Below are positions 1 to 64,000 of a stretch of DNA of 64,000 nt, piece by piece (the stretch's first letter is position 1; every line of letters begins with the position of its first letter). The stretch is from Planctomycetaceae bacterium. GTDB lineage: Bacteria > Planctomycetota > Planctomycetia > Planctomycetales > Planctomycetaceae. The notes beneath the pieces were generated by a model that saw nothing but the letters and a program-made list of their open reading frames with translations, made no database searches and had not been told where the DNA came from. The stretch spans positions 62,001 to 126,000 of the forward strand of contig JAGQQG010000001.1 in the NCBI GenBank assembly GCA_020426325.1. The letters run 5' to 3'. The translations under genes were made by a program, and so were the position numbers.

Positions 1-3
1 AGC

Positions 4-2607
4 GTGACTCAAGTCAATGCTGAGTCCGAACAATGTCAATCGTCTTGTTTCGGCTTGCTCGATGTGTTCATCATCAATCGGCAGCACCTCCGATGGTTGG
101 CTTGTGCGTCGTTGTTGACCGGAGCGGTGATTCCACTGGTAAGTCGTCAGATATTGCAGTTCCTGCCCGGCAGCGGGTTTGAGTTCTATGCAATGTTTGG
201 CGGACTCGTTTGCGGAGCGGCTTGTGGTCTCGCTTGGTCAGAGAGGCTGCTTCGGAAGAAAGACCAGACTCTCAGTCACGACGCGATCCTGAGTGCTTCA
301 TTCATCGTGGCTGTGTGGCCGGCCATTCTGCTGACCCTCGAACCACTGTTGTTGCGTTGGAATTTGGCGCTCAATGCGAGTCTCGAAACAGTTCCACTGT
401 TGATGGCCGTACGCTGGTCGATGGTATGCCTGGCTCTCTTTCCGCTGGGAGTTGCAGTCGGGCGTCTCTGCTCGTGCCGGTTTCGGTCGAAGCAGGAGGC
501 TGAGATTGTTGTTCCAGTCGCAGTGATGCTTTGTGTCGCAGCTGGCATCGTACTGATGCGGTCGCTGTGGCCTTCGCTCGGTCTGACAATGCTCTTCACG
601 ACAGCCGCAGCCATCACGTTGACTGTGGTTCGGTTGTGGAAGATTGAGAAACTCGCCCTCAGGAGGATCGACTGGGTCAGAGGGGCGATTGCGGTCGCTC
701 TGATCGGGTTATTCCCTTTAACAATTCCCAGTCATCGTCCTGATCTGACAGCGAAGCTGCTGTTTTCGGGTCAGGCATTCGCTGCCCACAACTCAGGGAT
801 TCAAAATGAACTCCTGCCGCACATCGATGACAACCGCCTGCTCACTGTCCGTGATGGTCGCGATGCAGTCTGGACTGCCTGGAAGTATCGAGGTTCTCAG
901 ATTCATCTGCGTCGAGATGGGATTCCAGCCGGCATCGTGAGCACGAACACTCAGGCCTGCCCGCAGTTTCCGGGCGATGTGGTGACAGCCATCGCACCGC
1001 TCGTTGTCCATCCTCGACCGGATCGTGTCCTGGTTGTCGGTCTGGGAAGCACGGCTGCCGTATCGACCTGCCTGGCCTGTCCGGTACGACACGTCACCTG
1101 CATTGAGGGTGATCAGGACCTGATCCGTATCAGCGACGAGGTCATCACGCAGGCATCCGGCTTCGATCCGTTGAACGATGATCGACTCGAAGTCCACCAC
1201 ATTGACCCCACGCTGGCCCTGCTCTCCAAAGGGGAATCCTACGACGTGGTGATCGTGGAAGATGCTCATCCATCACTCATGAAATTGACTTCTCGATTTA
1301 CTCGGGAGTTTTACGAGAGTACGGCCCGGCATCTCAATCCGGGAGGCGTCGTCAGTCAGCGGTTGCAATACGCTGACTTCGGTAGGGAGCCGATAGAGAC
1401 GATTCTCGCGACACTGCGAAGCGTTTTCCCTCAGGTGGTCTGTCTGGAATCTGCCCCTGGGGAACTTGTGCTCCTCGCTTCCAATCAGAGTGAGACCCTG
1501 TTTGATGAATCGCTGTTCGAGAGATGCCAGGCCGATCACATTCGACGGCTGCTCGCCCAACAGGGATGGGACTGGTCAGTGCTGGTCAATCTGTCTGCAA
1601 TCAGTCCCGAGCAGATCACCAAGCTGGCCTCGGGAGATGTTGTGATCAACACCATCGGCAATGGTCGGTTCACTTATCGGTTGCCGCAGGAAGTCATGCG
1701 ATGGGGACCGAAATGGCGAGAGCTTGCCAATCTGTTTTCCGAACGAGGCAGCCGGATGCTGGCCTGGATCGGTGAGTCGGAGGAGATTCCCGAGATCGGC
1801 AAACGGTTGAAGGACATGTCCGAACAGCATCGGTTGATCGTTGAGTATCCCGACCGCTGGCATGCCTATCGTTCCACACTCAAGACTCGTTTACAGGAAC
1901 GACCACGTACGAAGATTATGCCCGTCAATCACGAACTCGAACGTGTCCTGCATCCGGAAGATCAGCGACGCAAGGAGTATCTCAAGGTCCTCGGCGAGGC
2001 CGCCACCAGTGACGCTCCCTCGACCGGGGAAGTCGAGAGACTCGCGGAGTTTGCAGAGCCTTACGATCCGCTCGTCAGTTACTTCCTGCACGAGGAAGCA
2101 GCCCGACTTTATGACCGTTCTGAGACACCTGACCGCACAGCTCAGCTGACACATCTTCTTTATTCCATTCACTACAGCCCGGGTGAAGACCGCTCGGTCC
2201 GTAATGTGGTCGCCGCTCTGCAACTGCTGCTCGATGAGCCGGATTTGATTGCGGATCCTCACCAGCGTTGGGATGAGATGAATTCACTACTCGATGTGCT
2301 TCGCCATCGTTCGTCCCTGCGTGTACAGACTGACAAAACCGCATCGTCGTTCGAGTTGGTCGATGCTGAGCAAAGCATTCAGACCGCGGAGCGGGCCATG
2401 GATGCGATGGATGTTCTCTCAGCCGAGGCTGGTGTCGCAGCGACTGACTGGGAACATCGAAAGACGGTTCTCGAACGGATGCTGGTTCGTCCCATGTGGA
2501 CGTATCACTCCCAGCAGGCGCAGCGACTCGCCACCATTGAAGCCCGATTGGATCAGACGGCTGAACAAGCAGCAGAGTCCGAAGCCGAATCGACAACAAC
2601 CCGCTGA
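4..2607 (+). CDS. Polytopic membrane protein with spermidine-synthase-like domain
   Basis: The N-terminal third (about residues 30-230) is a run of hydrophobic segments, probably six or seven membrane helices. It is followed by a Rossmann-like methyltransferase/aminopropyltransferase fold: glycine-rich VLVVGLGST near residue 342, then an acidic CIEGDQD strand and the YDVVIVEDAHP strand. This layout matches the fused membrane/SpeE-like proteins common in planctomycetes; the substrate is unknown and true spermidine synthesis is not implied. The C-terminal 300 residues are helical and I do not recognise them. The GTG at position 4 is the first possible start in view, but the reading frame is open to the window edge, so the gene may begin further upstream. 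Confidence 0.75.
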   Translation: MTQVNAESEQCQSSCFGLLDVFIINRQHLRWLACASLLTGAVIPLVSRQILQFLPGSGFEFYAMFGGLVCGAACGLAWSERLLRKKDQTLSHDAILSASFIVAVWPAILLTLEPLLLRWNLALNASLETVPLLMAVRWSMVCLALFPLGVAVGRLCSCRFRSKQEAEIVVPVAVMLCVAAGIVLMRSLWPSLGLTMLFTTAAAITLTVVRLWKIEKLALRRIDWVRGAIAVALIGLFPLTIPSHRPDLTAKLLFSGQAFAAHNSGIQNELLPHIDDNRLLTVRDGRDAVWTAWKYRGSQIHLRRDGIPAGIVSTNTQACPQFPGDVVTAIAPLVVHPRPDRVLVVGLGSTAAVSTCLACPVRHVTCIEGDQDLIRISDEVITQASGFDPLNDDRLEVHHIDPTLALLSKGESYDVVIVEDAHPSLMKLTSRFTREFYESTARHLNPGGVVSQRLQYADFGREPIETILATLRSVFPQVVCLESAPGELVLLASNQSETLFDESLFERCQADHIRRLLAQQGWDWSVLVNLSAISPEQITKLASGDVVINTIGNGRFTYRLPQEVMRWGPKWRELANLFSERGSRMLAWIGESEEIPEIGKRLKDMSEQHRLIVEYPDRWHAYRSTLKTRLQERPRTKIMPVNHELERVLHPEDQRRKEYLKVLGEAATSDAPSTGEVERLAEFAEPYDPLVSYFLHEEAARLYDRSETPDRTAQLTHLLYSIHYSPGEDRSVRNVVAALQLLLDEPDLIADPHQRWDEMNSLLDVLRHRSSLRVQTDKTASSFELVDAEQSIQTAERAMDAMDVLSAEAGVAATDWEHRKTVLERMLVRPMWTYHSQQAQRLATIEARLDQTAEQAAESEAESTTTR

Positions 2608-2661
2608 TCTCTCATTGAACTGACCTCTCAGAAGAAACTCGAATCTCCACCGGAGTGGACC

Positions 2662-3486
2662 ATGCGTACGATTGCTGTGATGAATCAAAAGGGAGGCGTT
2701 GGCAAGACCACGAGCAGCGTCAACATCGCGGCTGGTCTGGCACGACGCGGAAGGCGTGTCTTGTTGATCGATCTCGACCCGCAGGCCCATGCGTCGCTGC
2801 ATCTGGGCGTTGAAGAAGCGGGAAGCGCTGAGACGATCTATCAGGTGTTCGCGGGTGCCCGGAAGCTGAAAGACATCCGCCAACTCACGACGACAAACCT
2901 TTGGCTGGCCGCAGCCGACCTCGATCTGGCTGCCACCGAACTGGAGTTGGTCGATGCCCCGGGACGGGAGCATGTCCTCCGCAAAGCCATCGCAGTCCAA
3001 TGCGAGGAAGAGCCGTTTGATTACATCATCATGGACTGCCCCCCGTCGCTCGGAGTGCTGACGATCAACGCCCTGACAGCAGCGACAGAAGTGTTCATCC
3101 CCTTGCAGCCTCACTTTCTCGCCTTGCAGGGGCTCTCGAAACTGTTCTCGACGACGGCTCTCGTGCGTCGACGGCTCAATCGTGATCTGCGTGTTTCGGG
3201 TGTGTTGCTTTGTCTGTATGAGACAGGGACGCGTCTGGCAGCGGACGTCACCGATGACCTGCTGCACTTCCTCGAATCGAGCGATGAGGACGCGCCCTGG
3301 GCGGGCGCTCGTGTCTTCGAGAACCGCATTCGCCGCAACATCAAACTCGCAGAGGCGCCCAGCTTCGGGCAGTCGATCTTCGACTATGCTCCTGCATCCG
3401 CCGGAGCACACGATTATGGCATGCTGGTGGATGAGATTATTGCTGCCGAGAAGAAGGTCGAGATGCCGACGGCTGAAGCAGCCTAG
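2662..3486 (+). CDS. parA: ParA/Soj-family ATPase (orphan)
   Basis: A deviant Walker A motif KGGVGKTT lies at residues 10-17, a [12 protein letters not shown] block follows, and the Walker B-like [12 protein letters not shown] begins at residue 120. These place it in the ParA/Soj/MinD class of partition and positioning ATPases. Length (274 residues) is normal for chromosomal Soj. GGAG at 2652-2655 precedes the ATG by 6 nt. No parB lies beside it, so it is either an orphan positioning ATPase or its partner is elsewhere. It ends one base before the end of the convergent DUF58 gene, with no room for a terminator between them. Confidence 0.9.
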
Positions 3487-3487
3487 A

Positions 3488-4384
3488 TCAGAACCTCGCT
3501 TTGCGTTGTGAGAGGTATTCGACGAGCGCCTTGTCGAAGTGCATGCTCGTGTCCAGTTCGACGAAGTCCGCTCCGCACGCGCGGCACTCCTTGCGGAACG
3601 TACCCCGGAGTTCTTCGAGGGCTTCACGGTAATCGGCACGGATGCCGGCTGCATCGACGAGCATCGTTTCGTCCGACTCCGGGTCCTTGAGATCGCACAT
3701 TCCGTCGAAGGGGAAGTGCACCTCCGCTTCATCGAGGACATGGAACACGATGACGTCGTGTCCGCCAAATCGGAGCATACGGATCGCCTCGATCACCGGC
3801 CCGGCATCGGTCAGCAGGTCGCTGAACAACATCACCAGACTCTTGTGTTTGACCATGGAGGCGAAGCGTCGGAGATTGAGTGCAATCTCCGTCGGGCCGG
3901 TTGGCTGGGCTTTCGCCAGCAGGGCGAGGATGTTTGCAAGTTGTGAGCGTTTGCTCTTCGCCGGCAGCGACGCCCGGATCTTGTCGTCAAACGTGATCAG
4001 TCCGACCGGGTCCTGTTGATGCACCATCAGGTAAGCAAGTGCAGCTGCGAGACAGACGGAGTACTCGAACTTCGTCAGTTCCTGTCGATACGTGTACGCC
4101 ATGCTCTCCGAAAGGTCCATCAGCAGGTAGCCGGTGAGATTGGTCTCAGCCTGATACTTCTTGATGTAGTAGCGATCCGTCTTGGCGTAAACGAGCCAGT
4201 CAATGTCCTTCGGGTCGTCCCCCTGTGTGTAACGGCGATGCTCGGAGAACTCGACGCTGAATCCATGAAAGGGGGACGCATGCAACCCGCTCAGAAACCC
4301 TTCGACGATGAACCGCGCACGCAGATCCAGCCTTGCAACCGTGCGAATGACTTCGGGCTTGAGATAGGCTTCAGCGGCGGGCAT
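3488..4384 (-). CDS. DUF58 domain protein (vWA-like, MoxR partner)
   Basis: The DUF58 signature runs SEHRRYTQGDDPKDIDWLVY (about residues 47-66), followed by a vWA-like region with the MIDAS-type DLSESM motif. Such proteins are normally co-transcribed with MoxR AAA+ ATPases, and moxR lies directly upstream on the same strand here, 69 nt away. The family is thought to help MoxR-driven assembly of protein or metal-cofactor complexes; the client is unknown. The spacer to moxR is filled by 7-nt repeats that abut the ATG, and I see no Shine-Dalgarno sequence before the start. No downstream BatA/BatB-type genes follow. Confidence 0.88.
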   Translation of the reverse strand: MPAAEAYLKPEVIRTVARLDLRARFIVEGFLSGLHASPFHGFSVEFSEHRRYTQGDDPKDIDWLVYAKTDRYYIKKYQAETNLTGYLLMDLSESMAYTYRQELTKFEYSVCLAAALAYLMVHQQDPVGLITFDDKIRASLPAKSKRSQLANILALLAKAQPTGPTEIALNLRRFASMVKHKSLVMLFSDLLTDAGPVIEAIRMLRFGGHDVIVFHVLDEAEVHFPFDGMCDLKDPESDETMLVDAAGIRADYREALEELRGTFRKECRACGADFVELDTSMHFDKALVEYLSQRKARF

Positions 4385-4385
4385 G

Positions 4386-4448
4386 GTCAGTTGTCAGTTG
4401 TGAGTTGTCAGTGATGGCATGGCTGAAAACTGATGACTGAGAACGGAA
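4386..4448. repeat. 7-nt repeat, inverted pair with almost no cargo
   Basis: Read on the plus strand, units GTCAGTT, GTCAGTT, GTGAGTT, GTCAGTG run from 4386 to 4413. After 14 nt the reverse-complement type follows: AACTGAT, GACTGAG, AACGGAA (4428-4448). The two arms can pair as a hairpin. It fills nearly the whole space between the moxR stop (complement of 4454-4456) and the DUF58 start codon (complement of 4382-4384). Confidence 0.8.
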
Positions 4449-4453
4449 GTTTC

Positions 4454-5470
4454 CTATTCGTATTTCGGCACAGCTGGTTCGGGAATCTCATCCAACAGAC
4501 GGGTGATGATCGTGTCGCTGTCGTAACCTTCGGCCTGAGCCTGGAAGTTCGGGGAGATGCGGTGCCGGAGAACGGGGATGGCGACGCGGCGAATATCCTC
4601 CAAAGAGACAGCGGGGCGGCCGTCCATGGCAGCGATGGCGCGGGCTCCATAAATGAGGTACTGACCTGCACGAGGACCTGCACCCCAGTCGACCAGTTCG
4701 CGGATGAATTTCGGAGCTGAGCCGTCACTGGGCCGGGTCGCGCGGACAAGTCGGGCCACATAATTGATTGTCAACGGGGCGATCTCGATCATGTTGATCT
4801 GTCGTTGGAGGTACAGGATCGCTTTCGCCGAGAGCACCTTACGGACCTCGCCTCCCGCGTTGTTTGTCGTCGCTGTGAGAATCTCTTCCTCTTCTTCAAG
4901 ATTCGGGTAGTCGACTTTGATATTGAACATGAACCGGTCGAGCTGAGCTTCGGGAAGCGGGTAGGTTCCCTCCTGTTCGATCGGGTTCTGTGTGGCGATG
5001 ACGAAGAACGGATCCGGCAGGTCATAAGTCGTCTGTCCGACGGTGACTTCACGCTCCTGCATGGCCTGTAGAAGTGCTGCCTGTGTTTTCGGCGGGGTCC
5101 GGTTGATTTCGTCAGCCAGCAGAATGTTGGTGAAGACCGGTCCTTTGACGAACCGGAACTCGCGGCGTCCGGTATCAGTCTCCTCCAGCACATTGGTGCC
5201 GGTGATATCGGAAGGCATGAGGTCAGGTGTGAACTGGATACGCTGGAACTGCACGTCCAGAATCTTCGCAATGGTGCTGACGACGAGAGTTTTCGCCAGA
5301 CCTGGGACACCGACGAGTAGGCAGTGCCCGCCGGTGAAGATGGCTGAGAGAATCTGCTCGATCACCGCGTCCTGTCCCACGATGACGTTATGCAGTTCCT
5401 CCGTCATTAGTTCTCGATGCTTACGGAACTTATCGAGGAACTCATCAAAGTCGCGTTTTTCAGTGGCCAA
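4454..5470 (-). CDS. moxR: MoxR-family AAA+ ATPase
   Basis: Walker A is GVPGLAKT (about residues 54-61), Walker B is ILLADEINR, and the sensor-1 region reads ATQNPIEQEGTYPLPEAQLD, all diagnostic of MoxR (AAA_3) ATPases. The protein is 338 residues, normal length, with a C-terminal lid domain. It probably acts as a chaperone ATPase together with the DUF58 protein encoded downstream. The gene is divergent from hppA, with about 290 nt between the two start codons. Confidence 0.93.
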   Translation of the reverse strand: MATEKRDFDEFLDKFRKHRELMTEELHNVIVGQDAVIEQILSAIFTGGHCLLVGVPGLAKTLVVSTIAKILDVQFQRIQFTPDLMPSDITGTNVLEETDTGRREFRFVKGPVFTNILLADEINRTPPKTQAALLQAMQEREVTVGQTTYDLPDPFFVIATQNPIEQEGTYPLPEAQLDRFMFNIKVDYPNLEEEEEILTATTNNAGGEVRKVLSAKAILYLQRQINMIEIAPLTINYVARLVRATRPSDGSAPKFIRELVDWGAGPRAGQYLIYGARAIAAMDGRPAVSLEDIRRVAIPVLRHRISPNFQAQAEGYDSDTIITRLLDEIPEPAVPKYE

Positions 5471-5635
5471 GATGCTAGTTCTCCAGAATGTTGTCGCTCA
5501 TACGGGCTGGGGATGCCGCAGAGTGGGATGTCAGTGTAAGGCAATCGAAAATGTGACGCTATGACCGCGAGTCGGGCTGAATCAACCTGGGTCTGTTCTT
5601 CGTACGATCATCGGGGCAGTCAGTGCTGGCGCTCG

Positions 5636-5665
5636 TTGACAACAAAAACGACCCCCCATTACACT
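5636..5665 (+). promoter_or_regulatory. Candidate sigma-70-type promoter for hppA
   Basis: A perfect TTGACA at 5636-5641 is followed after 18 nt by TACACT (four of six matches to TATAAT) at 5660-5665. Transcription would start near 5672, downstream of the earliest in-frame start of the hppA reading frame and upstream of 5764, which supports the later translation start. Confidence 0.5.
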
Positions 5666-5763
5666 CCCCCGCAAAGGTCTCCTTCATTACCACAGACGTC
5701 GTTAACGCTTATGTCGACGACATGCGACGTTTACCAACCCTCATGGCGGAGCAAACCCCTCGG

Positions 5764-8367
5764 ATGATCATGTTCAGCCGCAGCCTCAACTCCTGCTCGA
5801 AGCTCGGGCAACGTTTCCTCGCAATCCTGTTTGTCACTTTGATGTCCGCCCCGGTGTTGGCCCAGGATGAGGCCACTCACGAGGCCGCGACCGCATCAGG
5901 CGGAGGAGTGTCCGTCCTGATCGGCTGGCTGGTTGCATTGGCAGGCTCGATCACTGCACTCATCTTTGCATTCCGGTTCTATGGCTGGATGAAGGCACAG
6001 GACGAAGGTGACGCGAGGATGGTCGAGATTGCAGGCCATGTTCGCGCCGGTGCGAACGCCTACCTGTGGCGCCAGTATCGGGTCGTGCTATTGTTCTTCA
6101 TTGTGACTTCGCTGCTGTTGACGATCGTCGCGTTTGGATTTGGTGCTCAATCAAAGCTCGTTCCGTTTGCGTTTTTAACTGGTGGTTTCTTCTCTGCTCT
6201 CGCCGGTTGGTTCGGCATGAAGACCGCCACGTGGGCCAGTTCACGGACAGCACAGGCTTGCAAGCAGTCCCTTAATGCAGGGCTTCAGGTCGCGTTTCGT
6301 AGCGGTGCAGTCATGGGGCTGACAGTGGTCGGCCTTGGTCTGCTGGACATCTGCCTGTGGTTTGCAGCTCTCTATTGGTTCGCTCCGATGTTCGGGAGTA
6401 GCTATAGCCTGGAAGAGATCACCGTCACCATGCTTTGCTTCGGGATGGGAGCGAGCAGCCAGGCATTGTTCGCACGCGTTGGTGGTGGCATCTTCACGAA
6501 GGCTGCGGACGTGGGAGCTGACCTCGTCGGCAAGGTTGAAGCCGGTATCCCTGAAGACGATCCCCGCAACCCGGCGACGATCGCTGACAACGTGGGAGAC
6601 AACGTGGGTGATGTCGCAGGCATGGGGGCCGACCTCTACGAGTCCTACTGCGGTTCGATTCTGGCAAGTGCAGCTCTAGGTGTGGCTGCCTATACCGGCC
6701 ACTTGCAGATGCAGTTGATGATGCTCCTGCTGCCGATGGTGCTTGCAGGCCTCGGTATCGGTTTGTCGATCATGGGGATGTATCTGGTCCGTACGGAAGA
6801 GGGGGCCAGTCAAAAGAATCTGCTGGAAGCCCTTGGTCGCGGAATTAACGGCAGCAGCATCGGTGTTGGCGTCGTGGCGTTTCTGCTGGTCACATTGATG
6901 CTCGTCCTGCCTTCGCAGGGGATGAGTGATCTGAACGACACCGGCTTACGGCAGGGTTGGGACCTCCTTGGAGTGTTTGCAGCGATCGTCACTGGACTTG
7001 TGGCCGGGTGGTTGATCGGCTGGTGGACCGAGTATTCAACCAGTGACGTCTACGCCCCAACGAAACGAATTGCAGACCAGGCCGCCACGGGACCAGCGAC
7101 GGTCATTATCGCAGGTGTGGCAGAGGGTTTTTACAGCGTCTGGGTTCCGATTGTTGTGATTGGTTTCGCGATTATCATCGCCTTTGGTGCATGTACAGGT
7201 TTTAACTTTGCCGATCCTCAATTGTTTGCGATGGGGCTTTATGGCGTGGCGATTGCTGCTGTCGGCATGTTGAGTACGCTCGGCATCACGCTCGCAACGG
7301 ACGCCTATGGTCCGATCGCTGACAACGCGGGCGGCAATGCTGAGATGTGTCACCTCGACCCGCAGGTGCGAGAGCGAACCGATGCACTCGACAGCCTGGG
7401 GAACACGACTGCTGCGACCGGCAAAGGCTTTGCGATTGGATCGGCGGCTCTCACCGCATTGGCCCTGTTGGCCGCATACGTCGAAGAAGTCCGCGTCGGC
7501 TTTGAACGGTGGGCGGACCGCACCGAAGTTGTTGCCTCCGAGAGTCTGTCGAATGCAACCGTTGTCATTATTCGTCCCGGAGTCGTTGCCTATCGCGGTC
7601 CCGAGGATTCCCATAATCGCGCCTATCTGGTGTTCGAACCTCTGAACCAGTTTCAGCGAGACGTGATGGGTGATGCGGCTCCGGGTGCTCGCGAGGTTGG
7701 TGAACAGGTGACCGTGGACATGGCGAATCTGGAAGAGCGAGGAATGGCCGTCAATGCCCACTACGCCACCATGCCCGATTTCGTTCGGTTCTACGACGTC
7801 TCAATCATGAATCCAAAGGTGCTTGTCGGAATGTTTATGGGTGTGATGCTGGCGTTCGTCTTCTGTGCGATGACCATGAAGGCTGTCGGTCGGGCAGCCG
7901 GTTCAATGGTCGAGGAAGTGCGCCGCCAATTTCGTGAGATCAAAGGGATCATGGAGGAAGAGGCCGAACCCGATTATGCAGCGTGTGTCGATATCAGCAC
8001 GGCTGCTGCTCAGCGTGAGATGGTCGTCCCGGCCTGTCTGGGACTGCTCGTGCCGATTCTTGTCGGACTTCTGCTCGGTGTCGGCGGGGTGATGGGGATG
8101 CTGGCTGGCGGACTCACCAGCGGCTTTGCAGTTGCCATCATGATGGCCAATGCAGGCGGTGCGTGGGACAATGCCAAGAAGTACATCGAAACCGGTGCTC
8201 ACGGAGGCAAGGGCACTCCCGCTCACAAGGCGGCTGTCGTCGGTGACACCGTTGGCGATCCCTTCAAGGATACTTCCGGTCCGAGCTTGAACATCCTCAT
8301 CAAACTGATGAGTATGGTCAGTGTGGTCTTCGCCGGCCTCATCGTGCAATACGCACTCAATTTTTAG
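5764..8367 (+). CDS. hppA: Membrane-bound, ion-pumping pyrophosphatase, K+-dependent type
   Basis: This is a polytopic pump that couples PPi hydrolysis to H+ or Na+ export. The active-site block [11 protein letters not shown] with [10 protein letters not shown] (about residues 249-285) and the C-terminal [14 protein letters not shown] (about 826-840) are intact. The determinant [10 protein letters not shown] (near residue 545) has Ala and Gly where K+-independent enzymes have Lys and Thr, so K+ dependence is expected; the pumped ion cannot be told. The frame is open from 5623, but I choose ATG 5764 because it gives a signal-like start ([20 protein letters not shown], ending near ALAQ-type cleavage) and follows the promoter at 5636-5665; ATG 5743 or 5770 are alternatives. 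At 867 residues it is longer than usual: roughly 100 extra residues follow the GNTT block (about residues 572-680). Confidence 0.93.
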
Positions 8368-8368
8368 G

Positions 8369-8857
8369 GTCGGTCGTCAGTTGTCCGTGGTCCGTTGTGG
8401 TTGGCACATGAGGGATCGGAAGAATGGCGCGACCGCAATTTGAAAACCTCCAAGTATATCAATTGTCGGAGGAGATCGCGGATCTGATCTGGGACATCGT
8501 CGCAAGTTGGGAGCATTTTGCACGGAACACTGTCGGTAGTCAACTCGTCAGGGCTGCTGACAGTATTGGAGCAAACATCTCTGAAGGAGCTGGTAGGGGT
8601 TCGTTCCAGGATAATAAGCGGTTTGTCAAAATCGCTCGTGGATCGCTGAATGAAACACAACACTGGTTGCGACGTGCTTATCGACGCAACTTGTTGAGCG
8701 ACGAACAAACCAGTACTCTTAAACCTCTCATCGATGAATTAGGGCCAAAGCTCAACGCCTATCTGAACTCTATCGGACGCGGACATTGATCAGTCAGATC
8801 AGTGCAACACAGCACATGACAACTTCAGCAACGGACCACGGACAACTGACCACGGAC
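8369..8857 (+). mobile_element. Putative cassette A: 7-nt inverted repeats around an S23 gene
   Basis: The left arm (8369-8403) begins one base after the hppA stop codon and consists of 7-nt units GTCGGTC, GTCAGTT, GTCCGTG, GTCCGTT. The right arm (8830-8857) carries AACGGAC, CACGGAC, AACTGAC, CACGGAC. Positions 8376-8396 are the exact reverse complement of 8830-8850 (21 of 21), and the next unit matches 5 of 7. The enclosed DNA is one four-helix bundle gene. The right arm lies inside the first codons of rsfS. That this is a mobile cassette is inference; no transposase is present. Confidence 0.55.
8424..8789 (+). CDS. Four-helix bundle protein (S23/Avd-like)
   Basis: The motifs FENLQVYQLSEEIADLIW, QLVRAADSIGANISEGAGRG and FVKIARGSLNETQHWL are the signature of the four-helix bundle family first seen in 23S rRNA intervening sequences; it is related to Avd proteins of diversity-generating retroelements. 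Length of 121 residues is typical. Members bind nucleic acid where tested, but the role of chromosomal copies outside rRNA is not established. No reverse transcriptase or rRNA is nearby. The gene is the only content of an inverted 7-nt repeat pair inserted between hppA and rsfS. Confidence 0.9.
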   Translation: MARPQFENLQVYQLSEEIADLIWDIVASWEHFARNTVGSQLVRAADSIGANISEGAGRGSFQDNKRFVKIARGSLNETQHWLRRAYRRNLLSDEQTSTLKPLIDELGPKLNAYLNSIGRGH

Positions 8858-9223
8858 CAACACCAACGTAGTCTCGAGAATGCGGTCGAAGTCGCGCGAA
8901 TCTGTGATGCTTACCGGGGGCGCGATACGCTCGTGCTCGATCTCACCGGCATTACGCCCATTTGCGATTACTTCGTGATCACGACCGGCACCAACCGCCG
9001 GCAGATTCACGCCATCGCGGACGAGGTGAATCGTGTCCTGAAACAAAGCGGCACGAGACGCAGGGGACGTGAGGGTTACGACGAGAGCAGCTGGGTCGTC
9101 CAGGACTACGGTGACGTTGTTTTGCACGTGTTCACCCCCGAGACCCGCACCCTGTACGACCTCGAAAACCTCTGGGGCGACGCCCCGCATGTCGCGTGGG
9201 ATGACTCTGCTGAAAGCGAGTAG
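8816..9223 (+). CDS. rsfS: Ribosomal silencing factor RsfS
   Basis: RsfS binds uL14 on the 50S subunit and blocks subunit joining in starved cells. The core is complete: DTLVLDLTGITPICDYFVI, TGTNRRQIHAIADEV, VVQDYGDVVLHVF and the ending LYDLENLWGDA. The start is ATG 8816 (a TTG at 8786 is also in frame). With either start, the first 15 or so residues (MTTSATDHGQLTTDQHQ) are encoded by the right arm of the 7-nt repeat rather than by conserved rsfS sequence; conserved sequence begins at SLENAVEVAR. No good Shine-Dalgarno sequence is visible before 8816. Confidence 0.92.
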   Translation: MTTSATDHGQLTTDQHQRSLENAVEVARICDAYRGRDTLVLDLTGITPICDYFVITTGTNRRQIHAIADEVNRVLKQSGTRRRGREGYDESSWVVQDYGDVVLHVFTPETRTLYDLENLWGDAPHVAWDDSAESE

Positions 9224-9225
9224 GG

Positions 9226-9886
9226 ATCACTACGGAGGTCGCAGAACTATGACGCGACGGCGTGATAAAACACAAATGGCTGCTGACGTCTCAATTGCGC
9301 TGTCATCAAAACTCAGCGACACCGCTAAGTTCATTGTCATGAAGAATGTCATTTGGGAGTGGAGCCTCAACGATCGGAAGAAGCCTGATTGCCAAATCGT
9401 TTCTGCCGGAGTGGATAAGTTGGCTCAGGGATTCGACTTGAAGGATGTCAGGGGCGGATGGACCTTTGAGCATATCGTTCCGATCTGCGTGATTCAGAAT
9501 TTGCTTGCTAAGACAGCAGATGTATCCAAACAGAGAGGAATTCTCGAAAAGTACGCCATCGCGTGTCTAGTTACGAAGGACGAGGACGCATTGCTCCGTG
9601 AACATGGGCTAACGAATTCCATGCCGCGCACATGGAGGAATGGTGATGACGAATTCGCCCGGTACAGACAGGTCGGTATTGAATGGGTTAAAAGAGAGTA
9701 GGAAGTAGCCCGAGTTTGGAACGATTGAACAATACTGCGCAGCGACGCTCGTCGCTGGTTATCAACGGCATAAGCGTCCTGTGTGACTTAAGGATTGAAT
9801 CCCACGCAGTTCTCGGCGTTGCCTCACGGCTCACCAGACTACTAATCTCACACTCCGCGCACCTCCTCCGCGTCTCCGTGGTGAAC
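9226..9886 (+). mobile_element. Possible cassette B: degenerate 9-nt inverted repeats around an unknown gene
   Basis: Just after the rsfS stop, 9226-9247 contains TCACTACGGAGGTCGCAGAA. At 9854-9886, directly before the argS ATG, the reverse complement reads TTCACCACGGAGACGCGGAG. The shared core TCACYACGGAG in inverted orientation, with similar 9-nt texture, suggests a decayed pair of the same type as the one at 13446-13941. Agreement is much weaker than for the other two cassettes. Confidence 0.3.
9249..9701 (+). CDS. Unknown 150-residue protein with HIVP motif
   Basis: I do not recognise the family. The protein is basic at its N-terminus (MTRRRDKTQ), mostly helical by composition, and has a central WTFEHIVPICVIQNLL segment that resembles the first strand of some HNH-type nucleases. 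However, no following Asn/His pair or zinc-binding cysteines can be seen, so nuclease function is not supported. The start is ATG 9249; the preceding cggagg (9233-9238) may act as ribosome binding site although it lies about 10 nt away. It stands alone between rsfS and argS and seems an insertion between housekeeping genes. Confidence 0.6.
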   Translation: MTRRRDKTQMAADVSIALSSKLSDTAKFIVMKNVIWEWSLNDRKKPDCQIVSAGVDKLAQGFDLKDVRGGWTFEHIVPICVIQNLLAKTADVSKQRGILEKYAIACLVTKDEDALLREHGLTNSMPRTWRNGDDEFARYRQVGIEWVKRE

Positions 9887-9893
9887 AACACCC

Positions 9894-11856
9894 ATGAACA
9901 TCCTCCAAACACTCCGCGATCGTTTTGCTCTCGCGCTGGCTGACTTTACGGACGATCCGCAGACGTTTGCGGCGATGGTGCGGCCGGCTCAGGGGGCCAA
10001 GTTTGGTGACTATCAGGCCAACTGTGCGATGCCGCTGGCGAAGGTGCATGGCACCAATCCGCGCGAGTTGGCAGCCAGCATCGTCAGCAAGCTCGACCTC
10101 AGCGATTTGTGTGATCCTCCGGAAGTGGCAGGGCCGGGGTTTATCAACCTCAAACTGCAGGACGAATGGTTGCGAGCACAGACTCAGTCGCTGGTTGATG
10201 ACCTGCGGTTGGGTGTGCCTGCGACGGAGCATCCTCGCAGCATCATCGTCGACTTCTCGTCTCCCAATGTCGCCAAGCCGATGCACGTCGGGCACCTGCG
10301 GAGTACGGTTATCGGTGACGCCCTTTCGCGCATTCTGCGGTTCCTCGGCCATCAGGTCACGACCGACAACCACATCGGCGACTGGGAACTGGGGCACCCA
10401 GTTCGGGATGATCATCTACGGGTACAAGAACTTTCTCGACGATCAGGCCTACAAAGAACAACCCGTTGCTGAACTCGCACGGCTGTATCGGCTTGTCAAC
10501 ACGTTAAGCGACTACCACGACGCGGTCGCCAAGTTGCCGCAGGTTGAGCAGCGGTTGCAGACTGCACATGCCGCTCTGGCAGAGGCTGAGGCGATCGAGA
10601 GTCTGGATAACGCGACGAAAAAGCGATTGAAAGGGCTCCGGTCAGATGTCGAGTCAGCTCAGGAGACGCTTAAGTCGACTCAAGCCAGGATCGCTATGGT
10701 TGAGGATGACGCGGCATTGAAGGCATTGGCCGACGCTCATTCCAACATCGCACGAGGAGCCCGTGACGAGACGGCCAAGCTGCACTCAGGAGACGAAGGG
10801 AACCGTCGATTGTGGGAACAGTTTATGCCCCAATGCCTGAATGCCCTTGATGCTGTCTACGATCGACTGGGCATTCACTTCGATCTCACGCTCGGCGAGA
10901 GTCACTATCAACCCATGCTGGCCGATGTTGTCGAGCAGTTGGGGAAAAAAAACCTCGCCACCGAGAGTGACGGGGCGATGTGCGTGTTCATCGAAGGGAA
11001 CGACGCCCCCTTCATCGTGCAGAAGGCGGACGGGGCCTTCAACTATGCCACGACCGATCTTGCCACCATTCGGCATCGAGTCGAGGAACTGGCAGCCGAC
11101 ACGATGCTGTACGTCGTCGATTCGCGGCAGGGGGAACACTTCAAGTTGCTCTTCGCGACTGCTGAGAAGTGGGGCTACACCCCCGAGATGCAGCACGTGA
11201 AGTTCGGCACCGTGATGGGCAAGGATCGCAAGCCGTACAAGACGCGATCCGGTGACACGGTCGGCTTGGAGAGTCTGCTCGATGAGGCGGTCGCGAAGGC
11301 GTATGAGATCGCAGCTGCCAACGACGATGCGAAGCCGGACGGACCGGAACTCGATGAATCGACGCGACGCGAAATTGCAGAAATCATGGGGCTGGGAGGC
11401 ATCAAGTATGCCGACCTGCACATCAACCGCGAGAGTGACTACGTGTTCGACTGGGACACGATGCTGAACATGAAGGGAGACACGGCGACCTACATGCAGT
11501 ATGCCTACGCCCGGACGCGTGGCATCCTGCGAAGAGGGGGTGTCGAGCCTGAGTCGCTGCGAAACGGGCAGGTGAGTCTGCAACTCTCGCACGAGGCTGA
11601 GCGACTACTGGCACTCAAACTGTGTCAGTTTCCGGAAGCAGTTGCTGCGGCTGCTGAAGAACTCAAGCCGAACCTGCTCACGCAGTACCTGTTCGAGACC
11701 GCGGGCGAGTTCAGCACGTTCTACGAGCATTGCCCCGTGCTCAAGGAAGAAGACGAATCACTCCGCCTCAGCCGCTGTCTGCTGGTCGATCTCACGGGAC
11801 GTGTGATTCAACAGGGACTGGAACTGCTCGGCATCCAGACCTGCGAGCAGATGTGA
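9894..11856 (+). CDS. argS: Arginyl-tRNA synthetase, reading frame broken by 7 nt
   Basis: Class I ArgRS. The first part (9894 to about 10392) has the N-terminal Add1-like domain and the HIGH-type motif in FSSPNVAKPMHVGHLRSTVI. The second part, in the +1 frame, continues with GTQFGMIIYGYKNFL, then KFGTVMGKDRKPYKTRSGDT and a C-terminal anticodon-binding domain ending in LELLGIQTCEQM. The normal HIGDWGTQFG is interrupted by seven extra bases, GAACTGG at 10386-10392, beside GACTGG at 10380-10385. Removing them gives a continuous 651-residue enzyme. A predicted coiled coil of about 90 residues (after RLYRLVNTL) makes it longer than most ArgRS. Being essential, the gene is probably functional in the cell; the break may be a sequence error, a recent mutation with a second copy elsewhere, or bypassed by frameshifting. 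Confidence 0.85.
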
Positions 11857-11868
11857 CGATTGGCTGGC

Positions 11869-12363
11869 TCAGCCGAATGCCAGTCCGATGGCAATAATCC
11901 CCAGGACTCCACCGCATTCGATGGCTGCGAACAGGCATCCGAGGATGGGGAACAGCTTCTGCCGATCCGATTGAAACATACCGATCAGCCCGAGCAGGCC
12001 GCCGATCGCAGAGACCAGCACACAAAGGATCATGCCGCAGACAGGGACAATCATCCAGAGGTTACCCTCATTCACGTGCCGATTCTGCTCTCCCATGACT
12101 GCCGCTGCAATGAACGCTGCAAAAATGCCCAGCCCCGCGAACACCGTCAGCACGACCGATGCGATCCCCAGTCCGGAATGGGGCGGCTGATGGAAATGAC
12201 CCGGACCGTCGGGCGTGTCATACCCGCGCTGCTGCCATTCGCTCCAATGGTCCTCGGTTGGATGGACGGCTGCCCCCTGCAGTGATTGTTCGTAAGCGTC
12301 CCACGGGTCCGGGCCGTCATCGGTCCAGTGATCTCGCTCGTCCTGCCAGTCATCCACGTTCAT
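11869..12363 (-). CDS. Small membrane protein, DUF4190-like
   Basis: A polar, acidic, Trp-rich N-terminal half of about 65 residues (DDWQDERDHWTDDG and similar) precedes three hydrophobic segments: LGIASVVLTVFAGLGIFAAF, LWMIVPVCGMILCVLVSAIG and LFPILGCLFAAIECGGVLGI. The layout resembles short DUF4190-type membrane proteins, but I cannot assign a family firmly. It lies convergent to argS, 13 nt between ends, and divergent from the SGNH-like gene. Confidence 0.7.
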   Translation of the reverse strand: MNVDDWQDERDHWTDDGPDPWDAYEQSLQGAAVHPTEDHWSEWQQRGYDTPDGPGHFHQPPHSGLGIASVVLTVFAGLGIFAAFIAAAVMGEQNRHVNEGNLWMIVPVCGMILCVLVSAIGGLLGLIGMFQSDRQKLFPILGCLFAAIECGGVLGIIAIGLAFG

Positions 12364-12494
12364 TCACCGAGAATACTGCGATTCCAGACCGAGAGCCAGT
12401 CATGCTGTCTCGGTGAAGTCAGTTGTTGGTATCAGGTTTCGAGAGAGGGTATGCTGACAAGAGTTCCTGCTTTTGCCTTCTCGTGTGAATTCGG

Positions 12495-13448
12495 ATGTCC
12501 ATGATTTCGCCACGCGTACTGATTCTGTTATTGCTGACCGTTTTTGGTCGGCTGTCATTCGCTGCAGAAGCAAATGATCTCGAGTTCCGCGATGGGGACC
12601 GCGTGGTCCTGCTGGGGGGGACGATCATCGAACGTGAGCAACAGTTCGGACACTGGGAGACCCTCCTGACGATTGCCCACGCGGACAAGCACATCACGTT
12701 TCGCAATCTGGGGTGGAGCGGAGATACCGTGTGGGGCGAGTCGCGAGGGATGTTTGAACCGCACCTCGGATATCAGCGACTCATCGAGGAGGTGACAGCA
12801 GCGAATCCGACAGTCGTGCTTGTTGATTATGGGAGTAACGAGGCTTTCGCCGGTGAAGAGCGGTTGGTCGAATTCGTCGCTCAGTACGTCAAATTGCTCG
12901 ATGACCTGGCCGCCGACGGGCGTCGTTTCATTCTGTTGAGTCCGATGCATCTGGAGCCGATTCGCGTGCCTTACGATCCAGATGCTGCCGCTGACTTTGT
13001 TGAGCGGACAAACGCAAACATCGCATTGTACTCAAAGGCCATCGAAACGTTGGCCCTCGATGGCGGTCATGGATTCGTCGATCTGCTTTCGCTGCAATCC
13101 GACTGGGAGCAGCCGCAGAGGAAGTTTGATCTCACATTCAACGGCCTCACGCTGACTGACCAGGGTTACTTGCTGACCGGTCGCTGGCTCGCTTCGTTTT
13201 TTTCTCCGGCAATCAACTTCGACGAGCTTGACGTTGACTCACCCTCCATCACTCAGTTGCGAGAGGCGATCGTCGCCAAGAATGAGTTGTTCTTTCATCG
13301 CTGGCGACCCCAGAACTTCACCTACCTCTACAGCTTCCGCAAGCACGAACAAGGCAACAACGCGGTCGAGATCCCCCAGTTCGACCCCCTCGTTGAACAG
13401 AAAGAACGGGAGATTCATAAGCTCGCCCGTGCGGCTTCGGAGAATTGA
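12495..13448 (+). CDS. Secreted SGNH-hydrolase-like protein lacking the usual GDS serine
   Basis: A signal peptide (ILLLLTVFGRLSFAAEA) is followed by an SGNH-type fold: block I as VVLLGGTII, block II NLGWSGDTV, block III LVDYGSNEAF. In active SGNH enzymes block I is GDS; here it reads GGT, so the nucleophile serine is missing (Thr in its place). From memory this variant is common in planctomycete members found next to PVC-type haem proteins, as here, and may be non-catalytic or use another residue. Its TGA stop codon at 13446 coincides with the outer end of the inverted repeat that begins the next cassette. Confidence 0.8.
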   Translation: MSMISPRVLILLLLTVFGRLSFAAEANDLEFRDGDRVVLLGGTIIEREQQFGHWETLLTIAHADKHITFRNLGWSGDTVWGESRGMFEPHLGYQRLIEEVTAANPTVVLVDYGSNEAFAGEERLVEFVAQYVKLLDDLAADGRRFILLSPMHLEPIRVPYDPDAAADFVERTNANIALYSKAIETLALDGGHGFVDLLSLQSDWEQPQRKFDLTFNGLTLTDQGYLLTGRWLASFFSPAINFDELDVDSPSITQLREAIVAKNELFFHRWRPQNFTYLYSFRKHEQGNNAVEIPQFDPLVEQKEREIHKLARAASEN

Positions 13449-13941
13449 ACCGCAGAGGTCGCGGAGGACGCAGAGGGTTGTGGGATGAACATGAATAGCG
13501 TGAACGACGTCACCGGACAGATTGTCGACGCAGCGATGAAGGTCCATACTGTCCTCGGTCCCGGTCTCCTGGAGTCTGCCTACGAGGCCTGTCTGCTCTT
13601 CGAGTTGCATCGACGTGGGCTCGAAGCAAGATCGCAAGTGGCACTGCCAATCCAATACGAATCAGTCAAACTCGATGTCGGCTACCGACTCGACCTGCTC
13701 GTCGAAGATTTGGTGGTCGTTGAGATCAAAGCGGTCAATGATCTCACTCCTTTGTTTGAAGCCCAACTCCTTTCATACCTCAGACTCAGCGGCAACCAAG
13801 TCGGCCTCCTGATCAACTTTCATTCAGTGCGACTCAAAGACGGAATCAAACGTCTGGTCAATAACTACTCAGAATAACATCCCGAATTCCAATCGATGTC
13901 CATAATTGTTCCTCGGCGTTCTCCGCGACCTCTGCGGTTCA
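13446..13941 (+). mobile_element. Putative cassette C: 31-bp inverted repeats around a GxxExxY gene
   Basis: Positions 13446-13476 and the reverse complement of 13911-13941 agree in 29 of 31 bases. Each arm is built of 9-nt units of the type CCGCAGAGG, TCGCGGAGG, ACGCAGAGG. The left arm begins with the TGA stop of the SGNH gene; the right arm lies within codons 6-15 of the PVC haem gene. The only cargo is the GxxExxY gene. The repeats are read directly; the idea of a transposable or homing cassette is inference. Confidence 0.6.
13485..13877 (+). CDS. GxxExxY protein (PD-(D/E)XK_3 family)
   Basis: The family hallmark GLLESAY (GxxExxY) lies at residues 28-34 in the context VHTVLGPGLLESAYEACL. 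Downstream, GYRLDLLVED and VVVEIKAV give the D...E-x-K arrangement of the PD-(D/E)XK nuclease superfamily (Pfam PDDEXK_3). Length of 130 residues is typical. The biological role is not known; catalytic activity is inferred from fold only. It occurs alone between inverted 9-nt repeats, and its start ATG 13485 follows the left arm by 8 nt. Confidence 0.9.
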   Translation: MNMNSVNDVTGQIVDAAMKVHTVLGPGLLESAYEACLLFELHRRGLEARSQVALPIQYESVKLDVGYRLDLLVEDLVVVEIKAVNDLTPLFEAQLLSYLRLSGNQVGLLINFHSVRLKDGIKRLVNNYSE

Positions 13942-16900
13942 TCCTTCCCATGATCCTGTTCTGCAGTTCGGCCAACGCACAACGGGATCTCAAGGACATT
14001 CCGCCGCCGGACCCGGAACTGGAACGCGAGACGTTCGTGCTTCCGGAGGGGTTTGAGGTCAACCTGTTTGCCGCTGATCCTCAGATTGCGAAGCCCATTC
14101 AGATGAACTTTGATCCGCAAGGGCGGTTGTGGGTCGTCAGCAGTCACACCTATCCGCAGATTCTCCCGGGCGACGAGGCGAATGATCGTGTCCTCATTCT
14201 CGAAGACACGGACGGCGATGGAGTCAGCGACGGCACGACCGTGTTTGCGGACGGCCTGCTGATCCCGACCGGGATCGAACTTGGCGATGGTGGTGCGTAT
14301 GTTGCAGCGAGCACCGAGATGCTGCATCTCAAGGACACCAACGGCGACGGCAGGGCCGACACACGCAGGATCGTGCTCAGCGGCTTCGGTACCGAGGATA
14401 CTCATCACATCCTGCATACGTTTCGCTGGGGGCCGGAACAGCTGCTGTACATGAAGCAGTCGATCTACATCCACTCGCATGTTGAGACGCCGTGGGGAGT
14501 TGAACGGCTGAACGCGGGGGGGACGTGGCGATTCCGGCCTGAGAACTGGAAGCTGAGCGTGTTTGATCGCGGTCTCGTCAATTCCTGGGGACTCGACTTC
14601 GACGACTATGGCACCACTTTCGCCACCGATGGAGCTGGAGGCGAAGGGATCAATTACATCGTGCCCGGTGCTTCCTATCTGACAGCTTACGGTGCCCCGC
14701 GCATCCTGCATGGGCTCAATCCCGGTTCACCCAAGCACTGTGGACTGGAGATCGTTGATGGACGGCACCTGCCTGACGACTGGCAGGGGAGCATGCTCAC
14801 CAATGACTTTCGCGGACATCGTGTCTGCCGGTTCGTGGTGACAGAGGATGGTTCAGGGTATTACTCACAGGAGCAACAGGAGGTCATCAAGTCGGATCAC
14901 GTCGCCTTTCGTCCGATCGACATCAAGATGGGACCCGACGGAGCCATCTACATTGCGGACTGGTACAACCCCATCATTCAGCACGGCGAAGTGGATTTTC
15001 GTGATCCGCGACGTGATCACACGCACGGCCGCATCTGGCGGGTGACGTACAAATGGAATCCCCTCGTCGAGCGTCCGCAACTGGTGGACATGTCGAACGA
15101 CGAACTCGTCGCACAACTGGCCGCACCGGAACGCTGGACCCGGCGACAGGCCAAGCGTCTGCTCAAAGAGCGGGGCACAGATGTGTTGCCTGCAGTCAAG
15201 AGGTGGGCTCGCAACCTCGACAACTCAGCTCCCGGCTATCATCAACGGCGACTGGAGGCACTGTGGGTGTATCAGTCACTGGATGTCGTCGAGCCGGAAC
15301 TGTTGGAATCCCTGCTGACGTGTGTCGATCACAACGCCCGGGCTGCGGCCAGTCGTGTGGTTGGCGACTGGCACAAGCGTCTGGATGCGCCACTCGACCT
15401 GCTGGCGCCACGTGCAACTGATGAGCATCCGCGGGTCCGGCTCGAAGCGGTGCGTGCTTTGGCGACGATTCCGGACCCACACGCGATCGAGATTGCCATG
15501 ACGGCCCTTGACCCGGACGTGCCGCCTCTGTCAGCCTTCATGACGGCCGAGGAGCGTCAGCTCAACAAGCCGGGCGAGCTGCCTGTCCAAGTCGATCAGT
15601 GGCTCGACTATGCCCTGTGGTTGACCTGCCGCGACCTCGAACCGGTCTGGGAACCGGCTCTCCTGGCGGGTGAGATCGACTTTGGCAGCAACGTGCGACA
15701 TCTCACTTACGTGTTGAAGTCCGCAGGGTCTGCCAAGACGGTGCCTGTGCTGACCCGACTGCTCAGCGAAGGTCGCGTGCCTGACGATCAGCGTCAGGAT
15801 GTCCTCGACGTCGTGACCGAGTACGGCGGACCGCAAGAGTTCCGGGAGTTGTTGGAGCTGACCTCGTCAGCAGATTCTGTTGAGGTGACGGCCAGCATCC
15901 TGGAGAGTCTGCTGCGAGCCCATCGTCGACGAAAGGTTGTGCCCGAGGGAGATCACCAGTCGCTGGATCGGCTTCTGACGACAGAGAATGCACGCCTGCG
16001 GAGTTTGGCCATGCAATGCGTGGGGGCCTGGCATGTCGAGCGTCTCTGGCCGCAAGTGAAAGGGGTCGCTGAACAAGTAGACTCAACGCCTCAAGAACGT
16101 AACGGGGCATTGCAGGGTGCTGCCTCGTACGGTGGTGAAGAGGCAATCAATCTGCTGCGAAGTCTGGCAAAACAGGACGATGAATCAGCTCTGCAACTGC
16201 AGGCGATTCGTTTGCTCCTGCCGATTGATGTGACGACGGCCGCTCAACAGACGGTTACTGTCATGCAGCAGGCGAAGGATGCGGAGCGGTTGGTTTCGCT
16301 GATTGAGGATGTGTTGAGGCAGAAGCCGGCCATCGAGCAGTTGACTGGAGTTTTGAACGGACAAACGATTCCGGCGGATGTTGCAGTCGTTGCCCTGCGG
16401 GCCTTGCGTTCGTCCGGTCAGCAGTTGCCCGAGTTCTCAGCCGCGCTTCAGCAGGCGGGAGGAGTTACCACCGGCCCGAAGCAGCTCTCGCCCGAAGAGA
16501 TGGAAGCGATGATTGATGACGTGCTTTCTCACGGAGACCCCGCTGCCGGAGAACACGTGTTTCGGCGGCAAGATCTGAACTGCATCAAGTGTCACGCCAT
16601 CGGCGGAGCAGGGGGCAAGGTTGGTCCGGATCTTGTCAGCCTGGGGGCGACAGCACAACTCGATTACCTGATCAACGCCCTCCTGGACCCCAACAAGCAG
16701 ATCAAAGAAAACTATCACACGCAGGTCATCGTCACGAACGATGGTCAGACCTACTCAGGCATCCTTGTCCGTGAATCGGATCGCGACGTGCTCTTACGGG
16801 ATGCGGAAGGGCGAGAGATCAGCGTCCCCCTCGATTCGATTGATGAACGGGTTCAGGGAGTATCGCTCATGCCTGCCGGGCTGACGGACAAGCTCACAAG

Positions 16901-17402
16901 ATCTGAACTGGTTGACATGGTGGCATTCCTGAAAGCCTTGGGGCGGCTACCGGAGTACACGGTGAATCAGACCCCCATCGTCCGGCAGTGGGAGATGCTC
17001 CAACCCACCGAGGAGGCGGCATTTCGTCTGCGTCGTGTGGGAGACCATCTGGCAGCTGAAGGGGATCCGGCCTTCCAGTGGTCACCAGACTACGGACGAG
17101 TGGACGGTACGTTGCCGCTCGATCAGTTGCCGGTGATGAATGTGGGGGGCCGCCAGATGAGCTTTGTCCGGTTCCGTGTGACGGTCGATCAGCCACAGTT
17201 GGCGACAACACTGTCCTTCAATCAAACCCGTGGCCTGACGGGTTGGTTGAACGGCAAGCCGGTCGCATTGGCCGAGGTGGTTCCTGTTGAGCTGGAATCG
17301 GGGGAGAACTGGTTGACGCTGGCCGTCTCAGCAGTTGCCCGCGCAAACGACCTGAAGATCACGCTCGACACGACCACTCCAGAGGTTCGTCTGGCTCCGT
17401 GA
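13896..17402 (+). CDS. PVC-type haem-binding dehydrogenase with HEAT repeats and c-type cytochrome centre
   Basis: The domain order is: signal peptide; N-terminal membrane-bound-dehydrogenase (beta-propeller) domain beginning at LPEGFEVNLFAADPQIAKP; helical HEAT-like region (about residues 400-850); cytochrome c centre CIKCH near residue 895 followed by GGKVGPDLVSLG; and a C-terminal beta domain. This architecture is abundant in planctomycetes and is thought to act in periplasmic or cell-surface sugar oxidation; the substrate is unknown. It pairs with the upstream SGNH-like gene. With start ATG 13896 the positively charged part of the signal peptide (IVPRRSPRPLR) is encoded by the repeat arm of cassette C; starting instead at ATG 13950 would leave the signal peptide too short. 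Confidence 0.9.
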   Translation: MSIIVPRRSPRPLRFILPMILFCSSANAQRDLKDIPPPDPELERETFVLPEGFEVNLFAADPQIAKPIQMNFDPQGRLWVVSSHTYPQILPGDEANDRVLILEDTDGDGVSDGTTVFADGLLIPTGIELGDGGAYVAASTEMLHLKDTNGDGRADTRRIVLSGFGTEDTHHILHTFRWGPEQLLYMKQSIYIHSHVETPWGVERLNAGGTWRFRPENWKLSVFDRGLVNSWGLDFDDYGTTFATDGAGGEGINYIVPGASYLTAYGAPRILHGLNPGSPKHCGLEIVDGRHLPDDWQGSMLTNDFRGHRVCRFVVTEDGSGYYSQEQQEVIKSDHVAFRPIDIKMGPDGAIYIADWYNPIIQHGEVDFRDPRRDHTHGRIWRVTYKWNPLVERPQLVDMSNDELVAQLAAPERWTRRQAKRLLKERGTDVLPAVKRWARNLDNSAPGYHQRRLEALWVYQSLDVVEPELLESLLTCVDHNARAAASRVVGDWHKRLDAPLDLLAPRATDEHPRVRLEAVRALATIPDPHAIEIAMTALDPDVPPLSAFMTAEERQLNKPGELPVQVDQWLDYALWLTCRDLEPVWEPALLAGEIDFGSNVRHLTYVLKSAGSAKTVPVLTRLLSEGRVPDDQRQDVLDVVTEYGGPQEFRELLELTSSADSVEVTASILESLLRAHRRRKVVPEGDHQSLDRLLTTENARLRSLAMQCVGAWHVERLWPQVKGVAEQVDSTPQERNGALQGAASYGGEEAINLLRSLAKQDDESALQLQAIRLLLPIDVTTAAQQTVTVMQQAKDAERLVSLIEDVLRQKPAIEQLTGVLNGQTIPADVAVVALRALRSSGQQLPEFSAALQQAGGVTTGPKQLSPEEMEAMIDDVLSHGDPAAGEHVFRRQDLNCIKCHAIGGAGGKVGPDLVSLGATAQLDYLINALLDPNKQIKENYHTQVIVTNDGQTYSGILVRESDRDVLLRDAEGREISVPLDSIDERVQGVSLMPAGLTDKLTRSELVDMVAFLKALGRLPEYTVNQTPIVRQWEMLQPTEEAAFRLRRVGDHLAAEGDPAFQWSPDYGRVDGTLPLDQLPVMNVGGRQMSFVRFRVTVDQPQLATTLSFNQTRGLTGWLNGKPVALAEVVPVELESGENWLTLAVSAVARANDLKITLDTTTPEVRLAP

Positions 17403-17437
17403 TTTTCCCGCTTCTTCCGGCAGGTGGCTGCATTTGC

Positions 17438-17466
17438 TTGGAGAATGTCCACGCAATTGCTATCCT
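17438..17466 (+). promoter_or_regulatory. Possible promoter of tRNA-Phe
   Basis: TTGGAG (17438-17443), 17-nt spacer, TATCCT (17461-17466). Each box matches the sigma-70 consensus at four of six positions. Position about 40 nt before the tRNA fits, but evidence is weak. Confidence 0.35.
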
Positions 17467-17508
17467 CATGGGCCGCGCAAGGTCGAATCAAGGCCTTGCT
17501 CAGCAGGA

Positions 17509-17581
17509 GGACGGGTAGCTCAGTTGGTAGAGCACTGGACTGAAAATCCAGGCGTCGGGGGTTCGACTCCCCCCCCGTCCA
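17509..17581 (+). tRNA. tRNA-Phe (GAA)
   Basis: A 73-nt cloverleaf: acceptor strands GGACGGG (17509-17515) and CCCGTCC pair perfectly; the D-arm contains GCTCAGTTGGTAGAGC; anticodon stem CTGGA/TCCAG has loop CTGAAAA with anticodon GAA at 17542-17544; and the T-arm is GGGGG TTCGACT CCCCC. The discriminator is A at 17581 and CCA is not encoded. A terminator follows directly. Confidence 0.97.
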
Positions 17582-17588
17582 CTTCAGA

Positions 17589-17623
17589 ACGTTCCAACTC
17601 AGCTTGAGTCGGAGCGTTTTTTT
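17589..17623 (+). terminator. Rho-independent terminator of tRNA-Phe
   Basis: A 13-bp stem (17589-17601 with 17605-17617; one G-U pair and one mismatch) with a 3-nt loop is followed by a run of seven T at 17617-17623. Confidence 0.85.
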
Positions 17624-17831
17624 ATGCAGATGACCGTCACCTGGAAAGACCTCCCGAGAGTCCGGAATCGGGGGTAAATATGATCAAAAGCTCGACTGTT
17701 GCTGGTTGAAGTGGTAGAGTAGGGATCGTCCTTCCTCGGATGACGTTGAAGGGCTCCCACCCAAGAATTCCCGCCCGTTCGCGATCAGGGTGCCTGCCTT
17801 CGATTGTGTCAGCGATAAATACGGAACCGAC

Positions 17832-20078
17832 ATGGCTTCGTTCGTGACTGCCGTTGATCATGACCGATTCCGACGCCTTGGGTTGTCCGTTTCGTTTGTA
17901 TGGCTGCTCTGTGCCTGCCAGACGTTTGGGGCTTCGCCTGAAGGCCCCTTCAGCTTTGTGCATGATGTTGAGCCGGTGTTGACCAAGGCGGGATGCAACG
18001 GCGGTGTCTGCCATGCCAAGGCAGGGGGAGGGCAGAACGGTTTTCAACTCTCGTTACTCGGCTTTGAACCGGAATACGACTATGACAGCGTGGTGAAGGA
18101 TGCCCGCGGTCGACGTATCTTCCCCGCCGCACCTGAGCAGAGTCTGCTGTTGATGAAAGCCAGCGGTCAGATCCCGCATGGCGGTGGGGTGCGACTCGTT
18201 CCGGATTCCGATGGGTATCGGTTGCTTCACGCATGGATTACTCAGGGGGCACCCTACGGTGATGGATCAGAGCCGGACCTCGTGTCGGTCTCGGTCGTGC
18301 CGGACCGGGGGATGGTGCCAAGGGGAGGCGAGCAACAACTGACGGCCACGGCCACGTACTCCGACGGCAGCACGCGTGACGTGACCGCGCTCGCTCTCTA
18401 CGAGTCGAACGCCGAGGCGATGGCGGATGTCTCATCCTCAGGTCTGGTGCACGTCAAAGATGTTCCGGGCAACGTCGCAGTGATGGTCCGCTATCAGGGC
18501 AAGGTCGCCGTCTTCACGGCAGCAGTGCCGTTGGGAGCAACCGTCAACAACCTGCCGGAGGCGAGGAACTTCATTGATGAGCATGTCTTCGCCAACCTTC
18601 AGGAGATCGGCATCCCCCCGTCACCCGTCTGTGATGATGCAACGTTTGTGCGGCGCGTGTCGCTCGACATCGCGGGCCGTCTGCCGACTCAGGAAGAGAC
18701 AATTGAGTTTCTGGAGAGGACCGAAGCCGACAAGCGGGATCAATGGATTGAGAAGTTGCTGCAAAGTCCGGGCTACGCGGACTTCTTCGCAAACAAGTGG
18801 ACGTCCCTGCTGAAGAACCGCCGCGATGACGCCAGTGACATCACATCCAACTTCGCCTTTCATGCGTGGATTCGAGACAGTCTGCTGGCGAATGTGCCCT
18901 ACGATCAGCTGGTGCGGGAACTCCTCGCAGCGACAGGCACAGTGATCGGGAATCCTCCCGTCGCCTGGTACAAGCGTGTGAAAGACCCAAAGGAACAGTT
19001 GGAAGACGTCGCCCAGTTGTTCCTGGGAGTACGGATGCAGTGTGCCCAGTGCCACCATCACCCCTTCGAGAGATGGAGTCAGGATGACTATTACAGCCTG
19101 TCCGCCTTCTTCTCGCAGGTGGGACGCAAGCCGACCGGTGTGCGGGGAGAAGATCTCATTTTCCACCAGCGGGGCATCGCCACGACCAAGAATGTCAAGT
19201 CGGGCGAGTCGCTCGTGCCCGCTGCTCTGGGGGACGACGTGGGTGCGATCCCCGCGGATGAAGACCCCCGGCTGAGGCTGGCGGACTGGATGAGTTCACC
19301 GGACAACCCGTTCTTTGCCAAAGCGGTTGTTAATCGCTACTGGAAGCATTTCTTCAAACGGGGACTCATTGAGCCGGAAGACGACATTCGGGACACGAAC
19401 CCGCCGACGAATCCGGAACTGCTGGCAGCCTTGGAGAAGCACTTCATCGAGAGTGGATTTGACCTGAAGGAACTCGTGCGGGTGATCACGCAGTCGCAGG
19501 CGTATCAACTGAGTGCGATGCCGAACGAACACAATCTGGTCGATCAGCAGAACTACTCACGGTACTACCCCCGTCGCATGCAGGCGGAGGTGCTGTTCGA
19601 TGCGATTGACGATCTGACCGGAGCGAAGACCACGTTCGCCAATTTGCCGCCCGGGACGCGTGCAGTTGCTCTGCCGGACAACAGCTACAACAAGGCCTCA
19701 GCCTTCCTGCAAGTGTTTGGCCGTCCCGACAGTGCGAGCGTCTGTGAGTGTGAACGCGTGCAATCGTCGAGTCTGGCGCAGAGCCTGCATTTGATCAACT
19801 CCGCAGAGATGAAATCCAAGCTGGCCGCGGGTGATGGTCGCGCAGCCACGATGGCAACTGCGGACATGCCGATCGACGTGAAGGTGACCGAACTGTATCT
19901 GGCCGCCTTCTCTCGCAAGCCGACCGCTGAGGAACTGCAGATGGCGGTTCAATATCTCACCGAACCGGTTCTCGATGCGGAGGGAAACCCGCTCGATGAG
20001 TCACAGACCGCTCAGCAGAACCTCCAGGATTTGATCTGGGCGTTGGTCAATACCAAGGAATTCCTGTTCAACCACTGA
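17832..20078 (+). CDS. PSD1-type protein (cytochrome-like, Big_2, DUF1549, DUF1553)
   Basis: A signal peptide (LGLSVSFVWLLCACQTFGAS) is followed by a planctomycete cytochrome-like domain with a CNGGVCH motif (CX4CH), a bacterial Ig-like domain (about residues 155-235), then DUF1549 (RRVSLDIAGRLPTQEE, MQCAQCHHHPFERW) and DUF1553 (VVNRYWKHFFKRGLIEPEDD). Such proteins are secreted, in large paralogous families, and almost always accompany DUF1501 genes, as here. The function is not established. I choose ATG 17832; an in-frame GTG at 17790 would add 14 residues before the signal peptide. It is the first gene of a three-gene operon, with 7 nt to the next start. Confidence 0.9.
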   Translation: MASFVTAVDHDRFRRLGLSVSFVWLLCACQTFGASPEGPFSFVHDVEPVLTKAGCNGGVCHAKAGGGQNGFQLSLLGFEPEYDYDSVVKDARGRRIFPAAPEQSLLLMKASGQIPHGGGVRLVPDSDGYRLLHAWITQGAPYGDGSEPDLVSVSVVPDRGMVPRGGEQQLTATATYSDGSTRDVTALALYESNAEAMADVSSSGLVHVKDVPGNVAVMVRYQGKVAVFTAAVPLGATVNNLPEARNFIDEHVFANLQEIGIPPSPVCDDATFVRRVSLDIAGRLPTQEETIEFLERTEADKRDQWIEKLLQSPGYADFFANKWTSLLKNRRDDASDITSNFAFHAWIRDSLLANVPYDQLVRELLAATGTVIGNPPVAWYKRVKDPKEQLEDVAQLFLGVRMQCAQCHHHPFERWSQDDYYSLSAFFSQVGRKPTGVRGEDLIFHQRGIATTKNVKSGESLVPAALGDDVGAIPADEDPRLRLADWMSSPDNPFFAKAVVNRYWKHFFKRGLIEPEDDIRDTNPPTNPELLAALEKHFIESGFDLKELVRVITQSQAYQLSAMPNEHNLVDQQNYSRYYPRRMQAEVLFDAIDDLTGAKTTFANLPPGTRAVALPDNSYNKASAFLQVFGRPDSASVCECERVQSSSLAQSLHLINSAEMKSKLAAGDGRAATMATADMPIDVKVTELYLAAFSRKPTAEELQMAVQYLTEPVLDAEGNPLDESQTAQQNLQDLIWALVNTKEFLFNH

Positions 20079-20085
20079 TGGCACC

Positions 20086-22377
20086 ATGAATCATCTTGTC
20101 AGTTTCGAGACTCGGGTAACGATCAAGCGATGTGTATTCGCATTGGTTGGATGTTGCCTCACGCTGATGTTGATGTCGTCGGAGACCTGCGGACAGGCCG
20201 TCTGTCTGCCGGCTCCGCGCTTGCTGACGACAACACCGATGGGAGGACAGGTCGGTTCGACCGTCGAGGTGACAATTACCGGCGACAATATTGAGGATGC
20301 GGACCTGTTGAGTTTCTCGCATCCGGGGATCACCGCGACCCCCAAGTTGGATGATTCAGGCGAGCCGATTGCTAACGAGTATGTTGTAACCATTGCAGAG
20401 GACTGTCCGCTCGGTCTGCACGAGGCTCGGGTGATGACACGTCTGGGGCTCTCGACTTCGCGGGTGTTCACCGTGGGCGAACTGCCGGAGGTGACGCAGC
20501 TTTCACCCAATACGACGCTCGAGACCGCGATGCCGTTGCAGGTCGACACCGTCTGCAACGCGAAGATGTCCAACCAGGCAGTCGATTACTACACCTTTCA
20601 AGCAGAGGAAGGACAGCGAATTATCGTCGACTGTGCCGCGAAGGGGGGAGACTCGAAGCTGAACGCAGTGCTCATCGTTGCGGATGCTGAGGGGAACGAC
20701 CTCGTCGTCGAACGCAGAGGCGGAGCGGTCGACTTCACTGTTCCCGAAGCCGGAACGTATGTCGTCAAAGTGCACGACCTGACCTTCAAGGGTGGTCCCG
20801 ACTACTTCTATCGCCTCGTGCTCCAAACGGCGGCAGAGGGTGAGATGGTTCCGAGGCTGCCTTCGACGTCGTTGGTCAGTTCGTTCTCGTGGCCACCACC
20901 TGGGTTGACTGACGAAACGCTGATCCCCGAGGTCGAGCCGAATAATCTGCAGGCAGAGTCGCAGCAGATTACGCTGCCGTGTGACATCAGCGGGAGCTTT
21001 TTCCCGGCAGCCGATGTCGATACGTTCGAGTTCACAGCGAAGAAGGGGGAGGTCTGGTGGATCGAGGTTGCATCCGAGCGGCTGGGGTTGCCCACCGATC
21101 CGTCAATCGTCGTCCAGCACGTGAGTGGCGACGGTGAAGAGGAAAAGTTGACAGATGTCGTGGAACTCAGCGACATCGGTAGCCCGGTCAAGGTTTCCAG
21201 CAATGGCTACTCTTACGACGGTCCGCCGTACAACGCGGGGTCGACCGATAGTCTGGGCAAACTCGAAATTGCTGAGGATGGTGTTCACCGCCTGCAACTG
21301 CTCGATCTGTTTGGTGGCACGAGAAACGATCCTCGCAACGTCTATCGTCTGATCATCCGTAAAGCGGCTCCGGACTTTGCCCTCGTTGGATGGGCACTCC
21401 ATATGAATCTGCGGAACGGTGATCGCAATGCCCTCTCCAAACCAATCGCTCTGCGCGGCGGAGCAACAATCCCGCTTGAAGTGGTCGTTGTGCGTCGAGA
21501 TGGATTCGATGGAGAAATTGAACTGTCGATGGACAACCTGCCCGCTGGGGTGACGGCCACGGGATTGAAGATTCCTGCCGGACAGTCCAAAGGCATTATG
21601 CTCGTCACAGCTGCGGAAGATGCTCCGCGTGGATTCACAAGTGCGACGTTCATTGGGCAAGCGATGATCGACGGCGAGACGGTCACTCGCCCCTGCCGTT
21701 TGGCATCGATGGCCTGGCCTGTGCCTGATGCCTGGGGCGAGATTCCCAGCCCTCGACTGCTGGCAGACGTCCCCGTGTCTGTGTGCGGAACAGAATTCTC
21801 TCCCCTCACGATCGCTCCGGCAGAGGACAAGGTGTGGGAAGTCACAGCAGGCGAAAAGCTGACGATCCCATTGAAGCTCATCAAACGCTGCGATTTCTCG
21901 GGAGCGAATATCAAATTGTCGACATACGGGACCGGCTTCGACGGGGCGTCAGCGTTCGAGGTCTCCTTAAACGAGGAAATGGCGGAGGTCGTCTACGATC
22001 TGGAAAAACTGAAGACAGCCCCGGGCGAGTACAAAGCGGCTGTCTACGGATACGCGGTGGCCAAGTATCGGGACAACCCGGACGCAATCGCTGTCGCAGA
22101 GGTCTTGCTTGCTCGATCTCAGGACGAAGCCAAGATCGCGGCTGACGAGGCGGCTGCTCTCGCAGAGGCAGTGACCACGGCTACGGATGAATTGAAAGCT
22201 GAAGCTGAGGCTGCCGCAGCGCAGGCTGCTGAGCGTCAGAAAGCAGCAGAAGCCGCCGTCGCAGCGGCCGAGAAACAGGTTCAGGCAGCGACAGCACGGG
22301 CTCAGCCCAAAGACATTGTCGACATCATCGTCTCGACTCCCATCACGGTCCGCGTCAATCCGGCGGAGGAACAATGA
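20086..22377 (+). CDS. Secreted protein with PPC (bacterial pre-peptidase C-terminal) domains
   Basis: A signal peptide (FALVGCCLTLMLMSSETCGQA) leads into an IPT-like beta domain (MGGQVGSTVEVTITGDNIED), then two PPC-type beta sandwiches recognised by DYYTFQAEEGQRIIVD ... YVVKVHD and VDTFEFTAKKGEVWWIE. The last 80 residues are an Ala/Glu/Lys-rich helix (repeating AEAAAAQAAERQKAAEA), probably a coiled coil, and the protein ends with a short beta-like tail. It belongs with the flanking PSD1 and DUF1501 genes; a role in binding or presenting polymer at the cell surface is a guess. It overlaps the next gene by 4 nt (ATGA). Confidence 0.85.
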   Translation: MNHLVSFETRVTIKRCVFALVGCCLTLMLMSSETCGQAVCLPAPRLLTTTPMGGQVGSTVEVTITGDNIEDADLLSFSHPGITATPKLDDSGEPIANEYVVTIAEDCPLGLHEARVMTRLGLSTSRVFTVGELPEVTQLSPNTTLETAMPLQVDTVCNAKMSNQAVDYYTFQAEEGQRIIVDCAAKGGDSKLNAVLIVADAEGNDLVVERRGGAVDFTVPEAGTYVVKVHDLTFKGGPDYFYRLVLQTAAEGEMVPRLPSTSLVSSFSWPPPGLTDETLIPEVEPNNLQAESQQITLPCDISGSFFPAADVDTFEFTAKKGEVWWIEVASERLGLPTDPSIVVQHVSGDGEEEKLTDVVELSDIGSPVKVSSNGYSYDGPPYNAGSTDSLGKLEIAEDGVHRLQLLDLFGGTRNDPRNVYRLIIRKAAPDFALVGWALHMNLRNGDRNALSKPIALRGGATIPLEVVVVRRDGFDGEIELSMDNLPAGVTATGLKIPAGQSKGIMLVTAAEDAPRGFTSATFIGQAMIDGETVTRPCRLASMAWPVPDAWGEIPSPRLLADVPVSVCGTEFSPLTIAPAEDKVWEVTAGEKLTIPLKLIKRCDFSGANIKLSTYGTGFDGASAFEVSLNEEMAEVVYDLEKLKTAPGEYKAAVYGYAVAKYRDNPDAIAVAEVLLARSQDEAKIAADEAAALAEAVTTATDELKAEAEAAAAQAAERQKAAEAAVAAAEKQVQAATARAQPKDIVDIIVSTPITVRVNPAEEQ

Positions 22378-23789
22378 GCCATCCTTTCCATGCATCAAAC
22401 GTGCTGTGTCCCGGTCCGGAGACACGTCGCGGGTTCTTGAGAATGGGACTCGCCGGGTTCGCCTCGCTCAGCCTGCCGGGCGTCCTGCGACTTCGTGCGG
22501 ACAGTCCTGAGCAGTCCCGCGAGAGGACTGCCGTCATCATGGTCTGGAAGCCGGGCGGATGTTCTCACATCGATACCTACGATCCCAAGCCTGAGGCGGC
22601 GAGCGAGTATCGCGGGCCGTTCAGCACCATCTCCACGAAAGTCCCCGGCCTGCAGTTCACGGAGTTGCTCCCTATGCAGGCTCAGATCGCGGACAAGTTC
22701 ACCGTCCTGCGTTCGATGCGACAGACGGCCGGGGGGCATCCGGCCGGGTCGATGCAGATGCTCTCAGGTGATCCCGACACTCGTGACAAGCCCAAGCCGA
22801 AGTACCCGGACTGGATGTCGGTCGTCTACTACCTGCGTGCACAGGAGGGGCCACGCACGAATCCGCTGCCTGCGTATGTGGGGATCAACCCGCCTACGGA
22901 ATATAACGGTCCGGCATACGTGGGAGAGGCATATTCACCGTTTTCTGTGACGGGAGATCCCAACGAGCCGAACTTTGAAGTGCCGAACATCGGTCTCTCG
23001 AATGCTGCGGAAGTGACGCATCTTGGACGAAGGTCTTCACTGCGCGAGAATCTGGACAACCTCGAACGGGCCTTCGATCAGGCAGGCGAGTTGCAGGCGC
23101 TGGATGAGTTCGAGACACAGGCGATGACGCTGCTGACGAATCCGAAGACCAAGGATGCGTTCGATCTCACTCAGGAGGATGACCGCACTCGTGATCGTTA
23201 TGGCCGTAACTCCTGGGGGCAGCAACTACTGATGGCCCGTCGTCTGGTGGAGGCAGGGGTCGACGTGCTGACGTCCAGCCTGCGGGGGCCGCTGTGTGGT
23301 CGCGTGGGCAACTGGGATGATCATGCGGTGAACCATCATGTCTTCGATGCTCTTCGATTCCGTGCGAAGGCATACGATCAGGCGGTCTCTGCGCTGATCG
23401 AGGACATCTACGAACGAGGTCTCGACAAACGGGTTTTGGTCGTAGTCACGGGTGAGTTCGGTCGCACGCCGAAGATCAACTACGACGCCAGCACCGGAGC
23501 CGGGAACGCGAGTGCCCCGGCCGGCACCAAGCAGCCGGGTCGAGATCACTGGCCGCGCGGATTCTCGAACATCTGGGCCGGGGGTGGCATCGAAACGGGG
23601 CGATTCATCGGTGCGACGGACAAATTGGGTGAAGACGCGGTCGAACGCGTCTGCAGTGCGGGTGATTTCCTCGCAACCATCTATCATCATCTGGGTATCG
23701 ACTCGTCGAAGGTGTTCATCAAGGACTTCAACGGTCGCCCGACTCCCATTGTGGATCACGGAAAACCGATTCAGGAGTTGATTGGCTGA
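22374..23789 (+). CDS. DUF1501 protein, Tat-exported, sulfatase-like fold
   Basis: A twin-arginine signal TRRGFLRMGLAGFASLSLPG begins the protein, followed by the DUF1501 core: AVIMVWKPGGCSHIDTYDPK, ... SMRQTAGGHPAGS and VVVTGEFGRTPKIN with RDHWPRGFSNIWAGGG. The fold is related to alkaline phosphatase/sulfatase enzymes and metal-binding residues are recognisable, but no substrate is known. The 4-nt overlap with the PPC gene indicates translational coupling in the PSD1-PPC-DUF1501 operon. Confidence 0.93.
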   Translation: MSHPFHASNVLCPGPETRRGFLRMGLAGFASLSLPGVLRLRADSPEQSRERTAVIMVWKPGGCSHIDTYDPKPEAASEYRGPFSTISTKVPGLQFTELLPMQAQIADKFTVLRSMRQTAGGHPAGSMQMLSGDPDTRDKPKPKYPDWMSVVYYLRAQEGPRTNPLPAYVGINPPTEYNGPAYVGEAYSPFSVTGDPNEPNFEVPNIGLSNAAEVTHLGRRSSLRENLDNLERAFDQAGELQALDEFETQAMTLLTNPKTKDAFDLTQEDDRTRDRYGRNSWGQQLLMARRLVEAGVDVLTSSLRGPLCGRVGNWDDHAVNHHVFDALRFRAKAYDQAVSALIEDIYERGLDKRVLVVVTGEFGRTPKINYDASTGAGNASAPAGTKQPGRDHWPRGFSNIWAGGGIETGRFIGATDKLGEDAVERVCSAGDFLATIYHHLGIDSSKVFIKDFNGRPTPIVDHGKPIQELIG

Positions 23790-23957
23790 CTCATTGCGAC
23801 AGTCGACCAGGGTTTTTCATCGCGTATGCGGATGAGCGACGACTGTCGTTGATTTCGCTTAACTGGGCCACGACAATCACCTCTCCGGGAACCGGGTGGG
23901 TCAACTCCCGTCATGCAATGGTTGAGAGTACAACCTTCCAGCAGCGGAGGTCGCAAC

Positions 23958-24869
23958 GTGGCTTGGATATCGATCGCACTGTTGATCAGTATGAATACGG
24001 CACTCTCCGAACCGGGCGATCATTACCGAACGCTGCAAGTTGATGAACGGGATCGGGATTATTTGCTGCATATTCCCGAATCGTACGACCCAATGAGTCC
24101 CACACCAGTTGTTCTCATCCTGCATGGTGCAGGAACGGACGCTGACATCACTGTGAAGTTCACCGGCATGACGGCGAAGTCGGAAGAAGTGGGATTCATC
24201 GCGGTCTATCCGAACGGGACCGGCAGGAAGCCGCTCTACCACTGGAATGCGGGAGGAGAATCGACTCCGTTTCGGGCCAACGACGCGGATGATGTGAAGT
24301 ACATCTCTTGTGTGCTCGATGACGTGGAAAGCATCGTCAACGTTGACCGGCAACGGGTCTTTGCGACGGGCATGTCCAACGGTGGCATGATGTGCTATCG
24401 GCTGGCTGACGAAATGTCGGACCGTATCGCTGCGATTGCTCCGGTGGCCGGGACCATGATCATTGAAGAGGCTGATCCGCCGCGGCCTGTCCCAGTGCTT
24501 CACTTTCAGGGGATGGACGACCGTCTGGTCCCGCCGGATGGTCCCGGCAAGTGGACCCCCAAGTTCCTGTCGTTCAAGTCGCTGGACGAAACGGTTTCCA
24601 TCTGGTGCCGAGTCAACGGGTGTCCCGACTCTCCGGAGGTCTTCAAGCTTCCGAAGCTCAAGAAGGACGGCACGTCTGTGACGAGGAAAACGTATGGGCC
24701 GGGGCTCGCTGATTCGGAAGTGATCGTCTATGAGATCGCAGGGGGTGGACATACTTGGCCAGGGGAGGTGTCGCCGTTCAAGCTGCTGGGCAGATCGACC
24801 TTCGATATCAAGGCCAATGATCTGATCTGGGAGTTCTTCCAGCGGCATCCCATGCCTGCGACCCCGTGA
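23958..24869 (+). CDS. LpqC/PHB-depolymerase-family secreted esterase
   Basis: An alpha/beta hydrolase with YLLHIPESYDP, VVLILHGAGTDAD (oxyanion region), nucleophile elbow GMSNGGM, acid-containing HFQGMDDRLVPPDG and catalytic-His motif GGGHTWPGE. This is the pattern of the LpqC family of polyester or feruloyl esterases. The frame is open from 23913, but GTG 23958 is preferred: GGAGG at 23946-23950 precedes it by 7 nt, and it gives a clean signal peptide (MAWISIALLISMNTALSE). The gene overlaps the following hpnE start by one base or a few bases, suggesting one transcript. Confidence 0.85.
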   Translation: MAWISIALLISMNTALSEPGDHYRTLQVDERDRDYLLHIPESYDPMSPTPVVLILHGAGTDADITVKFTGMTAKSEEVGFIAVYPNGTGRKPLYHWNAGGESTPFRANDADDVKYISCVLDDVESIVNVDRQRVFATGMSNGGMMCYRLADEMSDRIAAIAPVAGTMIIEEADPPRPVPVLHFQGMDDRLVPPDGPGKWTPKFLSFKSLDETVSIWCRVNGCPDSPEVFKLPKLKKDGTSVTRKTYGPGLADSEVIVYEIAGGGHTWPGEVSPFKLLGRSTFDIKANDLIWEFFQRHPMPATP

Positions 24870-26464
24870 TGGCCCCAGGACAAACGAGCAAGATGGGATC
24901 AAGGGTTGTCGTTGTCGGTGGCGGACTCGCGGGACTGTCTGCCGCAGCCGTGCTGACTCAGCAGGGTCTCGCAGTCACGCTGCTGGAATCGCGACCGCGC
25001 CTGGGTGGGCGTGCAGGGTCCTTTCTCGACAACGAAACGGGCGAATGGATCGACACATGCCAGCACGTCGGCATGGGGTGCTGCACGAATCTGTTGCACT
25101 TCACTCGTTTGGTGGGGATTGACGATTTGTTCCGCGAAGAGCGGGAACTGACGTTCATCGGCCCCCAAGGTGAACGATGCCGATTTCGAGACAACATTGG
25201 CCCCGCACCGTTCCATCTCACGCGGGCATTGATGGGACTTCGATATCTGACGCTGGGCGAAAAAGTGCGGCTGGGACTCGACCTTCGCAGACTCGCGCAT
25301 GCTCGTTGGGCGAAAGCGAACGACATCTCGTTTGAGGACTGGTTGTTGAAACACAGCCGGTCGAGGGATCTCCGTGATCGGTTCTGGGACGTCATCCTCG
25401 TCAGTGCGCTGAGTGACACAACCTCACGGATAAGTGTTTCCGCGGCGAGAAAAGTGTTTGTCGACGGGTTTCTCTCGCACCGGTCAGGATGGCGGGTGTT
25501 GCTGCCCACCGCACCTTTGGATGAGATCTATGGTCAACGACTGACCAATTGGCTGACTTCGCGTGGGGCTACCGTTCTCATGCAGACAGGGATAACTCAG
25601 CTCGAAGAGCAGGAGGGGCGAGTGAGTGGTGCTCGATTGCGATCAGGCGAGTTGATGAGAGCGGATGAGGTTATCCTTGCGGTGCCGTGGCATCGTCTGG
25701 CAGACATCGTGCCCCCGTCGCTGGTAAATCATCCGACGGTGGAAGCTGCATCGCAACTGAAATCTGCATCCATCTCCAGCGTGCATTTGTGGTTCGACCG
25801 ACCGGTGATCGATGTGCCTCATGCAGCATTGATCGGACGGTTGAGCCAGTGGGTGTTTGCGAGGGTTGAGAGTCAAGGAATGAGAGTTGAGAGTCAAACG
25901 ACAGTTCCCAGTGAGCAGGGGGGAAGTCATCGGCCAACTGAATTCTCAGATCTCGGATGCGACCACTCACCACAGGCAACTAACAACGGACCACTGACAA
26001 CGGACCGATTACCACTCTCCACTCACCACTCACCACTCACCTATCTGCAGGTAGTGATCAGTGCGAGTCATGAGGTGAGTGCGAAACCGCGAGCGGAGGT
26101 GATAGCGGAGGTCCTGCGAGAACTGGGTGAAATCTGGCCTGCGATCCGGGAAGCCAGTCTCGTTCATGGGCGGGTGGTGACCGAACATCGTGCCGTGTTC
26201 TCTCCGCTGCCGGGAAGTGAGGCGCAGCGTCCCGTTCAGCAGTCGCCGATTCCGAATCTCCAGTTGGCAGGAGACTGGACGCGCACCGGATGGCCCGCGA
26301 CGATGGAAGGAGCCGTCCGAAGCGGATACCTTGCGGCAGAGAATGTGCTCAGGCGTCAGGGACAGAGCGTTTCGTTTGTGCAACCGGGACTGCCTGTCAG
26401 TCGCACGGCGAGTGTGCTGTTTGGAATCAGAGGTGATGGGATGCAGAGCAGGACGCAAGGATGA
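24869..26464 (+). CDS. hpnE: Hydroxysqualene dehydroxylase HpnE with in-frame repeat insertion
   Basis: An N-terminal FAD-binding motif VVVVGGGLAGLSAAAVL, RPRLGGRAGSF, and a C-terminal LAGDWTRTGWPATMEGAVRSG mark the squalene-associated FAD-dependent desaturase (HpnE) that converts hydroxysqualene to squalene for hopanoids or carotenoids. No HpnC/HpnD lies in the window. Residues about 331-391 are not part of the family: they are encoded by a 7-nt-periodic repeat (25861-26040) and read like low-complexity peptide (NNGPLTTDRLPLSTHHSPLT). Conserved sequence resumes at LQVVISASHEVS. Starts GTG 24866 or ATG 24893 are alternatives. It overlaps the esterase gene and the downstream channel gene (ATGA at 26461). 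Confidence 0.88.
   Translation: MAPGQTSKMGSRVVVVGGGLAGLSAAAVLTQQGLAVTLLESRPRLGGRAGSFLDNETGEWIDTCQHVGMGCCTNLLHFTRLVGIDDLFREERELTFIGPQGERCRFRDNIGPAPFHLTRALMGLRYLTLGEKVRLGLDLRRLAHARWAKANDISFEDWLLKHSRSRDLRDRFWDVILVSALSDTTSRISVSAARKVFVDGFLSHRSGWRVLLPTAPLDEIYGQRLTNWLTSRGATVLMQTGITQLEEQEGRVSGARLRSGELMRADEVILAVPWHRLADIVPPSLVNHPTVEAASQLKSASISSVHLWFDRPVIDVPHAALIGRLSQWVFARVESQGMRVESQTTVPSEQGGSHRPTEFSDLGCDHSPQATNNGPLTTDRLPLSTHHSPLTYLQVVISASHEVSAKPRAEVIAEVLRELGEIWPAIREASLVHGRVVTEHRAVFSPLPGSEAQRPVQQSPIPNLQLAGDWTRTGWPATMEGAVRSGYLAAENVLRRQGQSVSFVQPGLPVSRTASVLFGIRGDGMQSRTQG
25861..26040. repeat. 7-nt repeat pair inside hpnE
   Basis: The left part (25861-25895) has GAGGGTT, GAGAGTC, AAGGAAT, GAGAGTT, GAGAGTC. 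The right part is eleven consecutive 7-nt units from 25964 to 26040, including AACGGAC, CACTGAC, AACGGAC, CACTCTC and three CACTCAC. The two parts are of reverse-complement type, as in the intergenic copies. The length keeps the hpnE frame open. Confidence 0.85.
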
Positions 26465-27450
26465 AACGGGTACGCTTGATCGCAGGCCTCTTGTTAGGGC
26501 TGACCGGTATCGGCACGGTGGGATTCCATCTCACGACGGGACGGGGCTGGCTGGAATCGGTGTACCTCTCGGTGATCACGCTGACCACTGTCGGCTCAAG
26601 AGATGGTGGACAGACACCTGCCGCAATGGTCTTTACGATGGCCTATCTGGTCGGCGGACTGAGCATCTTCACTTACAGTGCATTTCAGTTGGGGCAGTTT
26701 GTCGTCAACGTCGAGTTTCGCAGAATGCTGGAGAGACGTCGCATGGAGAAAGAGATCCGGAAGTTGAACAAACACTTTATCGTCTGCGGCATGGGCCGGA
26801 TGGGCACGACGATCTGCGAGTTTCTCGCACAGCGAAGGAAGCCGTTCGTTGCAATCGATACCCAGAGTGAGGTGGTCGAAGAAGCGTGTCGCGAGCGCGG
26901 CTGGCATGCGATTGTGGGCGATTCGACGGATGATGCGGTGCTCAAGGATGCGGGAATCGAGCGAGCGACGGGGCTGGCAACCGTCCTGCCTACCGATGCG
27001 GACAACGTCTATGTCATCCTGACAGCACGCATGCTGTCATCGAATCTGCAGATCGTGGCTCGTGCGAGTGAGCCGAAGGCGATCGAAAAAATGGAGCGAG
27101 CCGGGGCGACGCGGGTCATCAGTCCGTTCTCCAGCGGGGCGGTCAAGATGGCCCGGTTCATGCTCAGCCCAAGCGTGGAGGACTTCCTGGAGATTACCGA
27201 CAGCGGCGGCAGCGAGCTGGAATTGGCAGACATTCAGATTGATGCCGACAGTCCGTACATCGGAAAGTCGCTGATGGAAACCGATCTGCGGAACAGTGGC
27301 GTGATGATCATCGGCATCCGCAGAGCGAACGGCGAACGACTCCTGCCTCCTGCGGGGACCGCAGTCATTCAGGCGGGTGACAGTCTGTTTGCATTCGGGA
27401 GCAGCGAGGCGGTCAACAATATGACGGGGTTGACGTCGAGTGAGTCTTAA
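26461..27450 (+). CDS. Two-TM potassium channel with RCK (TrkA-N/TrkA-C) domains, unusual filter
   Basis: Two membrane helices flank a pore helix (SVYLSVITLTTVG), followed by an RCK module: Rossmann HFIVCGMGRMGTTICEFLA with the NAD-type acidic VAIDTQ, and a C-terminal TrkA-C domain (ELELADIQIDADSPYIGKSL). Such proteins are ligand-gated K+ channels of the MthK/Kch type. The selectivity filter reads TTVGSRDG instead of TVGYGD, so the Tyr and second Gly are replaced. The gene overlaps hpnE by 4 nt. Confidence 0.85.
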   Translation: MKRVRLIAGLLLGLTGIGTVGFHLTTGRGWLESVYLSVITLTTVGSRDGGQTPAAMVFTMAYLVGGLSIFTYSAFQLGQFVVNVEFRRMLERRRMEKEIRKLNKHFIVCGMGRMGTTICEFLAQRRKPFVAIDTQSEVVEEACRERGWHAIVGDSTDDAVLKDAGIERATGLATVLPTDADNVYVILTARMLSSNLQIVARASEPKAIEKMERAGATRVISPFSSGAVKMARFMLSPSVEDFLEITDSGGSELELADIQIDADSPYIGKSLMETDLRNSGVMIIGIRRANGERLLPPAGTAVIQAGDSLFAFGSSEAVNNMTGLTSSES

Positions 27451-27601
27451 ACTCCCCGCACGAAACTTGCGTGGTCGACCGATTCCGCTCGTTTTTCATA
27501 GCATGGCCTCGTCGCAAAAACGCGACGTTTTCCAGTGAATAACCAGAGTTCCTGCCGAACGGTTGTCGATCATGACACCGGGAGATAAAAGGGACACAGT
27601 C

Positions 27602-27660
27602 GTCAGTTTTCAGTGATCGGTTTGGAGTCGCTGTTTGTTCGCTGACAACTGTTAACTGAA
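27602..27660. repeat. 7-nt repeat, short inverted pair upstream of mdh
   Basis: GTCAGTT, TTCAGTG, ATCGGTT run from 27602 to 27622. After about 17 nt the reverse-complement type follows: CGCTGAC, AACTGTT, AACTGAA (27640-27660). It is the same layout as at 4386-4448, more decayed, and ends 22 nt before the mdh ATG. The rest of the 27451-27682 gap shows no gene. Confidence 0.65.
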
Positions 27661-27682
27661 CACAACCGCGGAGGAATCAACC

Positions 27683-28672
27683 ATGCCCGCCCCCATTCAT
27701 GTCGCAGTCACAGGAGCCGCTGGAAACATTGGATACGCACTCGTGTTCCGCCTGGCGAGCGGTGAAGTTTTCGGTCCGGATCAGCCGGTCGTCCTGCATC
27801 TGGTTGAGATTCCGCCCGTGCTGAAGGCTTTGGACGGTGTCGAGATGGAACTCCATGACTGTGCGTTCCCGACACTTGCCGGAGTGGTGAAGGCGGACAG
27901 CGATCATCTGGAAGATGGCTTTGCCGACTGCAACTGGGTGCTTTGCGTGGGAAGTATTCCCCGTGGCAAGGGAATGGAACGGGGCGACTTGATTCGAGTC
28001 AATGGCCCGATCTTCACGAACACCGGAAAGGCGATCAACAACGCGGCAGCCAAGGATGTGCGTGTGCTCGTCGTGGGGAACCCGTGTAACACGAACTGCC
28101 TCATCGCGATGAATAACGCTCCAGACGTGCCCCGTGACCGCTGGTACGCGATGACGATGCTCGACCAGAACCGGGCGCAGTCACAACTCGCTCAGAAGAC
28201 AGGTCAGCCCGTCTCTGCAGTCAAAAACCTTGCAATTTGGGGCAACCACTCAGCGACACAGTTCCCGGACGTCTATCACGCGACCATCGGTGGGCAGGCA
28301 GCACCGGACGTCATTGGTGACGAGGCCTGGATTCAGGGAGACTTTCTGACGACCGTCCAGAAGCGGGGAGCTGCTGTGATCGAAGCCAGAGGCGCTTCGA
28401 GTGCCGCTTCAGCCGCGAATGCGGCCATCGATACGGTCAAGGCGGTTCGAGCCAAAACGGCATCCGGTGACTGCTTCAGTGCTGCGGTGTGCAGTGATGG
28501 TAGCTATGGCGTGGACGAAGGTCTGATCTTCGGCTATCCCCTCACCAGCGACGGCCAGTCCTGGTCAATCCAGCAAGGCCTCGAACATGGCGAGTTCGCT
28601 CAAGAGAAGATCAACAAGACCCTCGCAGAACTCCGTGAGGAACGTGATACGGTGAAGGATCTTTTGTCATGA
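27683..28672 (+). CDS. mdh: NAD-dependent malate dehydrogenase
   Basis: The type-2 (LDH-like cytosolic) MDH pattern is present: [21 protein letters not shown] with NAD-binding glycine loop, [37 protein letters not shown], and the active-site region [13 protein letters not shown] ... [13 protein letters not shown] containing the catalytic His. Length of 329 residues is normal. GGAGG lies 8-9 nt before the ATG. It acts in the TCA cycle. It overlaps the next small gene by 4 nt. Confidence 0.96.
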
Positions 28673-28929
28673 CCGTAACTCCCGATCAGGCACGGCTCCA
28701 GGAACCAGCGATTTCAGCAGAGGATGCAAAACTTTGGCGGGATCGCTGGCGACAGGCCGCCGAGATGGATCAGCAGCTTCGGGCCGAGCGGATACAGTCC
28801 ATCGACTGGAAGCGTGACTGGCCTTGGATCAGTGGGTTACTCAATCTTGGGGTCCAATTCTCGCAGCCGCGTCTGCCAGTGAGCCTGATTGTATACCGCC
28901 GCCGACTGGTCGAGTGGCAATCGCGATGA
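28669..28929 (+). CDS. Small hypothetical protein coupled to mdh
   Basis: An 86-residue, Trp/Arg-rich, probably helical protein ([20 protein letters not shown]). I do not recognise the family. The ATGA overlap with mdh suggests it is translated with it. The frame may be truncated: another frame stays open across 28824-29111, and a REP-like repeat lies at 29061-29081, so a degraded 3' end is possible. Confidence 0.5.
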
Positions 28930-29060
28930 TTCCCCTGATCGCGTCAGTATCAGTCTACGAACCTCAGGTTGACCGACATTTTGGGAAACCGATCCCCAGT
29001 GGTTCGAGACTTCCGCTGATCCCGGATTCTCTCAGACGTGAATTCCACGCTTTCGGCTCA

Positions 29061-29081
29061 GCAGGAGCTTCGCCCTCCCAG
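29061..29081 (+). repeat. REP-like 21-bp dispersed repeat, copy 1
   Basis: AGCAGGAGCTTCGCCCTCCC followed by A; it matches the reverse complement of 56717-56737 in 19 of 21 bases. It lies between the mdh-associated small ORF and bioA. Confidence 0.55.
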
Positions 29082-29128
29082 AGGCAGAGATGCTTCAGAA
29101 TGAACAAATGATTTGAGGGGCCCACCAG

Positions 29129-30496
29129 ATGACTGAATCGTCAACATTGCGTCTCTGGGACAACGAGCACGTCTGGCATCCGTTTGCGCCGATGTCGGCG
29201 TATCGGGAGGAGAGTGCGCCGATCATTGAGCGGGCGGAGGCGTTTCACCTCATTGATGTTGAGGGACGGAGGTATCTTGACGGCATCTCGTCTCTCTGGT
29301 GCAACGTACATGGTCATCGCGTGCAGGAGATTGACGCAGCGTTGCGGGAGCAGTTGAACCGGGTGGGGCATACGACGCTGCTGGGTCTATCCTCGGTGCC
29401 GTCGATCGAACTGGCGAAACGACTGGTGGACATCACTCCCGATGGGCTGGCGAAGGTCTTCTATTCAGACAGTGGAGCGACTTCCGTTGAGGCCGCGCTG
29501 AAGATGGCCTATCAGTTCCACCGGCAGAAGCTGGGAGGGCCAGAGGAGCGTGATCTGTTTGCAACGGTCAGCGGTGCTTATCACGGCGACACGATCGGCT
29601 CGGTCAGTGTCGGCAGTATTGAACTGTTTCATCGGGTGTATGGCAAGCTGCTGTTTGAGACGGTGAGTGTTCCCTCCCCCATCGGGTTCCGGTTTCCGGA
29701 CGGCATGAGTGAAAGCGAGTATCACTCACACTGTTTCGCGGAGGCTGAGCGGGTGATCGTCAAGCACGCTGATCGGTTGGCCGCTTTCGTGATCGAACCG
29801 CTCGTCCAGGGGGCAGCGGGGATTCTGGTGCACCCTCCCGGATACCTGCGGCACGTTCGAGGGTTAACATCTAAGCATGGGGTTCCCCTGATCGCCGATG
29901 AAGTGGCCGTCGGATTCGGACGTACGGGGACAATGTTTGCGTGTGAACAGGAAGCGGTACAGCCGGACATTCTCTGTCTGGGGAAGGGGATCACCGGCGG
30001 ATATCTCCCGCTGGCAGCGACGCTCGTGACGGATGAAATCTTCGATGCGTTTCTCGGCGATCCGAGTGAAGGACGGACGTTCTTTCATGGGCATACTTAC
30101 ACCGGCAATCCCCTCGGCTGTGCCGCTGCGATTGCCTCGCTCGACCTGTTCAAACAGAACGATGTCCTCACGAACGTGTCGACGATTGCTGGTGTCCTGA
30201 AGCAGCGTCTGGATGGTCTGGCGACTCATCCTCATGTGGGGCAGGTTCGACAGAAGGGGGTCATGGTCGGAATTGAACTCGTACGCGATCGTGGAACGGG
30301 CGAGCCGTATGATCCGACCCTGCGGATGGGGCATCAAGTCACGCTGGCTGCGAGGAAACGCAACGTGATCCTGCGCCCCCTTGGAGATGTCGTGGTTCTG
30401 ATGCCGGCTCCTGCAATGTCTCAAGACCTCGTTGAGGAACTTTGTGACGTTGCATTGGCAGCAATCGACGAGGTTACTGCTTTTCGCGGGACGTGA
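29129..30496 (+). CDS. bioA: Adenosylmethionine-8-amino-7-oxononanoate aminotransferase
   Basis: A class III PLP aminotransferase of biotin synthesis (converts KAPA to DAPA with S-adenosylmethionine as amino donor). Diagnostic stretches: [10 protein letters not shown] near the N-terminus, [65 protein letters not shown] and [15 protein letters not shown] carrying the Schiff-base lysine. Length of 455 residues is normal. No other bio genes are adjacent; a hairpin at 30519-30548 probably ends the transcript. Confidence 0.95.
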
Positions 30497-30518
30497 TGCT
30501 TGTCCTCCTGAAATGAAC

Positions 30519-30548
30519 GAGGCCCACTGGTGTCAACCAATGGGCCTC
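30519..30548 (+). terminator. Hairpin after bioA
   Basis: 12-bp stem GAGGCCCACTGG / CCAATGGGCCTC with one mismatch and 6-nt loop, 22 nt after the bioA stop. There is no T run, so it may be an mRNA-end hairpin rather than a classical intrinsic terminator. Confidence 0.5.
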
Positions 30549-31018
30549 AGCCGTGTTACGGGGTGAAATGAATTCAGGCCGGCGAAGGATCGAATTCCCG
30601 GAACAACACGGAATGAACGGAATAAAACATCTGTCAACCTAAGGTAGCAACTGAGGTGCCGAAACGTCCAACCATTTCGCCGTTTTTTTGAGCTGTTTTC
30701 GATTGTTTGAATTGCCCCGTAATTCCCGCAAATCCTTCCCGCTGGTGATGATCCGACTGGCGTTGTGCGGAATGCAGAGAATGAAACAGACCTGCTTTGC
30801 CCTGAAACAGCCTGTGTCATGACGATGCAGGAAGGTGATGCACATCCATTCCGTGGAATACTCCCTGTTTCCGAGGCTGTCGATTGTGCGAGATGATTTC
30901 TGAAGAAAAATCAGGGAGCACCGGCTGCGATTCTCTGGAGAAAATGTCGAGCGACAGGTGGCTTTGGAGGAATGAATGACGACTCTCCGATCGCGAAGCG
31001 GAAGAGTATCGGCGGAAA
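30549..31018. other. No confident gene
   Basis: Short open frames exist on both strands, but none has a recognisable family. A 22-codon ORF (ATG 30972 to stop 31040) lies very close behind GGAGG at 30966-30970; I do not call it a gene. Confidence 0.5.
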
Positions 31019-31035
31019 TGGCACGCTGAGTGCAT
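31019..31035 (+). promoter_or_regulatory. Candidate sigma-54 promoter
   Basis: TGGCACGCTGAGTGCAT fits the -24/-12 consensus TGGCACG-N4-TTGCA with one mismatch; GG (31020-31021) and GC (31032-31033) are separated by exactly 10 nt. It lies about 250 nt before a sigma-54 activator gene. Confidence 0.55.
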
Positions 31036-31044
31036 GGTGAGTAA

Positions 31045-31132
31045 CTGCTGCACGAGCAAGGATTGGCCCGCACTTGCTCAACGGCCATGGAAAGCGTCTT
31101 CTGGACTTGTCCGGAAGACGCTTTTCCTTTTT
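31045..31132 (+). ncRNA. Candidate small RNA of about 85-90 nt
   Basis: Between the sigma-54-type promoter and a strong terminator there is no open frame of note but two hairpins: GAGCAAG (31054-31060) pairs perfectly with CTTGCTC (31073-31079), and the terminator stem follows. The 5' end is estimated from promoter spacing (near 31044-31047). The target is unknown. The alternative is that this is the leader of the regulator mRNA with an internal terminator. Confidence 0.45.
31091..31132 (+). terminator. Strong Rho-independent terminator or attenuator
   Basis: Perfect 11-bp stem AAAGCGTCTTC (31091-31101) with GAAGACGCTTT (31114-31124), then TCCTTTTT. It points in the plus direction and stands 150-160 nt upstream of the regulator gene. 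Confidence 0.8.
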
Positions 31133-31285
31133 GCTATGATGAGGGATGCTGATACTCTCAAGAAGCATGCCGCCACTGACAGCCAGGGAACATGGTCATC
31201 ATGCACTCATGGCTGATTGCGAACTCCCCAAGTGAAATCCTTTCGAGAAGAGCTGAGTGCAGCTCTGAGCGACGAGCCCACAAGT

Positions 31286-33346
31286 ATGGAACAGTCCGGG
31301 GTTAATCAGTCGAAGTTGCCTGCCGATGCGACCAACTTTCTCGTGATTCGTCGGGGATCAGCGCGGCGAAGTGTGATCCCTTTGTCACCGGGAGAAATCC
31401 TGACGATTGGTCGCGCGAACTCCAATCGGGTTGTCATCCCTGACGCCAAGTGCAGTCGTCAGCACTGCGAGGTCTTCTCAAGCGGTGGTCGCTGGTTGGT
31501 GCGCGACCTCGGGAGTCGAAACGGCGTTCTGGTGGATGGCGAGAGGATCGACGGAGAAGTCGCTCTGAAACATGGGGATCTGCTCACAATCGGTGCGTGC
31601 GAAGCAGAGTTTACCAACACAGCTCCTGAAGGCTCCATCTATGTTGGCGGCTCGATCGACGTGGGACAGGGGGCGACGTTTGACATTATCGAACGAAAAT
31701 CAGGGACTCGATACGACAAGCCTCCGGCCACAGATACGTCAACTCGCACGAAGCCCGGACTGAATGAGTTGTACCTGCTCGCTCGTTCGATGGCAGAAGC
31801 TGCCTCGACGGTGAGCTTGGCTGAGCGAGCCCTCGAAGGCATCTTTGCCAGTTCCAGTGCATCGCTGGGGGCCGTCTTGCTCGTCACAAGTGAGGGCGAA
31901 AAAGTCGGTGCAGACGACCTTGAATACGTCGCGACCATGTCCCGCAAGGCGGGTGAAACCCCGTCTGCGTCGCGATACCTCTCAGAGATCGTACTCGAGG
32001 ATCACGAAGCACTCCTGGCGAGGGATTTGTCGAAGAATGAGTCGCTTGCCTTACGTGACAGTTTGAGCTTAATCAGTGCCGACAGTGCCATTTGTGCCCC
32101 GATTCGGCATCAGGGTCGAGTCCTCGGGCTCATCCACTTGTACGCTGTCAAAGAAGGGAGATCACTCGAAACCGACGATCTGGAATTTGCTCTCGCGGTC
32201 GCTGATCAATTTGGGGTTGCACTGGAAAATGTGAAGCGTCGAGAGGCCTTACAGCAGGGGTTGTCGAAGGCTGAGCTGTTGGCGAATGATCTCCGGCAGC
32301 AGTTGGAAGTTGAGACTGAGTTGGTGGGAAACAGTTCTCAGATGAACGACCTGCGGAGCAAGGTCGGACGGATCGCACCGACGGATGCAACGGTCCTGAT
32401 TCGCGGCGAAAGTGGTGTCGGTAAGGAACTCGTGGCCAGGGCTGTTCATTTCAACAGTCATCGCCGGGACCAGGCGTTTGTCTGTGTCAACTGTGCTGCA
32501 CTCTCGGAGAGTTTGCTGGAGAGCGAACTGTTCGGACACGAGAAAGGTTCGTTCACAGGGGCTGTCGGTCAGAAGGTGGGAAAGTTCGAGCAGGCCGATA
32601 GGGGCACGTTGTTTCTGGATGAAGTGGGCGAAATGAGTCCAGAGGTGCAGTCTAAATTCCTTCGCGTGCTGGAGGGGCACCCCTACGAACGAGTGGGCGG
32701 GAGCAAACCAATTCAAGTCGACGTGCGGGTGGTGACAGCAACGAATCGGAACTTGGAGGCAGCCGTCAAAGAGGGCAAATTCCGTCAAGACCTGTATTTT
32801 CGACTCCAGGTACTCGAACTCTTTGTTCCCCCACTGCGGAAACATCCGGATGACATCCCGGTGATTTCCAGTCATTTCCTTGAAAGGACGGCTGCCCGCT
32901 CCCGCATCAAATGCACGGGTTTTACGAATGAGGCCGTGGAAGTGCTCCGTGAGTACCATTGGCCTGGCAATGTGCGTGAGTTGAAGAACGTCATCGAACG
33001 TTCTGCCATTCTAAGCGACAACGAATTGCTGACTGCTGACGATATCCGGTTGCAAAACTTTGAACGGCCGACACCGTTGGCCGATCATCAGCTGTTTGCC
33101 GGATTGGATGACCGGGTGGAGCAGATGCCGTCCAAACCGCTGGCTCCGAGTTCTGATGACACACAGGGAATCTGGAAGAAAGTCATCAACCAGGAGTTGA
33201 GCCTGGATCAGCTTGAGAACCAGTACATCACCGCGACACTTGATCGCTTGGGATGGAATAAGTCCGCGGCAGCCCGTCAGCTGGGAATTGAGCGAACGAC
33301 ACTGGACCGCAAGCTCAAGAAATACGGGATCACGAAACCCGACTGA
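31286..33346 (+). CDS. Sigma-54-dependent transcriptional activator with FHA and GAF domains
   Basis: Order: FHA domain ([41 protein letters not shown]; about residues 18-105), GAF-like sensor (about 160-330), AAA+ core with [15 protein letters not shown] (about 373), [25 protein letters not shown] and [10 protein letters not shown], and a Fis-type helix-turn-helix ([19 protein letters not shown]). The sigma-54 contact loop is GSFTGA instead of GAFTGA. FHA suggests input from Ser/Thr phosphorylation. ATG 31286 is chosen; a TTG at 31217 would add 23 residues. Possible targets include the sigma-54-type promoter upstream. Confidence 0.92.
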
Positions 33347-33365
33347 CTTCTCAGCATCATCAATG

Positions 33366-33401
33366 AAAAAACCGGCCTGCATGATAGCTCATGCAGGCCG
33401 G
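33366..33401 (-). terminator. Terminator between convergent genes
   Basis: Perfect 13-bp stem (33372-33384 with 33389-33401, beginning CCGGCCTGCATGA) and 4-nt loop. On the minus strand it is followed by six T (33371-33366), so it ends the export-lipoprotein transcript; the stem may also slow transcription from the regulator gene. Confidence 0.85.
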
Positions 33402-33428
33402 CTCTGGGTCATGCGGTCATGGCAGCGA

Positions 33429-34745
33429 TCAGAATCCGTTGCCTCGGAATCCGTTGAACAGGAAGTTGAACTGGATCAGGCCGAGTGCCGTGTTGACAGT
33501 TTCCTCGATGCACTTGTATTTCAGGATGACCACGTCTTCGGGCTGAATCAGAATACGTTGACGTGGGTCGGAGTAAACTCGCTTCAGGTCGACACGGATG
33601 GGAAGCTGGCTGCCATCGCACAGTTTGCGGATGACGATTGCGTCGGTTGGCGGCAGCGGTCCACTTCCTCCGCTCGTCCCCCCTGATCCCCGTCTGCTGT
33701 TCAAGGCAGATTGCGAGAGCACGGCTCCTGATGATCCGACCGGGCCACCTGCGATGGCAATCGCTCCCATGATGTCGAGGTCGTAGTCACGTGGGAGTTC
33801 ATGTTCACCCCCGCTCAGGACACCACCCGTGTAGAATTTTTCACGATCGCGGGATTCGATCATCACGATGTCGCCCGAGTTGAGAATGATGTCTTGCTCA
33901 ACGAATTCCGGCACATTCTCCGGATAGAATCGCAGCGGGATACGAGTCATGTTCGGAGGGTCGGGAATCGGCGGAGGACAGGTGCAAGGCTGACGGAGTC
34001 CCTGCAACCGGGCCACGGTCTTGTCCCATTCCTTGCCGTCCACACCTTCACCTCGCACGATGAGGACTTCATTCTTCGCGTCCAGACCAGGAAGGCCGCC
34101 GGTCTCATTGAGTGCATGCATCAGGTCGTTCTCGCCTGCGGGGAGGTCGAGAACAAAGCCTGCACCTCGTTTGATGACTTCGTCCTCGCGACCTCGCACT
34201 GAACTGCTGGCTCCTGCCTCTTCGCGGACCACGAGCACCCGGTACGTTCGCCGTTTGATCAGCGTTACGATGATCGAGTCCTTGCCCTCGGGCAGCAGTC
34301 GTTTGTCGATCGTATAGGCCTTGCGGATTAACTCGGTGGCCTGTGCAAGAGTGAGTCCCTCGACGTCCAGCGGAGGCACAAGCGGCAGTGAGATCGTTCC
34401 ATCTTCACGGATGGGAACCGGGAATCCGATGGACGGAGCCTGTTCGCCGTCCTCTGGAAAGTGCACGGGCGGGGCTTCCTCAGCATTGCCGAGAATCGTC
34501 TCGATGTAAATACCGAGGATGTCATTCGCTCCCAGTTGATACACGTCGCGGGGTCGCTGGCGGAGGCGGGAGAGAGAGATCTCCTGCATGTCCTCACGAG
34601 GACGGCCCAGGACAGAGTTCGGCACACGCTCCACTGGGATGGCGGGAATGTAACCGAACAGTGATGTACTGCTGCATCCACTGCCGGCCAACAAGAGTAA
34701 GCTGGCCACACCGTAGACGGTCGATTTGATTGGGTTGCGGGTCAT
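33429..34745 (-). CDS. Wza-like polysaccharide export lipoprotein
   Basis: The lipoprotein signal ends in the lipobox LLAGSGC (about residues 18-24). Then follow the Poly_export domain (YQLGANDILGIYIE, IREDGTISLPLVPPLDVEGLTLAQATELI) and SLBB-like repeats with ALNETGGLPGLD and ILIQPEDVVILKYK. This is the outer-membrane export channel class used for capsule or exopolysaccharide. It has long inserted loops, including a Cys/Pro-rich CTCPPPIPDPP segment and a Gly/Ser-rich stretch near the end. No glycosyltransferase or Wzc-like genes are adjacent; the next gene upstream on the same strand is another lipoprotein. Confidence 0.88.
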   Translation of the reverse strand: MTRNPIKSTVYGVASLLLLAGSGCSSTSLFGYIPAIPVERVPNSVLGRPREDMQEISLSRLRQRPRDVYQLGANDILGIYIETILGNAEEAPPVHFPEDGEQAPSIGFPVPIREDGTISLPLVPPLDVEGLTLAQATELIRKAYTIDKRLLPEGKDSIIVTLIKRRTYRVLVVREEAGASSSVRGREDEVIKRGAGFVLDLPAGENDLMHALNETGGLPGLDAKNEVLIVRGEGVDGKEWDKTVARLQGLRQPCTCPPPIPDPPNMTRIPLRFYPENVPEFVEQDIILNSGDIVMIESRDREKFYTGGVLSGGEHELPRDYDLDIMGAIAIAGGPVGSSGAVLSQSALNSRRGSGGTSGGSGPLPPTDAIVIRKLCDGSQLPIRVDLKRVYSDPRQRILIQPEDVVILKYKCIEETVNTALGLIQFNFLFNGFRGNGF

Positions 34746-34863
34746 CCGTCTGAACTCCAGTTTCAGGCTCTTTCGATGCCGGTCGGAACCGTCCGGTCAG
34801 CGATAACGTCAGATGTGAACGAGGGACGATGGATCTTGTTTCGTATTCGACTGCGGGATCAGG

Positions 34864-35589
34864 TCAGAACACGGGTGCGTGATAGGCCTCTGCCGCACGA
34901 GGAGCTGACGGCATCTCTGGTTGTCGCCAGACCTCCAGGGGAAGTCCCGTCTCCATGGGCGCCTCAGGGACAAGTTCCTCACCCTCGTCGATGGGATTCG
35001 GATCGTCGAAACCACTTTCAGGGGGTGGTGCCAACGGCAGATCATTCAGTGTTGGCTCCGGATCGTAATCGCCATCACCATAGGGGTCGTTGTAATTCCC
35101 GTAGGGGTTATTGGCCTGAGGCGGACGGTAGCCTTTGAGGGCTGTCCCGAATTCGCCTGTGCCACCACCACCACCTGAGCCAGATCCAGTCGAGCAACCA
35201 AACATGGAGACATGACATTGTCCACCACACCCGTCGCAGCTGGCAGCCAGGGCACCGTGGGCAAAGCCATCGGACCAGGCCATGGCCTTCGCCTGTCCTT
35301 CACAGTTGAGGTAGCAACTGGACCAGTAACGTCGTGGCGGAACCGCAGGCGTGCAGCCTGTGTCGTTCCCCATGCACACGTCCATATAGCCTGCTCGAAA
35401 TCCCTCACCGAAGTTGTAAGGGTGCGAAACACAGCCATACAGGTCGCGAGTGTCCATCCAGGCCATCTTGGCGCGATGCTTACACTTGATGCTGTAAGCA
35501 GTGCTGTCAACGTAGTCAAATAGGTGACCACAACCTGTCGTGGTCGAAACCAGTAACAGCATGCCTAACCAATGCGTCATCCTGACCAT
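34864..35589 (-). CDS. Cys-rich planctomycete lipoprotein of unknown function
   Basis: A lipoprotein-type signal (LGMLLLVSTTTGC) precedes a Cys-rich region of about 120 residues (motifs FGEGFRAGYMDVCMGNDTGC, PPRRYWSSCYLNCEGQAKAM and CDGCGGQCH), then a Gly run and a Pro/Glu/Asp-rich tail. From memory, the FRAGY...G..GC.P..PPR.YW pattern recurs in planctomycete hypothetical proteins; function is unknown. It is encoded just upstream of the export lipoprotein on the same strand, with 118 nt between, so a shared role at the outer membrane is possible. ATG 35580 is an alternative start. Confidence 0.7.
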   Translation of the reverse strand: MVRMTHWLGMLLLVSTTTGCGHLFDYVDSTAYSIKCKHRAKMAWMDTRDLYGCVSHPYNFGEGFRAGYMDVCMGNDTGCTPAVPPRRYWSSCYLNCEGQAKAMAWSDGFAHGALAASCDGCGGQCHVSMFGCSTGSGSGGGGGTGEFGTALKGYRPPQANNPYGNYNDPYGDGDYDPEPTLNDLPLAPPPESGFDDPNPIDEGEELVPEAPMETGLPLEVWRQPEMPSAPRAAEAYHAPVF

Positions 35590-36101
35590 GGGAGAGGTCT
35601 CTCTTGTAGAATCGTGAATCGGGTCGAGTCAGCGTCGATTGTTGATCAAGGGGCTTCAGTCGTAAGGTTAAGCCACACGCGTCTACTCTGCGGGGAGAGA
35701 CACGAGATTCCTGATCTGTAGGTTTTATCGATCGCAGCGATGATCCGATTGATCCCATTGCATCGGAGGAACGGGTTTTCCTGCTACGGTGGTCCGGATC
35801 CTTCGCGTTAGTCAAGCTGCGGTGACTCGGAAGAATACGCTCAGTTTAATGGCACGCTTGGGCAAGCAGGACCTACGCAAGCCCACATTGCGGAACTGAG
35901 TGAGTTCGAGCGTGTGGTTGCAAGTCACTCTTGAGAAAAGACTTATTGCCGCTGCCTGTGTAGATTTCCACCTGCCAAACGTCTGAACTTTTGGAGAGCT
36001 TCAGCCGTCCGCTAAGGGCCGTTTGAGAGAGAGAATTCGACAGATCGCTGGTGGGAGAGTGGCCACCGACGAGAGTATTTCGATCCGTCGACAGGATGGC
36101 G
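35590..36101. other. Gap without recognisable gene
   Basis: About 510 nt between the Cys-rich lipoprotein start and the end of the double-FHA gene. Only short shadow frames are present. A near sigma-54-like TGGCACG at 35853 has 9-nt instead of 10-nt GG-GC spacing and I do not call it. Confidence 0.6.
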
Positions 36102-37634
36102 TCAGTAGCCGAGCATTTCAATCAGCTTCTTCCCCCAGCCTCGACGGGTCTTGTCGAGTTCTGTTTCGACCGCTCGCATCCGTTCCCGAATCCATGCTTC
36201 ACGCTCTTCCGGATCAGAGCAATCGTAGGAGCCGTGACCTGGCTCGGGCAGGTGACTGAACTCCGTGTCTGCCATGTCGGGACCATCCCAGGGGGGTTGA
36301 TCCGACCATATCCCGCTGTTCGGGTCAGGCAACCCTAGCGAGTTCGGTTGTTGGGAACTCAGGCCGAGCAACTGATCGCGAAGCGCTGCGTGCTGTCGCT
36401 CGAGCGCGTCGATCCGGTCCTGATAAGTCATCGCCAGCGTATTGACGGTCTGCTTCATCGACTCCTGGGCATGCTGCAACGCCTGTTGTTGCATGACGCC
36501 TAGTTCTTTGATGATGTTCAGCACAAATTGCTCAGAGAGGCCCCCGACTCCACCGCCTGATCCCGTCTGAGTGGGCATGCCTGATGTCAGATGTGCCAGC
36601 TGATTTAATGCACTGAGATTCGTTTCTGCCGGCGACGCACTCGAAGAGGAATTGCTCAGAGAGTCACTGGTTGCAGCGGAATTGACGATGCCCGAATTCG
36701 GACGAGTTGGATCGGGCGATCGTTCATCAGAGGTAACTGAGAATTGAGTAGACGCGCCGTCATCTTCTTCGTCGCCGCAGTGCACAGAGACCAGGAATCT
36801 TCCAACCTGAAACTCATCGCCCGAGTTCAGCGGAGCGAGTGGTTCGATATGGCCGTTGATAATCGTTCCGTCGTCAGAAAGCAGATCAACGAGCCAGAGC
36901 CCGGATGGAGTTCTCACGATGCTGCAATGTGTCTTGGAGACCGACGGATGTGCCAAGTGAACCTTCGCAGCGTCGCCACTGCCAATCAGAGTGACATCGC
37001 GAGCGACTCGATATCGGCGAACATTTTGCCCCGCATTCAGAAAGTCCAGAAAACAGTTGAAATTCTCCTCAGAATCAGGGGTTGTCAGAAGATCGTCCCT
37101 GGAGAATTCGTCTTCCGCACGTTCGGCATCGAACAGTTGAGGCGCCGGCTCAAACGTCAGCGAATAGGGACCGATCGAAACCGATTCGTCCGTATTGACC
37201 CACCCTGCCTGAGAGGCTCCGTTTGGCCAATGCGTTCCCGTACGTGATCCCAGGTCAGCACAGTAGATGCGTTCGTTGATGATCTGGAAATAAGCATGTC
37301 GTCGGCTGACTTCTGTGTGGTTCAATTGCAGATCGCAATCTTCACCCTTACCGATGATCAAGCAAGGTCGGTTCCACAGAACGGGTTGAGGACGTGCCCC
37401 GGATTCGGACGAAGAAATCTTGACGATAAAGGCCGTCTTCTGACCGCAAGCCCTGCGGAACCGCGACAGCATCGATCGTGGGACATCTGGTTCACGGAGA
37501 TGCTTCAAGCTGGGTTTGACCGCAGGCGGCACAGGGGCTTCCGATGGGGGAATTGGATCGTCGGCGGTTTCTTCAGGACTGCGCAATGTGAACAGACGTC
37601 GTCGTCGGCTGGAATTATCAAATGCCGAATGCAT
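36102..37634 (-). CDS. Double-FHA-domain protein
   Basis: Two FHA domains are visible: the first at about residues 70-165 (CLIIGKGEDCDLQLNHTEVSRRHAYFQI, shown here in part: GKGEDCDLQL, VSRRHAYF, DLGSRTGTHW), the second at about 210-295 (LIGSGDAAKVHL, VSKTHCSIV, DLLSDDGTIING). A Ser-rich linker follows, then a helical segment rich in Gln (MQQQALQHAQESMKQTV), probably a coiled coil. FHA domains bind phosphothreonine, so this is a likely target or scaffold of the Ser/Thr kinases typical of the lineage. The C-terminus (MRAVETELDKTRRGWGKKLI) is basic and helical. Confidence 0.85.
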   Translation of the reverse strand: MHSAFDNSSRRRRLFTLRSPEETADDPIPPSEAPVPPAVKPSLKHLREPDVPRSMLSRFRRACGQKTAFIVKISSSESGARPQPVLWNRPCLIIGKGEDCDLQLNHTEVSRRHAYFQIINERIYCADLGSRTGTHWPNGASQAGWVNTDESVSIGPYSLTFEPAPQLFDAERAEDEFSRDDLLTTPDSEENFNCFLDFLNAGQNVRRYRVARDVTLIGSGDAAKVHLAHPSVSKTHCSIVRTPSGLWLVDLLSDDGTIINGHIEPLAPLNSGDEFQVGRFLVSVHCGDEEDDGASTQFSVTSDERSPDPTRPNSGIVNSAATSDSLSNSSSSASPAETNLSALNQLAHLTSGMPTQTGSGGGVGGLSEQFVLNIIKELGVMQQQALQHAQESMKQTVNTLAMTYQDRIDALERQHAALRDQLLGLSSQQPNSLGLPDPNSGIWSDQPPWDGPDMADTEFSHLPEPGHGSYDCSDPEEREAWIRERMRAVETELDKTRRGWGKKLIEMLGY

Positions 37635-38259
37635 AGGGTCAGAGCCAAATACTCAAGCGGCCTTCAGAACTGCGTGGGTCGCATGCTCTCTCACACCTGC
37701 TAAAGCAGATCTGCGGGAAGCATTCACGAACTGTCGGACGATTCGTTGATGGAAGGAGTTGCTGCGGAGAATCACCGCCTCATGCTCAATTTCCCATTTG
37801 GTTGAAATGATGGCCTTGAATCGTCCTGATTCCCACGAGCCCGGTGGAATCGGGCCAGAGGACGGCCCTCTAAGGCATGCAAAAGTAACATCGCGAATTT
37901 AGAGAGATTGTGACCGCGCCATTGATCCCCCCTTGTTTCGCTCGTTGACAGGCCTCTATTGTGAGTCAGCAATCATCGGAATGTCAATCAGGCATTTGAG
38001 ATTCTGTTCGACAAAAGCCAGATGACTCGTCAAAGTTCCCGTATTTCCACACTTTGGAGAAATGTGGAGAAACAGCGTGCCCTGCGTAGAACGCAAAAAG
38101 GGACGGAGCATGACTGCTTGGCAACGCAGTGATCTCATGGTGGTGGCAAGTGCGATCCTTTAGGGGGATTCGCCCAGAAGATGCAGACGTTGAATCTTCA
38201 AGATCCGACGTGAATGAGAGCCGAGAGGACCTGTCTGGCCGTTTCATCACGAGATCAAC
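37635..38259. other. Gap without recognisable gene
   Basis: Roughly 620 nt; short frames on the minus strand (for example 37984-38250) have no recognisable motif or ribosome binding site. It probably contains the promoter of the double-FHA gene. Confidence 0.55.
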
Positions 38260-39789
38260 TCAATTTCGCGGATTCCACACGGGCACCGGATACTCTCCAC
38301 GCTTCCAAGCTGCGACCTCCTCGCTGTCCGGGAGTGCGCTTGAGATCTCGACCCAAAAGGTCGTTCCCTCCGTCCCTGGCCCTCCTGGCAGATGCTTCAT
38401 GATAAACTGTTTGGGGAGTTGAGCCGTTTCGAGACGACTCACGCACGGGATGAACCAATCTGTGTAGAAACCTCCATCAGTCTGGACTGTCACATAGAAA
38501 GCGAAGTCTCGAAATGGAGACACATTACGAATTCGTCCCTGCACTTCGATGAGATTCTCGCGACTGGTTCGTTGGACAGCCGTCAGTTCAACCTCGCAGG
38601 CATCACCCGAGGTCAACGAGTATCCGGGGTTTGAAGACGAGTTGAGTCGCACGCCTTGCCGCCTCATGGCCGCCTTCAACAATCGAGGAAAATCCTCCTC
38701 CAGCTCGGCGATCGTTGTTCCGAATGTCTCTTCGAATAGCTTTTGGCGCAATTCGGGAGGTTGCTTCTGTAGCGGCTCGATCTGTCCCAGTTGTTTCAGG
38801 TATCGCGCATAGTCGGACTTATGTTCAGTGACGAGCAACCAGTGGAGGCCCCACGCCTGAGCATAGGCCTCCCCTACAAGCACGTCTCCCCGGAAGGCAG
38901 CATCAGCGGTGACGATCTCTTGCCAATCGAGGACCCGGTCCCCGTTTAATCGCCTGGCATAGATTGAATTGACTTTGTTCGGGCCGATGTTGATGCGTTC
39001 TCCATTGTTCTCAAATCCCGTCGCAATCCCTTCGTTGAACCAGGTCGGGATATCAGCCAGACGCTGCAACAGCCCTCGGTTGAAGACCTGTTGGTGAATG
39101 GCCTCGTGCAGGGGAACCTGAAAGGAACGACATTCGCCAATCCGGATCGCCAGTCGATTGGTCAACGGTGAGTAAAACCCGGAAACTCGTTCGGAAGACA
39201 GGCCGCGTCCTCCCGTGGCCTCAGTCGTGTAGGCATTAAAGTCTCGGTCTCTTTCGAAGATCAACATCACCAGCGGATAACGAGGAGGGCTGGTTTCAGT
39301 CCGCAGATCACGGCAGAAGCCGCTGAACACCGTGTCCACCCGATCGAGGAATTGGGCTGCATTTTTGAGGAATCCCGTCACACGAGCCTCCGACTGCTCG
39401 GGGAGCGGACCTGCGAGAACCAACCCGACCACGTAGGGGTCACGGACCAGCGTGCGAACACCCGTGTCGCCAAATTCCTCCGTTAGTTGGTCCGCCATTT
39501 CGCGAGGCGTCAGAGGTTCGGGGTCAGCCCCGACTGTTCGCTCCCTGACGGCCTGTTCGGGAATCAGGGTTATACTTCCGTCAGACTGTTCGATCGCGTG
39601 GACGCCTTGCCCCGATCCCGTAAGCAACCCTGTGACCGTCTGAGTCTCGCCCGACTCATTGAGATATGTGAAAGTATCCGCACAAAGACGACCGGCGTTC
39701 AACACGCCCCACAGGACAGCCACGATGAACACTGCGGTCCATCTCCCGTCAGTTCTATTGGATCGCGTCCTGATCAGCTTTGCATCCAT
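38260..39789 (-). CDS. DUF1570 secreted putative metalloprotease
   Basis: The N-terminal signal (WTAVFIVAVLWGVLNAGRLC) is followed by a domain with the zinc-protease motif HEAIHQ (HExxH, about residue 225) and the downstream WFNEGIATGFEN carrying the presumed third ligand Glu. This arrangement defines DUF1570 proteins, abundant in planctomycetes. YPLVMLIFERDRDFNAY is also typical. The C-terminal 130 residues form an additional beta-like domain. Substrate unknown. Confidence 0.82.
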   Translation of the reverse strand: MDAKLIRTRSNRTDGRWTAVFIVAVLWGVLNAGRLCADTFTYLNESGETQTVTGLLTGSGQGVHAIEQSDGSITLIPEQAVRERTVGADPEPLTPREMADQLTEEFGDTGVRTLVRDPYVVGLVLAGPLPEQSEARVTGFLKNAAQFLDRVDTVFSGFCRDLRTETSPPRYPLVMLIFERDRDFNAYTTEATGGRGLSSERVSGFYSPLTNRLAIRIGECRSFQVPLHEAIHQQVFNRGLLQRLADIPTWFNEGIATGFENNGERINIGPNKVNSIYARRLNGDRVLDWQEIVTADAAFRGDVLVGEAYAQAWGLHWLLVTEHKSDYARYLKQLGQIEPLQKQPPELRQKLFEETFGTTIAELEEDFPRLLKAAMRRQGVRLNSSSNPGYSLTSGDACEVELTAVQRTSRENLIEVQGRIRNVSPFRDFAFYVTVQTDGGFYTDWFIPCVSRLETAQLPKQFIMKHLPGGPGTEGTTFWVEISSALPDSEEVAAWKRGEYPVPVWNPRN

Positions 39790-39884
39790 GAGATGTGTCC
39801 AGCCCTGGAGTTGGCAATGTCACGCGCACATTGAACTCTTTCCATCAAAACCCTCAAGACTCGCAGATGCAAGTCGGATTGACC

Positions 39885-40802
39885 TCAGGAAAGATCAGAA
39901 CCATCTTCTGTCTTCGACTGAAAGTCGGCAGGTTCCTTGTAATACTTCGTCAAGTCGAGGCCCCCCTTCTGCTCGGCTTCAAGCAATTGTACGCGAGATT
40001 CCAGCTGTTGAAACCGGATATCGATGGCCGGTTCAAACAGCGGTTTCGTTCGTGGGGGAGCAGGACGTGGAACTTTGGGATAACCCAACTGCCGTTGCAA
40101 GGCAGCAAACATGTAGAGCGGGTCTTTCCCGATATTCGCTCTGGCGATCCGGCCTTCCTGCACGTCGAACAGAATCGGGTAGCTTGCCTCATACTCAGGA
40201 CGGTGCGTTCGCCTGCGAACCTCTGCGACATGATGTTCGGAGCGTCGATACAGCAGCTCGGCAAAGTCCTGCGAGCCGAGGAGACCGTTCAACCTCCGAA
40301 TCCATGTTTTCCAGTCCTCGTTGAACATCGGAACGTCAGCGATGGCTTTCAGGCCCCGATCGTATCCCAGTCGGTTTCGAGAGATGCACTCAAACTGAAA
40401 CATGAACAGTCCCTGGGGCGTTGGTTCTCCGGACTGATACTCTGCTTCCTGCTCCAGAACCTGAAAGGCGATTCGTGCATCGAAGCGGGACTCCTCGTCC
40501 TCAGCTCGACTCATCACGAACGCCTGAAAACTGGTGAAGTAATGCGACAGTCGAAGCATGCCGTCGCTGATTCGCCCTTTTTGGAGCATCTCCGCCCGGA
40601 GGAAGTCAATCGCCATGGGAAGCTTGGTCGTGGCAAGAATCTCCTCCCCGATATTGGCCAGCACCTCCTGAGAAGAGAGGTTGTCATCAATCCGCTCTCG
40701 GAAGCAGCGGAAGAAGTAGGCCTGCTCGATGTACTCTTCGCGATCCAGGAGCGATGATGGCATGGGTTTGACCAACGACGGATGTGGGAAACGTTCGCTC
40801 AT
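39885..40802 (-). CDS. Conserved-looking protein of unknown function
   Basis: A soluble, helix-rich protein with no signal peptide. Stretches such as [40 protein letters not shown] and [20 protein letters not shown] look conserved in character but I cannot name the family. The C-terminus has a short coiled coil ([17 protein letters not shown]). ATG at complement of 40802 is chosen; the frame extends to 40889, close to the divergent metX start. Confidence 0.65.
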
Positions 40803-40916
40803 GATAACGCATCCGAGGACCGTTCGACCAAACCTCTCGAAATCGTGCGGACCGGCTCCTATACTGAGAGCACTTCTCTTGTCCGACACCTCCCTGTTGC
40901 TGCTGATCCTCCGCTG

Positions 40917-42101
40917 ATGACAATCGAGACTGCATCTGCCGCTTCACACGCAGCACCCGATCTCGTCGAGCGGCAGACGGTGACGCTGTTTGACGAGTCG
41001 CAGCCGCTGACACTCGCGAGCGGTCGTACGATTGGTCCCATCACCGTCGCATACCAGACCTATGGGGAACTTTCGCCTCAAAGGGATAACGCGATCTTCG
41101 TCTGTCACGCACTGACAGGAGACGCCCATGTCGCAGGACGGCATCACCCCGACGATCGCAAGTATGGATGGTGGGACGGATTTGTCGGACCGGGCAAGCC
41201 GCTGGACACAAATCGCTACTTCGTGATTTGTGCGAACGTGCTTGGTGGCTGCCAGGGGACGACCGGGCCGATGTCGATCAATCCTGAAACCGGTACGCCT
41301 TGGGGGCCTGATTTTCCATTCATTACGGTTTCGGATATCGTCAAGGTGCATCAGGCACTCGTTGATCATCTGGGAATCGAACGCCTGCTGGCAGTGATCG
41401 GCGGAAGCCTCGGGGGGATGCAGGTCCTGGAATGGGCAGCACGCTACCCTGACAATCTGGCTTCTGCCATCGTGCTTGCTGCCGGAGCGAAGCTCAATGC
41501 TCAGGGCATTGCCTTCAATGCGGTTGGCCGCCGCGCGATCTACGCCGACCCTGCCTTCAAGAGTGGTCGCTACTACGGCGATGAGCATCTCCCGAGGTTC
41601 GGACTTGCGCTGGCCCGAATGATTGCGCACATCACCTACCTCTCCGAGCAGTCCATCGAAATGAAGTTCGGTCGCAAGCTTCAGCACAGTGATGAACTGA
41701 CGTATGACCTGCTCAAAGAGACAGAGTTTCAGATCGAGAGTTACCTGCACTATCAAGGGAAGCAGTTCGTCGAGCGGTTTGATGCCAACAGTTATCTGCT
41801 CGTGACGAGAGCGATGGACTACTTCGATCTGGTGGAGTCATATGGACCACTTGCGAACAGCCTCGGAAAGACTGACGCTCGATTCCTGGTCGTGGCGTAC
41901 ACCACCGACTGGCTGTTTCCGACTCCGCAAAGCCGGGAGATCGTGCGTGCACTGATGGAGGCCAGGAAGCATGTCTCCTTCGCAGAACTCGACAGCCCTT
42001 ACGGGCATGATGCGTTTCTCATCGATTCCGAACTTCCGATGCTGGCCCGACTCGTGACTCCCTTCCTGGAAACGACCTACCGATCCATTGGTGATCGTTG
42101 A
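40917..42101 (+). CDS. metX: Homoserine O-acyltransferase (MetX)
   Basis: An alpha/beta-hydrolase-fold acyltransferase that activates homoserine for methionine synthesis. Motifs: [41 protein letters not shown], nucleophile elbow [13 protein letters not shown], and the catalytic His near [12 protein letters not shown]. Acetyl-CoA is the usual donor, but succinyl specificity cannot be excluded by eye. ATG 40917 is chosen over the upstream frame opening at 40782. MetW follows 64 nt downstream, the standard metX-metW pairing. Confidence 0.95.
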
Positions 42102-42165
42102 TCGCCGATCGATTAACAGACCATTTTTGTCAACCTTCGAAAACTAATCATCAACTCACACACTG

Positions 42166-42792
42166 ATGCTCGCCAAGCGCTTACATTTGCCTGATCCACT
42201 CGCTGCCGTCACCGATGGCGTGATCATGGAGCAAGTGGCTCGCGGGAGTCGGGTCATCGACCTTGGCTGCGGGAATGGGCGATTGCTCGAACGACTGCGG
42301 GCGGATCACGACTGCACGGTTCAGGGGGTCGAACTGGACTTCGATGAGTTCACGCTGGGACTCAGTCGGGGTCTGCCCATCATTCGGGCTGACTTGAATG
42401 ATTCTCTCACCTCCATTCCCAGCGGTTCGTTCGATGTGGCTGTGCTTTCGCAAACCTTGCAACAGGTACGCAGCCCCCTTGCGGTGTTGAAGGAGATGCT
42501 GCGGATCGCCCGCAGAGCGCTCGTCGTGGTGCCGAACTTCGGCCACTGGAAGGTCCGCTGGCAGGTGGTCTCGGGTGGTCGGGCACCTGTCACCGATTCT
42601 CTCCCCTATGAATGGTTCGAGTCACCCAACGTCCACGTCTTGACCCTGATCGACTTTCGCGATCTGGCCCACCGTGGTAACTTCAAAATCGTGAAGGAGT
42701 TACCCATCATTGGTGAGCGTGCAGTCAACCGTGCCTGGCTCGCCAACCTGCGTGCCCACAGCGCGCTCTACGTCCTCGAACGCATCGACTAA
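42166..42792 (+). CDS. metW: MetW, methionine biosynthesis methyltransferase-like protein
   Basis: A short methyltransferase-fold protein with VIDLGCGNGRLLERL, VQGVELDFD, FDVAVLSQTLQQVRSPLAVL, ALVVVPNFGHWKVRWQ and the family-specific LPYEWFESPNVHVLTLIDF. Known MetW proteins act with MetX and are needed for its activity in some bacteria. Adjacent metX supports the call. Length of 208 residues is normal. Confidence 0.94.
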   Translation: MLAKRLHLPDPLAAVTDGVIMEQVARGSRVIDLGCGNGRLLERLRADHDCTVQGVELDFDEFTLGLSRGLPIIRADLNDSLTSIPSGSFDVAVLSQTLQQVRSPLAVLKEMLRIARRALVVVPNFGHWKVRWQVVSGGRAPVTDSLPYEWFESPNVHVLTLIDFRDLAHRGNFKIVKELPIIGERAVNRAWLANLRAHSALYVLERID

Positions 42793-42932
42793 CCGTGTCG
42801 ATGTCTCAAGGGACGTCGATCGGACATTTGCTGATCAGCTCAATCCACGAATGACTGACGGCGGGTGGCGGTGCATCGTCTGCAAAGAGGACATCCAACG
42901 AACTCATTAGATTGACCGACTGACGGGTTGCT

Positions 42933-43640
42933 ATGGCATTCGCGGAATTCAAGTGGGACGACCTGATTGGCGAAATCTCCGGGTTGTCAACGGTCATTAT
43001 TGTGGTGGCCTTCGCTGTCCATGTCCTGATGTATTTCATCTTGTGGATGTGGGCACGTCGCGACCTGCGGGCGATTGCAACATCGCTGTACGACTTCACC
43101 CGACGATTAAAGAATCAAAGCCTGCTCGAACACCGGGCTCATCTGTCCGTGCAGATCGAAGCCTTTCTGGCCGACGTGAACGACGTCCTGGACGATCCCT
43201 CGCGGCAGGAGGATCGGGCTGCTCTGCTCGACCGGATGAGCGTGCTCGATGAGAAACGTCGTTATCTCAACTCAATGTTCTTCGAGACGGTGTACAACAT
43301 CACCCGGACGATGATCGAGGCTTACCCTCTCGGCGGAGTGCTGGGGACGATCCTCGCGATTGGTGCTGCCTTGCAACTTGATGCGGCTGCGAACGATGCG
43401 GTGTCGGTCAGTTCCATTGTCGGTCGCTTCGGCGAGGCCATCTGGTCGACCTTTGCCGGACTGATGGCGGCCATTCTGCTGATGTTCATCAACAGCATGG
43501 TCGAGACCGGATTCGAACGCCTGACGGAAAGCCGGCGTCATGTCCGCGAGACGATCGCCCGTGCAAAACGAGAGCTCTTTCTGCACGTCTCTCCCAGACC
43601 CGCATCCACGGAGAAGTCGGCTCAGGGGACGTCGTCATGA
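42933..43640 (+). CDS. MotA/TolQ/ExbB-like proton channel subunit
   Basis: An N-terminal helix (VIIVVAFAVHVLMYFILWMW), a long cytoplasmic helical region, then the two TolQ/ExbB-type helices: AYPLGGVLGTILAIGAALQL and FGEAIWSTFAGLMAAILLMF. The GxLGTxxG and STFAGL motifs are those of the MotA_ExbB family, which couples the proton gradient to work across the envelope. It overlaps the ExbD-like gene by 4 nt. Confidence 0.87.
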   Translation: MAFAEFKWDDLIGEISGLSTVIIVVAFAVHVLMYFILWMWARRDLRAIATSLYDFTRRLKNQSLLEHRAHLSVQIEAFLADVNDVLDDPSRQEDRAALLDRMSVLDEKRRYLNSMFFETVYNITRTMIEAYPLGGVLGTILAIGAALQLDAAANDAVSVSSIVGRFGEAIWSTFAGLMAAILLMFINSMVETGFERLTESRRHVRETIARAKRELFLHVSPRPASTEKSAQGTSS

Positions 43641-44458
43641 AAGGTCGCCGTCGCCTGACGATGCAGCTCACGCCGCTGCTCGACCTGTTGCTGATCGTGA
43701 TCTTTGCACAGTTCATGGATGTGCGGGAACGGGAGGCGACGACGGTTGATGAGGCCAAACAGGCGGTCGAGCTACGTTTTCAGGCGGAAGCGGAACTGGC
43801 TGATTTGCAATCAACACACGAGCGGGCGGTCGATGCACTCAATCAGGCTGCACAACTCGTTGCTCAACTCAGAAGCCAGAATCAGGAACTTGAACAGAAC
43901 TCGGACCAACTTCAGTCGGAGGTGGAGCGGGCCGTCGCTCAACAGCGACTTCTGGGGGAACTGGTCAGTCAGTTGTTTCATATTCCGGGTGACACCATCG
44001 CCGAGGTGTTGACCCCGGCAGGAGCCGATCAACCGGCTGCGACAGCCGAGCAGCGGGCCTTTCTGGAGCAGCAGTTTCGTGAGCTGTCCATGCAGAAAGC
44101 GGGCAGGATGATTCGTCATCTGCTTTCGTACGAGGAGATGCGAAAGCGCTGCGATCTCTGGGAACTTCACATCGACGAAACAGGCTGGTTCAGCCTCAAG
44201 GCGGGAAAGGAAGAACGGGGCTTTCGCGCGTCCACCCCGACGGAGTTTGCGAATCGCTTCTACGCCATCTACAAATCGCTGCCGGAACCCAAACAACTGG
44301 TGGTCATCATGCTCTCGTACGGAGACGCCCGTGCAGACGTTCGCGAGGCAGCCATTCAGGGTCTGCCCCGTGTCACGGAACGCATGCGTCAGGATGCAGG
44401 AGGCACCTTCCGTTTCGAATATGCCATCCTGGGCTACCAGCCTCCCCCCGAGGAGTAA
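43637..44458 (+). CDS. ExbD/TolR-like protein with long periplasmic coiled coil
   Basis: The N-terminal helix LTPLLDLLLIVIFAQFMDV carries the Asp that in ExbD/TolR/MotB is the proton carrier. It is followed not by the short TolR domain but by about 70 residues of coiled coil (ELADLQSTHERAVDALNQAA and following) and a globular C-terminal half. It is thus a non-standard partner of the upstream channel subunit. The C-terminus (VVIMLSYGDARADVREAAIQ) may hold a TolR/MotB-like fold. Confidence 0.8.
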   Translation: MKGRRRLTMQLTPLLDLLLIVIFAQFMDVREREATTVDEAKQAVELRFQAEAELADLQSTHERAVDALNQAAQLVAQLRSQNQELEQNSDQLQSEVERAVAQQRLLGELVSQLFHIPGDTIAEVLTPAGADQPAATAEQRAFLEQQFRELSMQKAGRMIRHLLSYEEMRKRCDLWELHIDETGWFSLKAGKEERGFRASTPTEFANRFYAIYKSLPEPKQLVVIMLSYGDARADVREAAIQGLPRVTERMRQDAGGTFRFEYAILGYQPPPEE

Positions 44459-44540
44459 GACACGAAGCGGTCTGTCTCGGTTTTCGCCATCGTGCTAGAC
44501 TTCTGATAAAGGTGTCTTCGATCCGGCTGGGAGTTGTGTG

Positions 44541-45008
44541 ATGAAAAAACGTGTGGGAGGAGCCATTGTGCTGGTTGCTGTGGGGATCGGTATCTGGTTG
44601 AACAGCCTGTTCACCGGGATCGGCCCGGGAGGCGAAGGCACCAACGTGGGACTCAGTCCGGACTTGGCTGTCAACGTGGAAACCTCCGAGGAATCGACGG
44701 AAAGTACCGCGAGTGATCAGCCGAGCAGTGTCAGCATCCCAGCTGGAAGCGTCTCCACGATCCTCATTGACGACCGTCAGTACCTGCTTCAACTCGGCGA
44801 CAGCACCGAGGAAAGCTTTCAGCCCATCGAGATCAGCGAAGTCGTTCGCCTGGCGAAAGAGGCACAGCCCGGCCAGGACGGAATCCGGCTGCACATCAAG
44901 CGTCGCGAGACATCACGAGCATCCGCCGAGAGCGCACTGACTGATGCCCTCCGCGAAGCAGGAGTGTCCGATAACGCCATCCAGATGCACGCGGGGTTTG
45001 TCGAGTAA
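44541..45008 (+). CDS. Small membrane-anchored protein in the ExbB/ExbD operon
   Basis: One N-terminal helix (VGGAIVLVAVGIGIWLNSLF), a Ser/Thr/Glu-rich linker, and a C-terminal domain of about 85 residues (STILIDDRQYLLQLGD ... IRLHIKRRETSRASAE). The C-terminal part resembles the periplasmic domain of ExbD/TolR in layout, which would make it a second TolR-like subunit; this is inference. ATG 44541 is chosen, with GTG 44538 possible. Confidence 0.65.
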   Translation: MKKRVGGAIVLVAVGIGIWLNSLFTGIGPGGEGTNVGLSPDLAVNVETSEESTESTASDQPSSVSIPAGSVSTILIDDRQYLLQLGDSTEESFQPIEISEVVRLAKEAQPGQDGIRLHIKRRETSRASAESALTDALREAGVSDNAIQMHAGFVE

Positions 45009-45022
45009 CAATCCTCCGTTGC

Positions 45023-45973
45023 CTACGCCTGCCGGTACACGATTCCCGTATCGATTCGAGTGAACCCGGCCCCGGTGATGGCCTTGGTGGCGTGTTCATT
45101 TCCCTCGGGAGCGTGAATCTCAGCGATGGAGATCAACTCCTGTCGCATGTGCCGGGCCACCTCGACGAGGAGTGCACGACCGTAGCCTTTGCCTCGCTCG
45201 CTGGCACTGACATCAACGTCCACCAGACCGATACAGCGGGCATTCCAGGTGCTCACGTAGGCGTCCAGTCCCACGACTGTCACACTGGCGATGGGGGGAC
45301 CGCCTTTCTTGGGGCCCAGGCTGAAACGCAAGGATTCGATCCGTCCCAGACGCGCGAACCACCACCAGCAGGGCAGGGCAGGTTGGTCGCTGATGACCAG
45401 TTCCGTCGCGCGGCGGATGGCAATGAGCTTGAAGTGGACCGGATCGTTCGTTTGCAGGATGTCCCGTTGATAGACGCCGATTCGTTCGGAAGGTTCGTAT
45501 CCGAGTTTCTTCAGGAAGGGATCGGCATCATTGTCGGTCACCAGAAAGCCGGACGGGCGTGCGCCGCCGTACAACCCGAAGTAAAACGGATCGCGACCCT
45601 TGGATTGCCCCGCTTGAATCTCTTGAGAGCCGTTCGCGTGAAGATAGGTTTCGGCTCGCTTCAGCAACTCGCGGCCGATTCCCTGCCGTCGATATCCCGG
45701 ATGGACCATGAAAGCACAGATGATCCCCACATCGTACGACAATCGGGACAGACTGGCATCTGCTCCAAAGCCGGCATGCACCATCCCGATACATTTGCCA
45801 CCATCGAGTGCGAGAATCAGCCCATGACGGTCAAAATAGGGCTGTGAGAAATTGACGAGTTCGAGTTCGTAGGGAGTGAACCCCTTCGCAGCACCGCGGC
45901 CAAGGTTGCACTCATGCCACAGCCGAACGAGTTGCGGCGGGTCGCCGTTCAGAAATGACCGGTACTCGACCAC
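45023..45973 (-). CDS. Tandem GNAT acetyltransferase
   Basis: Two GNAT domains: the first with ICAFMVHPGYRRQGIGRELL (acetyl-CoA-binding R/Q-x-x-G-x-G/A motif), the second with DVDVSASERGKGYGRALLVE. Substrate unknown. It lies downstream of the split transketolase genes on the same strand, with 51 nt between, so may be co-transcribed. It ends 14 nt from the convergent ExbD-operon gene. Confidence 0.85.
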   Translation of the reverse strand: MVEYRSFLNGDPPQLVRLWHECNLGRGAAKGFTPYELELVNFSQPYFDRHGLILALDGGKCIGMVHAGFGADASLSRLSYDVGIICAFMVHPGYRRQGIGRELLKRAETYLHANGSQEIQAGQSKGRDPFYFGLYGGARPSGFLVTDNDADPFLKKLGYEPSERIGVYQRDILQTNDPVHFKLIAIRRATELVISDQPALPCWWWFARLGRIESLRFSLGPKKGGPPIASVTVVGLDAYVSTWNARCIGLVDVDVSASERGKGYGRALLVEVARHMRQELISIAEIHAPEGNEHATKAITGAGFTRIDTGIVYRQA

Positions 45974-46024
45974 GAGTTCTCAAGTCCCGAACGGAAGTGC
46001 TTTCCGTTCTGCGAAGAAGGTTGT

Positions 46025-47005
46025 TTACTTTCGCCCGTGAGCCTGTCTGACGGCATCGACCACAGCTGCTGCGGTGAGACCGTACTTGTCCAACAACCCC
46101 TGCGGATCGCCGCTTTCTGCGTATTGATCGCCAACGTTCACAAAGCCCATCGGCACGGGCGCCGTCTCAGCGACGACTTGTGCGACAGCTGAACCGAGAC
46201 CGCCATGATGCAGATGTTCTTCCGCGACGACGATGGCACCGGTTTCTTTTGCTGCTGCCGCGATGGCATCGCGATCAATCGGCTTAATCGTGTGCAGGTC
46301 AATCACACGACAGGAGATGCCATCGGCTTCGAGCATTTTCGCAGCATCCAGAGCCCCCGGGACCATCAGGCCGTTAGCGATGATAGTGGCGTCACTGCCG
46401 TCGCGGACCGTGATGGCTTTGCCAAGTTCGAACGGACAACCATCAGGATAGACGGTGGCAACCTTGCCGCGTCCTACGCGCAGATAGGTGGGGCCTTCCA
46501 GTTCGAGGCAGGCCTTCGTGGCTTCGATCGTACAGGCTGCATCAGAGGGGACCACGACCGTCACCCCGGGTAGCGAGCATGCCAGGGCCACGTCTTCGAT
46601 GCCCATCTGAGAGGGACCGTCCTCGCCAATCGAGATGCCGGCATGAGACCCCACCAGTTTCACGTTCAGATTCGGGAAGGCGACAGACATCCGAATCTGA
46701 TCGAAAGCGTTGTCCATCAGAAAGCAGGCGAAACTCGCCACGACCGGGATCTTGCCGCAGGCCGCCAGTCCCCCGGCGACGCTGACCATATTGCTCTCTG
46801 CAATCCCGACATTGAAGGCTCGGTCCGGATAGGCCAGAGCAAACGGTTCCGTTCGCGTCGAGTTTCCCACGTCCCCGTCGACCGTCACCAGCCGATCGTT
46901 TGTGGCTCCAAGGTCCTTAAGAGCGTTTCCAAACGCATCACGCGTTGCGGCTCCGAGCGGCAGTCCACTGGCTTCACCTAAGTACATCTGTTCGTCCGAA
47001 TTCAA
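46025..47005 (-). CDS. Transketolase, C-terminal subunit
   Basis: Carries the pyrimidine-binding domain (FNVGIAESNMVSVAGGLAAC with the catalytic Glu, SHAGISIGEDGPSQMGIED) and the C-terminal transketolase domain (TIIANGLMVPGALDAAKML). Together with the upstream gene it forms a two-subunit transketolase, as known in archaea and some bacteria, acting in the non-oxidative pentose phosphate or Calvin-type sugar interconversions. Confidence 0.93.
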   Translation of the reverse strand: MNSDEQMYLGEASGLPLGAATRDAFGNALKDLGATNDRLVTVDGDVGNSTRTEPFALAYPDRAFNVGIAESNMVSVAGGLAACGKIPVVASFACFLMDNAFDQIRMSVAFPNLNVKLVGSHAGISIGEDGPSQMGIEDVALACSLPGVTVVVPSDAACTIEATKACLELEGPTYLRVGRGKVATVYPDGCPFELGKAITVRDGSDATIIANGLMVPGALDAAKMLEADGISCRVIDLHTIKPIDRDAIAAAAKETGAIVVAEEHLHHGGLGSAVAQVVAETAPVPMGFVNVGDQYAESGDPQGLLDKYGLTAAAVVDAVRQAHGRK

Positions 47006-47068
47006 GTGCGTTGAGTTAATGATGTCTGATAATGAGACCTGAGGACTTCGATCTCAGATCTCGATTGA

Positions 47069-47899
47069 TCAGCCGATCAGTTCGAGAGCCTTCTTGGCCA
47101 ATTCCGGTGAGAACGGTTTGCCGTGATAGTTGGGATCGCCTTCCGCTTCGAGCAAAGGAACCACCGGATAGCCCTTCTGAGTCTTGGAGACGATGCATGT
47201 CGGCTTGTCGTTTACGCCTCGTGCTGTTTTCAGGGCAGCGACGACTTCGCCCATGTCGTTGCCATTGATGGTCTGGACGTGCCATCCGAAGGCTTCGATC
47301 TTCGGCTGGAATTCTGTGAGGTCAAGAACTTCCTTCGTGGCCCCGGTTTGCTGGTAGCCGTTGCGGTCGATGATGGCGGTCAAATTATTGAGGGCGTACT
47401 TCTCTGCGGCCGCGATCGCCTCCCACACTTGACCCTCACCCATCTCGCCATCGCCCAGCATGACGTAGGTCTGATAGTTCCTCCCGTCCATCTTGCCTGC
47501 CAATGCATGACCGATGCCGATGGACAGACCCTGACCGAGCGAGCCTGTGGACGCTTCAATGCCGGGGAGACGACGCATGTTGGGATGACCCTCCCAGGGA
47601 GAGCCCAGCTTGCGGAGGGTCATGATGTCGTCAGTCGTGAAGTAGCCTGCTTCCGCCATCGCCGAGTAGAGGACAGGACAGGCGTGCCCTTTACTGAGGA
47701 TGAACCGGTCACGGTCGGGACTGGACGGATTCTTGGGGTCATACTTCATGAACCCGCCGAAGTAGAGGGCTGTCACCACTTCTGTCGCGGAGAGGCTGCT
47801 GGACGGATGTCCGCTGCCTGCTTCAGTGGTGATGCGAATGATGAGTTCGCGGATTTGGGTCGCTTTCTTTTTCAGATCGTCCAGACTCAGCTCGGGCAC
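47069..47899 (-). CDS. Transketolase, N-terminal subunit
   Basis: The thiamine-diphosphate-binding domain only: GSGHPSSSLSATEVVTALYF, KGHACPVLYSAMAEAGYF, GSLGQGLSIGIGHALAGK and the ThDP motif GDGEMGEGQVWEA ... IIDRNGYQ. Length of 276 residues corresponds to the N-terminal third to half of classical transketolase. It precedes the C-terminal subunit by 63 nt on the same strand. Confidence 0.94.
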   Translation of the reverse strand: MPELSLDDLKKKATQIRELIIRITTEAGSGHPSSSLSATEVVTALYFGGFMKYDPKNPSSPDRDRFILSKGHACPVLYSAMAEAGYFTTDDIMTLRKLGSPWEGHPNMRRLPGIEASTGSLGQGLSIGIGHALAGKMDGRNYQTYVMLGDGEMGEGQVWEAIAAAEKYALNNLTAIIDRNGYQQTGATKEVLDLTEFQPKIEAFGWHVQTINGNDMGEVVAALKTARGVNDKPTCIVSKTQKGYPVVPLLEAEGDPNYHGKPFSPELAKKALELIG

Positions 47900-48090
47900 G
47901 TCGTCTCATCCTTCGTAGAAACCGCAAATTCGTCGCAGAAGTGAAGTCCCTTTGACATCCCAGCTGCGGGGGACCGAAGCTCGCTATGCTATCGAGGCAG
48001 CGTGGAGCCTGCAACCACGCCGCAACTCGATCTTGCGACAGAACTTCCGATGGGATACGGTTCGCCGCTGAGCTTTCCAAGGAGGGAATG

Positions 48091-49434
48091 ATGTCGGATG
48101 ATTACACGGAGGGGGTCCTTTCACCGGGCCGTATTCTGTTTGGATGTGGGATTGTGCTGGGCGTTTGCCTCGGTTTCGCGGCCGGCCATTTCACCCTTTG
48201 GGGCCGGATTAACCGATCCGATGACTTCGCCCAAAATCCGTTTCAGGTCGACGACTCGCTCCATGGTCAGTCGCCGAGTCATCTGAACCCCGAGCGTCCG
48301 ACAGCTGCCGGCAGACCGGAAGTCCCCCGATCGGATTCGGTGCCAGGCCCATTCTTCGCGGCCGCTGCACGTCGATTGATGGGTCCGACAGAGGAAGAGT
48401 CCCTATCGAATCATCCGGTCCGGGTTGCCACAGATATCACGCCACGAGCGACCGCATCGACCCCGGACTCACTATCATTTTCCGATGCTGCTCCGATTGA
48501 CGAGGAGACCCAGTTGCGCGAGCAGGTCACGCGGACGATCATCGCACAGGAGCTGCCGCATTCGACTGAACAGGAACAGGAGATCTGGTTCGATGTCCTT
48601 CGCGGGATGGAGGCAGCTGACGTCAAGGGTATTCTGCGGATGCGGAAACACGTTGGAGGAGATCCGGCATCCACCTTTGGCATGCTTCAGATAGGACCGG
48701 ATGTCTCCGCGCCGCCTGCCCCCAAACGCAGCTCGATCACATCCGCAGCCGACGAGGATCGTTGGAAGAACACTCTTCAAAGTCTTCAACAAATCCGTGA
48801 CATCCGTATGCACAACCTGGCGAACGCCGAAACGATCGGCTTCATTCGCCAGTTACCCGTGACACGTGAGTTGACCGGACAGACGGGGCACAGTGGAGTT
48901 CAATTCCTGAAATCAGAACTCGATCCGTCTGCAGGAGTTCCTGTTTATACGGGCCGTTTACTGGATGTCGCCATCAGCGGCACGGGATTCTTCCAAGTCC
49001 GTTATCAGGACGAAGTTCGCCTCACGCGTTGCGGACGATTCATGTTGGATGAAGAACGTCATCTGGGATTGTCCACGACGTCCGAGTCGTGGCGACTGGA
49101 GCCGCCGATTGTTGTACCGGAGGATATCGTCGAGGTTCTCTTCAACGTCGGTGGGCAAGTCGATGGGATCAAGTCAGAGACGCAGGAACAGGTTGAGTTG
49201 GGTCGTATTCAACTCGTGACGGTTGATGCTCCTGCGGCATTGGAGCCGGTCGGGGAGGGGCTGTATGCGGTCACGGAACTCTCCGGGCCGATTCGTCAGC
49301 AGGCAGGCGGCGGTCAATTGCACGGTCGGTCTGTCGAGCGGATGTCGGACCGAATCCGTGAGGCTGAGATGAACTCGCTCGAGCGAGTACTGCTGCTCAT
49401 GAGTCAAATGGTGACGGACTCATCTCCCAAGTAA
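48091..49434 (+). CDS. Membrane-tethered FlgG/FlgF-like protein
   Basis: One N-terminal helix (ILFGCGIVLGVCLGFAAGHF) and about 170 residues of disordered, Pro/Ser/Asp-rich sequence are followed by a domain resembling flagellar rod/hook proteins: MHNLANAETIGFIRQLP, GRLLDVAISGTGFFQV, RLTRCGRFMLDEERHLGL and a C-terminal helix (MNSLERVLLLMSQMV) in the place of the usual FlgG C-terminal helix. Real FlgG/FlgF lack a membrane anchor and linker, and no other flagellar gene is in the window. AAGGAGG at 48079-48085 favours ATG 48091 over ATG 48088. Confidence 0.78.
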   Translation: MSDDYTEGVLSPGRILFGCGIVLGVCLGFAAGHFTLWGRINRSDDFAQNPFQVDDSLHGQSPSHLNPERPTAAGRPEVPRSDSVPGPFFAAAARRLMGPTEEESLSNHPVRVATDITPRATASTPDSLSFSDAAPIDEETQLREQVTRTIIAQELPHSTEQEQEIWFDVLRGMEAADVKGILRMRKHVGGDPASTFGMLQIGPDVSAPPAPKRSSITSAADEDRWKNTLQSLQQIRDIRMHNLANAETIGFIRQLPVTRELTGQTGHSGVQFLKSELDPSAGVPVYTGRLLDVAISGTGFFQVRYQDEVRLTRCGRFMLDEERHLGLSTTSESWRLEPPIVVPEDIVEVLFNVGGQVDGIKSETQEQVELGRIQLVTVDAPAALEPVGEGLYAVTELSGPIRQQAGGGQLHGRSVERMSDRIREAEMNSLERVLLLMSQMVTDSSPK

Positions 49435-49449
49435 GTTGCCGAGCGACCG

Positions 49450-51327
49450 TTAAAACTTCGGGATGATGCCCTTTTCCTCTTCGATGAAGGCGCGAGGATC
49501 TCGAAATCGTTCGACGAACGTGATTCCAAACCCCAGTCGCTTCTGGTCGGCGGCGACCATGGCCCACGGGGTCTCGGGATGGTTCTGAATGACCTGCTCA
49601 TAAAGGTCGAGCGCCTTCTGTCGCTGCCGCTCAAGTTCGGCAAAGTCGACACGGGTCTTCTGGGTCTGCTGCTCGTCGGGTTTCAGCATCTCGCTTGTGT
49701 AGCCAAGGTCCCAGAAGTTGGTGTCCGGCTCCTGTGGTTGAGGATTCTCACGGACGTGCTTGTCCATGGCGAGCAGGAACTGGAACTCGCGGACACGACA
49801 GGCGATTAACTGGGCATAGAGCAGATCATAGGCAGCCCGCCAGCGTTGCTCAGCCTCCTGTGCACGAAGCTCGCGAATCCGGTCGAGGACGGCGAGTTGT
49901 TGATTGATCATCGCCATCGCGCGCAATGACTGATCGAAAGCCTTGCGTCCCTGCTGCTCGAACTCGGGTAGCTCGATGGAGTAGTAGTGCCACTGGATAA
50001 TGAGCTGGTTGTCGATGTTGGGGTTGAGCGTGTGGATCACGTTCCAGATGGTGCTGCGGAATTCGCTGGCGTCGCGTCGTTCAACATAGTCACGTTTATT
50101 CAACAGGAGCGGCTCGTACTCCTTCATCGCGACATCGTCAAACCTCCGATCGAGGCCGGCATGAACAGCACGCCCGGCGAGATTGGCTTCATCCCGGGCG
50201 AGCAGGAAAAAGATTCCCCCGGTCTCCCGGACGAGCCGCACCTGAGCATAGGGACCGAACCCACTGGAGTAAGCGTCCCATCGAGGTCGGAAGCCGTCAT
50301 ATTGAATGCACTCCGGCTCTGCGGTTTCTGGTCCGCGGTCGATGCGAATCCAGTGGTCGATCCCGGATTCAGGATTCACCCAGCGGACATGAGCATAGGG
50401 ATAACCGAAGACGGCTTCGCGGCCCATGATGTAGATCGGGACTTTGAATCGCTGCGCTTTTTCGATGACTTCCTCGAGCATTTCCGTGTCATCGCCGACC
50501 TCATCCGTCATGGCGATGATCACGAGTTTTCGGTCAGTTCGTGCAGCGCCTTTGCTGTGCTCATCAATTGCCGTTGAGATCGCACCGAACAGGTTCTCAC
50601 TTCCCGTTTCGTCGACAGGCACTTCGTCGATGGCTTTGCGAATCTTGTCCAGTTCGGGTGTCGGCTTGTTCGTGATTGGATGAACTCCCTCGCCGAAGCT
50701 GTAGATCATGGTCTCCAGAGAGTGAAAGCGGCCTTTGGTGGCCTTTTCATTCGCGATGTTGAGTTCAGAATAGATCTTGTCGAACTGATCTCGGATTTCC
50801 TGTCGGTCGTCCTTCAGGCTGTTCGATTCGTCGAACAGCCAGCAGGCGATGACCTGCTGCTGACGCATCACGCGAAGCAATTCCTGTGACAGTCGGCTCA
50901 TGGCTGCGCCGTAACCATCGACATGGGCTCCGGTCTCTCCGGACACCTCCCCCTCACCGAGGTCTGTCCCCAGTGTGTCGAGGCCCGGTGTCGAGAGGTC
51001 TGCGATGTTGAAACGGAACTCCGGTTCCTTCAGCGTCTCCGACTGGTCGATCCTTGATTGGGCGGCTGCTGCAGTGGATGACGTGGGACCCAGGCTCGTG
51101 GTCTGCAGGCCCCCTGCAGTGACATTCAGCGTCTCTGCCGCGGTCGTGTCGACTTGCAGATCCTGTGCGAATTCTTCCTGTTGACGTTCCTCAGAGAACA
51201 CTGTCTCGACAGCCACCTGTGGTGTTTCGACGATCAGGTTATACCGGATCGCTGCCATCAGACCGAGTAGCACCACATGGACGATCAGGGAGACGATCAG
51301 AGCGGGAAGATTTTGAAGTCCGGGCAT
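49450..51327 (-). CDS. Membrane-anchored vWA-domain protein 2
   Basis: An N-terminal helix (LIVSLIVHVVLLGLMAAIRY), a linker of about 120 residues, then a von Willebrand A domain with MIDAS motif DESNS in CWLFDESNSLKDDR and downstream VIIAMTDEVGDDTE. The C-terminal half is helical with an Arg/Gln-rich segment. Divalent-metal-dependent ligand binding is expected. It is a paralogue of the gene just upstream (same length, 625 residues, same architecture) and lies 50 nt after it. Confidence 0.85.
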   Translation of the reverse strand: MPGLQNLPALIVSLIVHVVLLGLMAAIRYNLIVETPQVAVETVFSEERQQEEFAQDLQVDTTAAETLNVTAGGLQTTSLGPTSSTAAAAQSRIDQSETLKEPEFRFNIADLSTPGLDTLGTDLGEGEVSGETGAHVDGYGAAMSRLSQELLRVMRQQQVIACWLFDESNSLKDDRQEIRDQFDKIYSELNIANEKATKGRFHSLETMIYSFGEGVHPITNKPTPELDKIRKAIDEVPVDETGSENLFGAISTAIDEHSKGAARTDRKLVIIAMTDEVGDDTEMLEEVIEKAQRFKVPIYIMGREAVFGYPYAHVRWVNPESGIDHWIRIDRGPETAEPECIQYDGFRPRWDAYSSGFGPYAQVRLVRETGGIFFLLARDEANLAGRAVHAGLDRRFDDVAMKEYEPLLLNKRDYVERRDASEFRSTIWNVIHTLNPNIDNQLIIQWHYYSIELPEFEQQGRKAFDQSLRAMAMINQQLAVLDRIRELRAQEAEQRWRAAYDLLYAQLIACRVREFQFLLAMDKHVRENPQPQEPDTNFWDLGYTSEMLKPDEQQTQKTRVDFAELERQRQKALDLYEQVIQNHPETPWAMVAADQKRLGFGITFVERFRDPRAFIEEEKGIIPKF

Positions 51328-51377
51328 TGATGGCGGTTCTTCGTCTCGAAGGATCGATGAGCGACTTGTGTACGGTC

Positions 51378-53255
51378 TTATAGTTTTGGGGGAGGTCGCA
51401 CTGGTTCTGGCTTCGGCCGTTGGGCATCCACACGTCGCCGTTCCTCCTCCAGCAACAGTCGTGGTGGTGCATCCTGGTTGCCGGCGAGAATGGCTTCGAT
51501 GTCAATCCGTCCCTCGGTCCATTCCCAACCCAGGGGCTGACTCAACTCACGCTCTGCGAGTGCTGCCCAGGGGGTGCCGGCATGTTCGTCGATCACTCTC
51601 TTGAGCAGAACGGTCGCCTCTTCGGCCGACTTGCGGACGGAAGGCCCGGTTTCAATCTTGTCCGATGGTTGGAGCACCCACAAGTTGTTTCCCTCAGTTT
51701 GAAAAGTCTGAGGTGCACTCTTCATGTTGGCCAGCATCACGTTGTACCCGTAGGCCCGCACGCGCATGGCCTGAACACGTCCCATGGCCAGGTCGAAACC
51801 TGCCCGCCATCGTGGGTTCGTGAGGGTGTCACGCGCAGACATGCCCTGCTCAAGGAGCTTGTAGAGTCTGTCAACGTGATACTGGAAATCAGCGAGTGGT
51901 TTCTGGGCTTCGGTGATCTGTTGTCTGAGGATCGTGTCGTCATCTGCACGAAACGCGAGTTGCGGTGCGGGTACATCATCGATTTCCACCGCCATCGCCG
52001 CCTGCACCAGTGCGGTCTTTGCAGGATTCTGGCGAACGTCTGCCTCCAACTCGCGGATCGGTCGATAATCGGGCGCATATTCGCGCATAACGGCCATGTC
52101 GAACTTGAAGCCCTTGTTCTCATCCGTAATGAAGAACATGCCGCCCGTCTCGGCGCACAGCCTAGTGAGACCGTAGGGGCCATATCCGGCTGACATCCGC
52201 AGCAGGCGTCCTCCGACTCCTTCACCTCCCCAGAAGGCAAGTTTGACCTGATGTGGAAAGGCCGACTCAGGCCCCTGATCGACGACCACATTGCGATGCA
52301 TGTAACCGTCTGCTTCGTCGCGATAGTCGACGTACCCTTCCTGCTTCCCGAAGATGGCCGCGTTTCCGACGGTGTACACACGCACGCCAAACCGTTTGCA
52401 AAGCGTAATGGTCTCCTCTAATGATTCGATGTCGTCACCCCGTTCGTCGGTGACGATGAACACCATCTTGTTCCAGCGGCCTTCATTGCGGTGAAATCTT
52501 TTCCACTTGTCGACGGTTTGCTGGACGGCAGCGATCACGTTTTCCAATCCAGACTCATCGACCTCGATTTCTCGAACCGCCTGAACGAGGGCTTTGACTT
52601 CGGTGACCGGGTCCGGAGTGAGAATGTTCGTTGATTCTCCGTAGCTGGCGATTGCAGTGTAGAGGCCCTCGGTCTTCCCCTGAGTCTCAAGTTGCTTGTA
52701 GACCAACTCGAAGCGATCAGCGATGCTGCTGCGTCGGTCACGAAGTGAACCGGATGCATCAAACAACCAGAGTACGAAGGTCTGACGTTCTTTCAGGGAT
52801 GCCGCGATCTCAAAGGTGATGCGGTCCATTGCCCCTTCGACTCCGCCAGCGACCTTGTCGGTCTGTCCCCGATTCTCGAAGACCGTCGCGAGTTGATCCT
52901 GTAACGGGATGCTGGACATCTGCGAGAACTCGACAGCGGTCGGGTTGACCATTTCATCGAGTTCTTCCTGAAGAAGCTGCTGATGTTCTCCCTGCTGAGT
53001 CGCCGCCTGCATCGTCGGGGTCAACGCGAAAGACGATCCATCATTGCCGACGAGATCTGTCGCGGAGACTTCGGTGAACGTAAACTCACGATCAGCCTGC
53101 TGCTCATCAAAGATGCTGGTGATCGCAGTCGTCGACCGCTCCCAGGGGAGTTCATGCACGATATTATGCAGAGCGAACAGGACCGACAGGTTGACAATCA
53201 GACTGATGATCCATGCCGGCAAATCTCGGTTTGCTGAACTCAAACCTGTCTCCAC
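51378..53255 (-). CDS. Membrane-anchored vWA-domain protein 1
   Basis: Architecture as in the downstream paralogue: helix (AWIISLIVNLSVLFALHNIV), linker, vWA domain with canonical MIDAS DASGS in WLFDASGSLRDRR and VFIVTDERGDDIESLEE, then a helical C-terminal half ending in a Pro/Arg-rich tail (PKPEPVRPPPKL). Two tandem copies suggest a hetero-complex; the partner is unknown. It is the promoter-proximal gene of the pair. Confidence 0.85.
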   Translation of the reverse strand: METGLSSANRDLPAWIISLIVNLSVLFALHNIVHELPWERSTTAITSIFDEQQADREFTFTEVSATDLVGNDGSSFALTPTMQAATQQGEHQQLLQEELDEMVNPTAVEFSQMSSIPLQDQLATVFENRGQTDKVAGGVEGAMDRITFEIAASLKERQTFVLWLFDASGSLRDRRSSIADRFELVYKQLETQGKTEGLYTAIASYGESTNILTPDPVTEVKALVQAVREIEVDESGLENVIAAVQQTVDKWKRFHRNEGRWNKMVFIVTDERGDDIESLEETITLCKRFGVRVYTVGNAAIFGKQEGYVDYRDEADGYMHRNVVVDQGPESAFPHQVKLAFWGGEGVGGRLLRMSAGYGPYGLTRLCAETGGMFFITDENKGFKFDMAVMREYAPDYRPIRELEADVRQNPAKTALVQAAMAVEIDDVPAPQLAFRADDDTILRQQITEAQKPLADFQYHVDRLYKLLEQGMSARDTLTNPRWRAGFDLAMGRVQAMRVRAYGYNVMLANMKSAPQTFQTEGNNLWVLQPSDKIETGPSVRKSAEEATVLLKRVIDEHAGTPWAALAERELSQPLGWEWTEGRIDIEAILAGNQDAPPRLLLEEERRRVDAQRPKPEPVRPPPKL

Positions 53256-53407
53256 TCACATCTCGGTGACCTGAGATCGGCGAAAGATGCCGACAGTTCC
53301 TCTCCACAGTCTACGCGTCCAGCAATCCTGCCGCAAACCGTCCTGTTCCATACTTTTGCAGGATCAAGGGTTACGGCGTCATCCGGCCCCAGCATGGCAA
53401 AGTGTCG

Positions 53408-54370
53408 ATGGACACTCAATCTACTGCTTCTGTCGCACTCGTGGTACATCTCACCGGTGAGTACTGCACATCGAACGAATCCTCTGCGGTTGACGGGGCA
53501 GCCAGGTTGATCAACGCGGCCATGACATTGCGGACGCTGGATGGCGAAGCCGAGCTGTTCGTCCGGAAGTACGTACCAATCCGTCGAGATAACGGCTGCA
53601 CGCTGGTCGTGATCCACGGAGCCGGTGAGCATGGAGGCCGATATGGGCACTTCATCGAACAGGTCGTCCACGCTGGCTGGACCGTGATCGCGGGCGACCT
53701 CCGGGGACACGGACGGTCGGGCGGCGTGCCGACCCACCTGGACCGCTTCGAGCAATACCTCGAGGACCTCGATCTGATCTGGTCGCACTTCCAGTTGCAT
53801 CCGCAGACGACTGCGGTGTTTGCTCACAGCATGGGAGGACTGGTGGCGATCAGATTCGCACAGACGCGCAAGGAGCGCATGGCAGCTTTGGCGTTGTCGG
53901 CTCCGCTGCTGGGGTTGAGAGTGCGAGTCAAGATGCTCAAGCGAGCTGTGGGCAAGCTTTGCTCAGTTGTGAGGCCGACCACGCGCTTCCGGACCGAAGT
54001 CAAGATGTCGCACATCACGCGAAATGATGAAGTGCTTGATAACCGCGAACTGGACCCCTGGATCCAGCGATCAGTGACTGCCGGCTGGTTCTTTCAGGTC
54101 CAGCAGGCGGTGACCGCTGCTCATCTGGAAGCCGTGAACTTCGAAATCCCTCTGCTGTTTCTACAGGGTGACGCGGATGAGGTGGTTAATCACGAGATGG
54201 CCAATGACTGGCTTGAGCAGATCGCTTCGACGGACTGTACCAAGCGGATCATGCCCGAGCACTTTCACGAGATCATCAACGAACCGGGCTGGGAACGAAC
54301 CACGCAGGAAATCCTTAAATGGTTCCATCCGCGCATGACACCCGCCACTCCCTCACATCGCGCTGCCTGA
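53408..54370 (+). CDS. Alpha/beta hydrolase of the monoacylglycerol-lipase type
   Basis: The sequence CTLVVIHGAGEHGGRYGHFI, DLRGHGRSGG, the nucleophile elbow AHSMGGLVAI and LFLQGDADEVVNHE (acid) with the His in PEHFHEIINEP form a complete Ser-Asp-His triad of the Hydrolase_4 / monoacylglycerol lipase group. It has an N-terminal 45 residues not shared with the family; ATG 53522 (MTLRTLDGEA) is an alternative start that fits better with family length. It is cytoplasmic as predicted. Confidence 0.82.
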   Translation: MDTQSTASVALVVHLTGEYCTSNESSAVDGAARLINAAMTLRTLDGEAELFVRKYVPIRRDNGCTLVVIHGAGEHGGRYGHFIEQVVHAGWTVIAGDLRGHGRSGGVPTHLDRFEQYLEDLDLIWSHFQLHPQTTAVFAHSMGGLVAIRFAQTRKERMAALALSAPLLGLRVRVKMLKRAVGKLCSVVRPTTRFRTEVKMSHITRNDEVLDNRELDPWIQRSVTAGWFFQVQQAVTAAHLEAVNFEIPLLFLQGDADEVVNHEMANDWLEQIASTDCTKRIMPEHFHEIINEPGWERTTQEILKWFHPRMTPATPSHRAA

Positions 54371-54387
54371 GTTACTCTCGCGACCGA

Positions 54388-56607
54388 TCAGCGTGGTGTT
54401 GCCAGTGTCACTCGAAACGTCAGCTCCTCACCCGCACGGCGGACCTTCACTTCGACTTCTTCGCCAGCCGAGAACTCGCGCAGAGCCAGATCAAAGTCAT
54501 CCAGACCGGTGATGGGAAACGTGCCCAGCTGAATGATCACATCTCCGCCTTTCAGGCCACCCTTGTCTGCGGGGCTGCCCGGAGAGACGCCCTGGAGTGC
54601 ATAGCCGACCTCCTCTCCACCAAAGTCGGGGATGCTGCCGAAATACGGACGACTCCCCGTGCGTTCCTGCAACTCGGCCCGGCCTTTGACCGCTACATAC
54701 TCCGGGACTTTCTCGGTTTCAGCCGTCGTCACAATCAGGTCTTCCAGCAGATCAACGATTCGCTCCATCCCCTCGACGTTGATCTTGTCCCAGTCATCCG
54801 TGGGACGGTGATAGTCGTTGTGTGTCCCGGTGAAGAAATGAAGCACCGGGATCTGCTTGGCATAGAACGACGAATGGTCGCTCGGGCCGAAGCCTTCCTC
54901 CTTTTTCGAGAGTTTGAAGTTTCGCTCCTCAGCCTCGTCGTCGAGCAGGGCGTTCCATCGAGATGCGGTCCCGGTGCCGAAGACGGTCAACTTGTCGTCC
55001 GTCAATCGGCCGACCATGTCCATGTTGAACATGGCAATCGTTTTTTCATTGGCGAAGACAGGTTCCTTCACGTAATGGGCTGAGCCGAGCAACCCGCGTT
55101 CTTCTCCGGTGAAAGCGATGAACACCACCCGGCGAGGCAACGGTTCCGAACGTGCCGCCAGCCGACGAGCGAGTTCGAGCAATGCCACCGTCCCGGACGC
55201 ATTGTCATCCGCCCCGTTGTGGACATCCGTCGAACCGGGCATGAGCGAACCTTCACCCCCCAGACCGAGATGGTCGTAATGCGCGCCGACAACGATCGTC
55301 TCATCAGCCAGCGGACCAGCACCGGGCAGCACACCGATCACATTTTTCACCGGCTCTCGATTGATGCGTAAAGCAGTTTCACCCTCAGTAGAATAGCCAG
55401 CGAGTTCAACGCTGTGAGGTTTTCCGTCAGCATCAATAGCCTGCTCCAACTGTTCGAGAGTCTGTCCGATGGCCGATGAGACGATCGGGTCGATTGCTTC
55501 CCGCCGCACCTGCAAGACGGGAATCGATTCGCCACGTCGATTGCCGTTGTAGCCGAATTCCATCAGCGGATCGGGATTGTACTCCTCGATCAGCCTGCGG
55601 ACTTCCTGCAGATGTGTGACGGCCCCGGTCAACAATTCTGAGGCCGGCAAACTTCCATGACCATGTGCAGAATGGACATCGTGGGGGTTGTGCGGATCAG
55701 AGACCATCGCCTCGGTGTCGCCGTGAGGATCTGACTCCGGGTTCTGCCCGACCGGTTGCTTTTCCTCACTTTCTCCATTGGAGGAAGGGACCGCATGAGG
55801 ATTCGCGTGTCCGTGAGCATGTGGACTATGAGCGTTTGAGTCGTGGGCATCGCCATTCACCATTGCGACAGCCGCGTCAATCACGCGTTGCTCGGCTGAG
55901 TCCTGCTGTTCGTGAAGCTTGGCTAACTCCGATGTCCCGCTGAACGCATCATTCACGAACAACACGGCGACGGCCCCGTGGTCGATCGCATTCTTCAGCT
56001 TGGTGTTGAGCGCCGCGTGTCTTGATGTCCCAGCATGCGGGCCGCCGAACAGCCCTTCCTCAGACGACTGCTGCGGAGTCCGTCGAAGTATCACCGCCAC
56101 TTTTCCGGCGACATCGACATTCGCAAAGTCGTCGTAAGCAGGCTCCTCGGACACGATCCCATAACCGCAGAACACGAGTGGTGCTGCAAAACTGCCGGAG
56201 GCTCCGAATGAGCACGTACGAACATCGGTGTCGTATGCCAGCGATGTTCGCGTTCCGTCGGGCGCGATGAACGCCAGCTCATTGGGGGACTCCAGCTCCG
56301 AGCCGGTGACGACCTCGAACTCCTGAAAAGCTCCCCCGTCGACCACACTCACGTCGAGGCCCGCATCGGTGAATGCGTCTCGCACAACCTTCGCTGCACG
56401 ATTCAGGCCCTCAGTTCCCACGCCCCGCCCCTCAAACTCGTCAGACGCCAACAGCTTGAGCTGCGACACCATCCGCTCAGCCGCTTCCGACGGCTGCTCC
56501 GCATGAACGGGACAGGTCAGCGACCCGGCGATCGCAAGAATGACAATTCCAATCGCCCCCACAAGTCGATTTCGGCGCAGAGGAACCACTTTGGGAGATG
56601 TCGGCAT
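54388..56607 (-). CDS. Secreted M28 aminopeptidase with PA-like, His-rich and PDZ regions
   Basis: Signal peptide (GAIGIVILAIAGSLTCPVHA), PA-like region (LVFCGYGIVSEEPAYDDF), then an M28 zinc peptidase domain with ligands in VVGAHYDHLGLGG, VHNGADDNASGT, FTGEERGLLGS, NMDMVGRL and the distal THNDYHRPTDDW. A PDZ domain ends the protein (YALQGVSPGSPADKGGLKGG). Between the PA-like and peptidase parts (about residues 249-322) is a His/Asp-rich insert (HSPHAHGHANPHAV and similar) that probably binds metal. Confidence 0.9.
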   Translation of the reverse strand: MPTSPKVVPLRRNRLVGAIGIVILAIAGSLTCPVHAEQPSEAAERMVSQLKLLASDEFEGRGVGTEGLNRAAKVVRDAFTDAGLDVSVVDGGAFQEFEVVTGSELESPNELAFIAPDGTRTSLAYDTDVRTCSFGASGSFAAPLVFCGYGIVSEEPAYDDFANVDVAGKVAVILRRTPQQSSEEGLFGGPHAGTSRHAALNTKLKNAIDHGAVAVLFVNDAFSGTSELAKLHEQQDSAEQRVIDAAVAMVNGDAHDSNAHSPHAHGHANPHAVPSSNGESEEKQPVGQNPESDPHGDTEAMVSDPHNPHDVHSAHGHGSLPASELLTGAVTHLQEVRRLIEEYNPDPLMEFGYNGNRRGESIPVLQVRREAIDPIVSSAIGQTLEQLEQAIDADGKPHSVELAGYSTEGETALRINREPVKNVIGVLPGAGPLADETIVVGAHYDHLGLGGEGSLMPGSTDVHNGADDNASGTVALLELARRLAARSEPLPRRVVFIAFTGEERGLLGSAHYVKEPVFANEKTIAMFNMDMVGRLTDDKLTVFGTGTASRWNALLDDEAEERNFKLSKKEEGFGPSDHSSFYAKQIPVLHFFTGTHNDYHRPTDDWDKINVEGMERIVDLLEDLIVTTAETEKVPEYVAVKGRAELQERTGSRPYFGSIPDFGGEEVGYALQGVSPGSPADKGGLKGGDVIIQLGTFPITGLDDFDLALREFSAGEEVEVKVRRAGEELTFRVTLATPR

Positions 56608-56716
56608 CGTTTGTACTCAATCTCGTTCAGAGGAAATCTCGAATCGTTCTATTCTACCGTAACGGTCAACCCTGCGCTACACCGATGGGGTGAATGCATC
56701 TTGGCATCATCCGTCA

Positions 56717-56737
56717 TGGGAGGGCGAGGCTCCTGCC
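56717..56737 (-). repeat. REP-like 21-bp dispersed repeat, copy 2
   Basis: TGGGAGGGCGAGGCTCCTGC plus C on the plus strand; it is the inverse of the copy at 29061-29081 (19 of 21). It lies between the M28 peptidase gene and coaD. Confidence 0.55.
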
Positions 56738-56829
56738 GGGTCGCAGCGGCTAACAAATCTTCCGGCAGGGAATGCAGGCCGTCGGGGGATTGATATGATG
56801 CGGTCTCTCTCCAACCGAAAGACATTCCG

Positions 56830-57351
56830 ATGCCTGACAAGCTCGATCCTCGACACGCGGTCTATGCCGGCAGTTTCGACCCCATGACGCTGGGGCACGT
56901 CGATATCATCAAGCGTGGGGCTCGCGTTTTCGACCGCCTGACCGTGGGCATCGGCATCAACCCCGACAAGCAGCCCCTGTTCACCCCGGAAGAACGGGTC
57001 GAGTTAATCACTCAGATCCTCCGGAACCTGCCCAACGTGGATGTCGTCTGCTTTGAAGGACTGACGGTCGACTTTGTGCGCCAGCAGGGAGCAGCCGTCA
57101 TGCTCCGGGGCGTGCGAACCGTTTCGGACATCGAGGCCGAATTCACCTTCACCCTCGCTAACCGAACCCTCGAACCCCGCATCGAGACGATGTTCATGAT
57201 GGCCAGCGAAAAGTTCTCGCACATCTCCAGCACCCTCATCAAACAAATCGCCCGCATGGGGGGCGACGCGACCTCGAACAGCCTGGTCGAGTTCGTCCCG
57301 CAAGAGGTGATCGAACCGATGCTCACGAAGTACCGGGAGGAGAGGGCATAG
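56830..57351 (+). CDS. coaD: Phosphopantetheine adenylyltransferase
   Basis: Penultimate step of coenzyme A synthesis. Motifs: AVYAGSFDPMTLGHVDIIKR (nucleotidyltransferase HxGH), FEGLTVDFVRQQGA, LRGVRTVSDIEAEF and SEKFSHISSTLIKQIA. Length of 173 residues is slightly longer than usual. No other CoA genes are adjacent. Confidence 0.96.
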   Translation: MPDKLDPRHAVYAGSFDPMTLGHVDIIKRGARVFDRLTVGIGINPDKQPLFTPEERVELITQILRNLPNVDVVCFEGLTVDFVRQQGAAVMLRGVRTVSDIEAEFTFTLANRTLEPRIETMFMMASEKFSHISSTLIKQIARMGGDATSNSLVEFVPQEVIEPMLTKYREERA

Positions 57352-57407
57352 GGAGCAGGGAATCGCGAACAGTTCTCTTGACCGAAGTCCAATGATGAAA
57401 ATGGCCA

Positions 57408-57989
57408 ATGGCAGCAACACCGATCGTTCAACATTGTTATCGTGAAACGGTAGAGCGTTTCGGTGAGCCCGATGTGGTGATCACATTCGACGATCCTCCT
57501 CCCCCCAGCGATTCCTGGCCTCAGCGTATTGACGTGTTGATCTGGAAGGACGATCGCGAAATAGACATTACCACATTTGCTACTGTTGGCATGTGTGATC
57601 GTCCGATGTCGAATGCCGATCACCGTGGTGAAATCCATTTCAGCATCCGACGATCCGCTGAAACGATGGATCTGAATTCCGTTGCGCACTTTTGCGCTAA
57701 CATCGCAGTCTATCCGTTCGCACGTGACACATTTTTCGAGTGGGCGCAAGTAGTAGTGAATCCGGGAGTAATCCCATACTTTCCAAACTGTTCAGCACTT
57801 CTGTTCTATCCCTCGTTTGTCGAAGAAGGTTGGGATGCCTTCACTTTCAATGACACGCGGGTCCACATCTTGAACGCCGTCCCGGTTGCTCAGGCTGAGC
57901 TTGACTATCGAAATACCAACGGGCCGTTTTCGATCTTTGACTATCTCGATGAACACCAGATAGACATTTTCACTGATAGAATGCCGTAG
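57408..57989 (+). CDS. Suppressor-of-fused (SUFU) domain protein
   Basis: The pattern IDVLIWKDDREIDITTFATV followed by GMCDRPM and HRGEIHFSIR, then the ILNAVPVAQAELDY block, is that of bacterial SUFU-domain proteins. Such proteins are often immunity proteins of contact-dependent toxins, but also occur alone. No toxin is visible beside it. It precedes the DUF4126 gene; a 7-nt-like stretch (GGGAGCA, GGGAATC) lies 57358-57371 before its start. Confidence 0.78.
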   Translation: MAATPIVQHCYRETVERFGEPDVVITFDDPPPPSDSWPQRIDVLIWKDDREIDITTFATVGMCDRPMSNADHRGEIHFSIRRSAETMDLNSVAHFCANIAVYPFARDTFFEWAQVVVNPGVIPYFPNCSALLFYPSFVEEGWDAFTFNDTRVHILNAVPVAQAELDYRNTNGPFSIFDYLDEHQIDIFTDRMP

Positions 57990-58021
57990 TGATCGCTACG
58001 GACTCGGAACGAGAAGTTGTC

Positions 58022-58597
58022 ATGGAAACCACACTGGCACTCATCATCGGCGTTGGACTGGCTGCTTCGTGCGGGTTTCGGGTGTTTGCGCCGATGCTGG
58101 TTGCGGGGCTGGCCGCGCGATACGGGTGGCTTGATCCGTCGGAGAGTTTTGCCTGGATCGCAACCACACCTGCCCTCATTGCCTTCTCGGCAGCGACCAT
58201 CATCGAAGCCGTCGCCTACTACGTCCCCTGGCTCGATAACCTGCTGGACACAATCGCCAGTCCACTGGCTGTCATCGCGGGCATCCTGCTCTCGGCTTCG
58301 ATGCTGGGGGACGTCTCGCCGTTGATGCAGTGGTCACTCGCGATCATCGCCGGCGGCGGAGCGGCAGCCGCCGTCCAGGGCGGCACCGTCCTCACCCGCC
58401 TCGCCTCCACCACAACCACTGGCGGCACGGCCAACTTCCTCCTGACCACCCTCGAAACGGCCGCCAGCCTGCTGTTCGCGATCCTCTCCATCCTCGCCCC
58501 CATCCTCTCCCTGATCGCCCTGCTCCTGCTTATCACCCTCATGTACTACACCGGCCGCACCATCTTGCGACAAGTGAGGCAGCGGTGGAGGACGTGA
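58022..58597 (+). CDS. DUF4126 membrane protein
   Basis: Four to five hydrophobic helices with the family-like opening LALIIGVGLAASCGFRVFAP, then LAVIAGILLSASMLGDVSPL and the GGAAAAVQGGTVLTRLAST stretch. Function unknown. ATG 58022 is preferred to the upstream GTG 57989 because the extra 11 residues are polar and not part of the family start. Confidence 0.85.
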   Translation: METTLALIIGVGLAASCGFRVFAPMLVAGLAARYGWLDPSESFAWIATTPALIAFSAATIIEAVAYYVPWLDNLLDTIASPLAVIAGILLSASMLGDVSPLMQWSLAIIAGGGAAAAVQGGTVLTRLASTTTTGGTANFLLTTLETAASLLFAILSILAPILSLIALLLLITLMYYTGRTILRQVRQRWRT

Positions 58598-58716
58598 CGA
58601 GACAGATGTCGAGAGTTTCGTGCCACCTGACCACGATGCTCAGCGTTCTCGAAAGGCTTGATCGTCATCGTTGCCATGTGAGTCGTCGCATCAAGTTGGA
58701 TATCACCCGGTCGCGG

Positions 58717-59400
58717 TTATTGCTCCACTCGAAACTCGCGATCCGCAGTTCCGCGAACCTGCGATTGGGGTTTATGGGCAAAGAGATAACACCGAGTCGA
58801 TGGATGTTCTGTATCGTAAGGGGGACGTTCGTGCGTCTCAAGATGAGTGAACCCGGCCGCTGTCAGAGCCGACCGTACATCCGCAACTGGAAAGAATGTG
58901 AAGTCGAGTGGTGCACCCGTGTCAAGGAAGCTGTCGACATGAATTGAGTCATTGCCAACATGGAACGAAAGCAACAGAAGACCACCCGGCTGCAGTACGC
59001 GGAACATTTCGCGAAAAGCCGGAATGAGTTCTTCCTTCTGCAAATGCACGATGCAATAGAACGCCAGCACTCCGGCGACCGCACCATCAGATTCGTCGAG
59101 TTGAAAGAAGTTGCCTTCGGTGAATTCGATGTCCGGAAACAAGGAGTTTGCTTTGGCGACCATGCTGGGTGAAAGGTCAACGCCAACCGGTCTCAGTCCC
59201 AAGGAAGCAAGATGGGCCGTGGTGTGTCCCGGCCCACAGCCAAGATCGAGCACGCGTTGCCCGATTCCGATCACCGATGCGAATTGTTGCAGCAGTTCCA
59301 GGTCACGCGGCTTGCTGAGCAATTCATCAAGAAAGGTGTTCGCATACGCATCGGCTGCGAGATTGTATGCACTCCGAATCTCCGAGAACGATTGAGACAT
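58717..59400 (-). CDS. Class I SAM-dependent methyltransferase
   Basis: Motif I VLDLGCGPGHTTAHLAS, acidic motif II VGVDLSPSMV, VAGVLAFYCIVHLQKEEL and LQPGGLLLLSFH are typical of small-molecule methyltransferases (Methyltransf_11/25). Substrate unknown. It is isolated, with no operon partner. Confidence 0.88.
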   Translation of the reverse strand: MSQSFSEIRSAYNLAADAYANTFLDELLSKPRDLELLQQFASVIGIGQRVLDLGCGPGHTTAHLASLGLRPVGVDLSPSMVAKANSLFPDIEFTEGNFFQLDESDGAVAGVLAFYCIVHLQKEELIPAFREMFRVLQPGGLLLLSFHVGNDSIHVDSFLDTGAPLDFTFFPVADVRSALTAAGFTHLETHERPPYDTEHPSTRCYLFAHKPQSQVRGTADREFRVEQ

Positions 59401-60034
59401 GACCGCACCCTGACTGGATCATCACTACTTCCCAGGCGATCGATCCTGAAACTTTTTTGAGATTCTTGCAAGATCGGGTGTAAGGATTGGCATGCTCATT
59501 CGTATTGATTGGTGACCGAACGGTATTCGCCGGTTGATTAGAGGCACATGGGCATGCCCGTGCGTCTCACGTTGAGGACTTGTGGCTGCTCTGTCTGCCG
59601 ACGCGGCGAAGGCAGAGTCACGATCGCGATCACCCCGACAAGTCCCAGCCCTGGCCGCGCCGCCTGATCCCCGATCTTATGCGGTCCCCATAGGACACTT
59701 GGGTCGGCTCCCACATTACGCGTTTCGAGAATTGCTCGGCGTTCACTCGCGTTATGGCCTGCGTGCTCGCTGACTCCCTGAAGGAGCCTTTTCCCAGAGT
59801 GCTTCAGTCCAATTCGTGACCTCCTTGAACCGCTTCAGGAACTGCCGGTTGGAGCGACCAGTGACCGGGCGGGTTTCGCACCCGCAAGATTCAACAAGCC
59901 TTTCACGGCACACTTTCCTGTGCGCGCAATCACAGGGCCCATTGTCAACGTTCGCAGATAGATGACCGTGGTATGTGAAGGTGCTCGACTTTGGGGGAAT
60001 GGCTTCAAGGGGCGAACAACTGAATGACTGGAGG
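59401..60034. other. Intergenic region with palindrome and degenerate ORF-like remnant
   Basis: A 28-bp near-palindrome spans 59541-59568 with the perfect core GGGCATGCCC. A frame at 59582-59773 reads HYAFRELLGVHSRYGLRAR before a stop; adjacent frames continue with similar low-quality sequence to about 59930. From memory a peptide string like RELLGVHSRYGL recurs in spurious ORFs of many genomes, so this may be a decayed repeated element. No functional gene is called. Confidence 0.4.
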
Positions 60035-63000
60035 TCATCTCTGGAAGTGGCCTGTCACATCATTCGGTTGCGATCTGATTGACCAGACGTAGAGGTCCGA
60101 GGCCGGAGGAGACTTTGGTTCGTCGGTCGATGTGGAGGTGATGGCCAGCAAGATCTCTTCATTTGACAGGATCTGGAGTTCCTTGAAGTAATTTGCGGAC
60201 GGGTGGGGAAGGCGAAGCTTTCCAAACTCGGTTGTTGCATCGCCGGTCGCAAAGTAGAGGTCTCCCTGACCATCGAGACTGACCAGCGACCGGTCTTCGT
60301 TCGCAAAGGCAAGTGATGAAGCACTGATATGGCGGGTGAGACTGCTACGCATCTCAACCAGCAACGCGTCGATCAACTGGATCCGTCCGTTTCCGAGTGC
60401 GACAGCCAGTGAATCTCCGGCCATATTTCGGGCAAGTGCATACGATTGCGACGCATCAACGGAACCAACAAGACGGCCACTGGAAACCTCTAGGGCGACC
60501 AGTTGCTCCTGATTGTTTCCGCACACAAGCAGGGTGTCATCCTGAAGGAATAAGAGACTGAAACCGTTGCCCACGAAATATGTCCATCGCACTTCACCAG
60601 TCGACGTGTTGTAGAGCATGACCTCTCCACTACGGCCGGTACAAGCCAACGACTGACCATCGTTTGACAAGGCCACGGCGTACACGGAGACTTCCATGGG
60701 ATCGACATCAGGAACATTGGTCGCGAATTGCTTGATGCATTGTCCCGAGTTTCGATCATAGAGCGCCACGTCTCCCTGCTCCGTTCCGACCGCAAGCATG
60801 TCGCCATGCGTGGAGACGTCAATGGAGCGAATGCCAGACGTAGTTTGAAGCAGTAAAGCCGGAGGTTCTTCAATTTTTGGAGCCCCTCGCATCTGGTCAT
60901 CAGGAGACCCGATGAATTCATCCAACGAGGGCAGAGGTCGGTGGCGCACGGTGCCGTCTGAACATCCCAGTAGCAACTCGCCGCCATCGATACATGCTGC
61001 TTGAACTGTCATGTCGTTCCATCGGACATGAGATGCTCCAGTCGAAAAGGGCGACGTGAGACAGATACGGCCATCGTCCCCGCTGCTGATGACCCTAGGG
61101 CCATCTGTGATTTGCAGAGAGGTCACACGTGACTGGTGAGCATTCATCGCAGCGACAGGGATCAGTTCCTGTTTGGGATTTTGAGTGGGAGTCTGCCTCT
61201 CCCAGATGAGGACCCGGCCCGATTCATCTCCCGCTGCGAACCAGCGGTTATCAGCGCTGAAACCCAGACAGCAGAAGTCAGCACTGGCACTGTGCTGTCT
61301 GTCAGTCTGTGCAAGCCAGTGTTGCTGGTGATTCGGTTCATCGAACAGCGTGAGATAGTCTCGATTGGTATAGGCCGTGGCCAGGAGCGAGTCCCCTGGT
61401 GTGAAGCACACAAGATAGGGGCTTCCTCCTCGGAACCCGGGGACTCTGCGATCCTCGATCGGCTCATTCTGGTCAACCTGCCAAATGGAGACGACTTCCG
61501 TCCCGGCAACCATGGCGAACAATCGGCTGTCCGACGAGAAGCCGAACATGCGATGACGACGATCGGAGACGAGAGGAAATGTCTGTCCGTCCTCGAGCCG
61601 AGTCAATTGCACCGGTTGATAGCGGCTGCCTCCGGCGAGCCAGCGGCCATCGGGTGAGTACGCCAGATACTCCACGGTCGTCTCGTGAGTCTGCACGGGT
61701 CCGTGTCGCTCTCCGGTGACCGTGTCGATCAGCATGACGTGGGCACGATCGTCTTCGACCCTGGTCCTGCCTCCGATCGCAAGAAAACGCTCATCTGGTG
61801 AGAGGGCCATTGCGTGGATCTCACCGATTCCTGGATGGATCTGTCTGGTCTCGACGCCGTTGGTGAGATCCCAGACACGAATTACGCCGTCAATTCCGGC
61901 GGTGTACGCCGCCTGTCTGTCGAGGCTGCACACGCATTCGGTTGCACCTCCCTGATGGTGTCCGAGCACTTGGTGTTTGGCATTCAACTCTGCGTTGAGG
62001 ACGAACCATTCGGCTCCTCGCAGGTCACGGTTGGATCCCGGTTGTTGCCGATTGAGGATCTCGCGCACCTGATAGAATCGTCCCTGCTCCCAGAGCTGAA
62101 ATGCCAGCCGCAGGTCTGCTCGGTAGCCGATGGTCCGAGCAGTCTCTCGTTCTTGTTCCGCGACCACGCGTGCTGCGTCAGCATCATTCTGTGCAGATCG
62201 TGCTGTCTCTCGTTCCTCTCGAACTGTTTGCAGTGCTGTTTCCAACTCGCGAGAATGCTGCTCGGCTTGCCGCAGGTGATAACTCATCCCAGCAAGGACT
62301 CCGATTCCTGTAATAGAGATCAGTGACACAAGCGCAGCCATAGCCGGAGCACGCCGCGCCCAGCGAAAGAGACGCTCTCCCGCAGCAATCGGTCTTGCTG
62401 ACGTCGGCTCATCTCGAAGGAAACTTTCCAGATCGTCTCTCAACGCCGCTCCGTCGGCATATCGCTTATCCGGATTCTTCTCCAGACACTTCAGACAGAT
62501 GGAATTTAAGTCACGCGGAATTCCCGGCACCTCTCGCGAAGGAGCGACTGGTTCCGCGCGGACAATCTGTTGAATGACCTCGAACTCCGATGGACCGGAA
62601 AACGGCAAGTGACCGGACAACAACTGATACAACAGAACTCCCAATGAATAGACGTCAGTCGCAGGTCCAAGTTGTTCTCGACGGGCGGTTGCCTGTTCGG
62701 GAGACATGTACTCGGCTGTCCCCAAAACCATGCCCGTGCGGGTCGACGACACGGCAGCAGCGAGATCGCGAGCCAGTCCAAAGTCAGTCAGGCGAGGGAT
62801 AAAGGGCAGATCACTTGGCCCAGCGTCGCTTTCATCGAGTAACACATTTTCCGGCTTGATGTCGCGATGAATGAGCCCCTGGCGGTGCGCGTGATCGGCC
62901 GCGTCCGCCAGTTGCCGAACAATCCGTGCCGACACCTTTGGATCGACCGGCCCTGGCTGACGTTTGATCCATTGGCCCAGCGTTGTGCCGGCACAAAACT

Positions 63001-63445
63001 CGGAGACGATGAACAACTGCCCGTTGTCATCACCTGTCTCAAAGACCGGAACGATATTGGGGTGATGCAGCCTTGCAGCGAGATGTGCCTCTCGCTGAAA
63101 TCGCTCCCGCAATTCGGTAGCCGCATGCGTGCCGATATGTGCGACCTTCAGGGCGACGTCTCGCTTCATCACTGGATCATGCGCCAGCCAGACGGTACCG
63201 AAACTCCCACTCCCTAATCGACGAACAAGCTTGAAGCGTCCGACATGGGAGGACGGAGGGGAGACATCGGCTGTTATAGATGGCGCGGATGCGAACACAG
63301 CGTTCAGCATCCGGAGGGACTTCGCCAGTTCCGGGTGCTCGGCAGCAAATTCTGAGGAACTTTCCTCCCCTGATGTCAGGCTCTCTTCATAGGCTTCTGC
63401 TGCCAATCCCAAGTGATCGTCGGCATTGTCCGGAACATTGATCAC
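60035..63445 (-). CDS. Membrane Ser/Thr protein kinase with WD40 sensor domain
   Basis: N-terminal extension of about 70 residues, then a Hanks-type kinase: RFKLVRRLGSGSFGTVWLA, VALKVA, LIHRDIKPENVLL (about residue 190), LTDFGLARDL and TAEYMSPEQ. One transmembrane helix lies at about residues 367-392 (AALVSLISITGIGVLAGM), a coiled-coil segment follows, and WD40 repeats extend from about 480 to the end. All catalytic residues are present. It starts inside the end of the upstream ECF sigma gene (4-nt overlap), the common planctomycete sigma-kinase pairing; it may control that sigma factor. Confidence 0.93.
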   Translation of the reverse strand: MINVPDNADDHLGLAAEAYEESLTSGEESSSEFAAEHPELAKSLRMLNAVFASAPSITADVSPPSSHVGRFKLVRRLGSGSFGTVWLAHDPVMKRDVALKVAHIGTHAATELRERFQREAHLAARLHHPNIVPVFETGDDNGQLFIVSEFCAGTTLGQWIKRQPGPVDPKVSARIVRQLADAADHAHRQGLIHRDIKPENVLLDESDAGPSDLPFIPRLTDFGLARDLAAAVSSTRTGMVLGTAEYMSPEQATARREQLGPATDVYSLGVLLYQLLSGHLPFSGPSEFEVIQQIVRAEPVAPSREVPGIPRDLNSICLKCLEKNPDKRYADGAALRDDLESFLRDEPTSARPIAAGERLFRWARRAPAMAALVSLISITGIGVLAGMSYHLRQAEQHSRELETALQTVREERETARSAQNDADAARVVAEQERETARTIGYRADLRLAFQLWEQGRFYQVREILNRQQPGSNRDLRGAEWFVLNAELNAKHQVLGHHQGGATECVCSLDRQAAYTAGIDGVIRVWDLTNGVETRQIHPGIGEIHAMALSPDERFLAIGGRTRVEDDRAHVMLIDTVTGERHGPVQTHETTVEYLAYSPDGRWLAGGSRYQPVQLTRLEDGQTFPLVSDRRHRMFGFSSDSRLFAMVAGTEVVSIWQVDQNEPIEDRRVPGFRGGSPYLVCFTPGDSLLATAYTNRDYLTLFDEPNHQQHWLAQTDRQHSASADFCCLGFSADNRWFAAGDESGRVLIWERQTPTQNPKQELIPVAAMNAHQSRVTSLQITDGPRVISSGDDGRICLTSPFSTGASHVRWNDMTVQAACIDGGELLLGCSDGTVRHRPLPSLDEFIGSPDDQMRGAPKIEEPPALLLQTTSGIRSIDVSTHGDMLAVGTEQGDVALYDRNSGQCIKQFATNVPDVDPMEVSVYAVALSNDGQSLACTGRSGEVMLYNTSTGEVRWTYFVGNGFSLLFLQDDTLLVCGNNQEQLVALEVSSGRLVGSVDASQSYALARNMAGDSLAVALGNGRIQLIDALLVEMRSSLTRHISASSLAFANEDRSLVSLDGQGDLYFATGDATTEFGKLRLPHPSANYFKELQILSNEEILLAITSTSTDEPKSPPASDLYVWSIRSQPNDVTGHFQR

Positions 63446-64000
63446 GAGTCCAACTCCATCTCACGACCGATGGAATCGACGGCTTCCAGCCAGCGTCGTC
63501 GGCAGGTCGTCACCGGGATCTTAAGGCGTTCGGCGAGTTCCACAAACGTGAGGCCTTCCAGGTATCGGCCACGGATGACCGCTCGATGAGATTCTGGCAG
63601 CGACTGCATGGCTTCCAGCAGACGAGTTGCCTCTTCGTTCAGACTGACCAAACGACTCGGTGTCTCGTCAAATCCTTCGATTCGCTTGAGCACGCTTTCA
63701 CCCGTCGGAACTTCCTTGCCTCTCCTCCGCTTCTCGGCAATCAGAAACCTCCGCAAGCCGTCAACCAAATGGTTCGTCATGATGCGGACCAGCCAGTTGC
63801 GAAACTCCGGTTCCGTCTGACCCCGGAACTGAGGGAACTCCCGGGACGCGATCAACATTGACCCTTGCACGACGTCCGACGCAGGCAGCTTGGGCCGCAG
63901 GTCGGAATCAATCTGATCAGTGGCGATTCGAAGGAGGTATTCCCGATAGCCTTCCAGCAAACGGCCCAGCGAGGAGTCCGAACCAGCTCGCGCTCGTTCA
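63442..64000 (-). CDS. ECF sigma factor, 5' end outside window
   Basis: Region 2 is seen in ASDVVQGSMLIASREFPQFR and EFRNWLVRIMTNHLVDGLRR; region 4 in LPESHRAVIRGRYLEGLTFV and LAERLKIPVTTCRRRW. The frame remains open through the window edge, and the upstream codons (ERARAGSDSSLGRLLEGY) continue the usual N-terminus, so a TTG at 63960 is not the true start. It overlaps the kinase gene by 4 nt. Confidence 0.9.
   Translation of the reverse strand, partial: ERARAGSDSSLGRLLEGYREYLLRIATDQIDSDLRPKLPASDVVQGSMLIASREFPQFRGQTEPEFRNWLVRIMTNHLVDGLRRFLIAEKRRRGKEVPTGESVLKRIEGFDETPSRLVSLNEEATRLLEAMQSLPESHRAVIRGRYLEGLTFVELAERLKIPVTTCRRRWLEAVDSIGREMELDS

Follow-up and report, generated by a model that had tools for sequence, protein, structure and literature searches.

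The window, by which we mean the whole 64,000-nt stretch of Planctomycetaceae DNA analyzed here, carries a compact element between hppA and rsfS that is composed of one S23 gene enclosed by inverted arrays of short repeats (Table 1). The two arms form a 30-nt inverted repeat in which 28 of the 30 positions are complementary, with mismatches at 8372 and 8375. An earlier description made from the letters of the window alone (the sequence-only reading) had placed an exact 21-bp inverted pair at 8376-8396 and 8830-8850. That pair is real, although its perfect core is 22 nt long (8376-8397 and 8829-8850). The same reading had the arms built from 7-nt units, as indeed they are: each arm consists of four units that conform to GTCMGTK on the left strand, and TRF reports a period of 7/14 for the right arm as well. 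Its placement of the arms relative to the host genes also stands. Because the TAG stop codon of hppA occupies 8365-8367, the left arm begins 0-1 base after that gene, and because the ATG of rsfS is at 8816, the right arm encodes residues 5-14 of RsfS. As RNA, the whole element is predicted to form a hairpin in which the arms provide the basal stem and the S23 ORF occupies the loop (MFE -189.4 kcal/mol, z -6.7).

Table 1. Positions of the S23 element, its host genes and S23-less repeats within the window.
Feature	Position	Strand	Remarks
S23-less decayed arms GTCAGTTGTCAGTTGTGAGTTGTCAGTG, then degenerate right arm	4386..4440	+	Right arm recognized by eye; inverted-pair search found none
hppA, H+-translocating pyrophosphatase	5623..8367	+	Upstream host gene; name from the sequence-only reading, synteny confirmed in relatives; start approximate
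Whole element, 491 nt	8368..8858	+	Arms plus S23 gene
Left arm GGTCGGTCGTCAGTTGTCCGTGGTCCGTTG	8368..8397	+	Four GTCMGTK-type units, directly 3' of the hppA stop codon
S23 / 23S_rRNA_IVP four-helix-bundle gene, 121 aa	8424..8789	+	PF05635, TIGR02436; same direction as hppA and rsfS
rsfS	8816..9223	+	Downstream host gene; PF02410, TIGR00090
Right arm	8829..8858	-	Inverted array of the same units as the left arm; translated within the RsfS N-terminus
S23-less heptamer arrays, C-rich side	25961..26041	-	Window-type units, then a different unit, ACCACTC

The S23 gene is the sole gene between the arms, as had been claimed, and PF05635 is the only Pfam domain inside the element. Its product matches PF05635 with 103.4 bits (cut-off 33.8) and TIGR02436 with 97.8 bits (cut-off 24), placing the protein above the curated cut-off over the whole domain and hence within the S23 family. 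A possible Shine-Dalgarno sequence is present within AGGGATCGGAAGA, immediately 5' of the gene. Relatives with solved structures are 2gsc and 2rld, and a weak PHROG match links the protein to Avd, which forms a pentameric ring. The S23 protein of Xanthomonas is likewise a pentameric ring (PMC4990558). S23 proteins are common, are named after rRNA inserts and have an unknown function; the window genome (G000) encodes five. PADLOC models of anti-phage defence gave zero matches, and a single-protein scan of viral contigs revealed no S23 gene carried by a phage.

We examined the generality of the arms in two collections. The family set comprises 84 distinct S23 genes from 61 genomes of the family and three additional genus-mates (planctomycete-like by content). 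The wide set comprises 80 loci from a scan of GTDB genomes for a different S23 subgroup via conserved S23 motifs, in which one large subgroup was sampled. Arms were scored as the best ungapped inverted match between the 300-nt flanks on either side of S23, with a threshold score of at least 12. Inverted arms surround 70 of the 84 genes in the family set (83%), nearly all with a dominant period of 7, and 69 of the 80 genes in the wide set (86%), which spans Planctomycetota, Proteobacteria, Bacteroidota, Cyanobacteria, Chloroflexi, Acidobacteria, Firmicutes, Gemmatimonadota, one archaeal MAG and others. For comparison, a score of 12 is reached in the family set by 1.4% of flanks after shuffling and by 4.6% after mispairing, and control rates across both sets are <2% for shuffles and 5-8% for mispaired arms. 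Of 320 intervals drawn at random from the contigs of these loci, 5.9% attain the threshold and three (0.9%) do so with a period of 7, such that the enrichment of arms around S23 over controls corresponds to a Fisher p of ~1e-47. Thus, the association of 7-mer repeats with S23 genes, which the sequence-only reading had named as a check on its proposal, is strong both family-wide and across phyla. Chance or an assembly artefact has nothing more in its favor than the draft state of some genomes; it is refuted by the control rates and by complete genomes and closed plasmids, in which the design recurs, and we consider its probability negligible.

The design is not uniform in every respect. Arms went undetected at about 15% of S23 genes, and the plasmid copies, which are mostly cyanobacterial, share the design except for L146. 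When both arms are taken together, 128 of 145 loci show a best period of 7 or 14 and 12 a best period of 8, the latter group including L222, L225, L185, L198 and L206. Four units per array is the commonest length and five the next; a match between five units per arm and the pentamer was dropped, given the peak at four units. In L169, a control interval (~3650-3900) encodes the S23-typical FGLTSQLR, so that this locus probably contains another S23 gene ~1 kb downstream of its first one.

Elements in relatives have a median length of 466 nt and occupy a characteristic position. In these public genomes, with neighbour ORFs called mechanically and with loci that share both genus and site not being independent, S23 is co-directional with its neighbours in 52 of the 54 loci that have callable co-oriented neighbours, and six annotated plasmid loci agree with this sense orientation. 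In 46 of the 56 loci where both neighbours are defined, the upstream stop codon falls -16 to +10 nt from the left arm; the downstream start lies a median of 16 nt past the right arm. The neighbours belong to unrelated core operons, including ruvB, the succinate dehydrogenase iron-sulphur subunit, Der, Obg, a lipoyl enzyme following a pyruvate dehydrogenase-like gene, thiolase/acyl-CoA dehydrogenase and methylmalonyl-CoA mutase, and further examples are BrxL, cas6-cas4 and cmr2-cmr3. The nuoC-nuoD junction is a recurrent site, occupied in seven alphaproteobacterial loci, whose units differ, and by one planctomycete cassette with a window-type S23 (L161, L163, L181, L186, L196, L200, L220 and L026 across the two phyla). 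Cassettes within CRISPR-Cas operons were observed in L147 (Picosynechococcus) and L148 (Anabaena 90), at cmr2-cmr3 and cas6-cas4 junctions. The 23S rRNA IVP has been listed as CRISPR-associated (PMC10910872), and these cassettes may account for that reported association.

Location at operon junctions and sense orientation would also suit an operon regulator, in which S23 is a host RNA-binding protein, the heptamer hairpin is a signal for mRNA processing or autoregulation (for example an RNase III site), and arrays without the gene constitute a regulon. The strong RNA fold of the window element and the persistence of cassettes at nuoC-nuoD in the seven alphaproteobacterial loci are consistent with such a role, but the host genes are functionally unrelated. 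The sense bias itself may stem from purifying selection or from dependence on the host promoter, and not from a preference during insertion.

The repeat units vary between loci (GTCAGTT, AGGGAGT, GAGTCGA, AGTTGAT, GGCCAGA and so on), yet they are identical on both sides of any one gene. Across 145 loci, arm similarity increases with S23 similarity (Mantel p 0.001): a unit is shared by ~3% of distant S23 pairs, by 44% of pairs with a normalised S23 score of 0.6-0.8, and by all 6 of 6 pairs above 0.8. The group of window-type S23 genes spans eight genomes; most of its members keep GTC-type units while residing at different sites. Window-type arrays occur in 6 of the 8 genomes with a window-type S23 versus 12 of the 53 without one (p 0.006), and a reversed-pattern control yields zero arrays in 61 of 61 genomes. 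The unit variants also follow matching orders in the two arms of a locus (22.3 vs 18.2 after unit-order shuffling, p 8e-17), indicating that the arms were formed, or have been kept, as a pair. Mismatches between arms exhibit no G.U bias (136 vs 138), and hence there is no sign of selection maintaining an RNA hairpin. Selection for a sense-RNA hairpin was dropped as a candidate on these grounds, and the lack of asymmetry speaks against the operon regulator. A need for stop codons in three frames is a conceivable cause of period 7; the left arms carry no excess of such stops (0.21 vs 0.19) and the right arms a moderate one (0.175 vs 0.078).

Evidence of mobility comes from filled and empty sites. 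In no fewer than 13 other genera, hppA and rsfS adjoin each other with no S23 between them. Within the genus, G015 carries the cassette at the same place as the window genome, which implies that the window insertion is not very recent, and the site is empty in G063. By HppA and RsfS identity G015 is the outgroup, and the N-terminal sequence of RsfS in G063, TTTENGTLTTNQ, is similar to the one encoded by the arm; we therefore infer from these sequences that the cassette was acquired basally in the genus and that G063 subsequently lost it. A third genus-mate, G062, has no S23 of this kind, its contig breaking at the hppA-rsfS site, and it probably lost the cassette too. The empty gap in the genus-mates was found to hold a different, REP-like hairpin repeat, CCGTTTAGCCGCGACCCACGGGAGCGCTCCCGTTGGTCGCGGCTAAACG (L145 / L104 in G063; L103 at the contig start in G062). 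S23 genes that are 60-73% identical to that of the window sit away from rsfS, one of them at nuoD.

Closely related Nostoc plasmids provide a second case. Their site A is filled in L149, L150 and L238 and empty in five others at 88-96% identity, with empty sequences of the GGTTCTAGGTTATGC type versus filled sequences reading GGTTCTA-AATCAGG...GGATTCTAG-TTATGC. The 5-nt TTCTA at site A could be either a target-site duplication or heptamer microhomology, and site B is accompanied by deletions. One plasmid that is empty at site A has a different S23 cassette at the next junction. At site B, one plasmid carries arms without S23. Presence and absence among near-identical plasmids and within one genus are difficult to reconcile with the operon regulator. 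The elements thus exhibit both filled and empty orthologous sites and related copies at unrelated sites, as expected of mobile elements. Relatives do not all carry the gene at the same place, and the earlier proposal of a small cassette with tandem-unit ends inserted at a gene boundary is supported.

Copies of the arms are also found without the gene. In L238, an S23-less hairpin with the same unit as the host cassette is inserted within the S23 ORF, and S23-less forms occur in L242 and, in the window genome, at C391 and L015. A second site in the window genome retains an S23-less remnant whose arm unit is that flanking S23 in G062 and G063. In G001, we observed ~37 single, unpaired GTCAGTT arrays without S23 (L255-L291). 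Seventeen of these have a further period-7 array within 160 nt downstream, mostly C-rich and of a different unit, and arms of different lineages seem to have been combined there.

The many S23-less arrays and hairpins could be explained if the heptamer hairpins were MITE/REP-like sequences moved by an ordinary transposase, with S23 a passenger captured between two of them. REP/RAYT and MITE systems are generally known to move small hairpins in trans, and REP/RAYT (REPtron) and MITEs resemble the cassette in having a small protein gene between inverted short-repeat copies and gene-less copies elsewhere. RAYT is a Y1 tyrosine transposase that acts on a short palindrome, whereas the window protein contains no Y1 domain and the ends of its element are arrays of 7-nt units. 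Moreover, one gene family is found between arms in many phyla, the unit tracks the S23 lineage, and no other cargo was seen among the S23-centred loci sampled. Capture of S23 as a passenger is an improbable account. The solo arrays of G001 could also be read as a regulon, and a possible regulatory role has been proposed for the TAACTGA heptamers of Beggiatoaceae, cyanobacteria and Bacteroidetes, which are direct repeats (MacGregor 2015, PMC4679880). Those heptamers share with the arms a tandem 7-nt unit, an intergenic location and a patchy distribution across phyla, and TAACTGA is one base off the CAACTGA of the window unit, but that paper draws no connection to S23 (PMC4679880). Insertions that interrupt 23S rRNA or another S23 ORF add to the evidence against the operon regulator, which we judge improbable.

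The 23S rRNA insertion is that of L152, on plasmid AZO_p2 of Azospirillum lipoferum, where an S23 ORF with heptamer arms replaces a helix loop; relatives carry the small stem-loop GTATCGCAAGATAC at this position. In Coxiella burnetii, the intervening sequence (IVS) has tandem GACAGAT heptamers upstream of its ORF and a 28-bp terminal stem, horizontal acquisition has been proposed for rRNA IVSs, and the Coxiella S23 protein seems not to be produced (PMC4990558). Like the window element, the rRNA IVSs of Coxiella burnetii and Leptospira, ~430 nt in length, have a long inverted-repeat stem whose loop contains an S23 ORF. The window element has the same long terminal stem around its ORF, but it lies at the mRNA operon junction of hppA and rsfS and not in rRNA, as L152 does. 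The sequence-only reading had set the cassette apart from rRNA IVSs. This contrast does not hold, as rRNA IVSs with an S23 ORF (Azospirillum L152, Coxiella) display the same heptamer design; given the arms of the former and the heptamers and stem of the latter, the IVSs in rRNA and the cassettes in operons appear to be elements of a single kind. The open-access literature contains no description of S23 with heptamers outside rRNA and no paper on TIGR02436, and to our knowledge the two-sided heptamer arms and their match to the S23 lineage are apparently undescribed.

Genome comparison establishes the architecture, the lineage-specific units, presence and absence, the independent sites, the orientation bias, the S23-less copies and the 23S rRNA example. 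From these we conclude that the S23 cassette is probably a selfish, mobile, IVS-like element whose S23 protein recognizes its own heptamer arms. The mobility and architecture of the element are well supported, and we infer the binding of S23 to the arms. An element of ~430-540 nt, with S23 as its sole gene and ends made of inverted 7-nt arrays specific to the S23 lineage, would settle in the sense direction at the stop/start junction of co-transcribed genes, a position that should do the host little harm and in which it would be carried by the host promoter. Transcription of the host operon would express S23, and the transcript would fold with S23 in the loop; within 23S rRNA, the same element would be the known intervening sequence. 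S23, whose solved relatives are pentameric rings, would recognize the heptamer arms and be needed for movement of the DNA that they bound, including S23-less copies in trans. Since no nuclease or polymerase motif is known in S23, cutting and joining must be supplied by a host activity, which might be a reverse transcriptase (as with the relative Avd), a transposase, or template-switching during replication.

In a retro-element version of this mechanism, the S23 transcript and the S23 ring would form an RNP that is copied into DNA by a reverse transcriptase (RT) acting in trans. This would explain the sense orientation in operons and rRNA (a bias of 52/54), the sites include rRNA and core operons, and S23 is related to the Avd protein of diversity-generating retroelements by a homologous four-helix fold (PMC10053308). 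Unlike those retroelements, the window gene is flanked immediately by hppA and rsfS, and RT, TR and VR are absent beside it. An RNA copy would fit the sense bias, but selection for host-driven expression explains the bias equally, and no RT tied to the element was found here. We regard this version as rather unlikely.

More tentatively, the selfish S23 cassettes might constitute a separate pan-bacterial class of mobile element, lacking a transposase or terminal repeat, in which a pentameric ring reads 7-nt arrays and the targets are operon stop/start junctions and rRNA loops, possibly via an RNA copy. The members and debris of this class would then include the rRNA IVSs and some of the heptamer repeats of bacterial genomes, a prospect that is about as doubtful as it is plausible, leaning slightly toward doubt.

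These findings give S23 a concrete and testable partner, namely its own 7-nt arms, and recast the rRNA IVSs as one particular form of a general mobile element. They also suggest a possible source for the patchy heptamer repeats of bacterial genomes. S23 genes in cas operons or near other systems may be insertions and not parts of those systems. If it is true that the S23 ring reads the repeat units directly, this would represent a new mode of DNA or RNA recognition.

Follow-up and report, generated by a model that had tools for sequence, protein, structure and literature searches.

The GxxExxY genes of the Planctomycetaceae bacterium studied here and most of those of its relatives lie between inverted arms built from short tandem units, and arms and protein form one unit. 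We consider it probable, at roughly 0.6, that this unit is a selfish cassette of one gene and that its PD-(D/E)XK enzyme recognises the arms around it. The window, the whole stretch of 64,000 nucleotides that was analysed (G000:C111:62001-126000, from a source assembly of 6.85 Mb), holds one such cassette, with the following features:

13446..13476, plus strand: left arm, with TGAAC at its outer end and then three heptamer cores
13451-13457 (CGCAGAG), 13460-13466 (CGCGGAG) and 13469-13475 (CGCAGAG), plus strand: cores of the left arm
13485..13877, plus strand: GxxExxY gene, 130 aa, predicted PD-(D/E)XK nuclease fold
13911..13941, minus strand: right arm, inverted, with three cores and GGTTCA at its outer end
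13912-13918 (CTCGGCG), 13921-13927 (CTCCGCG) and 13930-13936 (CTCTGCG), minus strand: cores of the right arm

A sequence-only reading had proposed 31-bp inverted repeats with 29 of 31 bases in agreement, and an inverted-repeat search of the window reproduced them as two 31-nt arms, 94% complementary (29/31) and 434 nt apart. Terminal inverted repeats, as used to recognise IS elements and MITEs, are thus present in this cassette (29/31). The "9-nt unit" of the same reading is correct as a period, which is 9 here; the true structure is a 7-nt core with a 2-nt spacer. A 26-nt pattern of the array, allowed at most three mismatches, matches only the two arms within the window and none of 100 shuffles. 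The first three bases of the left arm are the TGA stop codon of the upstream GDSL-lipase ORF (12495-13448), as had been seen from the letters, and on the downstream side, the ORF called for a PVC heme gene (13896-17402) shares its first codons with the right arm. Between the arms, the GxxExxY gene at 13485-13877 is the single ORF and is intact. An Rfam search of positions 13000-14400 gave no match.

The encoded protein matches PF13366 with 137 bits (cut-off 22) and TIGR04256 with 141.6 bits (cut-off 35), which upholds the earlier assignment of the cargo to the PD-(D/E)XK_3 family. It displays the PD-(D/E)XK catalytic pattern as E30, D70, E80-x-K82 and Q94; a diverse alignment (window numbering) shows no variation at D70, K82 and E30 and almost none at E80 and Q94, and all five are invariant in the close alignment set. 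The AlphaFold2 model is confident (pLDDT 95) and has a PD-(D/E)XK fold. Its nearest solved folds are REase-like nucleases, namely SSO0001/Cas4 (4ic1, Z 9.8) and 3ijm (Z 8.3), followed by CinB (Z 8.0) and the archaeal Holliday-junction resolvase Hjc (1gef, Z 7.2), where values under about 8 prove little beyond the fold. A PDB sequence search with the family profile retrieved no solved relative. By motif and model, the window protein belongs to the PD-(D/E)XK nuclease superfamily. The GxxExxY gene is under purifying selection: dN/dS is about 0.06 for the window gene against its ortholog in G163, and ranges from 0.06 to 0.25 over eight GxxExxY pairs.

The sequence-only reading stood to fall if arms were absent around other GxxExxY genes; they flank all four such genes of the source genome, with a different unit each time (CGCAGAG, CACGGAG, CGCGAAT and AACGAAG). 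In the class as a whole, the family is found in 65 of 118 genomes, and flanking inverted arms, called at a score of at least 14, are present at 75 of the 91 loci examined. A multi-phylum set (Acidobacteriota, Planctomycetota, Bacteroidota, Verrucomicrobiota, Chloroflexota and others) gave 60 of 80 loci; this set was gathered with the window protein as query and is therefore limited to its own clade. When the identical test was applied to all ORFs of the same loci, it was passed by 71% of the 51 GxxExxY ORFs but by 2.3% of the 265 remaining ones, and several of the few passing controls lie next to an element and have its arms or hairpins in common with it. The expectations that arms would surround these genes more often than background genes, and that a general class of one-gene elements with short-tandem-repeat ends exists, both agree with these counts. 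Arms and GxxExxY gene almost certainly constitute a real, family-wide element. Both possible layouts occur, the gene inside one hairpin and the gene between two. The second is seen in genus g3 (L103, L045, L091, L098), where the gene lies between two complete hairpins in the order + - gene + -. We also noted, at 2134-3865 of L073, a 576-aa ORF of unknown kind inside an AACGAAG-type hairpin that adjoins a GxxExxY cassette; it is possibly a third cargo.

Within the class, GxxExxY arms usually consist of three cores that follow the pattern C(A/G)C-N-(A/G)A-(G/T/A), i.e. CRCNRA(G/T/A), separated by spacers of 1-3 nt that result in a period of 8-10, and the two arms of an element mostly agree in their spacings. 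Units of the AACGAAG type replace these cores in one protein clade. A second cassette of the window, with a different cargo, offers a parallel:

8368..8397, plus strand: left arm of the S23 cassette, 7-nt units, GTCCGTG-like
8442..8756, plus strand: S23 / 23S_rRNA_IVP gene (G000:C111:70442-70756), four-helix bundle, PF05635 match
8829..8858, minus strand: right arm of the S23 cassette, inverted partner of 8368..8397

The S23 (PF05635) genes, five in the source genome and most of those in the class, lie between inverted arms of 7-nt units, so that the S23 cassette does share the logic of the GxxExxY cassette with another unit and another cargo, as had been supposed. Autocorrelation gave 7 as the best period for 36 of 41 S23 arms, versus 8, 9 or 10 for 112 of 125 GxxExxY arms and 7 for none of the 125; the cargo family therefore predicts the unit length. 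Heptamer arrays are found at two other places in the window. The ORF at 24866-26464, which is oxidoreductase-like, contains arrays (GAGAGTT..., ACCACTC..., period 7/14) in frame at 25880-26041; it looks as though a repeat of the S23 type had been inserted with the coding sequence left unbroken. At 4386-4412, four copies of the S23-type unit GTCAGTT form an array that has no inverted partner of at least 18 nt, and no S23 gene of the genome is adjacent to it.

The core sequence follows the protein clade. For 85 GxxExxY proteins we built a tree, which is based on 131 columns and has many weak forks, and labelled it with the last core base as G, T, A or the AACGAAG class; nine loci were labelled by eye. 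This base changes 9 times on the tree versus 35.8 times in shuffled data (sd 1.9, minimum 30 in 300 shuffles), a contrast that orthologous loci inflate. When labels were shuffled only within host genus, 24.8 changes were obtained (minimum 19), against the observed 9. The first core bases also cluster on the tree (12 changes versus 23.3 shuffled), as does core spacing (14 versus 30.7). AACGAAG-type arms are restricted to one clade (L004, L073, L108, L109, L111), and its five sites are without flank homology to one another. In several phyla, loci whose proteins are 50-70% identical to the window protein have a CRCNGAG-type core wherever the array is readable. Arms that are recognisable over such divergence should therefore be under constraint, and the simplest cause would be recognition by the enclosed protein. 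We regard such recognition of the arms by the encoded GxxExxY protein, although putative, as likely.

Replication slippage together with palindrome correction could alone have generated the arms, and the cargo would then play no part in recognising them. Correction of quasi-palindromes is an established process, and left and right arms do change together: the orthologous gene-less hairpin of G034 and G062 (L361/L367) carries matching substitutions in both arms, which indicates that the arms evolve in concert. Nevertheless, slippage of this kind is disfavoured and seems to us very unlikely, as the CRCNRA core is kept across phyla and across protein divergence, depends on the cargo clade, and is accompanied by neighbouring ORFs that have no arms.

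Hairpins without a gene are abundant. The source genome has 23 CGCAGAG-type arrays, against 0 for the reversed-pattern control; most are inverted pairs 40-46 nt apart that form hairpins of about 90 bp, and about 10 dispersed gene-less hairpins with unrelated loops are found in this genome. Triple arrays of CACGAAA, of which a single genome has up to 44, reach high numbers only in g3 and g59, two genera with GxxExxY genes that match these arrays. More generally, a GxxExxY gene is present in 18 of the 21 genomes with at least three CGCAGAG arrays versus 46 of 96 others (p = 0.0015); G091 was left out of this comparison because its reversed-pattern control is equally high. Arrays occur also in G050 (20) and G109 (8), where no GxxExxY gene was detected. 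The free spacer bases are nearly fixed in each genome (AA in 18 of 20 for G050, GG in 15 of 17 for G062) and differ among genomes (AA in G050, GG in G062, AC in G109), a sign that arrays are copied inside each genome. By eye, no target-site duplication was apparent at about eight gene-less hairpins, and a 400-kb alignment of the g3 genomes G049 and G088 (~95% identical) contained no clean presence/absence hairpin.

It is conceivable that another host enzyme, for example a REP-associated Y1 transposase, mobilises these hairpins, and that the GxxExxY and S23 genes are passengers in their loops. Gene-less hairpins far outnumber gene-bearing ones and are present where no GxxExxY gene was detected, as this explanation would have it, and the GxxExxY nuclease has no known transposase activity. 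A passenger, however, would fix neither the arm period by cargo family (7 versus 8-10 nt) nor the core base by protein clade, and the latter association holds within host genus as well. Moreover, a Pfam search of the cassette identified PF13366 only, with no other domain and no known transposase family, and no Y1 domain was found when the cassette and its two neighbour genes were searched against Pfam. We therefore judge the action of another enzyme to be unlikely.

Comparative data lend support to the idea that the cassette may move. At one junction in g3, the element is present in G013, G033, G049, G088 and G104; the site is empty in G008 and G108 and occupied by a gene-less hairpin in G069, and in G045 an element lies beside the homologous upstream flank. 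The GDSL-PVC junction of the window contains the orthologous element in G163. In G182, G057 and G170 it is occupied by hairpins that lack a gene and belong to other classes, and several further relatives have no repeat there. A hotspot test of this junction counted the hairpins of G182, G057 and G170 and a remnant array in G128 over 18 junctions, against a background of 5 per 261 gaps, a result that is only suggestive because the detector missed one class. Between two genes that we take, from the flanking sequence, to be gltB and gltD, GxxExxY elements with different arms are found in five genera. Algoriphagus aquaeductus has a tandem hairpin-gene-hairpin-gene-hairpin at a locus for which strain AK58, with an identity of about 92%, shows nothing but a hairpin belonging to a different class. 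With the flanking genes unchanged, one Algoriphagus genome out of three and two Acidobacteriota genomes out of six have the cassette in reverse orientation; inversion between inverted repeats can also be obtained by ordinary homologous recombination. The tree of the window's clade has 21 phylum changes (minimum 8, shuffled 39), which implies repeated inter-phylum transfer, with the caution that binned genomes call for. Full gene copies number 1-9 per genome and, except for one tandem pair, are not near-identical, which speaks against a recent burst of the gene. Relatives with an empty site either differ too much in sequence or have a hairpin of another class in its place, and no base-exact empty site was found; a plasmid collection yielded seven distant GxxExxY matches, too few for empty sites.

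Orthologous elements nonetheless persist at one locus across a genus under purifying selection, which could reflect a host function. The arms might then be operators or RNA hairpins of a fixed host or addiction module, acting in autoregulation, transcript processing or protection, and the nuclease would not mobilise anything. Autoregulation would likewise produce covariation of protein and arms, elements do lie between co-directional genes such as gltB/gltD, and orthologs persist at the low dN/dS values given above (0.06-0.25). However, dispersed gene-less hairpins that are homogenised in each genome are not expected of a fixed module; nor are presence/absence at orthologous sites and inversion of the cassette, nor repeated transfer between phyla at the level observed (21 changes, minimum 8). 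A fixed regulatory module is, in our opinion, improbable.

For the selfish cassette that we favour, the following sequence of events can be envisaged. The nuclease would bind the three heptamers in each of the two arms, which may be extruded into a cruciform, and would cut at the arms; repair or recombination would then copy, invert, swap or insert the cassette. Gene-less hairpins would correspond to gene-less copies or to empty target sites served in trans. The route may be transposition proper or a homing-like conversion of existing hairpins. That the GxxExxY protein itself drives the spread is a putative role to which we give slightly better than even odds. Whether PD-(D/E)XK and S23 cassettes together represent an unrecognised class of selfish DNA, each encoding a single small nucleic-acid protein that reads terminal inverted arrays of short units, its type setting the unit length and its clade the unit sequence, is for us an evenly balanced proposition.

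Several known systems resemble these elements in part. In REP/RAYT systems, an enzyme gene is flanked by palindromic repeats and many gene-less palindromes are dispersed in the genome. The GxxExxY gene in its palindromic arms, together with the dispersed hairpins, has the same organisation; unlike RAYT, which is an HUH/Y1 enzyme, the GxxExxY enzyme is of the PD-(D/E)XK type, its arms are three tandem heptamers, and the class of the arms varies together with the gene across genomes and phyla. As in IS elements and MITEs, an enzyme gene lies between terminal inverted repeats and gene-less derivatives are more numerous, but the cassette has no DDE, HUH, serine or tyrosine enzyme, no target-site duplication was seen, and there is no burst of identical copies. 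PD-(D/E)XK homing endonucleases are likewise small nuclease genes within a DNA site, here a candidate target of the enzyme itself; in contrast to them, no intron or intein is involved, and the candidate target is a triple-heptamer palindrome that is also empty at many places.

STRRs are short tandem heptamer repeats of cyanobacteria. TAACTGA heptamers form intergenic direct repeats in Cyanobacteria and Beggiatoaceae and are described as being of unknown function, in a paper that contains no occurrence of "S23" or "intervening sequence" (PMC4679880). The arms of S23 cassettes resemble both in being intergenic 7-nt tandem units, whereas GxxExxY arms differ from them with a period of 8-10. According to the available part of the source, the Coxiella-type 23S rRNA IVS consists of a small gene in a stem loop with terminal inverted repeats of about 28 bp, is regarded as selfish, and has an ORF proposed to serve mobility (PMC4990558). 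The window cassette is similar to the S23/IVP IVS in that one small gene lies in a stem of terminal repeats. It differs from the IVS, which sits in 23S rRNA and has an S23 ORF, in its location between the GDSL lipase and PVC heme-binding genes, in its nuclease cargo and in its tandem units, which that part of the source does not mention for the IVS stem (PMC4990558). In the open-access literature, which leaves subscription journals and preprints outside its scope, we found no paper linking GxxExxY to repeats and no match to a unit string; the one match for PF13366/TIGR04256 is, by its title and abstract, not about repeats.

These data suggest a function for GxxExxY/PF13366 and S23/PF05635, both of them orphan families of wide distribution, and tie both to short-unit repeats by one rule, in which the cargo family goes with unit length and the cargo clade with unit sequence. 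If correct, this would explain many intergenic hairpins and heptamer or nonamer repeats of Planctomycetota, Acidobacteriota, Bacteroidota and possibly Cyanobacteria, and abundant short-unit repeats that have been catalogued without explanation would gain one. Should the way in which the nuclease reads triple heptamers differ from clade to clade, the family would be a naturally diversified set of enzymes that recognise short DNA sites. What spreads the hairpins can also be addressed directly, given a single small protein in purified form and a synthetic arm of 31 bp.

Single arms were encountered as well. G049 (L210, about 1230-5990) and G088 (L230), although about 95% identical otherwise, have different gene cassettes in a region where single arms TTTCGTGTCTTTCGTGCCTTTCGTGGTAGTAAA, present as direct repeats, border these cassettes; the pattern is like that of an integron or a recombination hotspot. 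In the window, a lone minus-strand array (CACGGAGACGCGGAG...) at 9850-9890 is an arm without a partner and lies directly before the ATG at 9894.
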